A stretch of 64,000 nucleotides of DNA, taken from the NCBI RefSeq assembly GCF_009258045.1, contig NZ_CP041166.1, forward strand, positions 1,426,001 to 1,490,000, given 5' to 3'. Below, in pieces: positions 1 through 64,000 of the stretch. The DNA comes from Sulfurimonas xiamenensis (GTDB lineage Bacteria > Campylobacterota > Campylobacteria > Campylobacterales > Sulfurimonadaceae). The first letter of the stretch is position 1; every line of letters starts with the position of its first letter. The notes under the pieces are model-generated. The model ran no database searches and was not told where the DNA came from. It worked only from the letters and a program-made list of their open reading frames with translations. Made by a program: the position numbers and the translations under genes.

Positions 1-1
1 A

Positions 2-175
2 GGAACAAGAAAAGATGAACTCCTTATCGGTCCCGAAGTTCTGCAAAAAGTATTTATCCTGCGTCAAATGATCCACAAACAAGAAAATGAGATAGAAGCA
101 CTTAAGTTTGTCTACTCTACAATGGGTAAAAAAGCTACAAACGAAGAATTTTTAGAGAGTATGAACACAAACTAA
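2..175 (+). CDS. rho: Transcription termination factor Rho, C-terminal fragment
   Basis: Last 57 codons of a gene that begins before the window. The reading frame opens at base 2 and stops with TAA at 173-175. The peptide starts GTRKDELLIGPEVLQKV and ends EEFLESMNTN, which matches the C-terminal end of the hexameric RNA helicase Rho, including its conserved TRK(D/E)ELL segment and the closing EEFL motif. Rho terminates transcription of untranslated RNA. Only one base separates its stop from the murI start, so the two are probably cotranscribed. Confidence 0.88.
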   Translation, partial: GTRKDELLIGPEVLQKVFILRQMIHKQENEIEALKFVYSTMGKKATNEEFLESMNTN

Positions 176-176
176 A

Positions 177-920
177 ATGAAAATCGGCGTATTTGACAGT
201 GGAATTGGTGGTTTGACAGTTGTAAAATCACTATTAGAAAACCAACTATTTGAAGAGATTATATATTATGGAGATACTGCTCGCGTTCCATATGGTATAA
301 AAGACAAAACAACTATTATTCGTTATGCAATAGAAGCTGTAGAGTTTTTTAAAAATTTTGAAATTGATTTAATTATTGTAGCATGCAACACAGTCAGCGC
401 ATATGCGCTTGATGAGATGAGAGAGGTTTCTTCATGCCCTGTTATAGGCGTTGTTGAAGCCGGTATTTTAGCAACTTCAAATGCGCTTAAGGATAAAAAC
501 TCAAATATACTTATACTTGGGACAAAAGCAACTATTAACTCTAAAGCTTATGAAATTGGACTAAAAATGGAAGGTTTTTATAATCTTCAGGTAAAGGCTA
601 CGGGACTATTTGTTCCGATAGTTGAGGAGGAGATTTATGAGGGTGAAATACTAGATGCTGCTTTTAAACACTATTTTAACACCACAGCAACCCCAAATGC
701 AATAATTCTAGGTTGTACACACTTCCCTCTTATTGCTCAAGCACTGCAAAATCATTTTGGAAAAGATAGTATACTTATTCACTCTGGTGATGCTATAGTA
801 GAGTATTTAGAAAAAACTTTTAATTTAAATACAAAACATAAAAAACCCAAACTTGAATTTTTTGCTTCAGAAAATCCCGAAGCACTTAAATCAATTGCCA
901 AAAAATGGCTAAAGCTGTAG
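177..920 (+). CDS. murI: Glutamate racemase
   Basis: Converts L-glutamate to D-glutamate for peptidoglycan precursors, in the cytoplasm. The 247-residue length is normal for the family. The N-terminal GVFDSGIGG motif (residues 4-12), the first catalytic cysteine in VACNT (C70) and the second in LGCTH (C180) are all present. Asp7 and Ser8 of the substrate pocket are intact. The ATG follows the rho stop by one base, so translation is probably coupled. The gene is followed by an inverted repeat at 935-960. Confidence 0.96.
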   Translation: MKIGVFDSGIGGLTVVKSLLENQLFEEIIYYGDTARVPYGIKDKTTIIRYAIEAVEFFKNFEIDLIIVACNTVSAYALDEMREVSSCPVIGVVEAGILATSNALKDKNSNILILGTKATINSKAYEIGLKMEGFYNLQVKATGLFVPIVEEEIYEGEILDAAFKHYFNTTATPNAIILGCTHFPLIAQALQNHFGKDSILIHSGDAIVEYLEKTFNLNTKHKKPKLEFFASENPEALKSIAKKWLKL

Positions 921-934
921 CTTGTTCATAGTAA

Positions 935-960
935 TGAAAGTGGCTCTGTAACCACTTTCA
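935..960. terminator. Inverted repeat between convergent murI and the lysine-rich gene
   Basis: GAAAGTGG (936-943) pairs with CCACTTTC (952-959), and a flanking T-A pair closes the stem around an 8-base loop. It sits in the 48 bp between two genes that face each other, where a shared terminator is expected. Neither side has a strong T-run, so it could be Rho-dependent or only an RNA 3'-end stem. Confidence 0.5.
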
Positions 961-968
961 AAAATCAA

Positions 969-1160
969 CTACTTTGCAATCTTCTTTGCAACTTTTTTTG
1001 CTAATTTTTTAGCATCTTTTTTTTCACTTAAAGCTTTTTTACTAACTTTTTTTGCCACTTTCTTTGTAGCTTTTTTAACATCTTTTTTAGCAATATCAAC
1101 TTTTTTGATAGCTTTTTTTGCTATTGCTTTTACATCTTTTTTCTTTAACTCTTTTGCCAT
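969..1160 (-). CDS. Lysine/alanine-rich histone-like protein
   Basis: A 63-residue, highly basic protein made almost only of Lys, Ala, Val, Asp and Ile. Degenerate repeats of the form AKKVAKK / KKAIKKV run along the whole chain, which would form an amphipathic basic helix. This composition resembles bacterial histone H1-like (Hc1 or AlgP-type) nucleoid proteins, but no defined fold can be assigned. A good ribosome site (AGGAG) precedes the ATG. It is transcribed alone, towards murI. Nucleic-acid or polyphosphate binding is inferred from charge only. Confidence 0.7.
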   Translation of the reverse strand: MAKELKKKDVKAIAKKAIKKVDIAKKDVKKATKKVAKKVSKKALSEKKDAKKLAKKVAKKIAK

Positions 1161-1293
1161 TTAGGACTCCTTTAATTTTTTATCACCAAAAAATAGTAAT
1201 AATTTATAGTCATTATATAGTTTATATATATCTTTGTCAAGAAAATATAGAGATATGTTATAATTTCATATTAATTTACAAAAAAGAAGATAT

Positions 1294-1575
1294 ATGACAT
1301 TTATTGATTTTAAAAAATTACTTCTTGACGCAGATATAAGCCTGCCTAAATTTAGTAAACTTATAAAAGTGAGCGAAAAAAATATTCAAGCATACAAAAA
1401 GAAAAAAGAGATACCAAATACCATAGCTGTAATTGCCGCATGTTTTGCATCAATGAAAGATGCAAATATTGACTATAAAGAGATCATAGAAGCATTAAAT
1501 TTAAAAGCCAAAACAAAAGAAGGTGCTGGTTTTGCCAAAAAAGAGCCTAAAGAGAAAGAAAACAGTAAGATTTAA
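1294..1575 (+). CDS. Small helix-turn-helix-like protein, uncharacterised
   Basis: A 93-residue protein. Residues 5-45 (FKKLLLDADISLPKFSKLIK and following) look like an XRE-type helix-turn-helix: a short helix, then LPKFSKLIKVSEKNIQAYKK as the turn and recognition helix. The C-terminal third is lysine- and glutamate-rich and probably disordered. The ATG is preceded by an A/G-rich ribosome site. The next gene begins 42 bp downstream on the same strand, so the two may share a transcript. The regulatory role is inferred from the HTH pattern alone. Confidence 0.7.
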   Translation: MTFIDFKKLLLDADISLPKFSKLIKVSEKNIQAYKKKKEIPNTIAVIAACFASMKDANIDYKEIIEALNLKAKTKEGAGFAKKEPKEKENSKI

Positions 1576-1616
1576 TCTGTAACATTTATGAAATAATTGA
1601 GCATTATTATTCTGTT

Positions 1617-3377
1617 ATGAGATTAGAGCTCCCTAAAAAATGGATTCATAACTTAAAAACTTTAGATGTTGCATTTCAACCTATTATTAATATTCATACA
1701 GGGAAAATTTTTGCCGTTGAGGCACTTCTTAGAAACTATGAGAAAGTCGGTTTCAACTCCATTTTTGATCTTTTTGATGCTGTGTATAAAGACAATCTGC
1801 TCTACTCGTTTGACTTAAAACTCAGAAAAAAAGCCTTTAAAAAATTTACAACTATCAACGCTCATGAGAACATAAAACTCTTTTACAACCTTGACAACAG
1901 ACTCCTTGAGATGCCAAATTTCAAACATGGAAATACCGGCAAACTTTTAAAACACTACGATATCTGTAAAAACAGCATCTGCTTTGAAATATCAGAGAGA
2001 CATGAAATCTCAAACAGCTCAAGGATGCAGGAGGTTTTAGAACACTATAAAAGCGAGAATTTCTGCATAGCCATAGATGACTTTGGAGTCGGTTATTCAG
2101 GATACAAACTTCTTTATGAGAGCAAACCAGACATCATAAAAATAGACAGGTTTTTCCTAAGCGACATACAAAAAGATGAGAAAAAAAAACTTATGGCAAG
2201 AAGCATAACTCATTTAGCGATTCAACTTGGCATAAAAGTTATAGCCGAGGGAATCGAGAACAAAGAGGAGCTCCTTACCTGCAGAGATATAGGGTGCCAT
2301 TTCGTTCAAGGATACTTTATCCAAAAACCGACTCTGCTTGCATCGGAAATAGCGCAGGAGTATCCTCATGTTTTAAATATTTTAAACAGTGAGAAAAGAG
2401 TGACCGAGAGTAGTTACAAAATTGAGACCTTTTTAAATAAAACACCCCCTTTTTCTATTGATACCGAAATAAAAAACATCGTAAAGCATTTTCAAAAAAA
2501 TCCTCAAGCAGAAACTGTTACTATTGTAAACTCCAACAACGAACCGATGGGCATTTTGCAAGAGAACAAGATTAAGGAGTTTATCTACTCTCCTTATGGA
2601 AGATCACTGCTGACAAACAACGCTGCTAAAAGATCAAAGCTGGTAAATCTTATAGAACCGTGCGGAACAACAGAGATAAACTGTAACATATCTACAATTA
2701 TTGAGCTATTTTCAAATAACTCGGAATCCATCGGCATTATCCTTACAAACAACTCAAAATATTACGGTTTTTTGTCTGCAAGAGCAATTATTACAATTAT
2801 GAGCGAGCAAAATATCATCCATGCAAGGGAGCAAAATCCTCTGACAAAACTCCCCGGAAACTCCATGATAGAAAAACTTATCTCAGAGATTATAGAGAGT
2901 GAAAAAACTTATATTTTATGCTACTTTGATTTAGACAATTTTAAAGCCTTTAATGATGTATACGGCTTTAGAAACGGAGATAGAGCGATTATGCTTTTTG
3001 CAGATATTTTAAGAAAAAACCTGCCTACAGAGTTTTTTAAAGGGCATATCGGAGGAGATGATTTTTTTGTAGCCGTTGAATCAACAAAAGAGAATGAAGA
3101 GAAGTACACGGAAGCACTCTCTAAAATAGTACAAAAATTTGAGTATGACACAAGAGAACTCTACTCAAAAGAGGATAAAGAGAAAAACTACATCATCTCC
3201 ACGGATAGAGAAGGGAATAAAAAAAGGTTTCCTCTTCTTTGCGTAAGCGCTTCAGTGCTAGTAGTGCGCAGTAATGCAAACAGAAGAAACGCTGATTATA
3301 TAAACAACATCCTATCTCTTCAAAAAAAAGTTGCAAAACAGGAGAGCAGCCACATCTCTATAAGTTGTCTGTTATGA
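1617..3377 (+). CDS. EAL-CBS-GGDEF cyclic-di-GMP protein
   Basis: A 586-residue soluble signalling protein with domains in the order EAL (about 15-250), CBS pair (about 265-400) and GGDEF (about 405-570). The EAL domain keeps its signature residues: EAL at 35-37, DDFG at 154-157, KIDRFF near 175, AEGIE near 210 and QGY near 231, so c-di-GMP phosphodiesterase activity is likely. The cyclase motif reads GGDDF (479-483), with Asp in place of the usual Glu, so cyclase activity is less certain. The CBS pair suggests adenine-nucleotide sensing. No membrane segment is visible. Confidence 0.9.
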   Translation: MRLELPKKWIHNLKTLDVAFQPIINIHTGKIFAVEALLRNYEKVGFNSIFDLFDAVYKDNLLYSFDLKLRKKAFKKFTTINAHENIKLFYNLDNRLLEMPNFKHGNTGKLLKHYDICKNSICFEISERHEISNSSRMQEVLEHYKSENFCIAIDDFGVGYSGYKLLYESKPDIIKIDRFFLSDIQKDEKKKLMARSITHLAIQLGIKVIAEGIENKEELLTCRDIGCHFVQGYFIQKPTLLASEIAQEYPHVLNILNSEKRVTESSYKIETFLNKTPPFSIDTEIKNIVKHFQKNPQAETVTIVNSNNEPMGILQENKIKEFIYSPYGRSLLTNNAAKRSKLVNLIEPCGTTEINCNISTIIELFSNNSESIGIILTNNSKYYGFLSARAIITIMSEQNIIHAREQNPLTKLPGNSMIEKLISEIIESEKTYILCYFDLDNFKAFNDVYGFRNGDRAIMLFADILRKNLPTEFFKGHIGGDDFFVAVESTKENEEKYTEALSKIVQKFEYDTRELYSKEDKEKNYIISTDREGNKKRFPLLCVSASVLVVRSNANRRNADYINNILSLQKKVAKQESSHISISCLL

Positions 3378-3430
3378 TTTTTTAACCCTATAAATGTTAG
3401 AATCACTTCAACTAAAGATGGAGAGTATAT

Positions 3431-5095
3431 GTGAGAGAGAGTTCAGAAGTTTTAGCGCGAAAATATAGACCGAAAAGTTTTGATGAGCTGATTGGGCAGG
3501 AGATTATTTCCCAAACTCTCTCGCTTGCGCTTGATGCAAACAGACTCTCTCACGCCTACCTCTTTTCTGGGCTTCGGGGAAGCGGTAAAACATCTACTGC
3601 GCGTATTTTTGCAAAAGCTCTTATTTGTGAGAAGGGAATTACACATCAACCATGCGGCGTATGCCAAAACTGCCTACTCTCGCTTGAAAATCGTCATATG
3701 GATATTGTAGAGATGGATGGGGCTTCATCGAGAAAAATAGATGATATAAGAGATTTAATAGAGCAGACAAAGTATAAACCTACAACTGCAAGATTTAAAA
3801 TTTTTATTATAGATGAAGTTCACATGCTTACAAAAGAGGCTTTTAATGCTTTGCTTAAAACATTAGAAGAGCCGCCCTCATATGTAAAATTTATCCTTGC
3901 AACAACTGATCCTCTCAAACTTCCAGCTACTATTCTAAGCCGTACACAGCACTTTCGGTTTAAATCAATTGCTGCAAACAAAATAACAGACCATTTAGCG
4001 CATATACTTAACCTTGAAGGTATAAAGTATGAAACTGAAGCATTGGAAATTCTTGCTAGAAGCGGAAACGGAAGTCTTAGAGACACACTTACGCTACTGG
4101 ATCAGGCTATCATCTACTCAAAAAATCATGTCGATGTCCGCACCGTCACAGATATGCTTGGACTTGTTGATCCAAAATTTATCTCTGATCTGTTTCGTGC
4201 AGTTTTTGCAAAAGACTATAACACTCTTATAGAGCTTGCTAAGATTTTAGAGGATTATGAAGCTGAAATGGTAGTAGATGAGCTTATAGCCTACCTCAAA
4301 GAGAGAATGTACGAGGACGATGCCCTCTTCTCCACACTTGTTCTTGATAGATTTTTTAGAATATTAAGTGACTCTAAATATCTCTTTAGTATAAATGCGG
4401 ATGGCTCTTTTGTACTCTCGCTTATCTTTTTTAAAATGGTAGAAGCATTGCGCATAAAAGAGGTAGATCAGATGATAGAGTCTTTGCAAAAAGAGATTCA
4501 CAGACCTGCCATATCGTGCACATCCACAATTTCTGAAGACAAGTTACCAGAACCTAAAGATAAAGAGAATAAACAAAAACAAAATATAGAAGAAAACTCT
4601 TATAAAGAGCTATTTGCAAAACTTATCCTCAAAATAAAAGATAGAAATTTTGAACTTGGGGAGTGTTTTGAAAAAAGCATCTCTTTTATCTCTTTTGAAA
4701 ACAATACACTTACATGGGAGAGCTGTGCCGATGAAACATGTAAAAAAATCCTAACTCACGGCTACTCTGTTATAAAACAATTAGTAAGAGAGGTGTTTGG
4801 ATTTGAAACAAAAATAAAATATAAATTATGCACAAACCCAAAAGAAGAAAAAAAAAACAAGATAGAACAAGAGAATCTTGATTCAAATCTAGGGCAGCCC
4901 TCAATGCTTTATGCCCAATCTTCTTCTATGGTTGAAGAAGCCGAGATTGGCGGAAGCGGGAGTTGTGTTACAGAGTGCGATAGTCGTGAATCATCAAGAG
5001 AAATAGATGCACTTGAAATCAAAGATGAGCCTATGGTAAAAAAAGCATTAGAGTTGTTTGAAGCTAAAAAAATGACTATCCAGTCAAAAATTTAA
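3431..5095 (+). CDS. dnaX: DNA polymerase III subunits gamma/tau
   Basis: Clamp-loader ATPase of the replisome, 554 residues. Residues 47-54 carry the Walker A motif GLRGSGKT, four cysteines (C67, C75, C78, C81) form the zinc module, and DEVH is at 128-131. ATTDPLKLPATILSR is the sensor region. The start is GTG at 3431 with GGAGAG just upstream; the overlapping ATG at 3429 meets a stop at once. A run of ten A residues at 4848-4857 could allow polymerase slippage and a shorter gamma form. The 3' end overlaps the convergent kinase gene by 4 bp. Confidence 0.95.
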   Translation: MRESSEVLARKYRPKSFDELIGQEIISQTLSLALDANRLSHAYLFSGLRGSGKTSTARIFAKALICEKGITHQPCGVCQNCLLSLENRHMDIVEMDGASSRKIDDIRDLIEQTKYKPTTARFKIFIIDEVHMLTKEAFNALLKTLEEPPSYVKFILATTDPLKLPATILSRTQHFRFKSIAANKITDHLAHILNLEGIKYETEALEILARSGNGSLRDTLTLLDQAIIYSKNHVDVRTVTDMLGLVDPKFISDLFRAVFAKDYNTLIELAKILEDYEAEMVVDELIAYLKERMYEDDALFSTLVLDRFFRILSDSKYLFSINADGSFVLSLIFFKMVEALRIKEVDQMIESLQKEIHRPAISCTSTISEDKLPEPKDKENKQKQNIEENSYKELFAKLILKIKDRNFELGECFEKSISFISFENNTLTWESCADETCKKILTHGYSVIKQLVREVFGFETKIKYKLCTNPKEEKKNKIEQENLDSNLGQPSMLYAQSSSMVEEAEIGGSGSCVTECDSRESSREIDALEIKDEPMVKKALELFEAKKMTIQSKI

Positions 5096-6486
5096 CTCTT
5101 TAGCATCTCTTTTATATTAAAACTAAATATTGAACCTTTGCCAAACTCTGATTTTATATCCAACAAAGAACCGAGTGCTTTTAAAATATATTTGACCATC
5201 GCCAAACCTATTCCCATAGAATTATCCCAGCTGTTTTTATCTACCCTGTAAAACTTATTTGTAATTTTTTCTAAATGTTCCTCTTTTATTCCTATTCCGC
5301 TGTCTTCTACTGAGAGATTAGTTCCTTCAAGCTTTATAATAACATCGCCGCTTGAATACTTTAAAGCATTATCCACTAAATTGATAAGTACTAATTCCAT
5401 CATTGTTTTATCGCTAAATATCATCTTTTGATCCACTTGAACAATCACTTCTCTGTTTTTATATTTTGTTGCAAGGTTTAGGGCCACTTCATTGCATAGC
5501 TGTTTTAAATCAAATTCGCTTTTATTTATAGTCAAATCACCGTTTTCAAGCTTGACAGAAAGAGCCAGCCTATCTAGCATTTTTGATATCTTCTCACCGT
5601 TTGAGTTAATTTTAGACAAAAATTTATCTCTAATGTTTTGCGGCATGTCTGCATCGCCTTGTATAGTTTGAGCATATCCTATTATTGAGGCAACAGGATT
5701 TTTAAACTCATGCGAGATAGCCGACAATATATCATTTCTCTGTTTATTTATAAGCCTTAGTTTAGCCATATTTTTTATCTTTTTTTTCTCATTCTTACTC
5801 AATTTTTTTACTAAATTTTTTAAGAGTAAAGAGATTTGTAAAAATTCATAAAAATATTTTGTTTTTATAATGGCTTTATAGTTTTTGTTTGAAACTTCAT
5901 CTAAATATTTTGTAATCTGATCAATATCATAGAGAACCTTTTGGCTCATGCTTTTAGATACAAAAGCAGCTATTATTACAATTATGAAAAAAACAAACAA
6001 AAGTTTTGTCCACAAAGAGTAAAAATCATACATTATCTGCGCTAAACTCATAGAGAGTCTTACATAAACCGGCTCATTTTTATATACAGTTTTTTTTGCT
6101 ACATATAAAAAATCAGTTTTAACAGTCTTTGAGTATCTAGTTATATCTCCGTAATCTTCTCGATTAGAGAGCATTATCTCAAATCTAGAAGCGTGATTAT
6201 CCATTTTACTTTTATCTGCATTTGATTCTGCCAAGACAAAACCATCTTTATCCACAATTGTAACTCTCAGAGAGGTTTTTTTGTTGATTTTCATTACAAA
6301 ATTATCTAAATTTTCTATATTTTCCAACTCAATTTCTATAAACTCAATAGCATGTTTTAAATGATTTTTATTGTGTTGTATTATTATATCTTTTAAAGCA
6401 AGATAGCTGATTATGGATGTAATCAAAAGTGTACTTATAAAAAGCAGTAAAAATTTTAGTATAAATATTTGATGTATTTTTAGCAC
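5092..6486 (-). CDS. Sensor histidine kinase
   Basis: A 464-residue membrane kinase. Two transmembrane segments (about 8-30 and 160-178) bracket an extracytoplasmic sensor of about 130 residues, followed by a linker, a HisKA domain with the phosphorylated His in ISHEFKNP (H259), and an ATPase domain with VDNALKYS (N box) and VEDSGIGIK (G1 box). Its start overlaps the stop of the upstream response regulator by 7 bp, so the two form one operon and a cognate pair. The signal it senses cannot be told from sequence. Confidence 0.93.
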   Translation of the reverse strand: MLKIHQIFILKFLLLFISTLLITSIISYLALKDIIIQHNKNHLKHAIEFIEIELENIENLDNFVMKINKKTSLRVTIVDKDGFVLAESNADKSKMDNHASRFEIMLSNREDYGDITRYSKTVKTDFLYVAKKTVYKNEPVYVRLSMSLAQIMYDFYSLWTKLLFVFFIIVIIAAFVSKSMSQKVLYDIDQITKYLDEVSNKNYKAIIKTKYFYEFLQISLLLKNLVKKLSKNEKKKIKNMAKLRLINKQRNDILSAISHEFKNPVASIIGYAQTIQGDADMPQNIRDKFLSKINSNGEKISKMLDRLALSVKLENGDLTINKSEFDLKQLCNEVALNLATKYKNREVIVQVDQKMIFSDKTMMELVLINLVDNALKYSSGDVIIKLEGTNLSVEDSGIGIKEEHLEKITNKFYRVDKNSWDNSMGIGLAMVKYILKALGSLLDIKSEFGKGSIFSFNIKEMLKS

Positions 6487-7154
6487 AGTTTATAACCTAC
6501 ACCTCGAACTGTATATATATACTCTTTTGTTTTATCGGGATCTATTTTCTCTTTTAATCTGTTTATGGCAACATTTACAGTTCTATATTGATACTCTTCG
6601 CCCTCGCCCCAAACATTTTGCAAAAGATAGTCGCGATCAAGCACGCTGTTTTTATTTAAAATGAACTCACTCAGCAGATTAAATTCCAGTTTTGTGACAT
6701 CTACATTTTTGCCATCAACTTTTAGAGTCCTTGAACTCTTATCTAAAACTAGGTCTCTATAGCTTAAAATACCATCTTCAATTTTTTTAGAAGTTCTGCG
6801 CAAAACCGCCTTAACACGAAGCATCAACTCTTTCATATTAAAAGGTTTTGTTATATAGTCATCTGCGCCTCTTAAAAAGCCCTCCTCTATCTCAGAGTCA
6901 AGATTTTTTGCGCTTAGATAAACAACAGGCGTTGCAAAACCCTCTTTTCTAAGAGTTTGGACAAATTCACTTCCCTCAACACCCGGAAGATTTCTATCCA
7001 TGATAAGAAGATCGACATCCTCTTCAACAAGCATCTGCTCTACGCTTTTTGTATTTAAAAAGCCTATAACTTCATACCCCTCTTTTTGTAAGTTATACTC
7101 AATGAGCTCTAGAATATCCTCTTCATCTTCTACAATAACAATTTTTGCACTCAT
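6480..7154 (-). CDS. OmpR/PhoB-family response regulator
   Basis: A 224-residue DNA-binding response regulator. The receiver domain (1-115) has the acidic pair D10/E11, phospho-acceptor D53 in MDRNLPG, and the conserved Lys in YITKPF. The C-terminal winged helix (about 130-224) ends with the typical YTVRGVGYKL. It is the first gene of the pair with the sensor kinase, which it overlaps by 7 bp. The targets are unknown, and I do not assign a PhoB or other specific name. Confidence 0.94.
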   Translation of the reverse strand: MSAKIVIVEDEEDILELIEYNLQKEGYEVIGFLNTKSVEQMLVEEDVDLLIMDRNLPGVEGSEFVQTLRKEGFATPVVYLSAKNLDSEIEEGFLRGADDYITKPFNMKELMLRVKAVLRRTSKKIEDGILSYRDLVLDKSSRTLKVDGKNVDVTKLEFNLLSEFILNKNSVLDRDYLLQNVWGEGEEYQYRTVNVAINRLKEKIDPDKTKEYIYTVRGVGYKLC

Positions 7155-7235
7155 AAAGCGTTCCTAAATTTATTTTTACTATTGTATCAAAAAAGAATCT
7201 CTTTTTTATTACACTTAAAATCATAAAACAAACGC

Positions 7236-8048
7236 TTACTCTTCAATCCAAGCTTGCGTTTTAAAAACCCTTCCGTCATCAAATATTTTTAACTTAAAAG
7301 CGCTGTTGCATCTACCCTCATTGAAATCCATTATAGCTATCTGAAATATTTTTTTACACTTTTTTGAAATATCAAAATGACCTCTTAGACCTGTAAGGAA
7401 CTGTTTAAGCGGTACTTTTTTATCCATACCTATTACATTATCTCTACATCCTGTAAGTCCCATATCAGTTAAGTATGCAGTTGAATCTGCTATCTGAAAA
7501 TCATCAGTTCCTACATGGGTATGTGTTCCGATTATTGCACTCACACTTCCTTGAAGCAGCATCATCATCGCTCTTTTTTCACTTGTTGCTTCTGCGTGAA
7601 AATCTATAAAAATATTTTTAACTCCATCTAAATGAAGCTTTTCAACGCTCTCTTTTGCCTTTTTAAAAGCATTATCTGTATATGGCATTGCATAATGACC
7701 CATCAGATTTAAAACTGCAAGTTTTTCCCCAGCTACATCATAAACCTTGCAGCCTGTTCCTTTTACCTCATCTGGATAGTTATGCGGTCTTAAAATTTCA
7801 TGGGTATCAAAAAGTGCTTCAATCTCTTTTTTATCCCATGTGTGGTTTCCGCCGCTCATACAATCAACACCATAACTAACAATCTCATTTGCATTTTTTG
7901 TAGTTAGCCCAAAACCATGAGAAGCATTTTCATAATTTGCTATAACAAAATCTATTTTATACTCCTCTTTCGTTTTTAACAAATAACTCTTTAACATTTC
8001 TCTGCCGGGGCTCCCCACTATATCGCCTATAAATGCCACTCTCATCAT
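7236..8048 (-). CDS. YmdB-like (TIGR00282) metallophosphoesterase
   Basis: A 270-residue protein of the dinuclear-metal phosphoesterase family, whose best-known member, YmdB, hydrolyses cyclic nucleotides and affects RNA turnover. Metal-binding motifs visible are GDIVG near the N-terminus, GGNHTWDKKE, DFHAEATSEK and GTHTHVGTDD. Two adjacent ATGs (8048 and 8045) overlap the mfd stop codon, so this gene is translationally coupled to mfd; the second ATG gives the more usual N-terminus MRVAFIGD. The physiological substrate here is unknown. Confidence 0.9.
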   Translation of the reverse strand: MMRVAFIGDIVGSPGREMLKSYLLKTKEEYKIDFVIANYENASHGFGLTTKNANEIVSYGVDCMSGGNHTWDKKEIEALFDTHEILRPHNYPDEVKGTGCKVYDVAGEKLAVLNLMGHYAMPYTDNAFKKAKESVEKLHLDGVKNIFIDFHAEATSEKRAMMMLLQGSVSAIIGTHTHVGTDDFQIADSTAYLTDMGLTGCRDNVIGMDKKVPLKQFLTGLRGHFDISKKCKKIFQIAIMDFNEGRCNSAFKLKIFDDGRVFKTQAWIEE

Positions 8049-11035
8049 ACTGCCTTTAATGTATTGTTTCTAAGATAAAGAAGCGTTGCTCTAATAATGT
8101 CATCATCATCTTTGGAGTCTGATTTTATGCTCTTTTTTTTCTCATCCATATATGTAAATGTAATATTTTGTCCATAATTTGTTACACTTTTTATCTTTTT
8201 TTCTAGACTTAAAAGTTTAATAACCATTAGTTCAAAAAACTGTTTTGTAGGAGTATCAATCTCCCCAAATCTGTCTATCACTTCCTCTTGTATCTCATAT
8301 ATCTCTACACTCTGCTCACACGCCGAGAGGCGTCTATAGATATCCAAACGAAGTCTATCCTCTTTTACAACCTCATCAGAAATATAAGCTGAGATGGTGA
8401 GTTTTATATCAACCTTTATCTTTTGGCTCTGTGCCTGATTGCTCAGTAATTTTATAGCATCTTCTAACATTCTAAGATACAAAGAGTAGCCTATATTTTT
8501 AATATGCCCGCTCTGAGCGTCGCCTACCAGGTTTCCGCCGCCTCGAATCTCTAAATCATGGTATGCTAAAATTGAGCCGCTTCCCAAAAATGAGTTTGAC
8601 TCAAGAGCTAAAAGTCTTTTTTTTGCATCATCTGTTAAATTTTCTCTATTTTCTACAATAAAATATGCAAATCCTTCTATCTTTCCTCTTCCTACGCGAC
8701 CTCGCAGCTGATGTAGATCTGCCATTCCAAATCTGTCTGCACCGTCAACTATTATGGTATTTACACGAGGCATATGAATACCTGACTCTATAATAGAGGT
8801 AGCAAGCATCAAATCATACTCGCCTGCTTCAAACTTTAAGAGCTCTTTCTCTGTTTCTGTTGCTGAAATTTTTGAATGAAGCATTACGACTCTCAACTCC
8901 GGCAGAAGTGCTTTTAATTCGCCAAACTTTATCGGCATATGATCAATTGAATTATGAACATAAAATATCTGCCCGCCGCGTCTAATCTCTCTTAAAATAA
9001 TCTCTTTAATAAATTTTTCTTCATACTCTTTGACAAATGTTCTCACCGGCTCTCTCTCGCTTGGCGGAGTAAGCAGCTGTGACATCGTTTTTATAGAACT
9101 TAGAGCCTGATTGAGAGAGCGCGGAATCGGGGTTGCGCTCATGCTAAGAAGATGCACATTGTGATAAAGCTCTTTTATCTTCTCTTTTTGCTTTACGCCA
9201 AACTTATGCTCTTCATCTATAATAACAACGCCCAAATTTTTAAAATCCAGATCAAAAAGAGTATGTGTCCCGACAACGACATCCAGATCTCCGCTTGCCA
9301 AAGCTTTAATAATATTTTTTTTATCTTTTGCGCTTACAAAGCGATCGAGTTTTGAGCATTTAATGCCAAAAGCATCAAATCTTTCATGCAGTGAACGGTA
9401 GTGCTGCGCCGAAAGAAGTGTTGTAGGAACAATAAAAGCTGACTGAAAACCTGATTTATATGCTGCAAATATGGTATTCATTGCAACTTCAGTTTTGCCA
9501 AAACCGACATCTCCGCTAAGAAGCCTGTCCATAATATGCCCGGAACTCATCTGCGCAATTATCTCATTTATAGATTGTATCTGATCATCCGTATACTCAA
9601 AACCTGAGAGTTTTTGAAACTCTTTTAGTTCATTGGTATCGATGCTAATCTTAGGAGCTTGAATCAACTCTCTTGCAGCTGCAGTATTGACTATTTGACC
9701 TGCAATTTCCATAAGCCTTTTTTTAACACTCTCTTTTAGTTTGCCAAAACTCCCTTTACCAAGTCTGTCCAAAACAGGAATCGAACCGCTTGATGCAATA
9801 TAGCGGTCTATCGCATCTAAATTTTCCACGGGGAGCAAAATTTTATCATCACCTACATATTTGATAACAATAAAATCTTTAACACCGCCTAAAATCTCAG
9901 TCTGCTCTATGGTTTCAAATATACCGACGCCATAATCTTCATGAACAACATAATCACCCGTTTTTAAATCATCAAGCAAAATTGAGCTTTTTCTTCTTCG
10001 TTTAGCCCTTTGAGGTTTATTAAGAGAAATAACAAGCTCGTCTTTACTGAGAATATTTAAAATATATGGAGCATAAACTATCTCAATCTTATTTAAATCA
10101 AACAATCCGGCCTGCTTTACAACAGCCTCATTTGAAGCAATAATAGTTGTTTTTTTATCTTTATGCACTCTTAAAAGAGAGTGAACATCTGTTACGACCA
10201 GCTCTTTAAAATCATCGGAAGTCGGTAAAATTTCAAGATCAAAAGACTCTCTTGAGAGCATAGGTTTATTAAGCACATAAGCATCAGTCAAAAGAGCATC
10301 TAAATTTCTGACTAATTTTGCGTTTTTACCCTCTAAAAAATTTATGGCGCTGTCACCAAGATACCATAAACCCAAAGATGCTATATCTTTGACTAAAGAG
10401 TTAAATTCACTTTGTTTGATTTTTTCATTTAAACTGTCAAACTTTTCCTCGCTCAAAGAGTAAAAAGCCGGTGTTATTTCAATACTCTCAATCTCGTCTT
10501 TTTGGGTTCTTTGAGATTCTAATTCAAAATACTTTATCTGCTCTATCTCATCATCAAAAAGTGAAATTCTTAAAGGCATTTTACTTGAAGGCGGATATAT
10601 GTCAATAATATCTCCGCGAAAAGATATCTCCCCCTCAACTTGCACCATATCTACAAAATTGTATCCCCAAAACAGCATCTTTTTCTGAAATTTTTTCAGC
10701 TCTATCTTTGCACCAAACTCCAAAGAAACAGAGTCAAACAAACTCTCATTTGGCAGATAGAACAAAAGTGTCTTAAGAGGCGATATAATCAAAGGCTTTT
10801 TTTTCAGAGCATAATATCTTCTCAAACAAGAAAAAAGTTGATGAAGCTCCTCTTTGTATACTCTTAAATCATCTCCAAAAGCAGCTCTAAAATCGGGAAA
10901 AACCAGAACATCCTGCTTAAAAAACTTTGCTACATTTTCAAGTTCATGGGCTTCTTTGGAGTCTTGACAGATCAAGAGTTCTAAATCTTGTTTTTTATCA
11001 GTTTTATAGTATTGGAAAAGTGTATTTTGTGACAT
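8045..11035 (-). CDS. mfd: Transcription-repair coupling factor
   Basis: Releases RNA polymerase stalled at DNA lesions and recruits UvrA. The 996 residues carry a UvrB-like N-terminal part, the RNA-polymerase-interacting domain beginning GDYVVHEDYGVG (near 356), the RecG-like motor with Walker A GDVGFGKTE (near 507), DEEH (near 604), MSATPIPRSL, and the C-terminal TRCF domain. It is shorter than the E. coli protein (about 1,150), as is usual in Campylobacterota. It overlaps the downstream phosphoesterase gene by 4 bp. Confidence 0.97.
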   Translation of the reverse strand: MSQNTLFQYYKTDKKQDLELLICQDSKEAHELENVAKFFKQDVLVFPDFRAAFGDDLRVYKEELHQLFSCLRRYYALKKKPLIISPLKTLLFYLPNESLFDSVSLEFGAKIELKKFQKKMLFWGYNFVDMVQVEGEISFRGDIIDIYPPSSKMPLRISLFDDEIEQIKYFELESQRTQKDEIESIEITPAFYSLSEEKFDSLNEKIKQSEFNSLVKDIASLGLWYLGDSAINFLEGKNAKLVRNLDALLTDAYVLNKPMLSRESFDLEILPTSDDFKELVVTDVHSLLRVHKDKKTTIIASNEAVVKQAGLFDLNKIEIVYAPYILNILSKDELVISLNKPQRAKRRRKSSILLDDLKTGDYVVHEDYGVGIFETIEQTEILGGVKDFIVIKYVGDDKILLPVENLDAIDRYIASSGSIPVLDRLGKGSFGKLKESVKKRLMEIAGQIVNTAAARELIQAPKISIDTNELKEFQKLSGFEYTDDQIQSINEIIAQMSSGHIMDRLLSGDVGFGKTEVAMNTIFAAYKSGFQSAFIVPTTLLSAQHYRSLHERFDAFGIKCSKLDRFVSAKDKKNIIKALASGDLDVVVGTHTLFDLDFKNLGVVIIDEEHKFGVKQKEKIKELYHNVHLLSMSATPIPRSLNQALSSIKTMSQLLTPPSEREPVRTFVKEYEEKFIKEIILREIRRGGQIFYVHNSIDHMPIKFGELKALLPELRVVMLHSKISATETEKELLKFEAGEYDLMLATSIIESGIHMPRVNTIIVDGADRFGMADLHQLRGRVGRGKIEGFAYFIVENRENLTDDAKKRLLALESNSFLGSGSILAYHDLEIRGGGNLVGDAQSGHIKNIGYSLYLRMLEDAIKLLSNQAQSQKIKVDIKLTISAYISDEVVKEDRLRLDIYRRLSACEQSVEIYEIQEEVIDRFGEIDTPTKQFFELMVIKLLSLEKKIKSVTNYGQNITFTYMDEKKKSIKSDSKDDDDIIRATLLYLRNNTLKAV

Positions 11036-11094
11036 TAATTTAATTTATACCAATCTTTATTAAAATTATTATATTTTGCAACCATTCAATCATG

Positions 11095-12042
11095 TTACTG
11101 CTGTAAATCCATTTGTAATGATGGCAGTGATTGTGTCGGGTTTGAAACTTTTATATAAACGGTAGCTTCTATTAAAGAGTGCCATGGTATTTTATTTTCT
11201 TTTTCAAATATATCTTTATAATTTTTAAGACTCCACTTTACAAATTCCAAAGGATTAACCGCTCTTTGAATAAATCTGATTTCATAATGAAGATGTGGAC
11301 CGCTGCTTTTACCTGAGTTGCCGGTATATGCAATCAAATCACCTTTTTTTACAAATTTTCCTGATTTTATCACAATTTTGTTTAAATGCCCAAAATAAGT
11401 TCTAAAGCCATAATTATGCTGAAGAATCACGAGATTGCCGAAGCCGCTCTTCTTATGATAACCCGCCCATTCAACAATTCCATCAGCTGTTGCGTAAACA
11501 GGGGTATTAATCGCTGCTCGCAAATCGATGCCTCGATGAAACTCTTTTGATCTTAATATAGGATGTACTCTATAACCAAATTTGCTTGTAATTCCTTTAT
11601 ACTCTACAGGAGAACCACTTGGCACAAACTGCATAAGCGTTGTCATATGTTCAGAATTTAACTTTGTTAAATTCACTCTCTCGGCAAGCGTCATCTCTGC
11701 TGCGGGAGTCAAACCAATTAATGTCTCTATCTCAGAAAGTGATTCTGAAACCTCCGCAAGTTCTCTTTTTTTATCGATAAGAGATAATTGCGTTTCTTTT
11801 ATGCTCTCATCTAATACTCTGTTTTTTTCTTTAAGCGCCAGATACGCTTTTTGCATATTTTGTCGTTTTAATTCTATTTTTTCTACTGTATAATTTAAGT
11901 ATAAAATTGTCCCCACGGCAATAAAAGCAGAAGTTCCTATAAATAGAAGAGCATAATAGATAACTTTTTTTATAAATTTATGAAGATTAAACTCTTTTAC
12001 ACCTCTATCATCCTCTATTGTAATAGTAAAATGGTTATTCAT
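11095..12042 (-). CDS. M23 (LytM) peptidoglycan endopeptidase, Csd1/Csd2-like
   Basis: A 315-residue envelope protein with one transmembrane helix (about 27-49), a coiled coil (about 55-110) and a C-terminal M23 metallopeptidase domain. Zinc ligands are seen in HRGIDLRAA (near 168) and HLHYEIR (near 249). The size and layout resemble the Helicobacter pylori cell-shape proteins Csd1/Csd2, which trim peptide cross-links to give a curved cell; that role is inferred from architecture. Its start overlaps folC by 8 bp, so the two are one transcription unit. Confidence 0.9.
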   Translation of the reverse strand: MNNHFTITIEDDRGVKEFNLHKFIKKVIYYALLFIGTSAFIAVGTILYLNYTVEKIELKRQNMQKAYLALKEKNRVLDESIKETQLSLIDKKRELAEVSESLSEIETLIGLTPAAEMTLAERVNLTKLNSEHMTTLMQFVPSGSPVEYKGITSKFGYRVHPILRSKEFHRGIDLRAAINTPVYATADGIVEWAGYHKKSGFGNLVILQHNYGFRTYFGHLNKIVIKSGKFVKKGDLIAYTGNSGKSSGPHLHYEIRFIQRAVNPLEFVKWSLKNYKDIFEKENKIPWHSLIEATVYIKVSNPTQSLPSLQMDLQQ

Positions 12043-13183
12043 AATAATTCTTTAAAAATGTTTCAACAACACTAAAAGAACCAAAAACCAAATATTTATA
12101 TCCGGGTTTTATCTCTTGAAAAATAGTATGTTTTATCTCTAAATTATTTAAAGTGCTTTGAATATCCTCTATTTTGGCAGCTCTTTGATCATGTATAACA
12201 ATTATCTCCACTTGCAAAATAATTGGCTTAAGTATTGATAAGATTTCTTTGTAATTTTTATCTTTGTAACTATTATAAATCACAATATATTTGTTTCCTA
12301 TTAGGGCGTTCACCAAGCTTTTTGCCGCTAAGACATTATGCCCCACATCAACTATTATATTTTCATTTATTTTTGTCACTCTTCCAAAAAGAGGCGGATT
12401 TTGGAAATTTGCTGCTGCATATTCAAGCTTTAAAAAGTTCAATGCAGCTATACTTAATGATAAATTTTCTATTAAATACGGCACTAGAGAGAGTTTTTTT
12501 GAAATTTCTTCTATTTTTTGCTTATCTGCACTACTTAAAAGCTCTTCAACTCTGTAAATATTGAGTTTTTTTTCACTACTTAATTTATCAGCAACCTTAT
12601 AAACATCTTTGTAGTTTTGCATAGCCAATATAGCATTGTTTTGAATTGCATTTAATTTTGTAGCAGCTATTTGCTCTATATCTGAGCCTAAAAAAGTTTC
12701 ATGGTCATATGCGATAGGAGTTACAAGTGTTAATGTTTTAGCAAATACCGCAGTTGCATCAAACTCTCCGCCAAGGCCAGCTTCCATTATAATATAATCA
12801 CACTTTTTAAAAATTATCACTGCTAAAAGTGTAGTGTATTCAAAGTAACTAAGTGAAGATGCATCATCTTTGCTCAAAATTTTTTGAAGCTCTGCATATG
12901 CCTCTTCCAACTCTGCATTACTTACATTTTTACCATTTTTCCATATTCTTTCATTAAACTCTAAAATATGCGGAGATGTATAATGACCTGTACTAAAACC
13001 CATTGAGTACAAAGCATTAGCCAAAAAACGGCCGGTTGTGCCTTTTCCATTTGTTCCAATTATATGAATTATCTTAGGATGATTTAAAAATGATTTAATT
13101 TTTTCATATACTCGCGGCATACGAGTATAATCAATCTTCTCATAATAGAGCGGTTTAGTATTTAAATACTCTTGTAGTGTCAT
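12035..13183 (-). CDS. folC: Folylpolyglutamate / dihydrofolate synthase
   Basis: Adds glutamate to folates and, in many bacteria, also makes dihydrofolate from dihydropteroate. The Mur-ligase-like ATP loop IIGTNGKGTTGRF lies at 41-53 and the EAGLGGEFDAT substrate motif follows at about 138-148. At 382 residues it is a little shorter than E. coli FolC (422), as is common in this group. It overlaps the M23 peptidase gene downstream. Confidence 0.93.
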   Translation of the reverse strand: MTLQEYLNTKPLYYEKIDYTRMPRVYEKIKSFLNHPKIIHIIGTNGKGTTGRFLANALYSMGFSTGHYTSPHILEFNERIWKNGKNVSNAELEEAYAELQKILSKDDASSLSYFEYTTLLAVIIFKKCDYIIMEAGLGGEFDATAVFAKTLTLVTPIAYDHETFLGSDIEQIAATKLNAIQNNAILAMQNYKDVYKVADKLSSEKKLNIYRVEELLSSADKQKIEEISKKLSLVPYLIENLSLSIAALNFLKLEYAAANFQNPPLFGRVTKINENIIVDVGHNVLAAKSLVNALIGNKYIVIYNSYKDKNYKEILSILKPIILQVEIIVIHDQRAAKIEDIQSTLNNLEIKHTIFQEIKPGYKYLVFGSFSVVETFLKNYYE

Positions 13184-13236
13184 TTATAGATTATTCTTTC
13201 TTTCGAATTTTTTTGCTTTATTTTGATTAACTTTAG

Positions 13237-13767
13237 TTACTGCTGTTTTTCAGCTCTTGCTCCTTCAGCAGAAACTTGAGCTGCAAATGATTTAATAGCT
13301 CTTTGTGCAGCAAATCCAATAGCCTCAAATCTATCTTGATCAGTAACTATAGCATTTGGTGCTACTGAAAAATCATAAAACCCTCTTGTGGTATAATTTT
13401 TTGAAGAGCCGTTTGTGTATTTTTCAATATTTAACACAACACTCATTCGATAGCCTGTTATATAACCATTTACATCATAGGTAATTGGCGCGTAACTAGG
13501 TTCATTCATTTTTATTACCAAATGCGTATCTGATACTGATCTGCTTACTAGCGACGCCTGGAAAACTTCTACAACTGCTCTATCAATCTCATCTTTTATT
13601 ACAACTGTATTTTCAGGATCTTGCACAGAGATTATAACGCTTGTGCTTATCTTCTCTCCTAATACATCCCGAGAAAATTTAGCACTGGGTTTATACCCGC
13701 AACCGCTTAATATGATGAAAACTAAAAATAGTAATAAAAAGATTTTAATATTATAAAACAGTTTCAA
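13237..13767 (-). CDS. lptE: LPS-assembly lipoprotein LptE-like
   Basis: A 176-residue lipoprotein. A signal peptide (residues 4-22) ends in the lipobox LSGC, followed by GYKPSAKF, so the mature protein is lipidated at Cys23. LptE plugs the LptD barrel that places lipopolysaccharide in the outer membrane. The family is weakly conserved; the call rests on size, lipobox, the GYxP start of the mature protein, and position directly after leuS (one base between), the same order as leuS-lptE in E. coli. Confidence 0.8.
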   Translation of the reverse strand: MKLFYNIKIFLLLFLVFIILSGCGYKPSAKFSRDVLGEKISTSVIISVQDPENTVVIKDEIDRAVVEVFQASLVSRSVSDTHLVIKMNEPSYAPITYDVNGYITGYRMSVVLNIEKYTNGSSKNYTTRGFYDFSVAPNAIVTDQDRFEAIGFAAQRAIKSFAAQVSAEGARAEKQQ

Positions 13768-13768
13768 T

Positions 13769-16237
13769 TTAACCCTTGATAACTAAATTTACTAATTTTT
13801 TAGGAACTACGATCTCTTTGATTATAGTTTTTCCTTCCAGCCATTTTTGTGCCTTCTCTTTAGCAGCTTCAAGAATACTATTCTGATCTGCATCAACAGC
13901 AACTTCTATCTCGCATCTTCTTTTTCCATTGATTGAAACAGCAAGTGTTACAGCCTCTTCAACAAAAACATCTTCTATAACTTTTTGCGGTGTCAAGTTT
14001 TTAAGATTAAAGTATTTATTGCTTATTTCAGAACATACATGCGGAATTACTGGCTCCATAATAGAAGTTAAAATCCAATAACCCTCACACCAGACATCTC
14101 TATTTGTTTGAAGATTCAGAGCATTCATTGCTTCCATAACACCGGCTATCATAGTATTAAAAGTGTATTTTTCTGTATAAACATCAATAGAACGAACCAA
14201 TGCTTCATACACCTTTTTTCTGGCAAACTTTTCCTCTTTTAAGAGAGATGCATGTTCAATAACAGGAACAGCATCTGTTTCATAAATATTTGAACTTCTG
14301 TCATAAAATCTTTTTATAAACTTATACGCACCCTCAACAGCACTGTCATTCCACTCCAACTCTTGTGTTGGAGGAGCTGCAAAAAGAATAAAGAGTCTTG
14401 CTGTATCTGCTCCATACTTCTCTATTATAGCATCGGGGTCAACCGTATTGCCTTTGGACTTGCTCATTTTGGCACCGTCTTTTAACACCATGCCTTGAGT
14501 GAGAAGTTTATCAAAAGGTTCGTCAAAATCCAAATAACCTAAATCACGAAAAACTTTTGTAAAAAATCTTGCATACAAAAGATGCAAAATTGCATGTTCA
14601 ATACCGCCGATATATTGATCAACACCTTGATACCCTTGCTGATGCATCCAGTACTGAATCTGCTCTTTTGAAAAAGCCTCTTTTTCCCAATTTTTAGATG
14701 ATGCACAAAATCTTAAAAAATACCATGAAGACTCTACAAATGTATCCATTGTATCTGTTTCACGAATTGCATCCTCTCCGCACTTAGGACATTTGCAATG
14801 CTTCCATGTCGGATGTTTCTCAAGCGGATTTCCCTCACCCGTAATCTCGATATCTTCAGGAAGCGCTACTGGAAGATTCTCTTTTTTCTCCATAACTATG
14901 CCGCATTTATCACAATGAATAAAAGGGATAGGTGCTCCCCAATATCTTTGACGGGAAACTCCCCAGTCTTTAAGTTTATAGTTGGTTGTTTTTTTACCTA
15001 TTTTTTCTGTTTCAAAATACTCTATTATCTTTGACTGTGCATCTTTGGAGTTTAGTCCATCAAATTGAGCAGAGTTAAACAATTCACCCACTTCTGTAAA
15101 TGCTTGATCATCACTTAATTCGCCCTCAAAAGATTTGATTACTGGGCGAATTGGCAGATTGTACTTTTTGGCAAATTCAAAATCTCTCTCATCATGAGCA
15201 GGAACTGCCATTACTCCGCCGCTTCCATAATCCATTAAAACAAAATTTGCTACCCATACAGGAATCTTCTCTTTTGTTAGAGGGTGAACTACATCTATAT
15301 CTAAAGCTACACCGCTTTTTGTTTTTTGTCTATCAATAGATGACGCATTTTTCATCTCTTTGATTTTTACAACTGTCTCATCATCTAAAAGTGAGTTCTC
15401 AATCATATAAGTTACAATATCATGCTCAGGAGCCAGAGCTGCATAGCTTACTCCATAGATTGTATCAGGGCGTGTTGTAAACACATCAAAACCATCAAAT
15501 TTATTATCCAATTTGCTTAAAGATGCTTCCTCAAAACAGAGTTTAAATTCCAAACCGTTTGATCTGCCTATCCAGTTCTCCTGCATAGTTAAAACTTGTT
15601 TTGGCCAGCCCCCTTCAAGTTTGCTTAAATCGCAAAGAAGCTCATCTGCATACTGGGTGATTTTAAAATAGTATTGATTCATATCTTTCTTAACTACCTG
15701 CGTATCGCATCTCCAGCAGCAGCCGTCAATTACCTGCTCGTTAGCCAAAACAGTCTGACAACTAGGGCACCAGTTTAAAAATCCTTTTTTACGATAAAGA
15801 AGTCCTTTTTCATACATATCGATGATAAAACCCTGTTCAAACTTTGTATAGAGCTCATCACTTGTTGCAAATTCTCTCTCTTTTGAAAAAGAGAATCCAA
15901 GAGATTTAAATTCCTCTTTCATATAATCAATATTGTCATAAGTCCATTTTTTTGGATGCGAGCCATTTTTTATAGCTGCATTTTCAGCAGGCATGCCAAA
16001 ACTGTCAAAGCCGATTGGATGAAGAACATTAAAACCTTGTTGGCGGTAATATCTTGCAAAAGCATCACTTAAAGTATAATTTCTAACATGTCCCATATGC
16101 AATCTTCCGCTTGGGAAGGGAAACATACTTAAGATATATTTTTTCTTTTTTGTAAAATTTTCATTAGGCTCAAAACTTCTGTTTTTTGCCCAATACTCCT
16201 GCCACTTTTTTTCTAACTCTTTTGAACTGTATTCCAA
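13769..16237 (-). CDS. leuS: Leucyl-tRNA synthetase
   Basis: Class I synthetase that charges tRNA-Leu, 822 residues. The HIGH-type motif is HMGH (47-50) within [13 protein letters not shown], and KMSKSKGN lies near 590. The editing (CP1) domain is seen through the [12 protein letters not shown] segment, and a zinc-binding CP..CGED region sits near 480. The 5' end abuts a small membrane gene by 10 bp, and lptE follows directly. Confidence 0.97.
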
Positions 16238-16247
16238 CTATAATCTC

Positions 16248-16586
16248 CTAATACTCATCACGATTTTTCGAACTCTCTATATAAACAAGTCCCATAGAGA
16301 ATAAATTTGCTATCAATGCACCGATAGTCAAAGCGATAGCCCACTCTAAATTTCCAACAACTTCCAAATATATAAATGCCGGTATAAGATGTAAATCAGC
16401 TACGAGAGATGAAGCCAATAGCTCAGCAGAAAGAAGATTTCTAACACCTATTTTTAAAAATGTTGAAACTAAATTTAAACTTCCCGCGACAAATAGCGCC
16501 ACAGCACTGTGCTCATACAAAAATCCCGCAATTGATGTTAAACTCATTAACGAGAAAAATACATATATTACCTTACCCCAATCCAT
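16248..16586 (-). CDS. Small integral membrane protein (DUF6394-like)
   Basis: A 112-residue hydrophobic protein with about four membrane segments (near 5-22, 27-45, 58-78 and 84-104). I recognise it as the short membrane protein often found beside leuS/secF in Campylobacterota; the DUF6394 assignment is from memory and moderately sure. No catalytic motif is visible and the function is unknown. It precedes leuS by 10 bp, so it is probably cotranscribed with leuS and lptE. Confidence 0.75.
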   Translation of the reverse strand: MDWGKVIYVFFSLMSLTSIAGFLYEHSAVALFVAGSLNLVSTFLKIGVRNLLSAELLASSLVADLHLIPAFIYLEVVGNLEWAIALTIGALIANLFSMGLVYIESSKNRDEY

Positions 16587-16754
16587 AGCAACACCTTAGT
16601 TTTAAATTAATTAGAAGGATTATACAAAAAGTATCTTAAGTAGTGACTGAAGTGTTTATTGAGTTGTTTTTGAAATAATTTTTATGAAAATATTATCCAG
16701 GCAAAAGCCTAGAAAAAATAAATATAAAGAAGAAGATAGAGACTTTTTAATTTT

Positions 16755-17726
16755 TTACATAACTCCAGATTCAAATTGAGATCTCATTCTCTCTTTCTCC
16801 GCTTCTCTTTTTGCTTTCTCAGCGAGTTTAATATGATATTTTTTCACATCAAAACCAAATAGAAGCAAAATAGGTGAAGCTACAAAAATTGATGAATAAG
16901 TTCCAATAACAATACCTACCAAAAGAGTAAATGCAAAAGCATGAATAATTTCACCGCCAAACATAAAAAGCGTAAACACAACAAAAAGTGTTGTAAGTGA
17001 AGTCAGAGTTGTTCTAGCTAATGTTTTTGTAATAGAATCATCTATAATTTCTGAGAGTTCACTCTCTCTGGTTTTTACTACACTCTCACGAATTCTGTCA
17101 AAAACAATTATTGTATCATTAAGCGAGTAACCAAGAATCGTAAGAAGTGCAGCTAAAACATCTAAGTTTACCTCCAAGCCGACCAAAACTATAGCACCAA
17201 GAGCGATAGAGACATCATGAACAAGAGCGATAATAGAAGCAACGGCAAATCTCCACTCAAATCTAAATGCAACATAGATTAAAATTCCCACAATAGCCAA
17301 GATAAGAGACATGATCCCTTTTTCTTTTAACTCGCTTCCGACTTTTGGACCAACTATATCAACACGACGAACCTCAAATTCTCCCGTATCTTTAAGTGAC
17401 TCACGAGTAACATCGCCTATATCGACGGTAACATTTCCGGTAGTTGTTTTCATACGGATAACGACCTCTTCGGCAGAACCAAATTCTGTAATCGTGGCAT
17501 CCTCAAAAATTTTGTTACCCTTTAGCTTCTCTCTCATATCATCAATTGGCGCATCTGTTGTGTACTTCACCTGAACTATTGTTCCTCCGGCAAAATCTAC
17601 ACCGTAATTAAGACCTTTTGTTGCCAAAAGAGCGAATGAACTTAAAACTAAAACTATTGATAAAATCATTGCAAGTTTTGACTTGCCCATAAAATTAAAG
17701 GTTCTTGTATATTTAAAAAATTCCAT
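16755..17726 (-). CDS. secF: Protein translocase subunit SecF
   Basis: Inner-membrane partner of SecD that uses proton motive force to pull exported proteins across the membrane. The 323-residue length fits. It has six membrane segments, the periplasmic P1 region after GVDFAGGTIVQV, and the conserved GYSLNDTIIVFDRIRE motif in the membrane domain. It starts 2 bp after the secD stop and is the third gene of a yajC-secD-secF operon. Confidence 0.96.
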   Translation of the reverse strand: MEFFKYTRTFNFMGKSKLAMILSIVLVLSSFALLATKGLNYGVDFAGGTIVQVKYTTDAPIDDMREKLKGNKIFEDATITEFGSAEEVVIRMKTTTGNVTVDIGDVTRESLKDTGEFEVRRVDIVGPKVGSELKEKGIMSLILAIVGILIYVAFRFEWRFAVASIIALVHDVSIALGAIVLVGLEVNLDVLAALLTILGYSLNDTIIVFDRIRESVVKTRESELSEIIDDSITKTLARTTLTSLTTLFVVFTLFMFGGEIIHAFAFTLLVGIVIGTYSSIFVASPILLLFGFDVKKYHIKLAEKAKREAEKERMRSQFESGVM

Positions 17727-17728
17727 AA

Positions 17729-19300
17729 TTAACCCTTAATTCCAAACCATAAAAGATTGTTTTTGCTTTTTTGAATTCTTTTTTCTAACATTTGATAAAT
17801 CCCATGTGTTCCAAGAATCGCAGTAATCATTGAAGCTAAAATACCGATACTTATCGTGATTGCAAAACCTTTAATTGCTCCTGTTCCGTACGCATACAAA
17901 ACAACAGCAGCAATAAGTGTGGTAATATTTGCATCCAAAATAGCTCTCATTGCATTCGAATAACCCTCTTCTATTGCTCTATGAGTCGATACACCCTCAT
18001 GTATAAGCTCGCGTATACGCTCTGATATGATAACATTGGCATCAACTGCCATACCGACTGTTAAAACAATACCCGCCATACCCGGAAGTGTCAATGTTGC
18101 GCCAAAGAGACTCATAACCGCTAAAATAATAAAGAGATTTGCAATCAAAGCAATATTTGCAATAATTCCTGCAACTCTGTAGTAAGCAATCATAAATACA
18201 ATTACCAATATAAATCCGCCAATAAGCGCAATCATACTTGCTTTAATGCTGTCAGCGCCAAGACTTGGCCCGACTGAACGCTTTTCCATAAGATAAATTG
18301 GCGCCAATAAAGAACCTGAACGAAGAGCAATAGCTAAATCTTTTGCTTCCATAACAGAGTAGCTGCCTGAAATTTGTCCACTTCCGCCGCCAATTCTCTC
18401 ATTTATCACCGGAGCAGAATAAACCTTGCCATCTAAAACAACAGCTAAGCGTTTTCCAACATTCTTACCGGTAAAATCGCCAAATATCTCAGCACCTTCA
18501 GCATTAAGTGAAAAATTAATAAGAGGACGATTGTTTTGATCAAAACCTACATGAGCATCTGTAAGCATTCCTCCGTCTAATATGGGAATTTCATGCACCA
18601 AATGTTTTATTTCCGGATTTGCGGCATCTTCTAAAATAACATCTCCATAAGCTGCGGCATCACTTTCGCTCATAGTATGAACTCTGGCAGCTCTATCTTC
18701 ATCAACAGCCATAAGCTCAAGTTTTGCAGCACGAGATATAAGTTCACGGGCACGCTGCTCTTCATCAGCACTCTTAATTCCTGCTAATTGCACAAGAATT
18801 TTTTCTTCGCCTTGACGAGCAACCACCGGTTCTGTCAAACCAAATTGATCAAGTCTGTTTCTTATTGTTTCAATCGCCTGAGAAATTGCCTGTTTCTCTG
18901 TCTCTGCTATCTCTTCATTAGTAAGACTCAGAGAAATTTTTTCATCAACAACAACTACAACGGCACCCTCTATTTCATGTAAAAATGTTTGAACAGTTTT
19001 TGCATCATCTTTATCTAAAAGAGTAAATGTTATCTCATTTTCATCAAAATGAAGAGAATCGATTAGGATATCTTTTCTCTCACTAAAGTGTTTAATACTT
19101 GCAGCAATTGATTTAATACGGGATTTTACAGCTTCTTCAGTTTTTACACCAAGAAGCATATGAAGTCCGCCTTGAAGATCAAGCCCTAAAGTAATTTTTT
19201 TTCCGTCTTGCATCTGAAACAGAGACGGAGCTGAAAAAAAAAGACCAAATATTATAGATAAAGCAAAAATAACTACGCGATAATTAAGCTTCATCCTCAT
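17729..19300 (-). CDS. secD: Protein translocase subunit SecD
   Basis: Proton-driven export motor, with SecF. It has one N-terminal membrane helix, a large periplasmic region opened by LGLDLQGGLHMLLGV, and five further helices containing GMAVDANVIISERIRE. I start it at the ATG at 19300, which overlaps the yajC stop; an in-frame TTG lies at 19312 and another ATG at 19294. About 523 residues, normal for the short SecD type. Translation is probably coupled to yajC. Confidence 0.95.
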   Translation of the reverse strand: MRMKLNYRVVIFALSIIFGLFFSAPSLFQMQDGKKITLGLDLQGGLHMLLGVKTEEAVKSRIKSIAASIKHFSERKDILIDSLHFDENEITFTLLDKDDAKTVQTFLHEIEGAVVVVVDEKISLSLTNEEIAETEKQAISQAIETIRNRLDQFGLTEPVVARQGEEKILVQLAGIKSADEEQRARELISRAAKLELMAVDEDRAARVHTMSESDAAAYGDVILEDAANPEIKHLVHEIPILDGGMLTDAHVGFDQNNRPLINFSLNAEGAEIFGDFTGKNVGKRLAVVLDGKVYSAPVINERIGGGSGQISGSYSVMEAKDLAIALRSGSLLAPIYLMEKRSVGPSLGADSIKASMIALIGGFILVIVFMIAYYRVAGIIANIALIANLFIILAVMSLFGATLTLPGMAGIVLTVGMAVDANVIISERIRELIHEGVSTHRAIEEGYSNAMRAILDANITTLIAAVVLYAYGTGAIKGFAITISIGILASMITAILGTHGIYQMLEKRIQKSKNNLLWFGIKG

Positions 19301-19550
19301 ACTTTCTAGCAACTGCTTCTTTAGTTATTTTTACAATAGTTTCATCATTGATTTTAACACTGAAAAATTGCTCTTCAACTTTGTAAACCACTGCTATTAC
19401 TCCGCCAGCAGTAACTATTTTGTCACCTTTTTTAAGAGATGCTATCATCTCTTGTCTATTTTTTGCCTCTTTTTGCTGTGGGCGGATAATTACAAAATAC
19501 ATAATTGCAATTAAAATTATAAATGGCAGTAACTGACTTAATATTTCCAT
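19284..19550 (-). CDS. yajC: Preprotein translocase accessory protein YajC
   Basis: An 88-residue single-pass inner-membrane protein that associates with SecDF. The membrane helix spans about 7-23 and is followed by the family motif RPQQKE and the small soluble domain with LKKGDKIVTAGGVIAVV. First gene of yajC-secD-secF; its 3' end overlaps the start of secD. The AT-rich gap to the divergent lnt gene (19551-19651) probably holds both promoters. Confidence 0.95.
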   Translation of the reverse strand: MEILSQLLPFIILIAIMYFVIIRPQQKEAKNRQEMIASLKKGDKIVTAGGVIAVVYKVEEQFFSVKINDETIVKITKEAVARKYEDEA

Positions 19551-19651
19551 GAGTTAGGGTTTCCTTTGAATAAATTGAGACGATTATACAAAAAGTATAT
19601 TAATAAAAGACTGAATACTGCTATAATTTGCACTAAAAATAGAGTAAAAAT

Positions 19652-20890
19652 ATGATCGAAAAATTTCAAAAAATTAAAAATAATTACAATCCTGCACTCT
19701 TTGATTTACTATGCGGAGTTATAGCTTCGACTTTTTTTAGTGCATTTATCTATTTTGAACATTTTGACATAACCATAAAAATAGTAAATACAATTTTTGG
19801 GCTTATGGCTCTGTCTATGCTTTTATATATGCCAAAGAGAGCTCTTTTAGTAGCAGGTTTTTTTATAGGTTTATTTTGGTTTTACTGGATTGGATATAGC
19901 TTCAAATACAATGGCGTTGGTTATATGGAGCCTTTGATTACCATACTTTTTGCTATTGTCTATATGCTTTTTTTCGGAATTTTGGCATTAACAAACAGTG
20001 TGGCGCTTCGAGCTGTTTTACTCTTTTGTTTAAGCTTTATTGAACCTTTTGATTTTAACTGGCTTCAAATTGAACTACTGTTTGTAGAGAGCTATTTGGG
20101 AATATTTAAATACCATCTTTTTCTTATACTTCTTGCTCTCTCTTTACCAAATTACATAAAAAAAAGATATAAATTTACTCCTCTGCTGCTTTTAGCACTC
20201 ACTATAAACTTTAATCCTCCAGTAAACAAAGAAGCTCCCTTAAAGATAAAACTTGTTGCTACAGATATTAAACAGGACCAAAAATGGGAGAAAAGGAATC
20301 TATCTGCAACTATTGAGTTGATTTTTAGAGAGATAGAAGATGCAAAAAACAGCGGATATGACATCGTTGTTTTACCTGAATCAGTTTTTCCTTTTTACAT
20401 GAACAAAGCGCCCCTTATTATAGAAAAGTTAAAAACATTATCATATGATATAGCCATCGTTGCAGGTTCTCTGCTTAGTGAAGAGAATATGCACTATAAT
20501 GTAACCTACATATTTAACAACGGCCATTATGAAGTGGCAAAAAAATTGGTTTTGGTTCCCTTTGGCGAATACATTCCCCTGCCGAAATTTGCACAAAAAT
20601 TTATAAACGACTTCTTTTTTGCGGGAGCATCTGATTTTAAAACTGCTGACAAGGCAACTGATTTTATTATTAAAAATGTAAAATTTAGAAATGCCATCTG
20701 TTATGAAGCTACATGTCAAGAAATTTATGAAGGTAATGTGAATTTTGTTATAGCTATAAGCAACAATGCCTGGTTCGCTCCCTCAATTGAGCCAACTCTG
20801 CAAAAACTTCTTATGAAATATTATGCGCGTAAAAATAAAACTACTATCTATCATTCAGCCAATTACAGAGGTACAAGTGTTATAAAATAA
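19652..20890 (+). CDS. lnt: Apolipoprotein N-acyltransferase
   Basis: Adds the third acyl chain to lipoproteins at the periplasmic face of the inner membrane. The N-terminal half has about six membrane helices, then a nitrilase-fold domain with the catalytic triad: Glu in VLPESVFPF (near 243), Lys in KKLVLVPFGEYIP (near 297), and Cys in AICYEATC (C350). The C-terminal end SANYRGTSVI is typical. The 412-residue length is shorter than in E. coli (512) but normal for this phylum. Confidence 0.93.
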   Translation: MIEKFQKIKNNYNPALFDLLCGVIASTFFSAFIYFEHFDITIKIVNTIFGLMALSMLLYMPKRALLVAGFFIGLFWFYWIGYSFKYNGVGYMEPLITILFAIVYMLFFGILALTNSVALRAVLLFCLSFIEPFDFNWLQIELLFVESYLGIFKYHLFLILLALSLPNYIKKRYKFTPLLLLALTINFNPPVNKEAPLKIKLVATDIKQDQKWEKRNLSATIELIFREIEDAKNSGYDIVVLPESVFPFYMNKAPLIIEKLKTLSYDIAIVAGSLLSEENMHYNVTYIFNNGHYEVAKKLVLVPFGEYIPLPKFAQKFINDFFFAGASDFKTADKATDFIIKNVKFRNAICYEATCQEIYEGNVNFVIAISNNAWFAPSIEPTLQKLLMKYYARKNKTTIYHSANYRGTSVIK

Positions 20891-20972
20891 TAAAAAGTGT
20901 CTCTATTTGTAATTTTTATGTAACAACTTCTTAGATATAATAAGAGAAAATAATTATTTGGAGTTTTTGCTA

Positions 20973-23072
20973 ATGTTAAATCTAAAAAACCCAGTTTTGT
21001 ATAACAACCGTGAACTATCATGGCTTCAATTTAATACAAGAGTTTTAAAACAAGCACAAGATGAATCTCTTCCTCTTTTGGAGCGCCTTAAATTTTTAGC
21101 TATTTATGGAACAAATTTAGATGAATTTTATATGATAAGAGTAGCTGGACTTAAAAAGCTTTTTGCTGCCGGTATTATAGTTTCGGGTGCTGATAAATTA
21201 ACTCCTTTGCAACAACTTCGTGAAATAAGAAAATATCTTCACCAAGAGCAGCAGGTACTAGAGCACTGTATGAACGGTATCTTAAAAAAGCTTGAATCCC
21301 AAAATGTCAGCATCAAATCTTATAACGATGCAAGCCAGCATCAAAAAAAACAACTTAACAGATTTTTTAATGAAAATATCTATCCGGTTATTATTCCTAT
21401 CGCTGTTGATGCAACACATCCATTTCCGCATTTAAATAATCTTAGTTTTGGACTTATAGTAAAATTAAAAGATAGTGACAACACATCCATAGAAAGATTT
21501 GGAATTATTCGTGTTCCTAGGGTTTTAAACAGATTTGTAGAACTTGAAAATAATGTTTATATCCCTATAGAGAGCGTTATAGCACAACATATAGAGAGTC
21601 TTTTCCCGGGATATACACTTATAAAATATGCCTCTTTTAGAGTTACCAGAAATGCTGATATTGAGATTGAAGAAGAGGAAGCTGATGATTTTCTGGAAAT
21701 ACTTGAAGAGGGATTGAAGCTTCGTAAAAAAGGGGCTATGGTTAGACTTGAAATCGGAAGTGATGTTGATGAAGAGGTTATTAATTTCTTTAACCGTCAT
21801 ACAAATGTATATAAAGATGATATCTATAAATATCATACTTTTTTAAACCTATCGGGTCTTTGGCAGATAGTTTCAAATAAACAGCTTGCCCATCTTTTAA
21901 CAGAGCCTTTTAAACCAAAAACAATTCCGCCTTTAGAGGGGAGTGAAAACATTTTTACTACTTTGGAAAAACAGGATATTTTGCTTTATCATCCTTATGA
22001 AAGCTTTGATCCTGTTGTAAAACTGATTCAAAGTGCTGCAAAAGATCCAGATGTTGTTTCTATAAAAATGACACTCTATCGTTCGGGAACTGATTCACCA
22101 ATCGTTAAAGCTCTTATGAGTGCAAGCGAATCGGGCAAGCAGGTAACAGTTATGGTTGAACTTAAAGCAAGATTTGATGAAGAGAACAATCTTATCTGGG
22201 CAAAAGCACTTGAAAAAGCTGGTGCACATGTTATCTACGGAATCAAAGGTTTTAAAGTTCATGCAAAAGCAACACTAATTACAAGAAGAAAAAACGGTAA
22301 ACTTAAGCAATATGCTCATTTAGGAACTGGAAACTATAACCCTTCTACTGCAAAAATCTATACAGATATGAGTTACCTAACCTCAAAAGATGTAATTACA
22401 AACGATATGACACGATTTTTTCACTTTTTGACAGGTTTTAGCAAAAAAGGCAAGCTAAATGAGCTCTATATGTCTCCATCACAAATTAAACCTAAATTGC
22501 TTTCACTTATTCAAAATGAGACAAGAAGGGGTCCTGAAGGCCGTATTATTGCAAAGATAAACTCACTTGTTGATGAAGATGTAATCAAAGCTCTATATAA
22601 AGCAAGTGGAGCCGGCGTAAAGATTGATCTTATCGTTCGAGGTATATGTTGTTTAAAACCAGGGATAAAAGATGTAAGCGAAAACATCAGAGTTGTCTCC
22701 ATTTTAGGCAAATATCTTGAACATGCAAGAGCATTTTATTTCAAAAATGACGAATCTCAAGTTTATATCTCAAGCGCTGACTGGATGCCAAGAAATCTAA
22801 TGAGGCGTATAGAACTTTTAACTGCGATTAAAGATAAAACATCTAAAGATAAGATTATACAAATACTTAATCTTCAATGTGCGGACAACTCTTTAGCACA
22901 TGAACTTCAAAGCGATGGTTCATATATAAAGATAAAAGATGAGAGTGCAAAAACTATAAACAATCATAAACTTTTAGAAGATTATGTAAATAAAATTGTT
23001 AAAGCCACAACAAAAGAAACTGCAAGTTCAATTGAAGAATTAGCATCTCGCATATTTATGGAAAATGAGTAA
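20973..23072 (+). CDS. ppk: Polyphosphate kinase
   Basis: Reversibly makes polyphosphate from ATP. The 699 residues include the N-terminal NRELSWLQFN motif, the region around LYRSGTDSPIVKAL, the phospho-His in KVHAKATLI and the second histidine in HLGTGNYNPSTAKIY; all are hallmarks of the PPK1 family. I choose the ATG at 20973 because GGAG lies 9 bases before it; an upstream in-frame TTG at 20958 has no such site. The next gene begins 3 bases after the stop. Confidence 0.96.
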   Translation: MLNLKNPVLYNNRELSWLQFNTRVLKQAQDESLPLLERLKFLAIYGTNLDEFYMIRVAGLKKLFAAGIIVSGADKLTPLQQLREIRKYLHQEQQVLEHCMNGILKKLESQNVSIKSYNDASQHQKKQLNRFFNENIYPVIIPIAVDATHPFPHLNNLSFGLIVKLKDSDNTSIERFGIIRVPRVLNRFVELENNVYIPIESVIAQHIESLFPGYTLIKYASFRVTRNADIEIEEEEADDFLEILEEGLKLRKKGAMVRLEIGSDVDEEVINFFNRHTNVYKDDIYKYHTFLNLSGLWQIVSNKQLAHLLTEPFKPKTIPPLEGSENIFTTLEKQDILLYHPYESFDPVVKLIQSAAKDPDVVSIKMTLYRSGTDSPIVKALMSASESGKQVTVMVELKARFDEENNLIWAKALEKAGAHVIYGIKGFKVHAKATLITRRKNGKLKQYAHLGTGNYNPSTAKIYTDMSYLTSKDVITNDMTRFFHFLTGFSKKGKLNELYMSPSQIKPKLLSLIQNETRRGPEGRIIAKINSLVDEDVIKALYKASGAGVKIDLIVRGICCLKPGIKDVSENIRVVSILGKYLEHARAFYFKNDESQVYISSADWMPRNLMRRIELLTAIKDKTSKDKIIQILNLQCADNSLAHELQSDGSYIKIKDESAKTINNHKLLEDYVNKIVKATTKETASSIEELASRIFMENE

Positions 23073-23075
23073 CTT

Positions 23076-23603
23076 ATGTTATATGAATTTAAAAACATAA
23101 AACCAAAACTTGGCGCCAATACCTGGGTTGCACAATCAGCTGATGTTATAGGTGATGTTACATGCGGAGAAGATTGCTCTATATGGTTTGGAACGGTTAT
23201 AAGAGGTGATGTTCACTATATAAAAATAGGTGATAGAGTAAGCATACAAGATCTTAGCATGGTTCATGTAACTCACTATAAAAAAGAGGATAGGAGTGAT
23301 GGAAATCCTACTATTATCGGCAATGATGTAACTATTGGGCACCGTGTGATGCTTCATGGATGCACAATAGAAGATGCCTGCCTTATAGGGATGAGTGCTA
23401 CTATACTTGACGGTGCTGTCATTGGGAAAGAATCTATTGTTGGCGCCGGCGCTCTTGTAACAAAAAACAAAGTTTTTCCTCCCCGTTCGCTAATCATGGG
23501 AAGCCCTGCAAAGGTTATTAGAGAGCTAAACGATGAAGAGGTCAAAGAGCTCTACGCTTCTGCATCACGCTATGTAGAGTTTAAGTCTCACTATCAAAAA
23601 TAA
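23076..23603 (+). CDS. Gamma-carbonic-anhydrase-like hexapeptide-repeat protein
   Basis: A 175-residue left-handed beta-helix protein. Hexapeptide repeats run from about residue 15 to 140 (for example IGDVTCGEDCSIWFGTVIRG). The metal-site histidines appear in VHVTHYK, IGHRVMLHGC, as in the YrdA/CaiE/gamma-CA group, which form trimers with a metal at subunit interfaces. Whether this one hydrates CO2 cannot be said; many YrdA homologues are inactive or oxidation-controlled. It sits 3 bp after ppk and 8 bp before the TRIC-like gene, so it is probably cotranscribed. Confidence 0.88.
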   Translation: MLYEFKNIKPKLGANTWVAQSADVIGDVTCGEDCSIWFGTVIRGDVHYIKIGDRVSIQDLSMVHVTHYKKEDRSDGNPTIIGNDVTIGHRVMLHGCTIEDACLIGMSATILDGAVIGKESIVGAGALVTKNKVFPPRSLIMGSPAKVIRELNDEEVKELYASASRYVEFKSHYQK

Positions 23604-23611
23604 ATAGATTT

Positions 23612-24226
23612 ATGCCTGAATATTTTATATTTGCAGATATCATCGGAATTACTGCTTTTACTATAAGCGGCTTTTTAATAGCCATAAAAAATGATCTTGA
23701 TATTTTGGGTGTGCTAATAGCATCGTCACTTACTGCTCTTGGAGGTGGAATCATTAGAGATGCCATACTTAGTTCTGCTCCCTTTGCATTTACAACTTTA
23801 CATCCTGCTCTTACACTTATAACAACTATTTTCATTGCATATATATTTAAGCTTTATAAAAAAGACTCTATAGAAAGAAAGTGGATGTTTGTAGTAAGCG
23901 ATACAATTGGTCTTGTCGCTTTTAGTATAACCGGCGCTCTTTTGGCTATAAATGCAGAATATAATTTTTTTGGCATAGTTATTTTAAGCTTTATTACGGC
24001 GGTAGGCGGAGGAGTTAGTAGAGATATTATGATAAATCAAGTTCCTACAGTTCTTGTTAGCGATTTTTACGGTTCTATCGCAGTAATTGTAGCATTTTTG
24101 CTTGGAGCGCTTAACTTTTTTAATGCAATTAATGAATTTAATATCATTATTGTCGCTCTTCTTAGCATAACACTAAGGCTCTTGGCATTTAAAAGAGGAT
24201 GGCATCTGCCAAGGCTTAACAAATAA
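23612..24226 (+). CDS. TRIC/YadS-like membrane protein (UPF0126)
   Basis: A 204-residue protein with two homologous blocks of three membrane helices. Each block ends in a glycine-rich turn: LGGGIIRDAI near 48 and VGGGVSRDIM near 133. This GGGxxRD repeat defines the prokaryotic trimeric intracellular cation channel (TRIC) family. Potassium or other cation conductance is known for some members and inferred here. It begins 8 bp after the gamma-CA-like gene. Confidence 0.9.
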   Translation: MPEYFIFADIIGITAFTISGFLIAIKNDLDILGVLIASSLTALGGGIIRDAILSSAPFAFTTLHPALTLITTIFIAYIFKLYKKDSIERKWMFVVSDTIGLVAFSITGALLAINAEYNFFGIVILSFITAVGGGVSRDIMINQVPTVLVSDFYGSIAVIVAFLLGALNFFNAINEFNIIIVALLSITLRLLAFKRGWHLPRLNK

Positions 24227-24247
24227 GAAGATTTCAAGTAAAGGACA

Positions 24248-24272
24248 GCTCTCTTTACTAGCAAAAAAGAGC
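24248..24272. terminator. Imperfect stem-loop between convergent genes
   Basis: GCTCT (24248-24252) can pair with AGAGC (24268-24272), and the inner TTT with AAA, around a short loop. It lies between the TRIC-like gene (+) and argJ (-), which converge here, so a shared terminator is plausible. The stem has one internal mismatch and there is no long T-run, so confidence is limited. Confidence 0.4.
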
Positions 24273-24304
24273 GTCAATTAAATATATTATGCAAAAAATA
24301 GATT

Positions 24305-25483
24305 TTATGTTCTATAATCTGCATTTATCTTTACATACTCATGTCCTAAATCACATCCATACGCTTTAAAACTGCCCTCTCCAACACCTAAGTCGCATGA
24401 AATAGTAAATTTTTGATGCTGCATAATAACAGCGCACTTCTTCTCCATCTCAGCATCAAAAAGAATCTCTCCCCTGTCATAAACGCATAGATTGTCAAAT
24501 GAGATTTTCAACTTCTCTTCATAAGCCTCTACCCCGCTTGCACCAACCGTCGAAGCGATTCTTCCCCAGTTTGGATCTTCGCCAAAAAGTGCAGTCTTTA
24601 CCAAAAGCGAATCCGAGAGCGCTTTAGCAGCAATCTCCGCCTCTCTATCATCTTTTGCACCTGTTACTTTGTAGGTTACAAGTTTTGTTGCACCCTCACC
24701 GTCACGCACCATCTCTAATGCTAAAAAATGCATAATTTTAAAAAGAACTTCTTTAAATGCCTCTTTATTGTAAGCACCGCTTCTACCATTTGATAAAAGC
24801 AAAACAGTATCATTTGTAGAGGTGTCTCCATCTACGCTTATGGCATTAAAAGTCGTAGTTTTTATCTCATCTAAAGCCTCTTGCATTTCACTTTTACTAA
24901 CATTTGCATCAGTTGTGATAAAACATAGCATTGTAGCCATGGCAGGATTTATCATCCCGGCACCTTTTGCTATAGCTCCCATACTAAAACTGCTTCCATC
25001 ATCCAACTCAACTTTAAAAGCTATCTCTTTAGGAAATGTATCTGTTGTCATAATAGCTTTTGCTGCGCAAGCAGAATCTCTTCGGCTCAAATCAAAAAGT
25101 TTCATCCCATCTATAATTTTAGCTTTTGGAAGTCGAACACCGATTACACCTGTTGAACTCATAATAGGATTTTTGGCTTGTAAGGGACAGAAGGAGAGTA
25201 CCTCTTTTATATCTTCAACTCCTGCCTGGCCGGTCATTGCATTTGCATTTTTAGAATTTATAAGAACAAAATTTGTCTTAAAATCTCCCATTTGGCGAAA
25301 ATGTCTAATTGGTGCCGCATACATCTTGTTTGTTGTAAAAACAGAAGCCACCTCACACAAATCTTCGCTATAAATAAATGCCATATCTTTAGCGTTACCT
25401 TTTTTAAGTCCTGCACTTATGCCATCTGCAAAAAAACCGTCACTAGCGCATACTCCGCCTTGCGAATATACTATATTATACAA
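24305..25483 (-). CDS. argJ: Glutamate N-acetyltransferase / N-acetylglutamate synthase
   Basis: Bifunctional enzyme that recycles the acetyl group in arginine synthesis. At 392 residues it has the self-cleavage site in AMATMLCF, between Ala183 and Thr184; the new N-terminal Thr is the nucleophile and alpha and beta chains form. KGAGMINP upstream and LFGEDPNWGRI downstream are family motifs. The start overlaps the 3' end of the potassium channel gene by 8 bp, so the two are one transcription unit although unrelated in function. Confidence 0.95.
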   Translation of the reverse strand: MYNIVYSQGGVCASDGFFADGISAGLKKGNAKDMAFIYSEDLCEVASVFTTNKMYAAPIRHFRQMGDFKTNFVLINSKNANAMTGQAGVEDIKEVLSFCPLQAKNPIMSSTGVIGVRLPKAKIIDGMKLFDLSRRDSACAAKAIMTTDTFPKEIAFKVELDDGSSFSMGAIAKGAGMINPAMATMLCFITTDANVSKSEMQEALDEIKTTTFNAISVDGDTSTNDTVLLLSNGRSGAYNKEAFKEVLFKIMHFLALEMVRDGEGATKLVTYKVTGAKDDREAEIAAKALSDSLLVKTALFGEDPNWGRIASTVGASGVEAYEEKLKISFDNLCVYDRGEILFDAEMEKKCAVIMQHQKFTISCDLGVGEGSFKAYGCDLGHEYVKINADYRT

Positions 25484-26612
25484 ATCTTAGCTCCTTTGGC
25501 TTGTCTCTTCTTCTTAAGAGCTCTTTTGTTACATTAATACCTTGTTGTGTTCCTATAACAAGTAGTTTGCATTCACTTGTAATCAAAACATCTCCTTTTG
25601 GCATAGCTAAAAATTTACCATCTTTTTTAGTAATACCTACTACAGATGTATTTGTTATCTCTCTAATATGTGTCTCTCTTAATTTTTTAAGAACCGACCA
25701 GCTATATTTTGGTACTTCTATCTCTTCCATATCAAGAGGATTATCGCTTTTATATAAAAATTCTTCAAGCAGATTTTCCATATCTGGACGAGCTGCCATT
25801 GCGCTTACTCTTTGAGCAGTTAACTTTGTAGGAGAGACGACAGTATCAGCACCAAGTTTTCTTAATTTTCCAATATCACTTACCGTTTCAGCTGAAGAGA
25901 TAACATAATAAGGTCTTGGCAAAAAATGCTCTTTTTCAAAAAGTCTAACTGAAGCTATCAAAGCTATATTGTCAGATATAGAGTTAGAGAGCGTTATCAG
26001 ACCTTTTGCTGATGAGAGATGCGCTTTAAGCATGGTGAGCTCTGCGTGCGGTTCAGCTTTTAAATATGTAGTATAGTTATGCTCTTCGGCCCATTGATGT
26101 ATCTCTTCTCTTGGATCTACAACTACAAAAGGTATATGATTTTTTCTTAACTCTTTTGTGACTTCAAGGGTATAGTCATTATGATAACATACAACAAAAT
26201 GCTTTTTTAATCTTGCTACACTATATAACATTCTTCTCTCCTTAATTATTTTACTAAGATTTCCTTTTCCGACAACATCAACAACAATACCGATTGCAAT
26301 CGTAAATACCGTAAATCCTAAAATAATCAGAGTTACCGTAAATATCTGCCCTGCTGCTGAAAATTCTCCCTCATTTAATGCACCGAATCCGACTGTAGTA
26401 AAAGTATATCCGGTTTGAAAAATTGCATTCATTATGGTGTAATCTTCAATATAAATATAGCCTAAAGTTCCTATAATCATAAGAAGTTGAATTAATACTA
26501 AAGGTGTTCTAAATGGTAAAAGTTGAGAGTACAGCTCATTATTGAGTGTTATATGAGGTTTGGGAGATGACTCCCAATGTAGGAATTTTCGAATCTTCTC
26601 TAAGAGATTCAA
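25476..26612 (-). CDS. Two-helix potassium channel with RCK domain
   Basis: A 378-residue channel subunit. Two membrane helices (about 37-53 and 85-113) flank a pore loop with the selectivity filter TTVGFG (72-77). The cytoplasmic part is a TrkA-N (RCK) Rossmann domain starting HFVVCYHNDYT, followed by a C-terminal TrkA-C domain (about 290-370). It resembles MthK/Kch-type ligand-gated K+ channels; the ligand is unknown. It lies 18 bp after rpmB and overlaps argJ. Confidence 0.92.
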   Translation of the reverse strand: MNLLEKIRKFLHWESSPKPHITLNNELYSQLLPFRTPLVLIQLLMIIGTLGYIYIEDYTIMNAIFQTGYTFTTVGFGALNEGEFSAAGQIFTVTLIILGFTVFTIAIGIVVDVVGKGNLSKIIKERRMLYSVARLKKHFVVCYHNDYTLEVTKELRKNHIPFVVVDPREEIHQWAEEHNYTTYLKAEPHAELTMLKAHLSSAKGLITLSNSISDNIALIASVRLFEKEHFLPRPYYVISSAETVSDIGKLRKLGADTVVSPTKLTAQRVSAMAARPDMENLLEEFLYKSDNPLDMEEIEVPKYSWSVLKKLRETHIREITNTSVVGITKKDGKFLAMPKGDVLITSECKLLVIGTQQGINVTKELLRRRDKPKELRFV

Positions 26613-26630
26613 GTTTATTTCCTGTTAGTC

Positions 26631-26819
26631 TTAAGAATTTTTCTTAAGCGTGCGTAGTTCTTTTGCAGAGATTTTAACCTTTTTTGTAGTGCCATCTTCT
26701 AAAGTTATACGCACTGTTCTAAGGTTTAATAAAAAACGACGTTTTGTTCTATTTTTAGCATGAGAAACATTATTCCCGCTCATCGGGCCTTTGCCGCTTA
26801 TAGCACATCTTCTTGCCAT
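26631..26819 (-). CDS. rpmB: Large-subunit ribosomal protein L28
   Basis: A 62-residue basic ribosomal protein. The start [12 protein letters not shown], the middle [12 protein letters not shown] and the closing region [13 protein letters not shown] match L28. This version has no CXXC zinc ribbon. A ribosome site (AGG) precedes the ATG. It is followed 18 bp later by the potassium channel gene and may be cotranscribed with it. Confidence 0.97.
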
Positions 26820-27000
26820 CTTAGCTTCCTTGTGTTAGGTTTAATTAAAGTTGCGAATTATATCAAGCCCAAACAAAACTTCTGCTTAAGGGCAAATATA
26901 AATATTTTTATTTTGTTAAATTAAGAAAATAAAAGCAACTTCTAAATACCAAAACAGTAGAATAACAAAAAAAGTCTCTATATGCTAAAAAGGAAATATA

Positions 27001-27642
27001 ATGTATGTAGCCCCAAGTGTCCTGTCTGCTAATTTTGGCAATCTTGAAAGAGATGTTAAAGCCATCTGTGAAGCTGGTTGTGATTTTGTACATGTAGATG
27101 TAATGGATGGACATTTTGTTCCAAATCTGACAATAGGTCCGGTTGTAGTCTCTGCTATTGCCGCATGTGCTACAAAACCGCTTGATATTCATCTTATGGT
27201 TGAAAACAATACATTTTTTGTAGATCTTTTTGCTCCTTTAAAACCTGAATATATCTCTTTTCATATAGAAGAGGAGAAACACCCCCACAGATTGATCCAA
27301 AAAATCCGCTCACTTGGCATAAAACCGGCAATCGTTTTAAACCCTCATACGCTTCCCGAGTCTGTAGAGTACCTGCTTGCTGATTTGGATATGATTCTTT
27401 TAATGAGTGTAAACCCGGGTTTTGGCGGTCAAAGTTTTATCGATAGTGTTATTCCTAAAGCAAAAAAATTAAGTGCCATGAGGGATAAAATAAATCCGAA
27501 CTGCCTTATAGAAGTAGACGGCGGAGTAAATGATAAAAACATAGCTCTTTTAAAAGATGCGGGCGTTGATATCGTAGTTGCAGGCAGTTATGTTTTTAAT
27601 CATTTTGACAAAAAAGAGGCAATTGCCTCTTTAAAAATTTAA
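27001..27642 (+). CDS. rpe: Ribulose-phosphate 3-epimerase
   Basis: Interconverts ribulose-5-phosphate and xylulose-5-phosphate (pentose phosphate and Calvin routes). The 213-residue TIM barrel has APSVLSANF at the N-terminus, the metal-binding HVDVMDGHFVPNLTIGP, IHLMVENN, and LMSVNPGFGGQ, then VDGGV near the end. The AGGAA site lies just before the ATG at 27001. It is followed 2 bp later by trpF. Confidence 0.96.
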   Translation: MYVAPSVLSANFGNLERDVKAICEAGCDFVHVDVMDGHFVPNLTIGPVVVSAIAACATKPLDIHLMVENNTFFVDLFAPLKPEYISFHIEEEKHPHRLIQKIRSLGIKPAIVLNPHTLPESVEYLLADLDMILLMSVNPGFGGQSFIDSVIPKAKKLSAMRDKINPNCLIEVDGGVNDKNIALLKDAGVDIVVAGSYVFNHFDKKEAIASLKI

Positions 27643-27644
27643 CT

Positions 27645-28229
27645 ATGCGTACTAAAATCTGCGGTATTACTTCTTATGAGGATGCTATGACAGCAATAGA
27701 TGCCGGCGCAGATGCTTTGGGATTTGTATTTTATGAAAAATCTCCTAGATATATCTCTGTATCGGATGCAAAAAAAATTATAGCCAAACTGCCTCCGTTT
27801 ATAGAAAAAGTGGCTCTTTTCGTTAACAGCGATGCACAGGTAATAAACTCATACTGCCAAGAAGCCGGGGCGACACTTGCCCAGGTTCACTTTGAAGCTC
27901 CATATGAACTTTATGAACAGTTGTTCGTCCCATATATAAAAGTTGTACGAGCAAAAGAGGCTAAAGATATTTTACAATTTAGTAATGAGTATAGACTTAT
28001 TGATGCCTATTGTGAAACATATGGCGGAAGCGGAAAAAAACTAAATATAGAGTGGTTTAAACATGTAGATTGTTCCAAAATCATTTTAGCAGGCGGACTC
28101 GATCCTCAAAATGTATCCTCTCTTAAACAGTATGGTTTTTACGCTGTTGATGTAAGCAGCGGTGTAGAACTCTCATATGGAAAAAAAGATGCATCTAAAG
28201 TTAGAGAGTTTATAAAAAATGCAAAATAA
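27645..28229 (+). CDS. trpF: Phosphoribosylanthranilate isomerase
   Basis: Third step of tryptophan synthesis. The 194-residue TIM barrel shows KICGIT with the catalytic Cys near the start, GADALGFVFYEKSPRY, VALFVN, LAGGLDPQNV and VDVSSGVE, all typical of TrpF. It sits apart from other trp genes, between rpe and a DnaQ-like exonuclease. Only two bases separate it from rpe, so it is cotranscribed with rpe. Confidence 0.95.
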   Translation: MRTKICGITSYEDAMTAIDAGADALGFVFYEKSPRYISVSDAKKIIAKLPPFIEKVALFVNSDAQVINSYCQEAGATLAQVHFEAPYELYEQLFVPYIKVVRAKEAKDILQFSNEYRLIDAYCETYGGSGKKLNIEWFKHVDCSKIILAGGLDPQNVSSLKQYGFYAVDVSSGVELSYGKKDASKVREFIKNAK

Positions 28230-28242
28230 CGGATTATAGTAG

Positions 28243-29076
28243 ATGCTGCTTAATAATAATTTTTCTTTAGATGCTAAAAGCATATATAAATTATCTTCAA
28301 AAGGGCTCTCTTTAAAAACCTTAAAAGAGCAGATAGATGAAGATTTGGATTTCCTGCTTGAACTTTGGCATTCACAAGGTTTAGAGATTTTAAAACACCA
28401 GGGAAATTTTTATTTTGCAACAAAATTTATCTCTCTTGAAGATGCTGAGTTTTGTATCGTTGACATAGAAACAAATGGGTCCAAAATAGATAAACATCAA
28501 ATAATAGAATTAGCTGCCATAAAAGTAAAAAATAGCAAAATTATTGATAGCTATGAATCTCTTGTTCGCTGCAAAGAGATAAACCCGCATATAACAGAAA
28601 TAACAGGCATAACTGCAGAAGACACAAGCGATGCACCAGATCTGAAAAAAGTCATGTATGATTTTAAAAACTTTTTGGGAGATGCTGTTTTTGTTGCGCA
28701 TGATGTAAAGTTTGATTATAAATTTATATCATTAAGTATGCAAAAAATTGGTTTAGCGCCACTTTTAAATAGAAGTTTGTGCTCATTATCATTAGCAGAA
28801 AGAACTATAGAATCATATAGATATGCCCTTTCTTACTTAAACAAATCATTTGGACTGCATCCCAGTGCAACACATCATAGAGCAATGAGCGATGTCCTTA
28901 CAACTTACGAACTCTTTAAGTTATCAATGGCAAATATAAAAAAAGATGTGAAGACAGTTGAAGACTTTATAAAATTCACTAAAGAGGCAAAAAAATTAAA
29001 AAGATTAAAATTTGACCCTTTTTTAGAAAAAGAGTCTCAATGCAAAACGCAAGAAGATAAATTAAAAATCAAATAA
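28243..29076 (+). CDS. DnaQ-like 3'-5' exonuclease
   Basis: A 277-residue protein with a DEDDh exonuclease domain at about 70-235. ExoI motif is VDIETNG, ExoII is AHDVKFDYKF and ExoIII is HHRAMSDVLTTYEL, with the catalytic His and Asp. An N-terminal extension of about 65 residues precedes it. It could be the proofreading epsilon subunit of DNA polymerase III or a paralogous repair exonuclease; the sequence alone does not decide. It follows trpF by 13 bp. Confidence 0.9.
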   Translation: MLLNNNFSLDAKSIYKLSSKGLSLKTLKEQIDEDLDFLLELWHSQGLEILKHQGNFYFATKFISLEDAEFCIVDIETNGSKIDKHQIIELAAIKVKNSKIIDSYESLVRCKEINPHITEITGITAEDTSDAPDLKKVMYDFKNFLGDAVFVAHDVKFDYKFISLSMQKIGLAPLLNRSLCSLSLAERTIESYRYALSYLNKSFGLHPSATHHRAMSDVLTTYELFKLSMANIKKDVKTVEDFIKFTKEAKKLKRLKFDPFLEKESQCKTQEDKLKIK

Positions 29077-29097
29077 CTAATGCTAAAAAAAGCATAC

Positions 29098-30033
29098 TTA
29101 CTCGCTGAAAGCTCCAACACTTACAAGCTTTTTATATCTAGTTTCCATTCTCTCTTCATCAGACATTTCACGAAGTTTTGATAATTCAGATAAAAAATAC
29201 TCGCCTATTGCAGCAGCAGCACCATCTCTGTCTCTATGAGCACCAATTAAAGGCTCAGCCACGATGTCATCTATAAGGTTTAACTCTTTTAAATCTTGAC
29301 TGGTTATTTTCATAGCATTTGTTGCAGCTTCTGCTTTTGCGGGATCATTCCATAAAATAGCAGAACAACCCTCAGGAGAGATTACACTAAACACAGAGTA
29401 TCGCATCATAGCAAATTTATCTGCAACCCCTATAGCAAGAGCTCCACCGCTTCCACCCTCTCCAATAACTACAGAAATAGTAGGAGTTTTCAGCGCTGAG
29501 AGTTCAAGCAGATTTCTAGCAATTGCTTCACTCTGGTTTCTCTCTTCAGCTCCAATTCCTGGATACGCACCCGGAGTGTCTATAAGCATAAGAACAGGTA
29601 TGTTGAATTTTTCTGCCAGCTTTGCAGCACGCAGCGCTTTTCTATATCCCTCCGGATGAGGCATACCGAAATTTCTTTTTATCTTATTTTTAGTTCCACG
29701 ACCTTTTTGCTCACCGATAACCATAACTTTTTCATTACCGATATATCCTAAATAACACAAAATAGCAGCGTCATCACGAAAATGTCTATCTCCGTGAATC
29801 TCATATTTATCTCTCATAATTAAATTAATATAATCAAGTGCATATGGCCTATCTAAGTGACGCGCGAGTTGAAGCTTCTGAAAAGGTGATAAATTATTAA
29901 ATATTTTTGAAACTTCTTTATTCAAGTTTTCTTGAAGTGCTTTAACTGCACCCTCATCGTGACGAACCTGCGCAGATATAATATCTTCTTGAAGAAACTT
30001 AATCTTGTACTCAAAGTCTAAATATGTTGCCAA
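29098..30033 (-). CDS. accA: Acetyl-CoA carboxylase, carboxyltransferase alpha subunit
   Basis: Half of the carboxyltransferase that makes malonyl-CoA for fatty acid synthesis; its partner AccD is not in this window. The 311-residue protein has the RPYALDYI motif near 60, [39 protein letters not shown] and [12 protein letters not shown], which form the biotin/CoA-binding crotonase fold. It is 15 bp after fabF, as the last gene of acpP-fabF-accA. Confidence 0.97.
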
Positions 30034-30048
30034 ATCAGATCCTTATAC

Positions 30049-31266
30049 TTAGATTTTTTTGAATATAATAACACCATTTGTTCCGCCAAAACCAAAAGAG
30101 TTACTCATTATTGTATTTAATTCTGCTTTTCTAGCTTTATTTGGAACTACATCTAAATCACAATTTTCATCTGGATTTTCATAATTTATCGTAGGAGGGA
30201 TTATTCCATCACGCATTGCCATTAAAGAGATTACAGCTTCTATACCTCCTGCAGCTCCGAGACAATGACCTATTTGCCCTTTGATAGAACTTACCGGAGG
30301 ACAATTTTCTTTGCCTCCAAACAACTCTTTTATAGCTGCTGTTTCATTTTTATCATTGATAGGAGTACTTGTTCCATGCGCATTTATATAATCAATTTTA
30401 GGTTCACCTGCCATTTTGTAAGCAGCTTTCATTGCACGAGCCGGACCGTCAAGACTTGGAGTAGTAATATGATTTGCATCACCGCTTTCGCCAAAACCAA
30501 CAATTTCAGCATAAATATTTGCTCCACGAGCAACTGCATCTTCATACACTTCTAGTACAAGTGCAGCAGCTCCTTCTCCCATAATAAAACCGTCACGATC
30601 TGCATCAAACGGACGAGAAGCTTTTTTAGGGTCATCATTTCTTGTTGAAAGCGCTTTCATAGAAGCAAATCCGCCGACACCAGCACCTGTTATAGCGCAC
30701 TCAGCTGAAACTACCAACATTTTATCCGCACCGCCGCACATAATTGTCTTTACAGCTTCACTAATTGCGTGTGTTCCAGCAGCACATGCAGTTACACTTG
30801 ATAAGTTTGGTCCTTTTGTTCCATGCTCTATAGATATAAAACCACCAAGCATATTTACAAGCGCGCCTGGAATAAAAAACGGGCTTATTCTTCTTGGACC
30901 TTTTGTCTCTATAATGATTGAATTTTTTTCAATAGAGGGAAGACCGCCAATTCCCGAAGCTGCACTTATGCCAAATCTTTCCATATCTGTGTCTTCAGAA
31001 AAATTAGCTTCATTCATCGCTTCTTGAGCAGCTTTTAATCCAAGATGAATAAATCTATCAGCTTTTTTAACCTCTTTTGCTTCCATAACAGTTGAGGGAT
31101 CAAAGTTTTTAACTTCAGCTGCTATTTTTACACTATAATTTTCCGGATCAAAGAGAGTGATCGTGTCAATTCCACACTCACCCTCACAAATAGCTTTAAA
31201 AGAACTCTCTTTATCATTTCCAACTGCATTTATCGTACCCAGTCCAGTAACTACAACTCTTCTCAT
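30049..31266 (-). CDS. fabF: 3-oxoacyl-[acyl-carrier-protein] synthase II
   Basis: Condensing enzyme that elongates acyl-ACP with malonyl-ACP. The 405-residue thiolase-fold enzyme has the catalytic Cys in VTACAAGTHA (near 163), the two histidines in NAHGTSTP and KGQIGHCLGAAGG, and the glycine-rich C-terminal SFGFGGTNGV. It lies between acpP and accA; a strong stem-loop in the acpP-fabF gap probably lowers fabF transcription relative to acpP. Confidence 0.97.
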   Translation of the reverse strand: MRRVVVTGLGTINAVGNDKESSFKAICEGECGIDTITLFDPENYSVKIAAEVKNFDPSTVMEAKEVKKADRFIHLGLKAAQEAMNEANFSEDTDMERFGISAASGIGGLPSIEKNSIIIETKGPRRISPFFIPGALVNMLGGFISIEHGTKGPNLSSVTACAAGTHAISEAVKTIMCGGADKMLVVSAECAITGAGVGGFASMKALSTRNDDPKKASRPFDADRDGFIMGEGAAALVLEVYEDAVARGANIYAEIVGFGESGDANHITTPSLDGPARAMKAAYKMAGEPKIDYINAHGTSTPINDKNETAAIKELFGGKENCPPVSSIKGQIGHCLGAAGGIEAVISLMAMRDGIIPPTINYENPDENCDLDVVPNKARKAELNTIMSNSFGFGGTNGVIIFKKI

Positions 31267-31331
31267 TAAAATCTCCGTAAAAATATAAATACTTTTTAAA
31301 AATCAAAAAAATGATTACTAAAAAATACTTA

Positions 31332-31352
31332 CTACTGAGGAGTCCTCAGTAG
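31332..31352 (-). terminator. Stem-loop in the acpP-fabF gap
   Basis: CTACTGAGG (31332-31340) and CCTCAGTAG (31344-31352) form a perfect 9-bp stem with a 3-base loop. Read on the minus strand, the stem is followed by TAAGTATTTTTT, so it has the form of an intrinsic terminator placed after acpP and before fabF. Partial termination would let acpP be made in excess over fabF and accA. Confidence 0.7.
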
Positions 31353-31364
31353 AGTTTAAAACAA

Positions 31365-31592
31365 TTACTTGTTTTCGATATAGTTTACTACATCTTTAAC
31401 AGTTTGAATTTTTTCCGCTTCATCATCAGGAATTTCAATATCAAATTTTTCCTCAAGAGCCATTACTAATTCAACTACATCAAGGCTATCAGCACCTAAA
31501 TCTTCAACAAACTTTGCATCCTCTTTTACCTCATCAGCGTTAACGCCTAATTGCTCAACTACTACTTCTCTAATATCATCTAAAAGTGCCAT
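31365..31592 (-). CDS. acpP: Acyl carrier protein
   Basis: A 75-residue acidic four-helix protein that carries growing fatty acids on a phosphopantetheine arm attached at Ser36 in [11 protein letters not shown]. The start [16 protein letters not shown] and the C-terminal [13 protein letters not shown] are typical. Its ATG has a GGAG-type ribosome site. It heads the acpP-fabF-accA group on the minus strand and is followed by a terminator-like stem-loop. Confidence 0.97.
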
Positions 31593-31849
31593 TCTAGCTC
31601 CTATGTTTATATATAAAATTTCGTAATTGTAGCATATTTAACTTAAATAAACTATCAGACTAATAAAATTAAAAAGAGCCTCTTTAGGCATAATAATCGA
31701 TTTTTATTCAAAAATTTTTCTAAAAGCTTTTGCACCATCTTTACTTGATTCTATGGTATCAGAAATATTTCTAAAAGTAAAACTAAGTTTGCTCTGTTGA
31801 ACTGTTTGAATATCTTTTATTTTAGATTTGAAAGTCCTGCCTCAAATTT
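31593..31849. other. Gene-free stretch beside acpP
   Basis: Non-coding AT-rich DNA upstream of acpP, probably with its promoter near the acpP end. On the minus strand an open frame without a recognisable start ends at 31704; its last residues read GAKAFRKIFE. It lies next to the decayed LytS-like kinase and may be part of the same ruined locus. I can assign nothing else here. Confidence 0.4.
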
Positions 31850-32138
31850 TTAACTCTTCTTATCTTCATAAAAAGAGAGAAATTCATTAAGACTCTTTTT
31901 ATTCTCTTTAAAGCTGTGTTTAATGGCATTTTCTACAATAAGCTGTATGGAAAACTTTGGCACACTCCAGTGTTTGGGTATAGGCTATATATGAAGTTTT
32001 ACTTTGTTCGCAAATCTATAAAGTAACGCTCCAGTAGTGTATGTTAAAACTCCTATAATAACAGAGATAAAAACATTCCAAAAAACAGCCCAATAAACAA
32101 GATATAAAACCAATCTTTTGTTTTTATATAGAGGGCTA
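31850..32138 (-). pseudogene. Remnant of a LytS/YehU-type sensor histidine kinase
   Basis: Translating the minus strand gives pieces of a membrane histidine kinase in different frames. First comes a hydrophobic part (KTKDWFYILFIGLFFGMF), then after a frame change LTYTTGALLYRFANKVK, then a stop, then HWSVPKFSIQLIVENAIKHS, which is the N box of the LytS-like ATPase domain. It ends KENKKSLNEFLSFYEDKKS and stop. The sensor start, His-box and the rest of the ATPase domain are missing, so it is a decayed fragment. No intact partner regulator is seen nearby. Confidence 0.7.
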
Positions 32139-32140
32139 TA

Positions 32141-33565
32141 TTATGCATCTAAAAGCCTTTTTAGATTTTTTACACCAAGCATTACACCTGGCCAGCCTTG
32201 AGCAGGAAAAACAGTATCACCGACATTGTATAAATTTTTTATAGAGGTATCATTTCCAGGTAGAAACGGAAGAAAATTTTTAAAAGTCATGGCATTACCT
32301 CCCAGTTGTGATCTTCTTATATAGCGATAAAATGTTTTTGAGGTTGCACCAAAACTCTGAACTATTTCATCCTCTTTTATATCAAGTTTCTTTAAAATTA
32401 TTTCTCGCAGTATATCCTCAAGCTCTTTTTTTCTAGCTTTATAAAAACTTTTATTCTCCCATAATCTGCTGTCGGTGTGTATTGAAGCTGTAATACTATA
32501 GTGCCCTTTTGGCGCAATCAAAGTATCATTTTTATCAGAAAAAGAGACAAATAGCGCCTTTGAAAGAGTGTAGGGAAGAGTATCTTCTTGGATGATTTGG
32601 TAGTGATGATGAAAATTTTTCTCACTTTTTATAGTCATGTAAAACATAAACGAACTTTGATAATTATCTAGTTTTTTATACCTTTTATAGTAATTTTTTA
32701 TCTCAATATCATTAAAAAGTTTGCCGCTATCATACACTGTAGAATTAAGAATCACTTTTTTTGCTTTATATCTCCCATTTTTAGTATAAAGTTCAAAGTG
32801 ATTTTTATGACGAGAAATAGAGATTATTTCACTTTTTCTATGTAACTCTTTGACATTTTGCGTTATATCGTCAAAAAGAGTGCTAAATCCGCCCAAAACA
32901 TAGTAATTTTTATTAAATGTATAAGCCAGAGAGAGCGCTGCAGTAAAGAAGTTTATCTCTCTAAGTGGAGCTTGAGCAACGATAAATATTTGAGATTCCA
33001 AAAATGCAATATACTCATCATCCGCATCGGCAAAAAAATTTTTTATAAACGAATGAGCATTTGCAACAAGATACTTTTTAAACCTTAAAAAAATAGGCAA
33101 AAAACTAAAAAGTGACTCTACTTTTGAAAAGATATTTGAATTTGCATAGTAATGTCCGCTAAATCTGTAAAACTCTCTATTTATATCATAGATAAGTTCC
33201 CAAAATACTCTATTTTTTTTATGCGGATAGTTGAGTTGCAATATTTCAAAAAATTTTTCAAAATCTCTGTATCTAGGAGTTACATTTTCATTGTGTATAA
33301 TAACAATAGATGGATCGCTCTCTAAAAGATTTGGCACTACTCCAATAGCATCAAAAATCTCTCTGACAACATGCCCATCTTCATATCCGGCAAGTGTTGT
33401 AGCGCCTGTGTTGTAGTTGTAGCCGGCTCTTGAAAATGAAGAGCTGCACCCTCCAAGATAGGGCTCTTTTTCAAATAAAATAACATCAAAGCCTTTTGAA
33501 CTCAGAAGCGCCGCTATAGAACTCCCACCGATGCCTGAACCGACTACTGCAAAATCTTTTATCAT
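32141..33565 (-). CDS. CrtI/CrtISO-like FAD-dependent oxidoreductase
   Basis: A 474-residue flavoprotein. The N-terminal dinucleotide fold AVVGSGIGGSSIAALL (6-21), the FEKEPYLGGCSSSF segment, and the C-terminal NLYNVGDTVFPAQGWPGVM are hallmarks of the phytoene desaturase / carotene isomerase / retinol saturase family. The substrate cannot be told; no carotenoid genes are near. It begins 4 bp after a small CHMI-like gene on the same strand, so the two are cotranscribed. Confidence 0.87.
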   Translation of the reverse strand: MIKDFAVVGSGIGGSSIAALLSSKGFDVILFEKEPYLGGCSSSFSRAGYNYNTGATTLAGYEDGHVVREIFDAIGVVPNLLESDPSIVIIHNENVTPRYRDFEKFFEILQLNYPHKKNRVFWELIYDINREFYRFSGHYYANSNIFSKVESLFSFLPIFLRFKKYLVANAHSFIKNFFADADDEYIAFLESQIFIVAQAPLREINFFTAALSLAYTFNKNYYVLGGFSTLFDDITQNVKELHRKSEIISISRHKNHFELYTKNGRYKAKKVILNSTVYDSGKLFNDIEIKNYYKRYKKLDNYQSSFMFYMTIKSEKNFHHHYQIIQEDTLPYTLSKALFVSFSDKNDTLIAPKGHYSITASIHTDSRLWENKSFYKARKKELEDILREIILKKLDIKEDEIVQSFGATSKTFYRYIRRSQLGGNAMTFKNFLPFLPGNDTSIKNLYNVGDTVFPAQGWPGVMLGVKNLKRLLDA

Positions 33566-33569
33566 AAAG

Positions 33570-33926
33570 TTAATCTATTAAAAAATCTGCCAAATTATTT
33601 TTACCATAACTTATATTTGGATCTGTATCTTTAATCTGCTTTGCAATATGCGCCATAATTATTTTAACACCATCTGTTTTTTGAGGGTCGGTAAGAGGTA
33701 AAAGTCTCACCGTCAGGCTTGATTTTTTTTGACTAAGCTGCACAAAAAAGTTTTGATTTTTTCCATTTTCTATCGCAAGAGAATCTATAAGAACTGTTTG
33801 CTCATTTGCATTTATGTATTTATCCATAACCTTCAACATTCCACCCTCTATCTTGTTTGCAAAGGGCTGCACGGCATTAAAAGCATCTCTTGCTTTGTTA
33901 ATATTTTCTAAAACTATATGTGGCAT
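33570..33926 (-). CDS. CHMI-like tautomerase-fold small protein
   Basis: A 118-residue protein that begins MPHIVLENI. The MPH(I/F)(I/V)(L/V)E start, with Pro2 as possible catalytic base, and the C-terminal ISYGKNNLADFL resemble 5-carboxymethyl-2-hydroxymuconate isomerase (CHMI) of the tautomerase superfamily. Length fits (E. coli HpcD about 126). No homoprotocatechuate genes are present, so that pathway is unlikely here. The call is moderate, from short motifs only. Confidence 0.6.
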   Translation of the reverse strand: MPHIVLENINKARDAFNAVQPFANKIEGGMLKVMDKYINANEQTVLIDSLAIENGKNQNFFVQLSQKKSSLTVRLLPLTDPQKTDGVKIIMAHIAKQIKDTDPNISYGKNNLADFLID

Positions 33927-34037
33927 AAATCTCTCCCTATTTTTTTAATGTAGTTTATATTAAATTAAAAGAGTTTTGTACCCTCTTTTTGTCGTTTTAA
34001 CTAATAAATAACTTTTAATTACTCTTTAACAACTTTC

Positions 34038-34676
34038 TCACGGTGCCAATCGTGAAATTTTCCATCTATTACCTTCTTTTGTATAGAGAATTCTATCATG
34101 CAAACGGCTCTCTCTTCCTTGCCAAAACTCCATTTTGCTAGGCTTTACTCTATAGCCGCCCCAAAAATCCGGCAACGGAACTTTACCGCTTTCAAACTTC
34201 TCTTTCATCTTCTCAAGTGCGATAGAAAGAAGCTTTCTAGAGCTTATAATTGTGCTTTGCTCACTTACCCATGCACCTATTTGACTGCCACGAGAGCGTT
34301 TCATAAAATAAGAGAGCGACTCTGTGTGGGAAATTTTCTCACATGCGCCGATAATACGCACCTGTCTCTCGAGATCTAACCATAAAAACTCCAGTGCAAC
34401 ATTTGGATTTTGTTCTATCTCTTTTGCTTTATCGGAGTTGTAATTTGTAAAAAACACAAAACCTTTCTCATCAAATATTTTTAAAAGAACAGCTCTTATA
34501 TTTGGAATATTTTGCGCACTGCTAGTAGCTAAGAGCATTGTATTTGGTTCTAATATTTGTGCGTTTTGAGCCTCTTTAAACCACTTTTCAAACTCCACAA
34601 AAGGGCTTGCATCTACGCTGCTCTCATCAAGTTCGCTCTGTTTATACTCTCTTCGCATATCTTGTAGATTTAACAT
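34038..34676 (-). CDS. pdxH: Pyridoxamine 5'-phosphate oxidase
   Basis: FMN enzyme that makes pyridoxal phosphate. About 212 residues with the start MLNLQDMRREY, the FMN-binding RAVLLKIFDEKGFVFFTNY, the motif RSRGSQIGAWVSEQS, and the C-terminal WGGYRV, FWQGRESRLHDR and WKISRLAP, which match PdxH closely. I use the ATG at 34676, with GGAG six bases before it; a TTG at 34688 would add four residues. It follows the UbiB-like gene by 16 bp. Confidence 0.95.
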   Translation of the reverse strand: MLNLQDMRREYKQSELDESSVDASPFVEFEKWFKEAQNAQILEPNTMLLATSSAQNIPNIRAVLLKIFDEKGFVFFTNYNSDKAKEIEQNPNVALEFLWLDLERQVRIIGACEKISHTESLSYFMKRSRGSQIGAWVSEQSTIISSRKLLSIALEKMKEKFESGKVPLPDFWGGYRVKPSKMEFWQGRESRLHDRILYTKEGNRWKISRLAP

Positions 34677-34692
34677 CAGTTTCTCCAAATAT

Positions 34693-36210
34693 CTATTTGT
34701 TTAAAATTCTTATTGCACCAAAAGCGAAAAACCCTACAGCCAATACTGCAAACTCTTTGTCATATAAAAGAATAAAAACACTCAGAAGCATAAATACAAA
34801 AGAGAGAGAATTTGATTTATGACTCTCTTTTAAATCTCTTTTTATCCACTCTAACTGATCAAGAGAAAGTTCAACTTGAAGTTCATTAGCACTTATTTTT
34901 TTTAGAGCCGATTTAAAATCTTTTGCAAAAAAAGGAATTTCTTTTATCTCATCTATAAGCGTCTCTATGATGCTGTCTTTTGCTCCCAATGCTCTTGGGA
35001 TATTCTTTTGCAAAATAGGTAAAATATCCTTTATGCCATTAAAATTTTCTATATATGTTGTTCCTAAGCCCTCAACTATGGCACTTACTCTCAAAATATA
35101 AATAGCATCGCTTGGAAGTTTAAAAGGCAAACCTCGTGTAGATTCTAAAACTTCAAAAGCAAGTTGCTGCATTGATTCGCTGCTTAGATTTTCATTGGAA
35201 AATATCTCAAACATTTTAGAAGTAAATTCTGCCACCTCTGCAACAGGGGCTTCATAAGCAACGGTGCCTAATTTTTTCGATGCGGCGATATAGCGTTCAT
35301 AATCTTGCTCGTTTGCCGCTTTTATAAGCTCTATGATAGCAACCCTTGAGCTGTTTGGCACCGTTTTCACCATACCAAAATCCAACAAAATCAGCTCACC
35401 CTCTTTGTTTACAAGCAAATTCCCAGGATGCGGATCAGCATGAAAATAGCCTTTAATTAGCATCTGTGTCGTATAAAAATCTACAAGTTTAGATATGATG
35501 GAGTTAAAATCTACTTTGTGTTTTAAAATATTTTCTTTGTCATCAAAACGAAATCCCTCCTCAAAACTCATAACCAAAGCATCGTCGCTGCAAAATTGTA
35601 CCAAAGGAGTTGGAAACTTTATACCTGCATCTTTATATACAGATGAGAATTTCTGAAGGTTTTTTAATTCTTGAGCAAGACTCACCTCTTGAAGAATCAT
35701 TTTTGAAAATTCACTTACAACTGCCTCAATAGAGTTTTTTGTGTAGTGAGAAAGAAGAGGCTTAAAAAGAGTATTAAAAAAGTTGATGATTTTTATATCT
35801 GCTCTTACCATCTGTTCGATATTTAGGCGTCTAAGCTTTACTGCAACTTTTTGTTCTTTATGTGTATAAGCGACATGAACCTGACCTATGGAAGCAGAAG
35901 CAATAGGCTCTTTTTCAAAACTCAAAAAGGTTTCACTCCTAAAAGCCTTTGAATAAACCTCGTTAAATTCCGCTTTGTTCATCGGAGGAAGCTGATCATG
36001 AAGCTCTTTAAGCTCTTGAAGATACTCTTTATCAAAAAAATCAGCTCTTGTAGCTAAAACTTGTGCTAATTTTACAAAACTAGCTCCCAAATAAGTTATG
36101 GTCTCTTTGAGTTCTTTTGCACCTAATGGCTTAATACCAAAGAAACTCTTTTTCTTTTTTATAACCAAATAGATGCTAAGCAAAAACATAAAAACTCTCA
36201 CCACTCGCAT
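34693..36210 (-). CDS. UbiB/ABC1/AarF-family atypical kinase
   Basis: A 505-residue membrane-bound kinase-like protein. The KxGQ-type signature is replaced by FVKLAQVLATRADF; then come ASIGQVHVAY (alanine-rich loop), the Lys of VAVKL, GYFHADPHPGNLLV (catalytic loop) and LLDFGMV (metal-binding DFG). Two hydrophobic segments lie near the C-terminus. Members help coenzyme Q or menaquinone metabolism; since Campylobacterota use menaquinone, the exact role is unclear and I do not name it ubiB. Confidence 0.9.
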   Translation of the reverse strand: MRVVRVFMFLLSIYLVIKKKKSFFGIKPLGAKELKETITYLGASFVKLAQVLATRADFFDKEYLQELKELHDQLPPMNKAEFNEVYSKAFRSETFLSFEKEPIASASIGQVHVAYTHKEQKVAVKLRRLNIEQMVRADIKIINFFNTLFKPLLSHYTKNSIEAVVSEFSKMILQEVSLAQELKNLQKFSSVYKDAGIKFPTPLVQFCSDDALVMSFEEGFRFDDKENILKHKVDFNSIISKLVDFYTTQMLIKGYFHADPHPGNLLVNKEGELILLDFGMVKTVPNSSRVAIIELIKAANEQDYERYIAASKKLGTVAYEAPVAEVAEFTSKMFEIFSNENLSSESMQQLAFEVLESTRGLPFKLPSDAIYILRVSAIVEGLGTTYIENFNGIKDILPILQKNIPRALGAKDSIIETLIDEIKEIPFFAKDFKSALKKISANELQVELSLDQLEWIKRDLKESHKSNSLSFVFMLLSVFILLYDKEFAVLAVGFFAFGAIRILNK

Positions 36211-36245
36211 AGGTGAGTAGAAATCAATATTTTTGAAAAAAGTTT

Positions 36246-36509
36246 TTATTTTAAATCCTCTTTTAGTTTATCTAAATCCGATTTTGTCGCAACGCCAAGC
36301 TCATCGATAACCTCTTTGAGAGCACTCTTAAACTGCTCTTTGATGCGTATCTCTTCCTCTTTTCCTTTTGCTTCGATAGAATCTAAAAAACTTTTCGCAT
36401 CATCTGTTTTAATTTTTCCCTCATCTTGAAGTTTTTTAACTTCCGCCTCAACTCTCTCTTTTAAAACAACCGCGGCACCAATGCTCGTGTAGAGTAAATC
36501 TTTAAACAT
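36246..36509 (-). CDS. Phasin-like coiled-coil protein
   Basis: An 87-residue, highly charged, mostly helical protein. The pattern of an N-terminal hydrophobic stretch (LLYTSIGAAVVLKE) followed by KVEAEVKKLQDEGKIKTDD-type helices resembles the phasin/PhaF-like family of small coiled-coil proteins. It is 36 bp upstream of the UbiB-like gene on the same strand, an arrangement that suggests a working link. The function is not known. Confidence 0.7.
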   Translation of the reverse strand: MFKDLLYTSIGAAVVLKERVEAEVKKLQDEGKIKTDDAKSFLDSIEAKGKEEEIRIKEQFKSALKEVIDELGVATKSDLDKLKEDLK

Positions 36510-36589
36510 TTTTTTTCCTTTCTAAAATACTTTTTGTAATTTTATGTCTATATGCAAACATTTTATCAAATTCAAACTGAATAAAAAAA

Positions 36590-36688
36590 TCAAACAGCTC
36601 TCCTATAAATCCAATAATTTCTTTGGAGTAGAGCATCCCAATCTTCACCGCTGCTGTCTGAACCAGCTATACTCATTACAACTTTCAT
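36590..36688 (-). pseudogene. Possible 5' remnant of thiD
   Basis: A 32-codon frame preceded by a strong ribosome site (AAGGAG). It begins MKVVMSIAGSDSSG, which matches the start of hydroxymethylpyrimidine (phosphate) kinase ThiD (SIAGSDSxGGAGIQAD). After the Gly the match ends and the frame stops at 36590, so only the start of the gene survives. A small unrelated ORF is possible, but the match and the ribosome site favour a truncated thiD. Confidence 0.5.
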
Positions 36689-36785
36689 TAATACTCCTTT
36701 TTATTTCAGTGATGTATAAGTTTTATTTTAAAGAAGTATTTTACATTGCTACAAACTTTTTTCATAGTTTTATTTTGTCGATTGG

Positions 36786-38114
36786 TTATTTTTTAAAAAG
36801 TGAAATCGCTCTATTTGCCGCTTCTTTATGTATTACCACAGGTCTGGGATAATTTGGAATTGAGTTTTTTAAAAGATAGGTTTCATCATGTAAAAATTTT
36901 GGTGCGATATCTCTTAATTCAGGTAACCATTTTTTGATGTAATATGCCTCTTTATCAAATTTTTTACTCTGTAAATAGGGATTAAAGACTCTAAAGTAGG
37001 GTTGCGGGTCAACTCCCGTTCCGGCACTCCACTGCCATGATAGTGCGTTGCTGGCTAGGTCGTAGTCAAGCAGATGTGATGCGAAAAAGCGCTCTCCCCA
37101 TTGCCAAGGCAGAAGCAGGTCTTTTGTGAAAAAAGAGGCGACAACCATTCGCACACGGTTGTGCATCTGCCCGGTTTCGAGCAACTCTCTCACCCCTGCA
37201 TCTACGATAGGAACGCCAGTTTTTGCTTCACAAAAGGCTCTGAACTTCTCACCATCTTCTATACCGTTAAAGTCATATTTGTAGTTTTGAATCTCCAATG
37301 TCGGGATATGAAAAAGAAGATAGGCATAAAAATCTCTAAAGATAAGCTGTCTGACAAACGGTTCTATTTTTGAGTCATTTAAAGAGAAGAGAACTCTTAA
37401 AACCGCTCTTATAGAGATAGTCCCAAAACGCAGATCAACGCTTAAGCCCGAAGTAGCATCAGAGGACAAATAATCCCGCATCTCTTGATATTTATCTATC
37501 TTTTTTAAAAAATTTTTTAGTTTTACATGCGGATTTACTATCTCGATGTCTTGTTTTATAAACCCTATACTTTCAAACTCAAGCGGAAGTTTTTTGCCTT
37601 TTATTTGAATGCCCTCATAATCCTCTTGTGCCAAAACATGCTCTGCTATTTTTACCTCATCTTTATTTTTATGCTCAAGAGTTGCTCTGGCTTTTTTGTA
37701 AAAAGGGGTAAAAACAAAGTAGGGTTCGCCGTTATCTTTTAGCACCTCTTTTGGTTTGAAGATGTATGTATCGTTAAGGTAGCGAAAGTGCAGCATATGA
37801 GAGATTTTTGTGTCGCGCTCTTTCGCATAAGAGTCATAATCAGCCGATGCGACAACCTCATCAAAACCCTTTAGCTCTTTAAAAATCTCTTCGGGTTTGC
37901 CATAGAATATTTTAAGATCAAGCCCAATCTTTTGCAAGTCAGATTTTAACTTTACTACATAATAGAAGATAAAAGTGACTCTTTTATCATTTTTAGGAAG
38001 CTTTTTGAGGATATTTTCATCAAATATAAAGATAGGAAGAACTTCTGTGCCAAAAGAGAGAAGCGGATTGTCCCCAACCCTCAAATCTCGTCGAAACCAA
38101 AGGATGCGTTTCAT
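36786..38114 (-). CDS. phr: Deoxyribodipyrimidine photolyase
   Basis: Light-driven repair of UV-induced cyclobutane dimers, 442 residues. The N-terminal antenna-binding domain begins MKRILWFRRDLRVGDNPLL. The FAD-binding C-terminal part has TGVPIVDAGVRELLETGQMHNR, the DYDLASNALSWQWSAGTGVD region and a PYFRVFNP motif. It overlaps the upstream DUF523/DUF1722 gene by 4 bp; that pairing of photolyase with a YbgA-type protein is also seen in E. coli (ybgA-phr). Confidence 0.95.
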   Translation of the reverse strand: MKRILWFRRDLRVGDNPLLSFGTEVLPIFIFDENILKKLPKNDKRVTFIFYYVVKLKSDLQKIGLDLKIFYGKPEEIFKELKGFDEVVASADYDSYAKERDTKISHMLHFRYLNDTYIFKPKEVLKDNGEPYFVFTPFYKKARATLEHKNKDEVKIAEHVLAQEDYEGIQIKGKKLPLEFESIGFIKQDIEIVNPHVKLKNFLKKIDKYQEMRDYLSSDATSGLSVDLRFGTISIRAVLRVLFSLNDSKIEPFVRQLIFRDFYAYLLFHIPTLEIQNYKYDFNGIEDGEKFRAFCEAKTGVPIVDAGVRELLETGQMHNRVRMVVASFFTKDLLLPWQWGERFFASHLLDYDLASNALSWQWSAGTGVDPQPYFRVFNPYLQSKKFDKEAYYIKKWLPELRDIAPKFLHDETYLLKNSIPNYPRPVVIHKEAANRAISLFKK

Positions 38115-39058
38115 TTGGAGCTAAGCAGACTTGAGCGAAGAGCGAGCTCTTTTGGATAGGGCTCTAAAAATGTTTGAGCCAAAAGATAGCTTGTGTTGTA
38201 TTTTTTAGCATAGAGTTTGATAGTTGATAGAGGAGTGATGATCGGGACTATCTTTTTTGCATAATCATCTATCTGCTCATGCAGGCTCTCTTTTTCAACT
38301 GAGCTTAGCTCGTTTTTGAAAAACCCCGCCATGTGTTCTAGTACATTTCTGTTTCTTTTTATCGAGCTTTTTTGCGAGATGGCAACTTTGAAGTTGTGCT
38401 CATAGTTTGCAAATAGCTCATCAAAAGAGAGGTTTTCATGATTGCCCACAATATTTCCAAGCACTCTGTAGAGCTTCTCATCTTTTGCCTGAAGCAAAAA
38501 CTTGTTTCTTGTATGAAAATCTACAAGCTCTTTCATGCTAGGCCTGCTCTCTTTTAGCTTCTCGATAGAGTCATAGGCAAAGAGCTGCATCACAAAATTC
38601 TCTCTTAACCAAGCATCTTGAAGCCTGCCCTCCTCTTCCATAGGCAAAAGAGGAAACTTCTCTCTGCAAATACTCACAAAAACACCGTCTGTTTTTGAGT
38701 CGGCAAAGCCATTGTCTAGATATGCCTTAGCACTTCCAAAACCACAGCTTGGCGAGCGGGATTTAAATATAATGCCGTCTAGCTTCTCATCGGCTATTCT
38801 GTGAATCTCCTCATAAGATTTATCAAGAAGCTTTTGAGTTAAATTACTGCCGTCTTTGTTTGAGACAACGGCAATATTGTCATCTCTGTTTACAAGTTTT
38901 ATAGATGGTCTTGGAGTGCCAAAAGCTATGGCTTCAGGACAAAATGGAACAAAAGAGGCGTACTTTCCAAGCTCATCGGTAACAAATCTGTCATGCTTGT
39001 GCCCGCCGTCAAATCGAACTTTCTCCCCTAGTAAACATGCCGATACTGCTATATTCAT
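38111..39058 (-). CDS. DUF523-DUF1722 protein (YbgA-like)
   Basis: A 315-residue protein with two domains. Residues 1-150 are DUF523: VSACLLGEKVRFDGGHK, PFCPEAIAFGTPRPSIKLV and SRSPSCGFG carry conserved cysteines that may bind metal or a cluster. Residues 165-300 are DUF1722, as in E. coli YbgA. The function is unknown. The 4-bp overlap with phr suggests a role linked to photolyase or light damage; that is inference from position. Confidence 0.88.
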   Translation of the reverse strand: MNIAVSACLLGEKVRFDGGHKHDRFVTDELGKYASFVPFCPEAIAFGTPRPSIKLVNRDDNIAVVSNKDGSNLTQKLLDKSYEEIHRIADEKLDGIIFKSRSPSCGFGSAKAYLDNGFADSKTDGVFVSICREKFPLLPMEEEGRLQDAWLRENFVMQLFAYDSIEKLKESRPSMKELVDFHTRNKFLLQAKDEKLYRVLGNIVGNHENLSFDELFANYEHNFKVAISQKSSIKRNRNVLEHMAGFFKNELSSVEKESLHEQIDDYAKKIVPIITPLSTIKLYAKKYNTSYLLAQTFLEPYPKELALRSSLLSSK

Positions 39059-39079
39059 CTTTTGTTCCTTTTTTTTGGC

Positions 39080-39826
39080 TTACGCCATGTTCATTCCGCC
39101 GTTAACTTTCAGCGTCTCGCCCGTAATATAACTTGAGTGATCTGAGAGTAAAAATGCCGTTGCCTCTGCTACTTCAGCAGGGTTTCCAAAACGCCCCATA
39201 GGGATCTTAGATGTAAAACTATCTTTTATCTCATCGCTTAAAACATCAGTCATCTCGGTTGCTATAAAGCCCGGAGTTATCGTGTTGTAGCGAATGCCGC
39301 TAGATGCCGCTTCAAGTGCGAAACTCTTACTCATAGCAATAACGCCTCCTTTGCTAGCAGAGTAGTTAGTCTGACCGGCATTTCCGGTTTCGCCAACGAT
39401 TGAAGCGATATTTACAACTGAGCCGAATTTTTTCTTTCTCATAACTTTCATAGCTTCGCGGCATCCAACAAAACATGAGAGAAGATTTGCATTGATTACC
39501 GACATAAAATCTTCGCTCTTCATTCTAAGTGCAAGTTTGTCGTTTGTGATTCCTGCATTATTTACAAGGTAGCTTAATTCGCCATCACAATCAACGATAG
39601 TTTTAATCGCATCTATAAAAGCATTCTCATCACTTACATCAAAACCGATAACAGCCGCACTGCCACCTGCCGCTTCGATAGCATCTTTTATGGCGTCAGC
39701 TTCCGCCGCACCGCTTCTGTAGTTAATCCACACTTTAAGTCCGTAAGTTGCCAAAACCTTTGCGATCTCTGCGCCTATACCTCTACTTGAACCAGTTACT
39801 AAAACATTTTTTCCGCTAAATTTCAT
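39080..39826 (-). CDS. fabG: 3-oxoacyl-[acyl-carrier-protein] reductase
   Basis: NADPH-dependent reductase of fatty acid elongation. About 248 residues from the ATG at 39826, which has AAGGAG a few bases before it; a longer frame from 39871 lacks this site. Rossmann motif VTGSSRGIG, NNAGITND, catalytic Ser in IASIVGETG and YSASK (Tyr and Lys), and the C-terminal YITGETLKVNGGMNMA are all clear. It lies 21 bp before the DUF523 gene and 29 bp after gpmI. Confidence 0.95.
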   Translation of the reverse strand: MKFSGKNVLVTGSSRGIGAEIAKVLATYGLKVWINYRSGAAEADAIKDAIEAAGGSAAVIGFDVSDENAFIDAIKTIVDCDGELSYLVNNAGITNDKLALRMKSEDFMSVINANLLSCFVGCREAMKVMRKKKFGSVVNIASIVGETGNAGQTNYSASKGGVIAMSKSFALEAASSGIRYNTITPGFIATEMTDVLSDEIKDSFTSKIPMGRFGNPAEVAEATAFLLSDHSSYITGETLKVNGGMNMA

Positions 39827-39899
39827 ACTATTTCTCCTTAATTTTTTTGATTTATATTTTTGTTCAAACAATTTGTTTAGAGTAAAATATTTAAAATTT

Positions 39900-41375
39900 T
39901 TATACTAAACTATGATCCATCTCTGAAGGAACCTCAAGCCCCATCAGTTTTAAGAGAGTCGGTGCAATATTATTTAATCCACCATTTTCAACTTTGCTTA
40001 CACCCTCAGCTTCCACAAAACACCACACTTTTCCGACCGTGTGATTTGTTAAGATATGCCCCTCATCATCTCTCATCTCTTCACAATTTCCATGGTCTGA
40101 AGTGATAACAACAGCATAATTTTTCTCTTTTGCTTTGTTTAAAATCTTTCCAAGCTGAGTATCAACGGTATTTACAGCGATTTTTGCCGCTTCAAAATCT
40201 CCAGTGTGTCCCACCATATCACCGTTTGCAAAATTTACAACTACAAAATCATACTCATCATCCATTGCTTTAAGTACTACTTCTCCGACTTCCGGCGCAC
40301 TCATCTGCGGCTTTTCATCATAGGTTTTTACATTTGGAGAGGGAATCAAAACTCTTGTCTCATTCTCATAAGGTTCATCAATTCCGCCGTTTAAGAAAAA
40401 TGTTACATGTGCATATTTTTCAGTCTCAGCAGTATGAAGCTGTCTAAGACCTGCTTTGGATATAACCTCTGCCAAGGTATTTTTCGGCGTATCTTTTTTA
40501 AACAAAACAGGGTAAGTAAAACTTTTGTCATACTCTGTAATCGTTGTAAGGTTAACATCTATATGAGATTTTTTAAAACCGTTAAAATTCTTATCTGCAA
40601 TTGCACTTACTATCTCACGCATTCGGTCGCTTCGAAAGTTTATCGTTAAAATGCCATCACCCTCTTTCATACCCTCATAGTCACTAAATGCAACAGGTTC
40701 TATAAATTCATCCGTCTCATCCTTTGCATAAGAGGCATCAATATATTCAGATGGCTGCATATCGGTTTTTGGAGTTGCATTTACAATCGCTTCGTAACCT
40801 TTCTGGACTCTATCCCAGCGATTATCTCTGTCCATTGAATAAAAACGGCCGCTAATTGTGGCAATCTTTATATTTTCTCCAACATGCTTACAAACTTGTT
40901 CTAAATATTTTTTAGCAGAAGTTGGTGACACATCTCTGCCGTCTGTAATGAGATGCAAAAAGATCTCTTTGCCCTCTTTTTCAGCCAAATCAGCAATGCC
41001 CATAAAGTGATCAATATGCGAATGAACACCGCCATCACTCATAAGTCCTATTAGATGCAATCTTTTTGATTTGAGTAAAAGATTTTTAAACTCTTCATTG
41101 TCTTTAAATCTGTTTTCATTTAAAGCCAAAGATATTTTTACCAAATCTTGATATAAAATCCGCCCGCTTCCAATAGTCATATGCCCGACTTCAGAATTAC
41201 CCATTTGTCCTTCAGGAAGTCCTACACTAAGTCCAAAAGTATCAATCAAAGAGTGCGGAGTACTATTGAAAAGTTTGTCATAAGTAGGTTTTGTCGCGTT
41301 ATAAAACGCATTATATTCAGTCTTTGCACTATAGCCTATACCATCCGTTATGACTAAAACAGCTTTTTTTGTCAA
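39900..41375 (-). CDS. gpmI: 2,3-bisphosphoglycerate-independent phosphoglycerate mutase
   Basis: Glycolytic/gluconeogenic enzyme using two manganese ions, 491 residues. The alkaline-phosphatase-type site has the phosphorylated Ser61 in QMGNSEVGH; TDGRDVSP, SGRFYSMDRDNRWDR, NFRSDRMRE, ANGDMVGHTG and TSDHGNCEEM follow in order. The length is a little shorter than in E. coli (514). It is divergent from mraY; the 89 bp between them should contain both promoters. Confidence 0.97.
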   Translation of the reverse strand: MTKKAVLVITDGIGYSAKTEYNAFYNATKPTYDKLFNSTPHSLIDTFGLSVGLPEGQMGNSEVGHMTIGSGRILYQDLVKISLALNENRFKDNEEFKNLLLKSKRLHLIGLMSDGGVHSHIDHFMGIADLAEKEGKEIFLHLITDGRDVSPTSAKKYLEQVCKHVGENIKIATISGRFYSMDRDNRWDRVQKGYEAIVNATPKTDMQPSEYIDASYAKDETDEFIEPVAFSDYEGMKEGDGILTINFRSDRMREIVSAIADKNFNGFKKSHIDVNLTTITEYDKSFTYPVLFKKDTPKNTLAEVISKAGLRQLHTAETEKYAHVTFFLNGGIDEPYENETRVLIPSPNVKTYDEKPQMSAPEVGEVVLKAMDDEYDFVVVNFANGDMVGHTGDFEAAKIAVNTVDTQLGKILNKAKEKNYAVVITSDHGNCEEMRDDEGHILTNHTVGKVWCFVEAEGVSKVENGGLNNIAPTLLKLMGLEVPSEMDHSLV

Positions 41376-41464
41376 TGTTGACTCCTTTTACCAAATCTTC
41401 TTCTAACGAAAGTTTTATGCAATTATACTATAATGTCATTTTTATTTTATAAGGACTATTTACT

Positions 41465-42526
41465 TTGCTATATTGGCTATCAGAAATTCTACATATAAAT
41501 TTACTTGGATATATAACAATTCGTGCTGGAATATCATTCTTTTTAGCTCTGTTTTTTACACTCTTTTTAATGCCCCGTTTTATTAGATGGGCTCAAAAAA
41601 ACTCAAGTGTCCAACCTATTAACAGCTGGGCACCCCAGAGACATCAGGGCAAAGCAAAAACCCCGACGATGGGTGGAGTTATTTTTATCTTTTCAACTAT
41701 TTTAGCCTCTTTGATTAGCATAAATTTTTCAAATATTTACGCTCTAGGCGCTATTGCTACGCTTGTCATATTTGTCCTTATCGGTTTTAAGGATGACTTT
41801 GCAAAAATCAAAAAAAATGAAAACTTAGCAGGCTTAAAAGCAAGAACAAAACTCCTTTTACAAATTATCTCAGCAACAGCTATAGCTCTTTTTCTATATA
41901 CTATATCTGATTTTAACACCAACCTTTATATTCCTTTTTTAAAAAATCCGGTTTGCGACATGAAATTTTTTGCTATCTTTTTTTGGGTTATAGTGATAAT
42001 AGCAACATCAAATGCAGTCAATTTGACAGATGGACTTGATGGACTTGCAACTGTACCCTCTTTGGCCGCTCTTTCATCTTTTAGCATTATTATCTACATT
42101 ACCGGAAATGCTACAATCAGTTCCTACCTGCTTATGCCAAATATAAACATAGGAGAGGTTGCAATCGTCTCAAGTGCTCTTATTGGCGCATTAACAGGTT
42201 TTTTATGGTACAACTGCCATCCTGCAGAAGTTTTTATGGGTGACAGCGGTTCGCTTACAATCGGTGCATTTTTAGGTTATCTTGCGATTATCTCTAAAAG
42301 TGAAATTTTACTTCTGCTTATCGGCTCTATTTTTGTTATAGAAACACTCTCCGTTATTCTTCAAGTAGGAAGCTATAAACTTAGAAAAAAAAGAGTTTTT
42401 TTAATGGCACCTATTCATCATCATTTTGAGATGAAAAAATGGGCAGAAAATAAGATAATTGTTCGATTTTGGATTATTGCAATGCTCTCTAATGTTATAG
42501 CTCTTATCACTCTAAAGATACGCTGA
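41465..42526 (+). CDS. mraY: Phospho-N-acetylmuramoyl-pentapeptide transferase
   Basis: Makes lipid I at the inner membrane. The 353-residue protein has about ten membrane helices, with TPTMGG near 65, the catalytic Asp-containing NLTDGLDGLA, the GDSGSL segment and the HHHFE motif at the cytoplasmic loop. The start is a rare TTG at 41465 preceded by AAGGA; no ATG lies near enough. It overlaps murD by one base and the two are cotranscribed. Confidence 0.95.
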   Translation: MLYWLSEILHINLLGYITIRAGISFFLALFFTLFLMPRFIRWAQKNSSVQPINSWAPQRHQGKAKTPTMGGVIFIFSTILASLISINFSNIYALGAIATLVIFVLIGFKDDFAKIKKNENLAGLKARTKLLLQIISATAIALFLYTISDFNTNLYIPFLKNPVCDMKFFAIFFWVIVIIATSNAVNLTDGLDGLATVPSLAALSSFSIIIYITGNATISSYLLMPNINIGEVAIVSSALIGALTGFLWYNCHPAEVFMGDSGSLTIGAFLGYLAIISKSEILLLLIGSIFVIETLSVILQVGSYKLRKKRVFLMAPIHHHFEMKKWAENKIIVRFWIIAMLSNVIALITLKIR

Positions 42527-43728
42527 TGAAAAGAGTCTCTCTATTTGGCTACGGCAAAACAACAAAGGCATTGACAAAACTCTATCCTAATGCACTATTT
42601 TATGATGATAAATGCATCAAACCTTTTATAGATGAGAAAGGCTTTAAAGTAAAACCTTCATCAGAGTTTAATCCAAGCTACTCAGATTTGGAAATTGTCT
42701 CCCCGGGTATACCGCCGAAAAATGCACTTATAAAAAAAGCTAAAAATCTCATCAGCGAATATGATGTTTTTGCAGATACTGCACCTTTAAAGATTTGGAT
42801 AAGCGGTACAAACGGCAAAACAACCACAACACAGATGATGCAGCATCTTTTACAAGAGAGAGGCTCTGCAGCAGGCGGAAACATCGGAACACCTTTGGCA
42901 GATATGGATAAAAATGCAGCTATTTGGATTTTAGAGACGAGCTCTTTTACAATTCACTACACAAAAAAAGCTCTCCCAAATATCTATATTCTGCTTCCCA
43001 TAACTCCTGACCATCTCAGTTGGCATGGAGATATAGATGCATATATAAGCGCCAAAGTAAAACCTGTAACCATGATGCGCGAAGGAGAAGTTGCAATCAT
43101 ACCTGAAGCGTATAAAGATATAAAAACATCTGCACACCTTATTACCTATAATGATGAGAGTGATTTGGCAGCGTATTTCGGCATAAATATAGAAAAAATC
43201 AATTTTAAAGGCGCTTTTTTGATAGATGCGCTTTTGGCAATGTCGGTAGAGAAGATACTTTTTGACAGAACCCATTACGAAAAAATCAACGCATTTGTTA
43301 TAGATCCGCATAGACAAGAGGAGCTCAGAGACAATAAAAATCGGCTCTGGGTTAATGATACAAAAGCGACAAATCTTGATGCAACAATCGCCGCACTCAA
43401 ACGATACAAGAAACAATATGTACATCTGATTTTAGGCGGAGATGACAAAGGCGTTGATTTGAACGAACTTTTTATCTACCTGCAAAATTGTAATGTGAAG
43501 ATTTACGCCATAGGGTCAAACAAAGACAAACTCTGTGAACTTGCAAAAAAATACAGCATTGCATTTGAGATATGCAAAAATTTAACAGATGCCGTAGAGA
43601 GGATTGATAAACAGCTCCATGGAAATGAAATAGCTCTCCTTTCTCCCGCTGCTGCAAGCCTTGATGAATTTACCTCCTATGCACATAGAGGAGAAGTTTT
43701 TAAAAATAAGGTAAAAGAACTTCAATGA
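42526..43728 (+). CDS. murD: UDP-N-acetylmuramoylalanine--D-glutamate ligase
   Basis: Adds D-glutamate to the peptidoglycan precursor. The Mur-ligase ATP loop GTNGKTT lies at 94-100; further motifs are ETSSF, PDHLSWHGD and the C-terminal NDTKATNLDAT and LSPAAASLDEF. At 400 residues it is slightly short for the family (about 440). It starts on the last base of mraY and its stop overlaps purN, so mraY-murD-purN form one tight operon. Confidence 0.95.
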   Translation: MKRVSLFGYGKTTKALTKLYPNALFYDDKCIKPFIDEKGFKVKPSSEFNPSYSDLEIVSPGIPPKNALIKKAKNLISEYDVFADTAPLKIWISGTNGKTTTTQMMQHLLQERGSAAGGNIGTPLADMDKNAAIWILETSSFTIHYTKKALPNIYILLPITPDHLSWHGDIDAYISAKVKPVTMMREGEVAIIPEAYKDIKTSAHLITYNDESDLAAYFGINIEKINFKGAFLIDALLAMSVEKILFDRTHYEKINAFVIDPHRQEELRDNKNRLWVNDTKATNLDATIAALKRYKKQYVHLILGGDDKGVDLNELFIYLQNCNVKIYAIGSNKDKLCELAKKYSIAFEICKNLTDAVERIDKQLHGNEIALLSPAAASLDEFTSYAHRGEVFKNKVKELQ

Positions 43729-44285
43729 AAAAAGTTGCAATCCTGGCATCACACAACGGTAGCGGTTTTGTTGCGCTGTATAAAGCCGCTCAACAAAAAG
43801 AGATAAATATAGAGATAGCAGTAGTTATCTCAAATAACTCAAATTCAGTTGCTTTACAAAAAGCAAAGCAATATGGAATTGACAATTTTGTTATAAACTC
43901 AAAAACTGATACAGATCCAAACCAAAAAATAGAACAGCTTTTAAAAAAGTATGAGTGTGAATATGTTTTTTTATCCGGCTATATGAAAAAACTATCAAGC
44001 GTCTTAACAAAAAAGTTTAAAATTATAAATTCACATCCTGCGCTTCTTCCAAACTATGGCGGAACTGGAATGTATGGGCGCTTTGTTCATGAAGCCGTTA
44101 TTAAAAACAGAGAAAAAGTGAGCGGTGTTACCATTCATCTGGTTAATGAAAACTATGATGACGGAGAGATACTTTTACAAAAAAAACTCTCACTTAGCAA
44201 AGATGAAAGCGTAGATTCGCTAGAGTCTAAAATCAAAAAACTTGAACAGCTTGCAATAGTAGAAGCATTTAAAAACATCAAATAA
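43725..44285 (+). CDS. purN: Phosphoribosylglycinamide formyltransferase
   Basis: Third step of purine synthesis using 10-formyl-THF, 186 residues. The N-terminal AILASHNGSGF is a variant of the usual VLxSGxGSN; the catalytic Asn-His-Asp set appears as NSHPALLPNYGGTGMYG and the VTIHLVNENYDDG region, with GYMKKL before it. It overlaps murD by 4 bp (ATGA). The formyl-transfer residues are intact, so it is probably active. Confidence 0.92.
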   Translation: MKKVAILASHNGSGFVALYKAAQQKEINIEIAVVISNNSNSVALQKAKQYGIDNFVINSKTDTDPNQKIEQLLKKYECEYVFLSGYMKKLSSVLTKKFKIINSHPALLPNYGGTGMYGRFVHEAVIKNREKVSGVTIHLVNENYDDGEILLQKKLSLSKDESVDSLESKIKKLEQLAIVEAFKNIK

Positions 44286-44320
44286 ACCAGTTTGTAAGCT
44301 AACTTTCAGTCCTTAAGTTA

Positions 44321-44326
44321 TATAAT
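44321..44326 (+). promoter_or_regulatory. Promoter -10 box for the tRNA-Phe pair
   Basis: A perfect TATAAT at 44321-44326, 18 bases before the first tRNA-Phe, followed by a GC-rich discriminator (TGCGC). No convincing -35 box is seen, which is common in this phylum. It fits the expected promoter of a stable-RNA unit. Confidence 0.65.
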
Positions 44327-44343
44327 TGCGCTCTTTAAAAGAT

Positions 44344-44419
44344 GGCCAATTAGCTCAGTCGGTAGAGCAAGTGACTGAAAATCACTGTGTCCTTGGTTCG
44401 ATTCCGAGATTGGCCACCA
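44344..44419 (+). tRNA. tRNA-Phe (GAA), first copy
   Basis: A 76-nt cloverleaf. The acceptor GGCCAAT pairs with ATTGGCC (44409-44415) and encoded ACCA follows. The anticodon arm is AGTGA-CTGAAAA-TCACT, so the anticodon is GAA (Phe). T-loop TTCGATT is standard. Identical in sequence to the copy 105 bp downstream. Confidence 0.98.
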
Positions 44420-44448
44420 CCCTTTTAAAGACTTTCAAATTTTTTAAT

Positions 44449-44524
44449 GGCCAATTAGCTCAGTCGGTAGAGCAAGTGACTGAAAATCACTGTGTCCTTG
44501 GTTCGATTCCGAGATTGGCCACCA
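44449..44524 (+). tRNA. tRNA-Phe (GAA), second copy
   Basis: Identical to the first copy through all 76 nt, including the encoded ACCA and the following CCCTTTTA. The 29-bp spacer between copies shows the tandem duplication is recent or kept by gene conversion. Probably made from one precursor with the first copy. Confidence 0.98.
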
Positions 44525-44597
44525 CCCTTTTATCTTATAAGAAATTTAAAACTAATCAATATTCTATTTATTTGCCAAAAAATTAAATTTTTTGAGA

Positions 44598-44603
44598 TAT
44601 AAT
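44598..44603 (+). promoter_or_regulatory. Promoter -10 box of ssrA
   Basis: Perfect TATAAT at 44598-44603, ten bases before the mature 5' end of the tmRNA (44613), within TTTGAGATATAATTTCG. A T-rich run lies upstream in place of a clear -35 box. Confidence 0.65.
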
Positions 44604-44612
44604 TTCGTTCAT

Positions 44613-44990
44613 GGGGCTGATCTGGTTTCGACGGGATCAAGTAGCTTCTAATTGCATGTCGGACTGAGCACTTCCGTTACGCGGCTCAACTTGCTTAAAC
44701 GCAAACAATACAAATTACCGCCCAGCTTACGCAGTAGCATAAGTTTTAACCCCTCGCAAGAGGTGGGCTGCTTCACCTGTTGACTCTAGATAGGCAGGAT
44801 TCGAAGTATAACCCTTATGTAGATATATTTTATGTACGCCTCGAACATAAAAAGAACTTCAGAGGATCGTCTTGTGTAGCTTTGCAAGTTGTGTAAAGCA
44901 GGATTAAACTTAAACAACTTTTCTAAACATGTAGACATTAGGAGTAGCGTGGTTTCGGACTGGAGTTCAATTGCCCTGCTCTAATTATCT
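44613..44990 (+). ncRNA. ssrA: Transfer-messenger RNA with altered 3' end
   Basis: Rescues stalled ribosomes. The 5' end GGGGCTGATCTGGTTTCGACGGG is canonical. The tag frame runs from resume codon GCA at 44701 to TAA at 44740-44742 and gives ANNTNYRPAYAVA, close to the Campylobacter/Helicobacter tags. The tRNA-like 3' part keeps GTGGTTTCGGACTGGAGTTCAATT, but after the T-loop (44966-44972) the sequence GCCCTGCTCTAATT does not pair well with the 5' T-strand, gives only a weak acceptor stem and lacks CCA. Either this end is an integration scar or the RNA is damaged. The 3' boundary is approximate. Confidence 0.88.
44966..44990. other. Probable left junction (attL-like) of the accessory island
   Basis: The canonical tmRNA sequence ends in the T-loop at about 44972. 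Tyrosine integrases often cross over in the T-loop of tmRNA or tRNA genes. Backbone genes lie to the left; only accessory genes (BREX, HTH, ParA-like) lie to the right. A matching right end and an integrase are not in the window, so this is inference. Confidence 0.5.
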
Positions 44991-44998
44991 ATATATTG

Positions 44999-45011
44999 CC
45001 TATTTATAGGG
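44999..45011. repeat. Direct repeat CCTATTTATAGGG, copy 1
   Basis: CCTATTTATAGGG followed by ATTT, just inside the island. The same 13 bases recur at 45199-45211. The unit is itself nearly palindromic (CCTAT..ATAGG), so it could be a binding site for a dimeric protein such as the adjacent HTH protein or an integrase. Confidence 0.6.
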
Positions 45012-45045
45012 ATTTATTAAAAAATTCTACATTCACATAGCTTAT

Positions 45046-45077
45046 AACTCACTTATATTTAACTTAAAACTCACTTA
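45046..45077. repeat. Two AACTCACTTA repeats 22 bp apart
   Basis: AACTCACTTA occurs at 45046-45055 and 45068-45077, a spacing of about two helical turns. Related fragments (AATCACTTTA, AACTCATATA) follow at 45164-45194. They sit in the 290-bp gene-free stretch between ssrA and the HTH gene. Such phased repeats are typical of regulator or integrase arm-type sites. Confidence 0.45.
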
Positions 45078-45193
45078 ATAAAGTAAATATAGTGCATCCA
45101 TAAAACCTATTCTTACATCCATTTTATCTTGATATATTAAAAATAGCTTAAAATTAATTACTTTAATCACTTTATCACTATTTTAACTCATAT

Positions 45194-45215
45194 AAATCCC
45201 TATTTATAGGGGTTT
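45194..45215. repeat. Inverted repeat and copy 2 of CCTATTTATAGGG
   Basis: AAATCCCTA (45194-45202) pairs with TAGGGGTTT (45207-45215), with one T-G wobble, around a TTTA loop. The core repeats copy 1 at 44999-45011. It lies about 62 bp before the HTH gene, in a good place for an operator of that gene. Confidence 0.55.
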
Positions 45216-45276
45216 GTGACTTTAAAGTAGTGGATTTTTTTTAGGAATACTTTCGTCATCTTAAACATACAAGGAC

Positions 45277-45582
45277 TTGATGATGGAAAATATAAAAGCA
45301 GTAAATAATACATACAACTCATATTTAAATATTCAAGTCAATGAATATTTTTTAGATGAATTACAAAAGAGGTATGGAAAACTATTACTCACTAAAAATG
45401 AGCTTGCGGAGGTTTTAAATCAAAGTCCTCGCACAATCTCAAATAAAATGAGTACTGGCACAATGAATATAAAATTCATTAAAACTGGAGATTCTATGCA
45501 ATCTGGAATTTTATTTCCTATTATAGCTGTTGCGGAGTACCTTACAAATCAAATGCATGAGAACTCTGCTTACGCTGCATAA
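45277..45582 (+). CDS. Small helix-turn-helix protein (excisionase/regulator-like)
   Basis: A 101-residue protein. Residues 36-60, LLTKNELAEVLNQSPRTISN plus KMSTG, form a clear helix-turn-helix of the MerR/excisionase (AlpA-like) type, and the C-terminal part LFPIIAVAEYLTNQ resembles the end of such proteins. It is the first gene after ssrA and the only candidate regulator before brxA, 176 bp upstream of it on the same strand. It could be a directionality factor for the island or a BREX regulator; the sequence does not decide. The ribosome site is weak (AAGGACTTGATG). Confidence 0.75.
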   Translation: MMMENIKAVNNTYNSYLNIQVNEYFLDELQKRYGKLLLTKNELAEVLNQSPRTISNKMSTGTMNIKFIKTGDSMQSGILFPIIAVAEYLTNQMHENSAYAA

Positions 45583-45758
45583 TTCAACTTACGAATACTC
45601 TCAGTGCTCTAATACAATACAAATTTACCAAAATAAAATTTTAATACAAAAAATTACTTTCTTTTATATGTTGGTTATTAAAAAAATGGTAAAATAGATT
45701 ACTTTTCTTCGTTTATATCTGTTTAAGAAAATTAATTTTTTATTGGTGGTTTAGTTCA

Positions 45759-46385
45759 GTGGGTTCAAGTTATATTTTATCATACACATCAACATCACTC
45801 GCATCTTATGAAGCGGAAATCATGGCAAATTTATATCATGAATTAAGTGACTGGTCAAGTGTTAGAAAAAGCGTTGTAGATGATAATTCTTTACAAAAGG
45901 ACACATTAGCAACAAGAAAAAGAAAGTTCGTAGAGATACGAAAAAGACTTGAAACATTAACTCCTGCTCAACTCTTATTTTATACAGAGGCAACGAGTAG
46001 TGATATAAAAAATTTAACTCTTTTGAGCTGTTACAAACTATATCAGTTCATCTATGATTTCTCATCAGAGGTTATACGAAACAAACTACTACTTTTTGAC
46101 TTTCAGATTCTAAACAGTGATTACGAATCGTTTTATGACAGTAAACGAGTAGCATATGACAATCTCAACACAATTTCAGAGATGACTCAGAAAAAACTCA
46201 AGCAAGTTATGTTTAAAATTTACGAGCAGGCTGGCTTGATAGATAGTGTCAAAACAAAAAATATTCTAAAGCCGTATCTTTCTGAAGAGCTTATTAAGCT
46301 CATCGTTCAGGATGACCCTAAATATTTAACTGCTTTTTTATACAATGACAATGAAATTAAAGATTATATGAAGAGATATCAATGA
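45759..46385 (+). CDS. brxA: BREX protein BrxA (DUF1819)
   Basis: A 208-residue protein of the DUF1819/BrxA family, a small DNA-binding helical protein required for or associated with type 1 BREX. Motifs seen are LASYEAEIMANLYHEL near the start and RKRKFVEIRKRLETL, then KLYQFIYDFSSEVIRNKLL. The start is GTG at 45759; the first internal ATG would remove the conserved N-terminal helix. First gene of the BREX core, it overlaps brxB by 4 bp. Confidence 0.9.
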   Translation: MGSSYILSYTSTSLASYEAEIMANLYHELSDWSSVRKSVVDDNSLQKDTLATRKRKFVEIRKRLETLTPAQLLFYTEATSSDIKNLTLLSCYKLYQFIYDFSSEVIRNKLLLFDFQILNSDYESFYDSKRVAYDNLNTISEMTQKKLKQVMFKIYEQAGLIDSVKTKNILKPYLSEELIKLIVQDDPKYLTAFLYNDNEIKDYMKRYQ

Positions 46386-46963
46386 AATTAGAATCATTAG
46401 ACACAAAATATGAAAAATTATTTAACAATCTAAGTAAAGAGAGTTTCTTATCCATGAGTGCTCTGGGTGGAGAGATACCTTTTTATATCGTACCATACAA
46501 CCCTGAGCAAGAGAATGATATCGTTCTAAAAACAAAACTTCTCAAAGATAGACTCTCTCGTGATGGGATAAGTGTTTTTGAAATCAATTTATTTGATTTG
46601 TCATTGGAAATGCTTGAGGAGCGTGGTGTATTGGAAAAAATAGTAGCCAAAGAGAGTGAGCTATCAAAAGCAAAACTCTTTAAAACACTTCAAGGTGTGC
46701 TTGATAGCGAAACTAAACTCATCCCTCGTATCGAAGAACTATGTAAAGAGAATGTTTCGCAAATAGTATTTTTAACTGGCATTGGACAGGTATTCCCATA
46801 TATTCGTTCTCACACTATTTTAAACAATCTTCAAAACAGTATTAAAGACAGACCAACAGTGATGTTTTTTCCAGGCACTTATGGAAGTGACCTATCTCTT
46901 TTTGGAAGATTAAAAGATGACAACTACTACCGAGCATTTAACCTTGACACACTAAACTTGTAA
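46382..46963 (+). CDS. brxB: BREX protein BrxB (DUF1788)
   Basis: A 193-residue DUF1788 protein of unknown biochemical activity, always next to brxC in type 1 BREX. The segments FYIVPYNPEQENDI and VFLTGIGQVFPYIRSHTILN, then PTVMFFPGTYGS, match the family. Overlaps brxA (ATGA) and is followed by brxC after 11 bp. Confidence 0.92.
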   Translation: MKLESLDTKYEKLFNNLSKESFLSMSALGGEIPFYIVPYNPEQENDIVLKTKLLKDRLSRDGISVFEINLFDLSLEMLEERGVLEKIVAKESELSKAKLFKTLQGVLDSETKLIPRIEELCKENVSQIVFLTGIGQVFPYIRSHTILNNLQNSIKDRPTVMFFPGTYGSDLSLFGRLKDDNYYRAFNLDTLNL

Positions 46964-46974
46964 GGATTGAGACA

Positions 46975-49900
46975 GTGATTGAAAGACTATTTAAAAAAGA
47001 TATTCATAGAAACATAGAAGGTGTTATTAAAGCTGACAACTTAACTGATGAAGCGATATTTCAAGAGGTTGATGAGTATGTCATTACCAATGACCTCAAT
47101 AAAAAGTTAGATGAGTTCTTCAGCGAATATAGTGGCAGCATAGGTAAAAACACTCAAAATGTCGGCGTTTGGATATCAGGACACTTTGGTTCGGGTAAAT
47201 CACACCTTTTAAAAATTCTCTCTTACATCCTTACAAATGAGAGAAAGCATTCAGACCTTATTGGGGAGCTGTTTTTAACTAAGATTGATGAAGATGATTT
47301 TGAGCTTAAAAACAACATTGAAAAAGCGTTAAAGACTCCATCAGAAACGATTTTGTTTAACATAGACCAAAAATCTGACATAGGTAGTAAAAATCAAGAT
47401 GACGCTATTCTTGGTGTCTTTATGAAAGTATTCAATGAAATGCGTGGATACTATCCTAAGTTTGGATATATCGCTAAATTTGAGAGCGACCTTGATAAAC
47501 GTGGCAAATTCAATTCCTTCAAGGAGAAGTTCAAAGAGCTAAGCGGTGAGAGTTGGGAAAGTGGAAGAGAGACAATCTTTTTAGAGAGTGATAACGTAGC
47601 AAAAGCTCTTTCAAGTGTTGATGACATCTCTGAGCAGAGTGCAATGGATTTAATTGACAAATATGAAGAGAACTATTCACTCTCAATCGAAGAGTTCGCT
47701 AAAGAAGTCAAAGCATATATAGATTCCAAAGAGCCAAATTTCAGACTTGTATTTTTTGTGGATGAAGTTGGTCAATACATCGGCGACAACACAAAACTCA
47801 TGCTAAACCTTCAAACTATTGTCGAAACATTAGCAACTGTTTGTGGCGGTCAAGCTTGGGTAATAGTAACATCTCAGTCAGCGGTTGATATGTTAGTAAA
47901 TTCTACATCGGCTATGGAAAATGATTTTTCTAAGATTATGGGACGCTTCAAAGTCAAGCTAAACCTTACGAGCCAAAATGCGAATGAAGTTATACAAAAA
48001 AGACTTCTTGAGAAGACTGATGAGGCAAAAGTTGACCTAAGCTCCATTCACAGTAAAATTCAAAATTCACTCTCTTCAATTATTCACTTTAGTGACAGAA
48101 GCAGACAATATCAAAACTACAAAGATAGTGAACACTTTACTTTAGTCTACCCATTCGTCCCATATCAGATGGATTTATTTCAGTCATGTATAAGTGGACT
48201 CTCAGACCATAGTGTTTTTCAAGGGAAACACCAGTCAAAGGGTGAGCGTAGTATGCTCGATGTGGTTCAAAACATTGCCAAAAGAATATCTACAGGCGAG
48301 ATAGGAACCATTGCAACTTTTGATATGTTCTTTGATGGACTCTCAGCTATTATCCGTGGGGATGTGCAAACACAAATCCAAAAGGCTTCTGATATTTTAG
48401 AACCGTTTGAGTCAAAGGTACTAAAGACTCTTTTTATGATTAAGTATGTAAAAGAGTTCACTCCAAACGTTGACAACATCGCTACACTACTTGTTCCTCA
48501 AATTATCAATGTCGATATCAGCGATTTAAAAAAGCAGGTTCAAAGTGCACTAAACCGACTTATAGACCAAACATACATCCAAAAAGTGGGTGAACAGTAT
48601 GAATTTTTGACAGATGTTGAAAAAGATATCGAAAAAGAGATTAAATCGACTTCAGTAGAGACTTCTGAGATAGTAGGAGAACTGGTCAACTGGATTTATG
48701 AAGATATCATCAAAATAAATAAAGTGCGATACTCTGGCAATAAACAAAACTACTCATTTACAAGAAAACTCGATGATACGATTGTCAAGGGCAAAGAAGA
48801 AGAGTTGACACTCAACATCATCACACCATTAAACTCTCAAGACTACGATGTTGAAAGGCTCATTCATAAATCTATTGCTGACAGTGGTATTATCTTAGCT
48901 CTTCCAAGTTCTTATGACTTTTCTCAAGACTTAGAGCTGTATGTCAAAACAAAAAAGTATATCCCTCAAAAACAAGGCGGTAGTGTTTCTGACAATGAAA
49001 GAAATCTTCTATTCAACAAAGCAAACGATAACAACAAACGTAGGGAAAAGCTTCAAAACGACCTAAAAGATTTCATCAGTGAGGCAAATCTATATCTAAG
49101 CGGTAAAGTTTTGGATATTGCTACAAAAGACATTAAAACAAAAATTGAAAATGCGTTTGAAGAGCTTATAACCAGCACTTACTCATATATTGGACTTTTA
49201 ACACAAGTATATGAAGAGAGAGATATAAGTGTTGTATTAAATCAAAGTGATGATTTACTCACAGGTAGTGATGACGCATTAACTCCAGCAGAGCAAGAGA
49301 TTTATACCTACATAGATAGACAGAAAAAGTCTCATAAGTCAACGACTATCTCTAACCTACTTGAGTATTTTCAAGTTCGTCCATATGGATGGTATCAAAA
49401 TGCCATTTTAGTCCAAATTGCTTCTATGTATATGAAGCAAAAAGTTGATTTAAAGCAGAACTCAACACCGCTAAATAAGCAAGAGGTTTTAAATGCTCTG
49501 ACAAATAACCGTCAATTCAACACACTTGTTGTACCAAAGACCATTATTGATGAGAAAAAGGTCAAAAAAACAAAAGAGATACTCTCCGAGCTTTATCCAA
49601 ATGCGACATTTAGTTCTACTTCAACAAGAGATATTTATGACATTGCTATACAAGAGACACAGAAACTCATAAGCACTTGTAAAAACTTTATGAACCTACA
49701 CTATCCTTTCAATAGTGAATTTCAAAAAATCATAGATATTTTAACTCCAATTGAAAAGCTTACTACAGAGACTTTATTTGATGAACTTTCAAATATGGAA
49801 GATGACCTACTTGATACTAAAGATGACATCATTGAACCAATTATGGAGTTTATGAACGGGGATAAGCGTCGTATCTATGACAGTGCTGTCAAATTTGTTC

Positions 49901-50457
49901 ATGATAACAAAGACAATCTTCGCTACATCAACGACACCCAAAAAAGTCTCCTTGAAGATTTGTCAAGTCAAACAAAACCATACAGTGGCAATCATATCCA
50001 ACAAGCAAAACAAGCACTTACAGCTATTGAAGCATTATTGCAACCACTTGTTGAAAAAACACGATTAGAAGCTTTTGAGAAGATAGATTCTATTATCAAA
50101 GAACTTCAAAGTAATGAACATTTTGAAAAAGTTCCATCAGCAGACAGATACAAAATCATTCGTCCAAGGGAAGAGCTAAAAAATAGCCTAACATTTACAA
50201 CGAGCATAGATACAATCAAACAAAGAACCAACGCTGAGGCTTTAGCTGATGAACTTAATCGTGGATTGGACACGCTCTTTGAACTAATACCACAAGAGGA
50301 AGTAACAGCTCCACAACCTACAACAGTACGTATTGCAACACTGACACCAAAAAGTAAAATCACACTCAAGAGCACTCAAGATGTCGAAGAGTATATTGAT
50401 AAGTTAAAAGAGAATCTTTTGAATGAAATTGATAATGGGAAACAGGTGTTATTGTAG
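46975..50457 (+). CDS. brxC: BREX ATPase BrxC
   Basis: A 1,160-residue P-loop protein, the large ATPase of the BREX complex, thought to work with PglX and PglZ. Walker A GHFGSGKSH is at 69-77 and the Walker B region FFVDEVGQYI at about 259-268. SQSAVDML follows as the sensor region. The rest is mostly helical with coiled coils near the C-terminus. The start is GTG at 46975 with AAGGA upstream. No frameshift is seen, so the gene is complete and full length for the family (about 1,200). Confidence 0.95.
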   Translation: MIERLFKKDIHRNIEGVIKADNLTDEAIFQEVDEYVITNDLNKKLDEFFSEYSGSIGKNTQNVGVWISGHFGSGKSHLLKILSYILTNERKHSDLIGELFLTKIDEDDFELKNNIEKALKTPSETILFNIDQKSDIGSKNQDDAILGVFMKVFNEMRGYYPKFGYIAKFESDLDKRGKFNSFKEKFKELSGESWESGRETIFLESDNVAKALSSVDDISEQSAMDLIDKYEENYSLSIEEFAKEVKAYIDSKEPNFRLVFFVDEVGQYIGDNTKLMLNLQTIVETLATVCGGQAWVIVTSQSAVDMLVNSTSAMENDFSKIMGRFKVKLNLTSQNANEVIQKRLLEKTDEAKVDLSSIHSKIQNSLSSIIHFSDRSRQYQNYKDSEHFTLVYPFVPYQMDLFQSCISGLSDHSVFQGKHQSKGERSMLDVVQNIAKRISTGEIGTIATFDMFFDGLSAIIRGDVQTQIQKASDILEPFESKVLKTLFMIKYVKEFTPNVDNIATLLVPQIINVDISDLKKQVQSALNRLIDQTYIQKVGEQYEFLTDVEKDIEKEIKSTSVETSEIVGELVNWIYEDIIKINKVRYSGNKQNYSFTRKLDDTIVKGKEEELTLNIITPLNSQDYDVERLIHKSIADSGIILALPSSYDFSQDLELYVKTKKYIPQKQGGSVSDNERNLLFNKANDNNKRREKLQNDLKDFISEANLYLSGKVLDIATKDIKTKIENAFEELITSTYSYIGLLTQVYEERDISVVLNQSDDLLTGSDDALTPAEQEIYTYIDRQKKSHKSTTISNLLEYFQVRPYGWYQNAILVQIASMYMKQKVDLKQNSTPLNKQEVLNALTNNRQFNTLVVPKTIIDEKKVKKTKEILSELYPNATFSSTSTRDIYDIAIQETQKLISTCKNFMNLHYPFNSEFQKIIDILTPIEKLTTETLFDELSNMEDDLLDTKDDIIEPIMEFMNGDKRRIYDSAVKFVHDNKDNLRYINDTQKSLLEDLSSQTKPYSGNHIQQAKQALTAIEALLQPLVEKTRLEAFEKIDSIIKELQSNEHFEKVPSADRYKIIRPREELKNSLTFTTSIDTIKQRTNAEALADELNRGLDTLFELIPQEEVTAPQPTTVRIATLTPKSKITLKSTQDVEEYIDKLKENLLNEIDNGKQVLL

Positions 50458-50460
50458 AAT

Positions 50461-50480
50461 GAGAAGTAATTATTACTCTC
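50461..50480. repeat. Near-palindrome after brxC
   Basis: GAG-A-AGTAAT-T-ATTACT-CTC: a nine-base inverted repeat with one bulged base and a single-base centre, 3 bp after the brxC stop. The centre is too small for an RNA hairpin without opening inner pairs, so a dimeric-protein site is as likely as a processing stem. It separates the brxABC group from the Abi-like gene. Confidence 0.45.
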
Positions 50481-50541
50481 GGCTACACCTCAAGGATGTA
50501 GGCTTACAAGAGAATTACAAGTGCATTATAGGAAATTGTTA

Positions 50542-51126
50542 ATGAAAGATGGCTTAATAAAAAAATTTATAACTGATAAACGGTTCCAAAGTTATGCGGA
50601 CATCTATGAGTATGAAGAGAATCTACACATATCAAAACGAGCCTATATTCCGTTGTCTATTTTAGAAGTTTCTTTACGCAATTCAATTGACGCATTACTG
50701 AGTGATAAAGTAGATGAAAACTGGCATACAGATGAAAGCTTTCTTACAAAAGACAGTGTATTTAAAATAAATCAAGCCATAGAACTACTTCAGCGAAGAA
50801 GAGAAAGTGTTTCTAAACATAAAATCATTGCTGAACTCTCTTTTGGTTTTTGGGTTAATCTTTTCAAAAAACCATATGACAAAAAACTCAGAATAAACGA
50901 CCTGAAAAAAATATTTCCAAATTTGCCACCTAAAAGTGTTGCACTTATTAACAGAGAAAAAATATACAAAGAACTCAATCATATAAGAAACTTCAGAAAT
51001 CGTGTATTTCACTACGAAAAAGTTGTTAATAAAGACGGTTACAATATGGTTTTCGAAGAAATAAATGAAATACTAAGATATTTTGACAATGACATCTATG
51101 AATTTGCAACAAAGGTAAATAACTAA
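50542..51126 (+). CDS. Abi-like HEPN-domain protein
   Basis: A 194-residue protein of the Abi_2/AbiD-F family found in phage abortive-infection systems. The HEPN nuclease motif R-x4-H is RNRVFH (R152 to H157), preceded by INREKIYKELNHIRNF. HEPN proteins are often metal-independent ribonucleases; activity here is inferred. I choose the ATG at 50542 (AGGAAA six bases upstream) over the GTG at 50521. The gene sits between brxC and pglX and abuts pglX (stop and start overlap by one base), so it is part of the BREX transcription unit. Not a BREX core gene. Confidence 0.82.
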   Translation: MKDGLIKKFITDKRFQSYADIYEYEENLHISKRAYIPLSILEVSLRNSIDALLSDKVDENWHTDESFLTKDSVFKINQAIELLQRRRESVSKHKIIAELSFGFWVNLFKKPYDKKLRINDLKKIFPNLPPKSVALINREKIYKELNHIRNFRNRVFHYEKVVNKDGYNMVFEEINEILRYFDNDIYEFATKVNN

Positions 51127-52763
51127 TGAACAAATCAGCACTAAAAAAATTCGCTACATCTATGAGGCTTGAACTCATAAGCCTTGTTAAAACAAAGATA
51201 AACTTTTTACTCTCAGATGGCTATAGAGAAAACTTAGCACTTTATAATACAAACAAGGTAGCCATTGCTCAGATTGCTGATAGATATGAAAAAAGCAAAG
51301 AAGACTTCATAGAAGAAGTAGCATACACATGGTTCAACCGTCTCGTAGCACTTAGATTTATGGATGTCAATGAGATAACATCATCGCCTATAATCTCAAC
51401 ATCTGATGAACAGCCAATACCTCAAATGTTCAGCGAAGCTAAAGCTGGAGATATCGATGAAGAGTTAAACCTAAACAGAGAACGCTTTTTTGACCTCATA
51501 GATAAAAAGGTATCTGGTATAAAAGACAGTGATAACGAAGCCTATAAAATGCTCTTTATATCTACATGTAATCACTTCTCTTTACTTATGCCATCTATGT
51601 TTGAACGCATAAGTGACTATACAGAGCTACTACTGCCAGATGACATGTTAAGTCCAAATTCACTCAGAGCTAAAGTAGTTAAAGCCATGAGTGAAGAGGA
51701 TTGTCAAGATATTGAAATCATCGGATGGTTGTATCAGTTTTACATCTCAGAGAAAAAAGATGATGTGTTTGCTCAGCTGAAAAAGAACAAGAAAATAACT
51801 CCAAGTAATATTCCTGCTGCTACGCAACTTTTTACACCTCACTGGATAGTAAAGTATATGGTTGAAAACTCTTTAGGAAAACTTTGGATGTTGAATCATC
51901 CAAACTCAAGCCTCAAAGAGCATATGAAGTACTATATAGACAACGAAAAAGAAAGCACTACTTTTATAAAAGTGGGAACTCCAGAAGAGCTGACATTTTT
52001 AGACCCTTGTTGTGGTAGTGGGCATACACTTACATATGCGTTTGACTTGCTCACACTCATCTACGAAGAACAAGGTTACAGTAAAAGTGACATCCCATCA
52101 CTCATTTTAGAAAAAAATCTGTTTGGATGTGACATCGACAAACGTGCTTCGGTACTTGCTAACTTTGCACTGACGATGAAAGCAAGACAGTACCATAAAA
52201 GATTTTTCAAAAAAGATGTCAAGCCAAATATAGTAGAACTTGAAGGTATTGATGGAATCAAGAACTATGGTTCTCTTATGGTTCCAAGTAGCGATGAGGA
52301 TTTTGATGAAGGGATGTTATCAAGAGAATACAAACTTCAAAAAAAGATACTTACATCAGAGTTTCATTGTGTAGTAACAAATCCGCCATATATGGGTGGC
52401 AAGGGAATGAATGCTGAGTTGAGTGAATTTGTAAAAAAACGATACCCAAATAGTAAGTCTGACTTGTTTGCTGTATTTTTGGAACGAGGTTTTGAGATGA
52501 TTAAAAATGATGGTTATATGGCAATGATTACAATGCAATCATGGATGTTTTTAAGTAGTTATGAAAAACTAAGAGTTAAATTACTGAAAAATTATTCTAT
52601 AACGACAATGGCACATCTTGATAATATGGTTATGGGTATAGCATTTGGGACATCAGCGACAGTCTTTAAAAAACAAAAACCGAATGAAAATACAAAGGCT
52701 GTTTACTTTAAAATCAATCTTGATGATTTAAATGAGAATAGAGAAATATTAGAATTAAAATAA
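51126..52763 (+). CDS. pglX: PglX, N-terminal methyltransferase half
   Basis: BREX adenine-specific DNA methyltransferase, N-terminal half, 545 residues. It has the PglX start (KKFATSMRLELISLVKTKI), SAM-binding DPCCGSGH at 293-300, and the catalytic NPPYMGG at 419-425. Full PglX is about 1,150-1,220 residues; here the frame stops at LELK, right after the SATVFKKQ segment, where other PglX continue into the specificity region. The C-terminal half is the separate gene at 55075. The stop is clean, with no obvious single-base frameshift. Active only if the halves associate, which is inference. Confidence 0.92.
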   Translation: MNKSALKKFATSMRLELISLVKTKINFLLSDGYRENLALYNTNKVAIAQIADRYEKSKEDFIEEVAYTWFNRLVALRFMDVNEITSSPIISTSDEQPIPQMFSEAKAGDIDEELNLNRERFFDLIDKKVSGIKDSDNEAYKMLFISTCNHFSLLMPSMFERISDYTELLLPDDMLSPNSLRAKVVKAMSEEDCQDIEIIGWLYQFYISEKKDDVFAQLKKNKKITPSNIPAATQLFTPHWIVKYMVENSLGKLWMLNHPNSSLKEHMKYYIDNEKESTTFIKVGTPEELTFLDPCCGSGHTLTYAFDLLTLIYEEQGYSKSDIPSLILEKNLFGCDIDKRASVLANFALTMKARQYHKRFFKKDVKPNIVELEGIDGIKNYGSLMVPSSDEDFDEGMLSREYKLQKKILTSEFHCVVTNPPYMGGKGMNAELSEFVKKRYPNSKSDLFAVFLERGFEMIKNDGYMAMITMQSWMFLSSYEKLRVKLLKNYSITTMAHLDNMVMGIAFGTSATVFKKQKPNENTKAVYFKINLDDLNENREILELK

Positions 52764-52774
52764 AGGAATCAATA

Positions 52775-53029
52775 ATGTATACAACAGCAGGCGAATACAC
52801 AGAATGGCATTTAACCCCTAATGGATGGGAAAGAGGAACACAAGTAACTGATTCAGGAAAAAAAATTAAGTCTTCTCCAGAAAACAGAGTTTTGACACTT
52901 AAATACGAGGAACATATGTCTTCCACTTTAAAGCTCAATACTCGTTGTGAACAAACATGGTCAAATAAAAATGAAGAACAAATCAATAAACTTATTGCAG
53001 AGTTTGGCGAATGTCCATGCAGTTTATAA
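52775..53029 (+). CDS. Small uncharacterised protein inside the pglX split
   Basis: An 84-residue protein that begins MYTTAGEYTEWHLTPNGWE and ends with EFGECPCSL. Its sequence is hydrophilic, with a GW..G turn and a Cys-rich tail (ECPC). I do not recognise a family. The ATG has AAGGAA upstream, so it is probably translated. It is the first of three genes lying between the two pglX halves, and begins 11 bp after the first half. Confidence 0.65.
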   Translation: MYTTAGEYTEWHLTPNGWERGTQVTDSGKKIKSSPENRVLTLKYEEHMSSTLKLNTRCEQTWSNKNEEQINKLIAEFGECPCSL

Positions 53030-53066
53030 AATAAAAGTAGAACAATGCATAAAAAGCACTTAAAAT

Positions 53067-54035
53067 ATGTCTAAAATAAGCTCAATAAAAATGGAACTGG
53101 TTAAAAAGTCAAGGGAATCAACTCTTGCTGCTGTTCAAATATATAATAATCCTACAATAACATTTAAAGCTGAGTCATTTATAGTTTTAACAATTATTTC
53201 TTGGACATATCTTTTGCATGCTTATTACAGAAGCAAAAAGATTGAATACAGATATTTTGATATAAAAGGTAGTGTACGAAGGTATCAAAAGACCAAGAAT
53301 GGTGCCTATAAACATTGGGAATTAGAAAAATGTTTAAATTTTCAAGATTCACCTATAGATAGAGACACTGCAAACAATTTAAAATTTCTAATTGGATTGA
53401 GGCATGAAATAGAACATCAAATGACTTCCAAAATTGATGAAATTTTAAGTGCAAGATTTCAAGCAGCGTGTTTAAATTACAACAAATATATCATTCAATT
53501 ATTTGGAGAAAAATTTTCGATTTCAAAGTATTTATCTTTTAGTCTACAATTTTCTACCATCAACACTGAGCAAAAAGAGCTTTTGGAAGAACACACAGAA
53601 TTACCTTCAAATATATTGAGCTATATTAAAACCTTTGATGATGACTTATCTACAGAAGAATACAATAGCCCAGAATATGCTTACAGGGTATTGTTCGTGC
53701 CTAAACTTGTAAATCATAAAGGACAAGCTGATAAGGTAATTGAATTTGTAAAAAGTGACTCGCCTCTTGCAAAAGGTATTAATAAAGAGTATACAGTTAT
53801 AAAAGAAACAGAAAAACAAAAATATCGTCCAAGCAAAATCGTAGAAAAAATGAAACAAGAAGGCTTTAATGAGTTCTCAATTTCATCACATACTTACTTA
53901 TGGCAAAAACGAGATGGAAAAAATCCAAAAAATAACTTCGGCATTGAAATTGAAGGACAATGGTACTGGTACGAACGATGGGTAGATGAAGTAAGGAAAC
54001 ATTGCATTAAAAATTATACTGAGGAAGAAAAATGA
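53067..54035 (+). CDS. DUF3644 protein, HEPN-like
   Basis: A 322-residue protein of the DUF3644 family. Residues 1-190 are the helical domain (KSRESTLAAVQIYNNP, WTYLLHAYYR, NFQDSPIDRDTANNLKFLIG), with RHEIEHQM at 112-119, where R112 and H117 give the R-x4-H spacing of HEPN ribonucleases. The C-terminal part (about 245-315) looks like a small DNA- or RNA-binding domain. Family members lie in defence islands. It starts 37 bp after the 84-residue gene and overlaps the next gene by 4 bp. Confidence 0.82.
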   Translation: MSKISSIKMELVKKSRESTLAAVQIYNNPTITFKAESFIVLTIISWTYLLHAYYRSKKIEYRYFDIKGSVRRYQKTKNGAYKHWELEKCLNFQDSPIDRDTANNLKFLIGLRHEIEHQMTSKIDEILSARFQAACLNYNKYIIQLFGEKFSISKYLSFSLQFSTINTEQKELLEEHTELPSNILSYIKTFDDDLSTEEYNSPEYAYRVLFVPKLVNHKGQADKVIEFVKSDSPLAKGINKEYTVIKETEKQKYRPSKIVEKMKQEGFNEFSISSHTYLWQKRDGKNPKNNFGIEIEGQWYWYERWVDEVRKHCIKNYTEEEK

Positions 54036-55078
54036 CAATATTCGTCAATTTTATCAGTAAAATTTTCAAACAGTGGATTATCTATTTAGGTTTTATTCCA
54101 GCATTATATGACTTATTAAATGCATACTTAAACTATGAATATAAATTTCCTGATTATGTCTTAATCGGATTTCCAATAATTATATTTTTATACGCAATAT
54201 ATCAAGTTTATAGAGATGAACACCTTCAGAGAATAGATTTAGAAAAAAAGCTTGAAGGACCAACAAACTATCAAATAAAAGCTGTGCTACACCCTGTTGA
54301 TTTTAAAAAAGATGAATTGATAAAACAGCTTGAGAGTATTAGATTAGATGTTGAAAAAAAACTATCATCAATGCCTTCATATGTGAAAGTAGATAATGTT
54401 GAGAAATATTCACAAATATCTTCACTTATATCAGCATCCGCTGGTTTGCATACTAAAACAGCAACAACATATAATAATGAGTTATCATCCTACAAGTGTG
54501 AATTAGAAAAAATAATATCCAATTCTGAGAAATATAAAGAAAAATTAGTTGCAAGAATAGATGAACTGAGTGATATTTTTTACTTTATTGATTTTTCTAT
54601 AGAAAACACAGGCATAACATCGGACTCTGAAATTCAAGTTGATATAAACTGTTTAAATAAAAATATTGTATTTAATGAAGTAGAAATCACACGTCATGGT
54701 ATGGATATATATAAACTAATACCATCAATACCTAAGGCTCCTGAAAAACCAGAAGTCCAAAACTTAAATCAGATGATGGGTATAAATGAAAGAGCATTTG
54801 ACTTCAATAGACCACATTTTGATATACCTAATCCTAATGCTTTTAGAAAATGGATTGAAATAACAAATAGTAATTGCTCTGTTACAATCAAAGATTTACA
54901 TGTTGGAGACAATGTAAGTCTGTTTAAGAAAAAGTTGATTCTTCAAAAAAATGACCATGATATTGTATTTGAAGCTACGATAAAGTCAAAGGCATCTACA
55001 AGAGTATTGAAGCCAAAAATTATTATTGAAATCAGTAATACACCAAAAACATTATTTAATTTTGAGGAAAAACTATGA
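54032..55078 (+). CDS. Membrane-anchored protein inside the pglX split
   Basis: A 348-residue protein with two N-terminal membrane helices (about 12-32 and 42-61), a helical linker with a coiled-coil character (about 67-180), and a C-terminal beta-rich domain (about 185-345). No known family is recognised. It overlaps the DUF3644 gene by 4 bp and the C-terminal pglX gene by 4 bp (ATGA), so the trio and the second half of pglX are translationally linked. A sensor or membrane effector paired with the HEPN protein would fit, but this is inference. Confidence 0.7.
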   Translation: MTIFVNFISKIFKQWIIYLGFIPALYDLLNAYLNYEYKFPDYVLIGFPIIIFLYAIYQVYRDEHLQRIDLEKKLEGPTNYQIKAVLHPVDFKKDELIKQLESIRLDVEKKLSSMPSYVKVDNVEKYSQISSLISASAGLHTKTATTYNNELSSYKCELEKIISNSEKYKEKLVARIDELSDIFYFIDFSIENTGITSDSEIQVDINCLNKNIVFNEVEITRHGMDIYKLIPSIPKAPEKPEVQNLNQMMGINERAFDFNRPHFDIPNPNAFRKWIEITNSNCSVTIKDLHVGDNVSLFKKKLILQKNDHDIVFEATIKSKASTRVLKPKIIIEISNTPKTLFNFEEKL

Positions 55079-56769
55079 GCACATTTGTCCGCCTAACAGA
55101 CTACAAAAGTAGTGATGAAAAAGAGCAGGGTTTTTTTAAACCTAAAAATAGATATGAAGCTAAACAAGAGGATTTTTCTAAAATCCCTACATCCCCTATT
55201 GCTTATTGGGTTAGTGATAAAGTGAAAAAAATATTTGAAAATCAAAAGATTAGTGAATATTCATTTTCAGATGGAAAAAATGTAACTGGGAATAATGATG
55301 AATATCTAAAACAAATATGGGAAATTAACTTAAATGATATAGGTCAAGATAATAAATGGCTTTTTATGATGAAGGGTGGGGATTTTAGAAAATGGTATGG
55401 TAACTTAGAATATGTAATGAATTGGAGTGAAGAGGCAAGAACTCACTATAAGAAGAATAAGGTAGGAAGGTTAATCCCAGAGTATTTATGGTATAAAAAA
55501 GGTATTACTTGGAGTAAAATTTCATCTAAAAATGCAAGTTTTAGAGTATTGCCAGAAATATGCACATTTGATGAAGTGAATATTAGTTTTAATGATTTAG
55601 ATAAATATAATTACATTCTTGCTTTTTTGAACTTATCAATTGCTAAATCATTACTTCAAATTACAAATCAAACATTAAGCTTTCAGACAGAAAACATTTT
55701 GAATCTTCCAATTATTTTTTCAGAATCAGAAGATATAAAGCAAAGAATAGAAACTATAACCCAACAAAACATAGACATCTCAAAAGAGGAATGGGACAGC
55801 CGAGAAACATCGTGGGACTTCACAAAAAATGAACTCATAAAACACAAATCAGATTCTAAAATTGAAACAGCATACACTAACTACTGTAACTATTGGAAAG
55901 AGCAACACAACACACTACACCATAACGAAGAAGAACTAAACAGACTGTTCATAGATATATATGAACTTCAAGATGAACTTACACCAGAGGTAGAGTTAAA
56001 AGATATAACGATACTAAAAAATGAAACGAAAATAGTTGATAGAGAGTTAGTCTTTCAAGCAGATGAGATTATGAAACAGTTTATCTCTTATGGTGTTGGT
56101 GTGATGTTTGGTAGATACTCACTTGATAGTGATGGACTGTTGATTGCAAATATGGGTCAAGAAGTTCCAACCTCTACAACATTTGTGATAGATGATGACA
56201 ATGTTATCCCTGTGCTTGAAGATGACTACTTCAAAGATGATATAGCTTCAAGATTTGTTCAGTTTGTTAAAACTACTTTTGGAGAGAATAGTTTACAAGA
56301 AAACATCCGCTTTATTGAAAACGCATTAGGTACAACAATTCGTAAGTATTTTGTAAAAGGGTTCTACGAAGACCATATCAAACGCTATAAAAAACGTCCA
56401 ATCTACTGGATGGTAAGTTCTCCTAAAAAAGGTTTCAATGTTCTCATATACATGCACCGATACCAGAGTGATGTATTTGCAAGGGTAAGAAACAGTTACC
56501 TCACAGAGTACATCAGCAAACTTGAATCACATAAAGAGACACTTCATCTAACAACTACATCTGAAACAGCTTCAGACAAAGATAAAAAAGACGCAGATAA
56601 GCAGATAAAAAACATAGAAACAAAACTCAAAGAGCTAATAGAGTTTGACCGAGAAAGTATGATGAGCTTCTCTCAAAATGGAGTGGATATTGATTTGGAC
56701 GATGGAGTAAAAGTCAACTACTGTAAATTCAAAGAGATACTCTATCCAATTACAGGGCTTTGTAAATAA
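55075..56769 (+). CDS. pglX: PglX, C-terminal specificity half
   Basis: C-terminal half of the BREX methyltransferase, 564 residues. It begins MSTFVRLTDYKSSDEKEQGF and goes on into the family motif DFSKIPTSPIAYWVSDK, which in intact PglX follows the catalytic domain. It contains the region expected to recognise DNA (about 80-250) and the typical end with KRPIYWMVSSPKKGFN and a helical tail. No SAM or NPPY motif is present. Start ATG overlaps the stop of the preceding gene. With the N-terminal half it totals 1,109 residues, close to a full PglX. Confidence 0.88.
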   Translation: MSTFVRLTDYKSSDEKEQGFFKPKNRYEAKQEDFSKIPTSPIAYWVSDKVKKIFENQKISEYSFSDGKNVTGNNDEYLKQIWEINLNDIGQDNKWLFMMKGGDFRKWYGNLEYVMNWSEEARTHYKKNKVGRLIPEYLWYKKGITWSKISSKNASFRVLPEICTFDEVNISFNDLDKYNYILAFLNLSIAKSLLQITNQTLSFQTENILNLPIIFSESEDIKQRIETITQQNIDISKEEWDSRETSWDFTKNELIKHKSDSKIETAYTNYCNYWKEQHNTLHHNEEELNRLFIDIYELQDELTPEVELKDITILKNETKIVDRELVFQADEIMKQFISYGVGVMFGRYSLDSDGLLIANMGQEVPTSTTFVIDDDNVIPVLEDDYFKDDIASRFVQFVKTTFGENSLQENIRFIENALGTTIRKYFVKGFYEDHIKRYKKRPIYWMVSSPKKGFNVLIYMHRYQSDVFARVRNSYLTEYISKLESHKETLHLTTTSETASDKDKKDADKQIKNIETKLKELIEFDRESMMSFSQNGVDIDLDDGVKVNYCKFKEILYPITGLCK

Positions 56770-57680
56770 TGAGTGATTACTGGTATACAGACGAGTATGG
56801 ACGGAAGCGTCATGTTCAAGATGGCGTTTCGTCTGATTCAGCACGCTATAGACATGAAAGTATATATAACCCCTTTTATGCTCATAGTGATTTTAGCAAA
56901 GATAGTTATCTATACTTGACATCATGTCCCAAATGTTTTGAAGCTGTCTACTATTGTAATTGTTCAAATGGTGGTCGTGTATTTTTTGATTCACTTGCAC
57001 CTGATTGGGATAAACATCCATGTACCTCTACAGCAACATATCAACCAAAAAATATCGACGAAAAATACTCATTAATAATACCTACACATAATTACTACCA
57101 GCGTCATGAAGATTATGAAAGAAGGTCGACTACATTTGAGGTTCCAAGTTTTCTAAAAAGTATTAAAATTAATACTACCGATGATATTCTATATAAAAAT
57201 CTGACACAAAATACTATGATTTTAGTCAGAGAATCCAATGGTAGGTTTTATTTAACTATTATAGTAACAACCAAAAAATTTAAAAATCATCATTTATGTA
57301 ATAACAAAAGATTTAATAATCAATATATTATGCAAGAATACATCATCAGTTTATTAAGTAAAGTTGATTTTACTCAAAGTGTTGATATCTCTAATGAAGT
57401 AATGCATACCAAGGGTAATAAAAAAATTATAAAACTTGATAAATTTCAATCTATTACAATAAATAAGAATCAAAAAAAGGCTAAGAAACCATCTAAAAAA
57501 AATGTTATTAAGAAGAATAAAATAAAGCAAGAATTTAAGCCAGTGGAACAAAAAGTATATGTTTCCAAAAAAACTGGGCTGAAAATAGTAAAAAAGAAAA
57601 ATACTGACATTATCAATGAAACAACAGAAAATGTTAGTGTAGAATCTTTAGAAGAAAATGAATGGAAGATAGTCAAATGA
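56769..57680 (+). CDS. Cysteine-rich probable zinc-binding protein within BREX
   Basis: A 303-residue protein. Residues 53-85 hold a metal-binding pattern C53-x2-C56, C63-x-C65, then GGRVFFDSLAPDWDKHPC with C85, a motif I have seen in defence-island proteins (CPxC...GGRVFFDxLxPxWxKHxC), so a zinc-binding role is likely. The C-terminal third (about 225-280) is strongly lysine-rich and may bind nucleic acid. Not a known BREX core gene. It overlaps pglX-C by one base and pglZ by 4 bp. Confidence 0.72.
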   Translation: MSDYWYTDEYGRKRHVQDGVSSDSARYRHESIYNPFYAHSDFSKDSYLYLTSCPKCFEAVYYCNCSNGGRVFFDSLAPDWDKHPCTSTATYQPKNIDEKYSLIIPTHNYYQRHEDYERRSTTFEVPSFLKSIKINTTDDILYKNLTQNTMILVRESNGRFYLTIIVTTKKFKNHHLCNNKRFNNQYIMQEYIISLLSKVDFTQSVDISNEVMHTKGNKKIIKLDKFQSITINKNQKKAKKPSKKNVIKKNKIKQEFKPVEQKVYVSKKTGLKIVKKKNTDIINETTENVSVESLEENEWKIVK

Positions 57681-60130
57681 TAGATATTAAACAAAGACTT
57701 ACAAGCATATTTGAAAAACAGCGATTAGTGTTTTGGTATGACGACAATGCTGAGCTAAAAGAACAGTTTGATAACATCAGCCTTGATAGTGTTGAAAAGC
57801 TTGTTATAGATAACAATGAGTTTAGCATTAAACGCCAACTATTAAAACTTCAGCCTGATGACAAGTTTTTAATCTACTCGCCAACTCATGCACCAAAAAA
57901 TGAAGCAAACTGGCTGCTGGATTTGAACATTGCAAACTACATGTTTAGTGCTGATAAGACAAGCCTTATACTACAAAACTTAGGACTGGATGTCACTTTT
58001 AAAGAGTTTGTAGGAAGATTCGATAAATTTCTTAATGCTCCAACACGAGTAGAAGCTCTAAAAACAACATTAAGTGAAAGAGAGACTCAAGACTCTTTAG
58101 GACTTAAAATGATGGCTGTAAGTATAGGATGTGATGATAACATAGCTTCTATAATGCTAAGAGTATTTGAAAATGAAAAACATTTTGAGACACTTAGTAA
58201 GTTTGCACTCGATGGACTCTTTTTTAAAGCTGTAAAAAGCAAGTTCGCTTATGAAGGAGAGAGTCTTAAAGACCTACTTCATAAACTCCTTCAAAATCAT
58301 TTTTATTTTTACTTAGACAAAAGCAAATGCACACTAAACTCTGATGCCAGACTATTTGTAAAAAGCTGGATGGACAGCAGTAGACATAAGGAAAGCTTTG
58401 AAAGAATCTCAAAAACAGTAGAGAATGAACTCAATATTAAAAACATCATAGCTGACGCTGATGCTTCAAAACTTATGATGTGTGACACTTATGAAAAATG
58501 TGACCAAGCAGTAATAAGCCATCTTTTAACTAAACTAAATAGTGATAATATCTCTTCAAAAGAGATGTCAAAGAGCATTGCAATTCGTGAGCATACGTTT
58601 TGGTATGAGAACTATCAAAACATCTATCAGGCGATACTAAGTGCTTCTGAGCTTTTTGACTTTGTAAAAGAGACTCGTCTAAGTATGAGTAGTTTTAATG
58701 ATGGAATAAAAGAGTATACACTTCACTGGCATAAAGCAGACAGATACTATAGAGAGTACTCTCTTGCTTCAAGTAAAGCTGAACATCTTGAACTACTAAA
58801 AGCACTCAATGTTAAAATAGAAGATGTCTATCTTAATGGCTATTTGAGAGAGTTAAATGACAACTGGCAAAGTTTTGCAGATACTTACACGGCACAAACT
58901 ACAACTTCACATCAACAACATTTTTATAGCAATGTTGTAGAAGCACATTTGAAGAAGAATCAAAAAGTATTCGTCATTATCTCAGACGCAATGCGTTATG
59001 AATGTGGAGTTGAACTTAGCTCAAAAATAGAGAGCATGGACAAATACAGCTCTTCATGTGAAAGTATGGTAAGTTCACTTCCATCTTACACTCAACTTGG
59101 GATGGCTTCTTTACTTCCTCATAAAGAGCTCTCTATCGGAGATAAAAACGACATCGTATTTATTGATGGCAAGTCATCATCAGGGATGGCAAACAGAGAT
59201 AAGATATTAAAATCATATGAAGAGAACGCTTCTGCTATTGGCTATGAAGAGTTTTTAAAGTTTAGTAAAAATAATGGTAGAGAGTTTGTTAAAAACAGCA
59301 GTGTCATCTACATCTATCATGACGAGATAGACAAGATGGGCGAAAAAAATGAGATAAAAACTTTTGACGCAGTTGTTAGTACATTTGATAGTCTCATTAA
59401 AGTAGTCAAACAAATCTCAAACTTTAACGGTTCTACCATCTACATCACAAGTGACCATGGATTTTTATATACTAACAGAGCGACTGAAGAAAGCGAGTTT
59501 TGTAAAGCAGAAGCAGAAGGAGCTATAAAGCTTAATCGTCGTTTCATCATAGGACAAGGCTTAAGTAAACAGACTTGTGTTGCCAAATATGATGGAAAAT
59601 CTCTTGGAATTGAGGGAGAAAATGATTTTCTCATTGCAAAATCTATCAATAAAATCAGAGTGCAAGGTGGTGGTAACCGTTTTGTACATGGGGGTGCAAC
59701 GCTACAGGAGTTAGTGATACCACTCATAAGCGTTAAAAAAGCTCGTAGCACTGATGTTAAAGATGTAAATGTAGAGATTATTCCACTGAGAAACATCTCA
59801 ACAAACACAGTCAATGTAGCACTTTACCAATCTGAAATAGTAGATGAAAAAACGCAACCAATAACACTGAAAATATCTTTTGAAAGTGTTGATGGTGTAA
59901 CTCTTTCTGATGAATTTAAACACACTTTTGACTCTACTGAGCAGTACGATACAAACAGAGAGTCAAGATTTAGACTAACATTTAAACAAGATATAAATAA
60001 GTATAACAATCAAACCATTAAACTTGTGACAAAGAAAGTGCTTGATGGCAGTAGTGAAACTCCAATATATAAAGAACTTGAAGTGAAATTGGCTCTCTCT
60101 TTCTTCAATGACTTCGATGATGATTTTTAG
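57677..60130 (+). CDS. pglZ: BREX phosphatase-fold protein PglZ
   Basis: An 817-residue alkaline-phosphatase-superfamily protein, the signature gene of BREX. Metal-site motifs are VIISDAMRYECG (Asp437) and ITSDHGFLYTN (D593, H594), with GNRFVHGGATLQELVIPLI after it. I start at the ATG at 57677, which overlaps the stop of the zinc-type gene (ATGA) and has GGAAG eight bases before; an upstream ATG at 57662 would add five residues. Intact and full length for a type 1 PglZ. Confidence 0.93.
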   Translation: MIDIKQRLTSIFEKQRLVFWYDDNAELKEQFDNISLDSVEKLVIDNNEFSIKRQLLKLQPDDKFLIYSPTHAPKNEANWLLDLNIANYMFSADKTSLILQNLGLDVTFKEFVGRFDKFLNAPTRVEALKTTLSERETQDSLGLKMMAVSIGCDDNIASIMLRVFENEKHFETLSKFALDGLFFKAVKSKFAYEGESLKDLLHKLLQNHFYFYLDKSKCTLNSDARLFVKSWMDSSRHKESFERISKTVENELNIKNIIADADASKLMMCDTYEKCDQAVISHLLTKLNSDNISSKEMSKSIAIREHTFWYENYQNIYQAILSASELFDFVKETRLSMSSFNDGIKEYTLHWHKADRYYREYSLASSKAEHLELLKALNVKIEDVYLNGYLRELNDNWQSFADTYTAQTTTSHQQHFYSNVVEAHLKKNQKVFVIISDAMRYECGVELSSKIESMDKYSSSCESMVSSLPSYTQLGMASLLPHKELSIGDKNDIVFIDGKSSSGMANRDKILKSYEENASAIGYEEFLKFSKNNGREFVKNSSVIYIYHDEIDKMGEKNEIKTFDAVVSTFDSLIKVVKQISNFNGSTIYITSDHGFLYTNRATEESEFCKAEAEGAIKLNRRFIIGQGLSKQTCVAKYDGKSLGIEGENDFLIAKSINKIRVQGGGNRFVHGGATLQELVIPLISVKKARSTDVKDVNVEIIPLRNISTNTVNVALYQSEIVDEKTQPITLKISFESVDGVTLSDEFKHTFDSTEQYDTNRESRFRLTFKQDINKYNNQTIKLVTKKVLDGSSETPIYKELEVKLALSFFNDFDDDF

Positions 60131-60133
60131 GAT

Positions 60134-62164
60134 ATGAACATGGATTTAAACAGCAAACTAAACAACGAATTTATAGGTAAAGTAGTTAGAAAAGACCTTA
60201 CAAAATCGATTAAAGATGGAGCGAATGTTCCTATATATGTTTTAGAGTACCTACTTGGAATGTACTGTGCAACAGACAACGAGGAGCAGATACTTGAAGG
60301 TGTTGCTAAAGTAAAAGATATTTTGGCAAAAAACTATGTCCGTCCTGATGAAAAAGAGGTTGTAAAGTCTCGCATAAAAGAAAAAGGTCGATACAAAGTA
60401 ATCGATAAGGTCTCGGTAAAACTAAATGAAAAAGATGATGTTTATGAAGCGGAGTTTAGTAACCTTGGAATCAACAAAATTGTTATCAATGAAGATTATG
60501 TCAAGCAGTATCAAAAGCTTTTAGCTGGCGGTATCTGGGTTATTGTCACACTTGAGTATTACTACGATGAAAATGCAAAAGGTGCGTCGCCTTTTCACAT
60601 CCAAGACCTAAAACCAATTCAGATGCCAAACATGGATATGGAAGAGTTTCTATCTCAAAGAAAAAAATTTGATAATGAAGAATGGATGGATGTCGTCATC
60701 AGAAGTACAGGAATGGAGCCGACCAATTTTGACACTAAAGCAAAATGGCACTTACTCGCTCGTATGGTTCCGTTTGTAGAGAATAACTACAATATGTGTG
60801 AACTTGGACCTCGTGGAACAGGTAAATCATTTGTTTATAAAGAGATATCGCCTAACTCAATCTTAGTGAGTGGTGGACAAACGACGGTTGCAAACCTTTT
60901 TTACAATATGAGCAGTAAGACTATCGGACTTGTTGGAAACTGGGATATTGTTGCCTTTGATGAAGTCGCAGGAATAAACTTCAAAGACAAAGACGGTATA
61001 CAGATTATGAAAGACTACATGGAGAGTGGAAGCTTTGCACGTGGAAAAGAGCAAAAACAAGCAAAAGCTTCATTTGTGTTTGTTGGGAATATCGATGGAA
61101 GTATAGAAAACATAGTAAAAACCTCTCATCTACTTTCGCCATTTCCAAAAGAGATGATAGACACAGCATTCTTTGATAGATTTCACAACTATCTCCCAGG
61201 ATGGGAAGTACCAAAAATGCGACCTGAGTTTTTTACAAATGAGTATGGATTCATCACAGATTTTATGGCTGAGTGGATGAGAGAACTACAAAAATATAAT
61301 TTCTCCAATGCTATAGATAAATACTTTAAACTGGGACATGACCTTAATCAGCGTGACAGTAAAGCCGTCAAAAAAACAGTCAGTGGACTTTTAAAACTTA
61401 TGCACCCAGATGGAGAGTACAACAAAGAAGATGTTCGTACATGTTTAGAGTATGCACTGGTTGGTAGAAGACGCATTAAAGAACAGCTCAAAAAAATCGG
61501 TGGTATGGAGTTTTATGATGTCAACTTTTCATATATCGACATAGAAGATGATAGTGAAATAAGAGTAGCCGTTCCTGAGAGCGGTGGCAACTCGCTTATA
61601 CCTGATGGTCAACTTCCAAACGGTTCACTATATACGGTATCATCAAATCCTGATAATGGGCATAAAGGACTATTTAGATTAGACCTACAAGTTATGTCTG
61701 GTAATGGTAAACTCGATAGTACAGGCTTTAGCGGTACAGCTATTAAAGAAGAGATAAAAGAAGCAACGAATTACATCCAAGCAAATCTTCATAGAGTATC
61801 TATCAATGCAAAGTATAAAGACTTTGATTACCATCTAAAAGCTACTGACCTGAATGGTATTGGCAAATCAAAAGATATTGAACTGGCTATTTTCGTATCG
61901 CTATGCAGTGGTGTTCTTGAAAAACCATTACTTTCACAAATGGTCGTTCTTGGGAGCATGAGCATTGGTGGAACCATTATAGGGACTGAGAGTCTTCCTG
62001 ACGCATTGCAAATCGCAAGTGATAGCGGTGCAAAAAAAATATTATTACCTGCTCTTGACATGGCTCAAATGGTTAAAGTACCACCTGAGCTGATGAGTAA
62101 ATTTCAGTTAATAATTTACTCTGACCCAATTGACGCTGTTTTTAAAGCTGTTGGGGTTGAGTGA
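60134..62164 (+). CDS. brxL: BREX AAA+ protein BrxL
   Basis: A 676-residue protein marking the type 1 BREX class. The ATPase domain has GPRGTGKS at 225-232 and VAFDEVAGINFKDKD as Walker B. A Lon-like C-terminal domain includes VLGSMSIGGTIIGTESLPDA and KKILLPALDM; I see no clear Lon-type Ser-Lys dyad. It follows pglZ by 3 bp. BrxL is a DNA-binding ring needed for defence but not for methylation in known systems. Confidence 0.93.
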   Translation: MNMDLNSKLNNEFIGKVVRKDLTKSIKDGANVPIYVLEYLLGMYCATDNEEQILEGVAKVKDILAKNYVRPDEKEVVKSRIKEKGRYKVIDKVSVKLNEKDDVYEAEFSNLGINKIVINEDYVKQYQKLLAGGIWVIVTLEYYYDENAKGASPFHIQDLKPIQMPNMDMEEFLSQRKKFDNEEWMDVVIRSTGMEPTNFDTKAKWHLLARMVPFVENNYNMCELGPRGTGKSFVYKEISPNSILVSGGQTTVANLFYNMSSKTIGLVGNWDIVAFDEVAGINFKDKDGIQIMKDYMESGSFARGKEQKQAKASFVFVGNIDGSIENIVKTSHLLSPFPKEMIDTAFFDRFHNYLPGWEVPKMRPEFFTNEYGFITDFMAEWMRELQKYNFSNAIDKYFKLGHDLNQRDSKAVKKTVSGLLKLMHPDGEYNKEDVRTCLEYALVGRRRIKEQLKKIGGMEFYDVNFSYIDIEDDSEIRVAVPESGGNSLIPDGQLPNGSLYTVSSNPDNGHKGLFRLDLQVMSGNGKLDSTGFSGTAIKEEIKEATNYIQANLHRVSINAKYKDFDYHLKATDLNGIGKSKDIELAIFVSLCSGVLEKPLLSQMVVLGSMSIGGTIIGTESLPDALQIASDSGAKKILLPALDMAQMVKVPPELMSKFQLIIYSDPIDAVFKAVGVE

Positions 62165-62244
62165 TGGAAGTTATCGGAGCTGGAATCATAGCCATCATAG
62201 TGGTTTACTTTTTAGCTAAGGCTTTTGTATCACTTTTTTGGTAA
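62164..62244 (+). CDS. 26-residue single-pass membrane peptide
   Basis: ATG at 62164 shares its A with the TGA stop of brxL and the frame runs to TAA at 62242-62244. The peptide begins MEVIGAGIIAIIVVYFLAKA and ends FVSLFW, one continuous membrane helix with a charge near each end. No separate ribosome site is needed if coupled to brxL. No known family. The next gene, on the opposite strand, ends 3 bp later. It may be a real micropeptide or a chance frame. Confidence 0.5.
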   Translation: MEVIGAGIIAIIVVYFLAKAFVSLFW

Positions 62245-62246
62245 TT

Positions 62247-63188
62247 TTAAAAATCTAAGTCTCGATAAAGCACATCGGTTAAATAACATATATAAGCCAT
62301 ATCTTTTATGAGCTTTGTTTCTTTATTATTTACATACATTTTATTTATTATATCATCTACATATACATTATGAGGAAGCCCTTTATTGTAATCAAAATAC
62401 CTATTCATATCAATTTCAAGTGTTTTTTCCAAAGAAGGCTCTATTTTATCTATATATGTTCGGGCATAGTTATTTCTAAATATAACCATATCCTTATCTT
62501 GCCTATAGATATCTTCATCTTCATAATCTACTCTTCCAATTATGTCTCTTGCCAAATACAAAAAAAATCTATACTCAAAGTTTTTAATAGCACGAAATTC
62601 ACTAAGATTGTTTAACCTGTCACGTATATAGTCTTTGTTATACATCTTATCTAAAAAATATTCTCCAGACTCCAAGTTTGATTGTAAGCTATATGAGTTT
62701 CGTAAGTATGCTAAGTATAGATTACTATTATCGTGGTAATCATATATTTTTTTAAAGCTATAATTATTCTCAATAAATTTTCCTTTCATATATTTCGTAT
62801 ACTTGAAATCTCTATCACTATCTTGCTTATCAAGTCTATTTAGTATAAGTAATGTCGGTATTTTTCGTGATGTTACAGACTCTATATACTTTAAAGTTTT
62901 GATGGTTTGTAGCATACATTCATATCCATATTCAAACGGAATTACAATCAGCTTAGCTTTTTCAATAAATTTTTTTGTATATTTTGTTTCAACATTAGTA
63001 CCTATATCAAATATGCCCCGTTTATTACTTGCTGTAATTTTAGCAACTTGAGGGAACTTATACTTATGCTCTTCATCAAGCATATAGCTATTTTTATCGA
63101 CATAAATTGGAAGATTCAACAATCTACCTAAATTATAAGTAAGCAACGTACAGCCCACACCATGCTTTTTATTCATAACCAAAATCAT
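62247..63188 (-). CDS. ParA/MinD-like protein with degenerate Walker A
   Basis: A 313-residue protein. The N-terminus ILVMNKKHGVGCTLLTYNL looks like the deviant Walker A of ParA/MinD proteins (KGGVGKT), but the key Lys is Cys13 (KHGVGCT), and IFDIGTNVE stands in the Walker-B-like place. KLIVIPFEYGYECMLQTIKTL and IPTLLILNRLD also fit the SIMIBI fold. ATP hydrolysis is doubtful. The C-terminal half (about 165-313) is charged, Tyr-rich and unfamiliar. It converges on the BREX locus and is divergent from the 92-residue gene. Confidence 0.72.
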   Translation of the reverse strand: MILVMNKKHGVGCTLLTYNLGRLLNLPIYVDKNSYMLDEEHKYKFPQVAKITASNKRGIFDIGTNVETKYTKKFIEKAKLIVIPFEYGYECMLQTIKTLKYIESVTSRKIPTLLILNRLDKQDSDRDFKYTKYMKGKFIENNYSFKKIYDYHDNSNLYLAYLRNSYSLQSNLESGEYFLDKMYNKDYIRDRLNNLSEFRAIKNFEYRFFLYLARDIIGRVDYEDEDIYRQDKDMVIFRNNYARTYIDKIEPSLEKTLEIDMNRYFDYNKGLPHNVYVDDIINKMYVNNKETKLIKDMAYICYLTDVLYRDLDF

Positions 63189-63348
63189 ATTATTAAAAAC
63201 ACCTTAAAATTCATATAAACCCTTGCTAATGCTTTATTTTACTAAAAAATCTGTTAATTAAAACCCTTGTTCTTGGGATATTTATAACTTTGAAGTCAAA
63301 TTTTTTCTTCTGTCACAATACGGAAAATCTAAACAAAAGGAAAAAAAG

Positions 63349-63627
63349 ATGAGAAACACAAAACGAGTTGTAAAAGTCACGACAAGTGAAATAGAGATTA
63401 TCACTCGTCACTATACCTATGAAGTGATAGTGGAAGAAGCTATGGCAGATGAGTTCATGGAAAAGATGAGTGAGCTGTGCGGTCATAAAGAGATTTATGA
63501 AGTGCTGAACAATCATGTGTGCAAATATATAACTCGCAAAGACGGAAAACAATATCCAAGTGATGAGAATTTTTCATCAAGCATTGATAAAGTTGAACTC
63601 CTAAATCAACCTGCTTGGAGCCTTTAG
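63349..63627 (+). CDS. Uncharacterised small protein of the island
   Basis: A 92-residue mixed alpha/beta protein beginning MRNTKRVVKVTTSEIEI and ending with a Trp (NQPAWSL). The ribosome site is strong (AAAGGAAAAAAAG). No family is recognised. I prefer this frame over the overlapping minus-strand frame (63313-63552), which has no ribosome site. The upstream 160 bp is shared with the divergent ParA-like gene and contains AAACCCTTG twice. Confidence 0.65.
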   Translation: MRNTKRVVKVTTSEIEIITRHYTYEVIVEEAMADEFMEKMSELCGHKEIYEVLNNHVCKYITRKDGKQYPSDENFSSSIDKVELLNQPAWSL

Positions 63628-63638
63628 TATAAAGGTTC
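63618..63638 (+). repeat. Stem-loop 1 of a covarying pair
   Basis: GAGCCTTTA-GTA-TAAAGGTTC, a 9-bp stem (one G-T) with a 3-base loop, overlapping the stop codon of the 92-residue gene. It resembles stem-loop 2 at 63653-63673, with changes that keep the pairing. Confidence 0.6.
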
Positions 63639-63652
63639 TTGCTGTTTTCTTT

Positions 63653-63673
63653 GAGCCTTCATTATGAGGGTTC
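63653..63673 (+). repeat. Stem-loop 2 of a covarying pair
   Basis: GAGCCTTCA-TTA-TGAGGGTTC forms the same 9-bp stem as stem-loop 1, with compensating differences (TTA/TAA becomes TCA/TGA) and a T-G wobble (T59-G69). It is 14 bp after stem-loop 1, in the gap before the last gene. No T-run follows, so it is not a plain terminator. Confidence 0.6.
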
Positions 63674-63746
63674 AACGGAGATTGCAATCTAAATCTGCGG
63701 TGCTTTACGAAGCCAAATATTATAAACACAACAAAGGATTATAAAT

Positions 63747-64000
63747 ATGCAAAACTTTAACAATTTAATGAGAACCAACGCAAAAATGCTCAGTGATGAT
63801 GAATATGCGACAAGCTATATACATGATAAAAACTTCCTTGAAGCACATAAAGAAGAAGTTGCTCAATGGTCTAAAAAACAACAAGAATGTTCAATCAAAA
63901 TTACTATGAAGGAATTTAAACTTTATCCTAAAAATAAAACTATTCTTCTCACACGAGCTATTGAAAAAGCAAAAGAATTATTAACACAAGAGGCTCATGG
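63747..64000 (+). CDS. Uncharacterised protein, 5' part (runs off the window)
   Basis: ATG at 63747 with AAAGGA seven bases upstream. The first 84 codons are open to the window end and read MQNFNNLMRTNAKMLSDDEY onward to LLTQEAH. The visible part is hydrophilic and helical, with KEEVAQWSKKQQECSIKITM in the middle. No family is recognised. It is preceded by the stem-loop pair and lies in the accessory island. Confidence 0.65.
   Translation, partial: MQNFNNLMRTNAKMLSDDEYATSYIHDKNFLEAHKEEVAQWSKKQQECSIKITMKEFKLYPKNKTILLTRAIEKAKELLTQEAH

Follow-up and report, generated by a model that had tools for sequence, protein, structure and literature searches.

A mobile element with BREX genes in the T-loop of the Sulfurimonas xiamenensis ssrA gene, probably compensating for the break with a complete ssrA of its own

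The ssrA gene that starts at position 44613 of the window loses its canonical end at the T-loop. ssrA is essential in some Campylobacterota, and the locus raises the question of what removed the 3' end and which gene now provides tmRNA. An earlier note, made from the letters alone, had located the loss at the T-loop and offered three accounts of it: an unusual route to a functional 3' end, another ssrA elsewhere, or an element that replaced the end imperfectly. The window is the whole stretch of 64,000 nucleotides that was analysed (G000:C1:1426001-1490000); G000 is the genome from which it comes, a single contig of 1.92 Mb. Five-digit positions given alone are those of the window, seven-digit ones those of the G000 contig unless another genome is named. 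The host gene and its surroundings in the window are the following.

44344..44524, + strand: a pair of tRNA-Phe genes ahead of ssrA, as in several relatives (native context)
44613..44968, + strand: 5' part of the host ssrA, broken in the T-loop, with tag frame ANNTNYRPAYAVA
44964..44968, + strand: AGTTC, the short core common to attL and attR
44969..44986, + strand: element sequence in place of T-stem, acceptor strand and CCA

With ARAGORN, the window yields no tmRNA. The Rfam tmRNA model reaches 102.5 bits over 44613-44986, with mismatched final helices, so the covariance-model check proposed in the earlier note shows a bad fit at this end. At standard spacing, two of five T-stem pairs and two of seven acceptor pairs form, and CCA is absent. 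T-stem (5/5), acceptor (7/7) and CCA are intact in all 73 comparison rows, taken from a set of 77 ssrA rows from which three broken copies and one gene at a contig end were left out; most of the rows are ARAGORN calls, which biases the set toward well-formed ends. The CCA end is likewise present in 29/29 relatives placed by the Rfam model alone. If the spacing is allowed to slide, the window copy reaches 6/7 acceptor pairs, which is the fit given in the earlier note, and 4/5 T-stem pairs. This pairing is chance, because 33% and 36% of shuffles, respectively, equal it. In folding, the 37-nt end does not surpass its own shuffles (z -0.29). The gene had been described as standard up to TTCAATT. 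A break in the T-loop is correct, but host sequence stops after GGAGTTC at 44968, where the closest relatives go on with GATCCTCCACAGCTCCACCA; AATT is element sequence, because the sequence at this point is GTTCGATCC in close relatives and in the displaced host end.

A search for the lost 3' end within the window alone gave nothing useful, because the island extends past the window. The missing 20-nt end of the host gene, GATCCTCCACAGCTCCACCA, lies outside it at the far end of the element (G000:C1:1497860-1497879), beyond an integrase gene at the right island end, which is where the earlier note had advised looking. A search of the genome with the missing-end sequence TTCGATCCTCCACAGCTCCACCA gives a zero-mismatch match at 1497857-1497879. 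As the earlier note supposed, the site of the break is of the integrase type. The displaced ssrA fragment marks the far end of the element, as in islands of the Islander type. Joining the left and right flanks gives a complete tmRNA gene accepted by ARAGORN, with tag ANNTNYRPAYAVA and an identity of 360/377 to ssrA of G005, an uninterrupted relative, of 355/376 to that of G004 and of 346/385 to that of G020. The unjoined left junction gives no tmRNA with ARAGORN; a functional gene is not regenerated there as it is by a restoring island. G020 has murD-purN-ssrA-prs-lepA in uninterrupted order, and in G000 these genes lie on either side of the islands (prs was located by tblastn; the names murD, purN and lepA come from reading of the ORFs). 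The earlier note held that its claim would fall if relatives carried the same 3' sequence; they carry a normal end, and the claim stands.

The attP site (TTTTTAGACAAAAGTTC/AATTGCCCTGC) and its target have only AGTTC in common, and for that reason the host gene stays dead. The attP core resembles a worn ssrA T-arm. Another ssrA-like T-arm, TTAGGGACTTGAGTTCGATTCCCAA, lies between the integrase gene and attR (L008:9611-9635) and matches 20/25 positions of a typed consensus, where 20 shuffles reached 15-16; it is perhaps an old attachment core. Judged from its sequence, the break is recent, because the broken copy is altered at just one of 160 family-invariant positions, like host genes (0-7).

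A second island, ~4.8 kb long, lies downstream of the displaced 3' end (L008:9881-14640, G000:C1:1497880-1502639). It sits in this displaced ssrA end, so that the two form a tandem array; it codes for an integrase with an arm-DNA-binding domain (L008:10068-11312) and ends at another CCACAGCTCCACCA (L008:14627-14640).

The suggestion that another ssrA exists proved right. Two tmRNA matches in G000 exceed the cut-off: the window copy at 102.5 bits and a complete copy 25 kb further on.

1495909-1496283: complete element ssrA (151.1 bits), adjoining the integrase gene inside the att-bounded element

It has a T-stem of 5/5 pairs, an acceptor of 7/7, an ACCA end, TATAAT upstream and a tag, ANNTNYRPALAVA, one residue apart from the host tag ANNTNYRPAYAVA. 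Its T-stem strands, AAGGG/CCCTT, pair together; those of the host gene are TGGAG/CTCCA. One of the 160 family-invariant positions is altered, and identity to the broken left copy is about 83%. Trees that leave out the 3' end place the broken copy among host relatives in a clade of 38 rows (99/93, with the bootstrap not settled) and the element copy outside this clade, within another branch (95/91). This position indicates that the element ssrA comes from another lineage of the family. The tmRNA of the cell now seems to come from this gene, which would be expressed, sufficient and needed for stable integration.

The element itself carries the following features.

44969..64000, + strand: left ~19.0 kb of the integrated element, which continues to G000:C1:1497859 (~26.9 kb in total)
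45046..45055, + strand: AACTCACTTA, putative arm-type integrase site, first of four in the island
45068..45077, + strand: AACTCACTTA, putative arm-type integrase site, second of four
45286..45582, + strand: excisionase-like protein (PHROG 1300, E 1.1e-5)
45759..46385, + strand: brxA (PADLOC)
46382..46963, + strand: brxB (PADLOC)
46975..50457, + strand: brxC (PADLOC)
51126..52763, + strand: pglX, N-terminal part (PADLOC)
55075..56769, + strand: pglX, C-terminal part (PADLOC)
57662..60130, + strand: pglZ (PADLOC)
60134..62164, + strand: brxL (PADLOC)
1496305-1497597, - strand: tyrosine integrase, its start facing the right junction (attR)

The integrase gene lies inside the element and adjoins attR. 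The protein is assigned by family to the tyrosine integrases and would act at the ssrA site. The decamer AACTCACTTA, chosen because both island ends have it, has four copies in the island as a whole, always on a single strand: two lie no more than 110 bases from the left end and two within ~165 bases of the right end; this layout is as expected of arm-type integrase sites and makes them putative ones. The excisionase-like protein has Pfam matches below cut-offs only, and is related to a protein encoded next to the integrase gene of the G474-type element described below (35% over 68 aa). A BREX gene set consists of brxA, brxB, brxC, pglX, pglZ and brxL. The element has the full set, all six matching PADLOC models, with pglX as two ORFs. 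The two pglX parts are separated by two genes (53067-54035 and 54032-55078), the first of which is a PDC-S19 candidate-defence match. The right part of the element codes for an AAA_25 ATPase, which we take to be RepA-like, an ArdC-type protein and, with a Pfam E of 0.39 only, a possible relaxase. A PHROG scan of five element proteins gave integration and DNA metabolism families and one family of unknown function, and none that is structural.

A broken host ssrA together with a complete second one is also found in G474, which belongs to another genus of the same family (both ends found), and in G072 (one end). The broken gene of G474 reads GGTTCAATCC and then TTTAGG, with a complete ssrA ~140 bp on. 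Its native 3' end, CCGGACGCCTCCACCA, lies ~18 kb off at 1981269-1981284, is adjoined by a tyrosine integrase gene and is preceded by TTTTTTGGACAAAAGTTC, nearly the same arm as in G000. At the ends of this element, the parts that were examined, AAGACCAC occurs twice near each. The integrases of G000 and G474 are about 23% identical over 269 matched columns. A Sulfurimonas MAG contig (L103, in G507) has an integrase 98% identical to that of G474 and the same right junction; the gene is flanked by the element and prs and stands ahead of a different native end. The native ends downstream of the G474-type element are CCGGACGCC and CTCCACAGC. No ssrA was found in a search of this MAG assembly, and G126, from the genus of the window, gives the same matches as G507. 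A search of six genomes for attL and the second ssrA of G474, run with no positive control, gave nothing. Beyond attR of G474, a second copy of the native ssrA 3' end lies 2 kb away (L100:7259, G474:C4:1979247-1979262), and a PAS/GGDEF-like gene (domains by reading) stands between the two copies, a tandem remnant.

In G072, a truncated ssrA is followed by a complete one on contig C321, the far end is not on that contig, and a third ssrA is present in the bin (C20). The second ssrA may itself be decaying, because 8/160 invariant positions are altered (hosts 0-7). The element ssrA genes of G000, G474 and G072 do not form one group in trees, which suggests separate captures by the three elements. 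Those of G474 and G072 come from a close lineage, and for them the tree therefore does not give a foreign origin.

The arrangement is rare. In the phylum sample, two ssrA matches were present in 2/397 genomes (G000 and G474) and none in 4/397, counting matches with E no higher than 1e-12 among up to three scored candidates in each genome. At least two tmRNA matches over the cut-off occur in 4/135 genomes of the genus sample (G000, G072, G092, G104), and a broken plus a complete ssrA in 2/135 (G000, G072). The extra tmRNA of G092 (L053, G092:C6:4516-4795) is divergent, 280 nt long, tagged ANANNKNFSRVALVA and located near tRNA-Cys and tRNA-Ile on a contig of 7.4 kb; it is perhaps from a phage, and a normal ssrA is also present in G092. 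That of G104 (L051, G104:C37:3757-4110) is a 208-bit match with tag ADSEYEYALAA, unlike other family tags seen, and is probably contamination of the bin. Several near-complete genomes of the genus, such as G131 (100% complete, 30 contigs), G044 and G149, have no ssrA over the Rfam cut-off; this could reflect assembly gaps at ssrA duplicated by islands. Other candidates were rejected: the ssrA of G109 is at a contig end, and contig C28 has the overlapping intact 3' end; G500 has two pieces that seem to be one gene on contig ends that overlap; G356, G364 and G452 have two BLAST matches each but one gene each by the Rfam model; and G083 and G112 code for integrases 40-45% identical to that of G474, yet their ssrA genes are intact and on other contigs.

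Free or phage forms were also sought. Neither integrase nor ssrA had a match in the plasmid search, nor ssrA in the phage search; the integrase matches 14 phage records, with identities of 23.0-27.5%. No relative was confirmed by three protein scans of viral contigs, and a genome-contig scan with the integrase confirmed 0 of 594 pattern matches. The att-arm scan led to two contigs, L103 and a Thermoanaerobaculum match that looks like chance. The bare attP motif on ten viral contigs also looks like chance; ARAGORN gave no tmRNA among the matches listed.

These observations are very probably explained by a non-repairing BREX element of ~26.9 kb that entered the T-loop of the host ssrA and compensates with its own. 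The tyrosine integrase of the element would have inserted it into the T-loop. The gene is not rebuilt on integration because attP has only the ~5 bp core in common with the target. The left junction holds the truncated host ssrA, and the 20-nt 3' end of the host is stranded past the right junction. The complete ssrA beside the integrase gene would supply tmRNA, with tag ANNTNYRPALAVA replacing ANNTNYRPAYAVA, and precise excision would restore the host gene. The sequences show the two junctions, the stranded host end, the empty site, an intact second gene of another lineage and the recurrence in other genomes. A core of 5 bp is short for the overlap of a tyrosine integrase and counts against this explanation, as do the failure of the searches above to find a free form or a close relative of the integrase, the rarity of the pattern in the genus and phylum samples, the possible decay of the second ssrA in G072, and the close lineage of the second ssrA in G474 and G072. 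Imperfect replacement of the end is not the best description of such an element, which supplies a whole second gene.

An unusual 3' end processing with CCA addition could in principle let the left copy still yield a working tmRNA, and its 356 well-conserved 5' bases and the TATAAT upstream are in keeping with this. It is very improbable: T-stem and acceptor pair at chance level, CCA is missing, the end folds no better than shuffles, ARAGORN rejects the gene and an intact ssrA is present elsewhere in the genome, so that this account from the earlier note went unsupported. Somewhat less improbable, and still unlikely, is an ordinary restoring island whose replacement 3' end has decayed, the second ssrA being an unrelated later arrival or duplication. 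The attP still like a worn T-arm and the further T-arm-like piece between integrase gene and attR speak for it, but with one altered invariant position in 160 decay can have had little time, the att sites enclose the second ssrA, which adjoins the integrase gene, and the combination recurs in G474 and G072. As the origin of such an element a decayed restoring island may be right: the likeness of the attP core and of the piece between integrase gene and attR to the ssrA T-arm suggests a restoring island as the ancestor, with decay of attP following the acquisition of a whole ssrA, an order of events that we infer.

The second ssrA might also be a hybrid, with a 5' part from the element and the host 3' end at the right junction. 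Integration that replaces the 5' part is conceivable, 5' fragments being listed by Islander for 159 islands and 3' fragments for 3760 (PMC4383910). The hybrid is rejected by the position of the host 3' end, found elsewhere at 1497860-1497879, and by the T-stem strands of the second copy, which pair with each other and differ from those of the host; in addition, the integrase gene separates this ssrA from the junction. Assembly error or contamination has an equally negligible chance. Duplicate genes can cause misassembly, but the assembly is one contig, 100% complete with 0.18% contamination, matching repeats stand at both ends, and the same architecture is found in another genus (G474).

The non-repairing element with its own ssrA may exemplify a wider behaviour. 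That mobile elements of Campylobacterota repeatedly break the T-loop of the host ssrA unrepaired and bring a whole ssrA, a "tmRNA-dependent integration", is a tentative generalisation to which we give slightly less than even confidence. If true, loss of the element would be difficult for the cell, which presumably depends on the element's ssrA; this suggests a way for an island to tie a host to its maintenance. An attP freed from mimicking the ssrA 3' end may let one element use hosts with different ssrA ends, and ssrA alleles and tags would pass between lineages. Some genomes with two ssrA genes would be explained, in which the first ssrA found may be dead.

Ordinary tDNA islands rebuild the gene because their attP carries the missing fragment (Islander, PMC4383910; Dehalococcoides, PMC3146451). 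The element here is like them in its tyrosine integrase and in integration in the 3' tRNA-like part of ssrA, and the site of the Dehalococcoides vcr island is also in the T-loop; in contrast, vcr islands have a 20 bp direct repeat and restore the gene (PMC3146451), whereas this element brings a whole gene instead. Islander finds ssrA to be a more enriched integration target than every type of tRNA isoacceptor (PMC4383910). PMC4131195 records genomes that have two or three ssrA genes, together with duplicate calls that were pseudogenes or island fragments. A complete ssrA on a mobile element is also described for phages (methylophage Melnitz, PMC9004378; list in PMC4131195), but for Melnitz the account gives no integrase found and no broken host ssrA. 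In the CP4-57 prophage at the E. coli ssrA, the state of the element is coupled to tmRNA function, as here; CP4-57 excision inactivates tmRNA (PMC10107115), whereas here it is integration that breaks the host gene, and excision should make it whole again.

The closest likeness is to mycobacteriophages such as Fionnbharth and Gaia with their tRNA-dependent lysogeny (PMC10865867); another paper reports a similar tRNA replacement in Sinorhizobium. In both the mycobacteriophages and this element, a tyrosine integrase goes with an attB inside an RNA gene that is not rebuilt, a replacement gene of the same kind is carried, and arm-type sites flank a short common core, of 8-10 bp in the phages and ~5 bp here. 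The phages are temperate, the gene is a tRNA and dependence was proven with mutants; here the gene is a tmRNA, the cargo is BREX, the element may not be a phage and dependence is inferred. tmRNA is mentioned three times in PMC10865867, as attB sites only. No description of an ssrA-breaking element with its own ssrA was found in the literature consulted, which does not establish its absence from print. What appears new, relative to the tRNA equivalent known in mycobacteriophages, is an island that breaks the tmRNA gene with no repair and brings its own. Encoding tmRNA and disrupting a tmRNA gene, the element is the counterpart of that system for a different kind of gene; tmRNA-dependent integration is best read as the tmRNA form of tRNA-dependent lysogeny, and would be a non-repairing alternative at ssrA that extends it to tmRNA and to a defence island.
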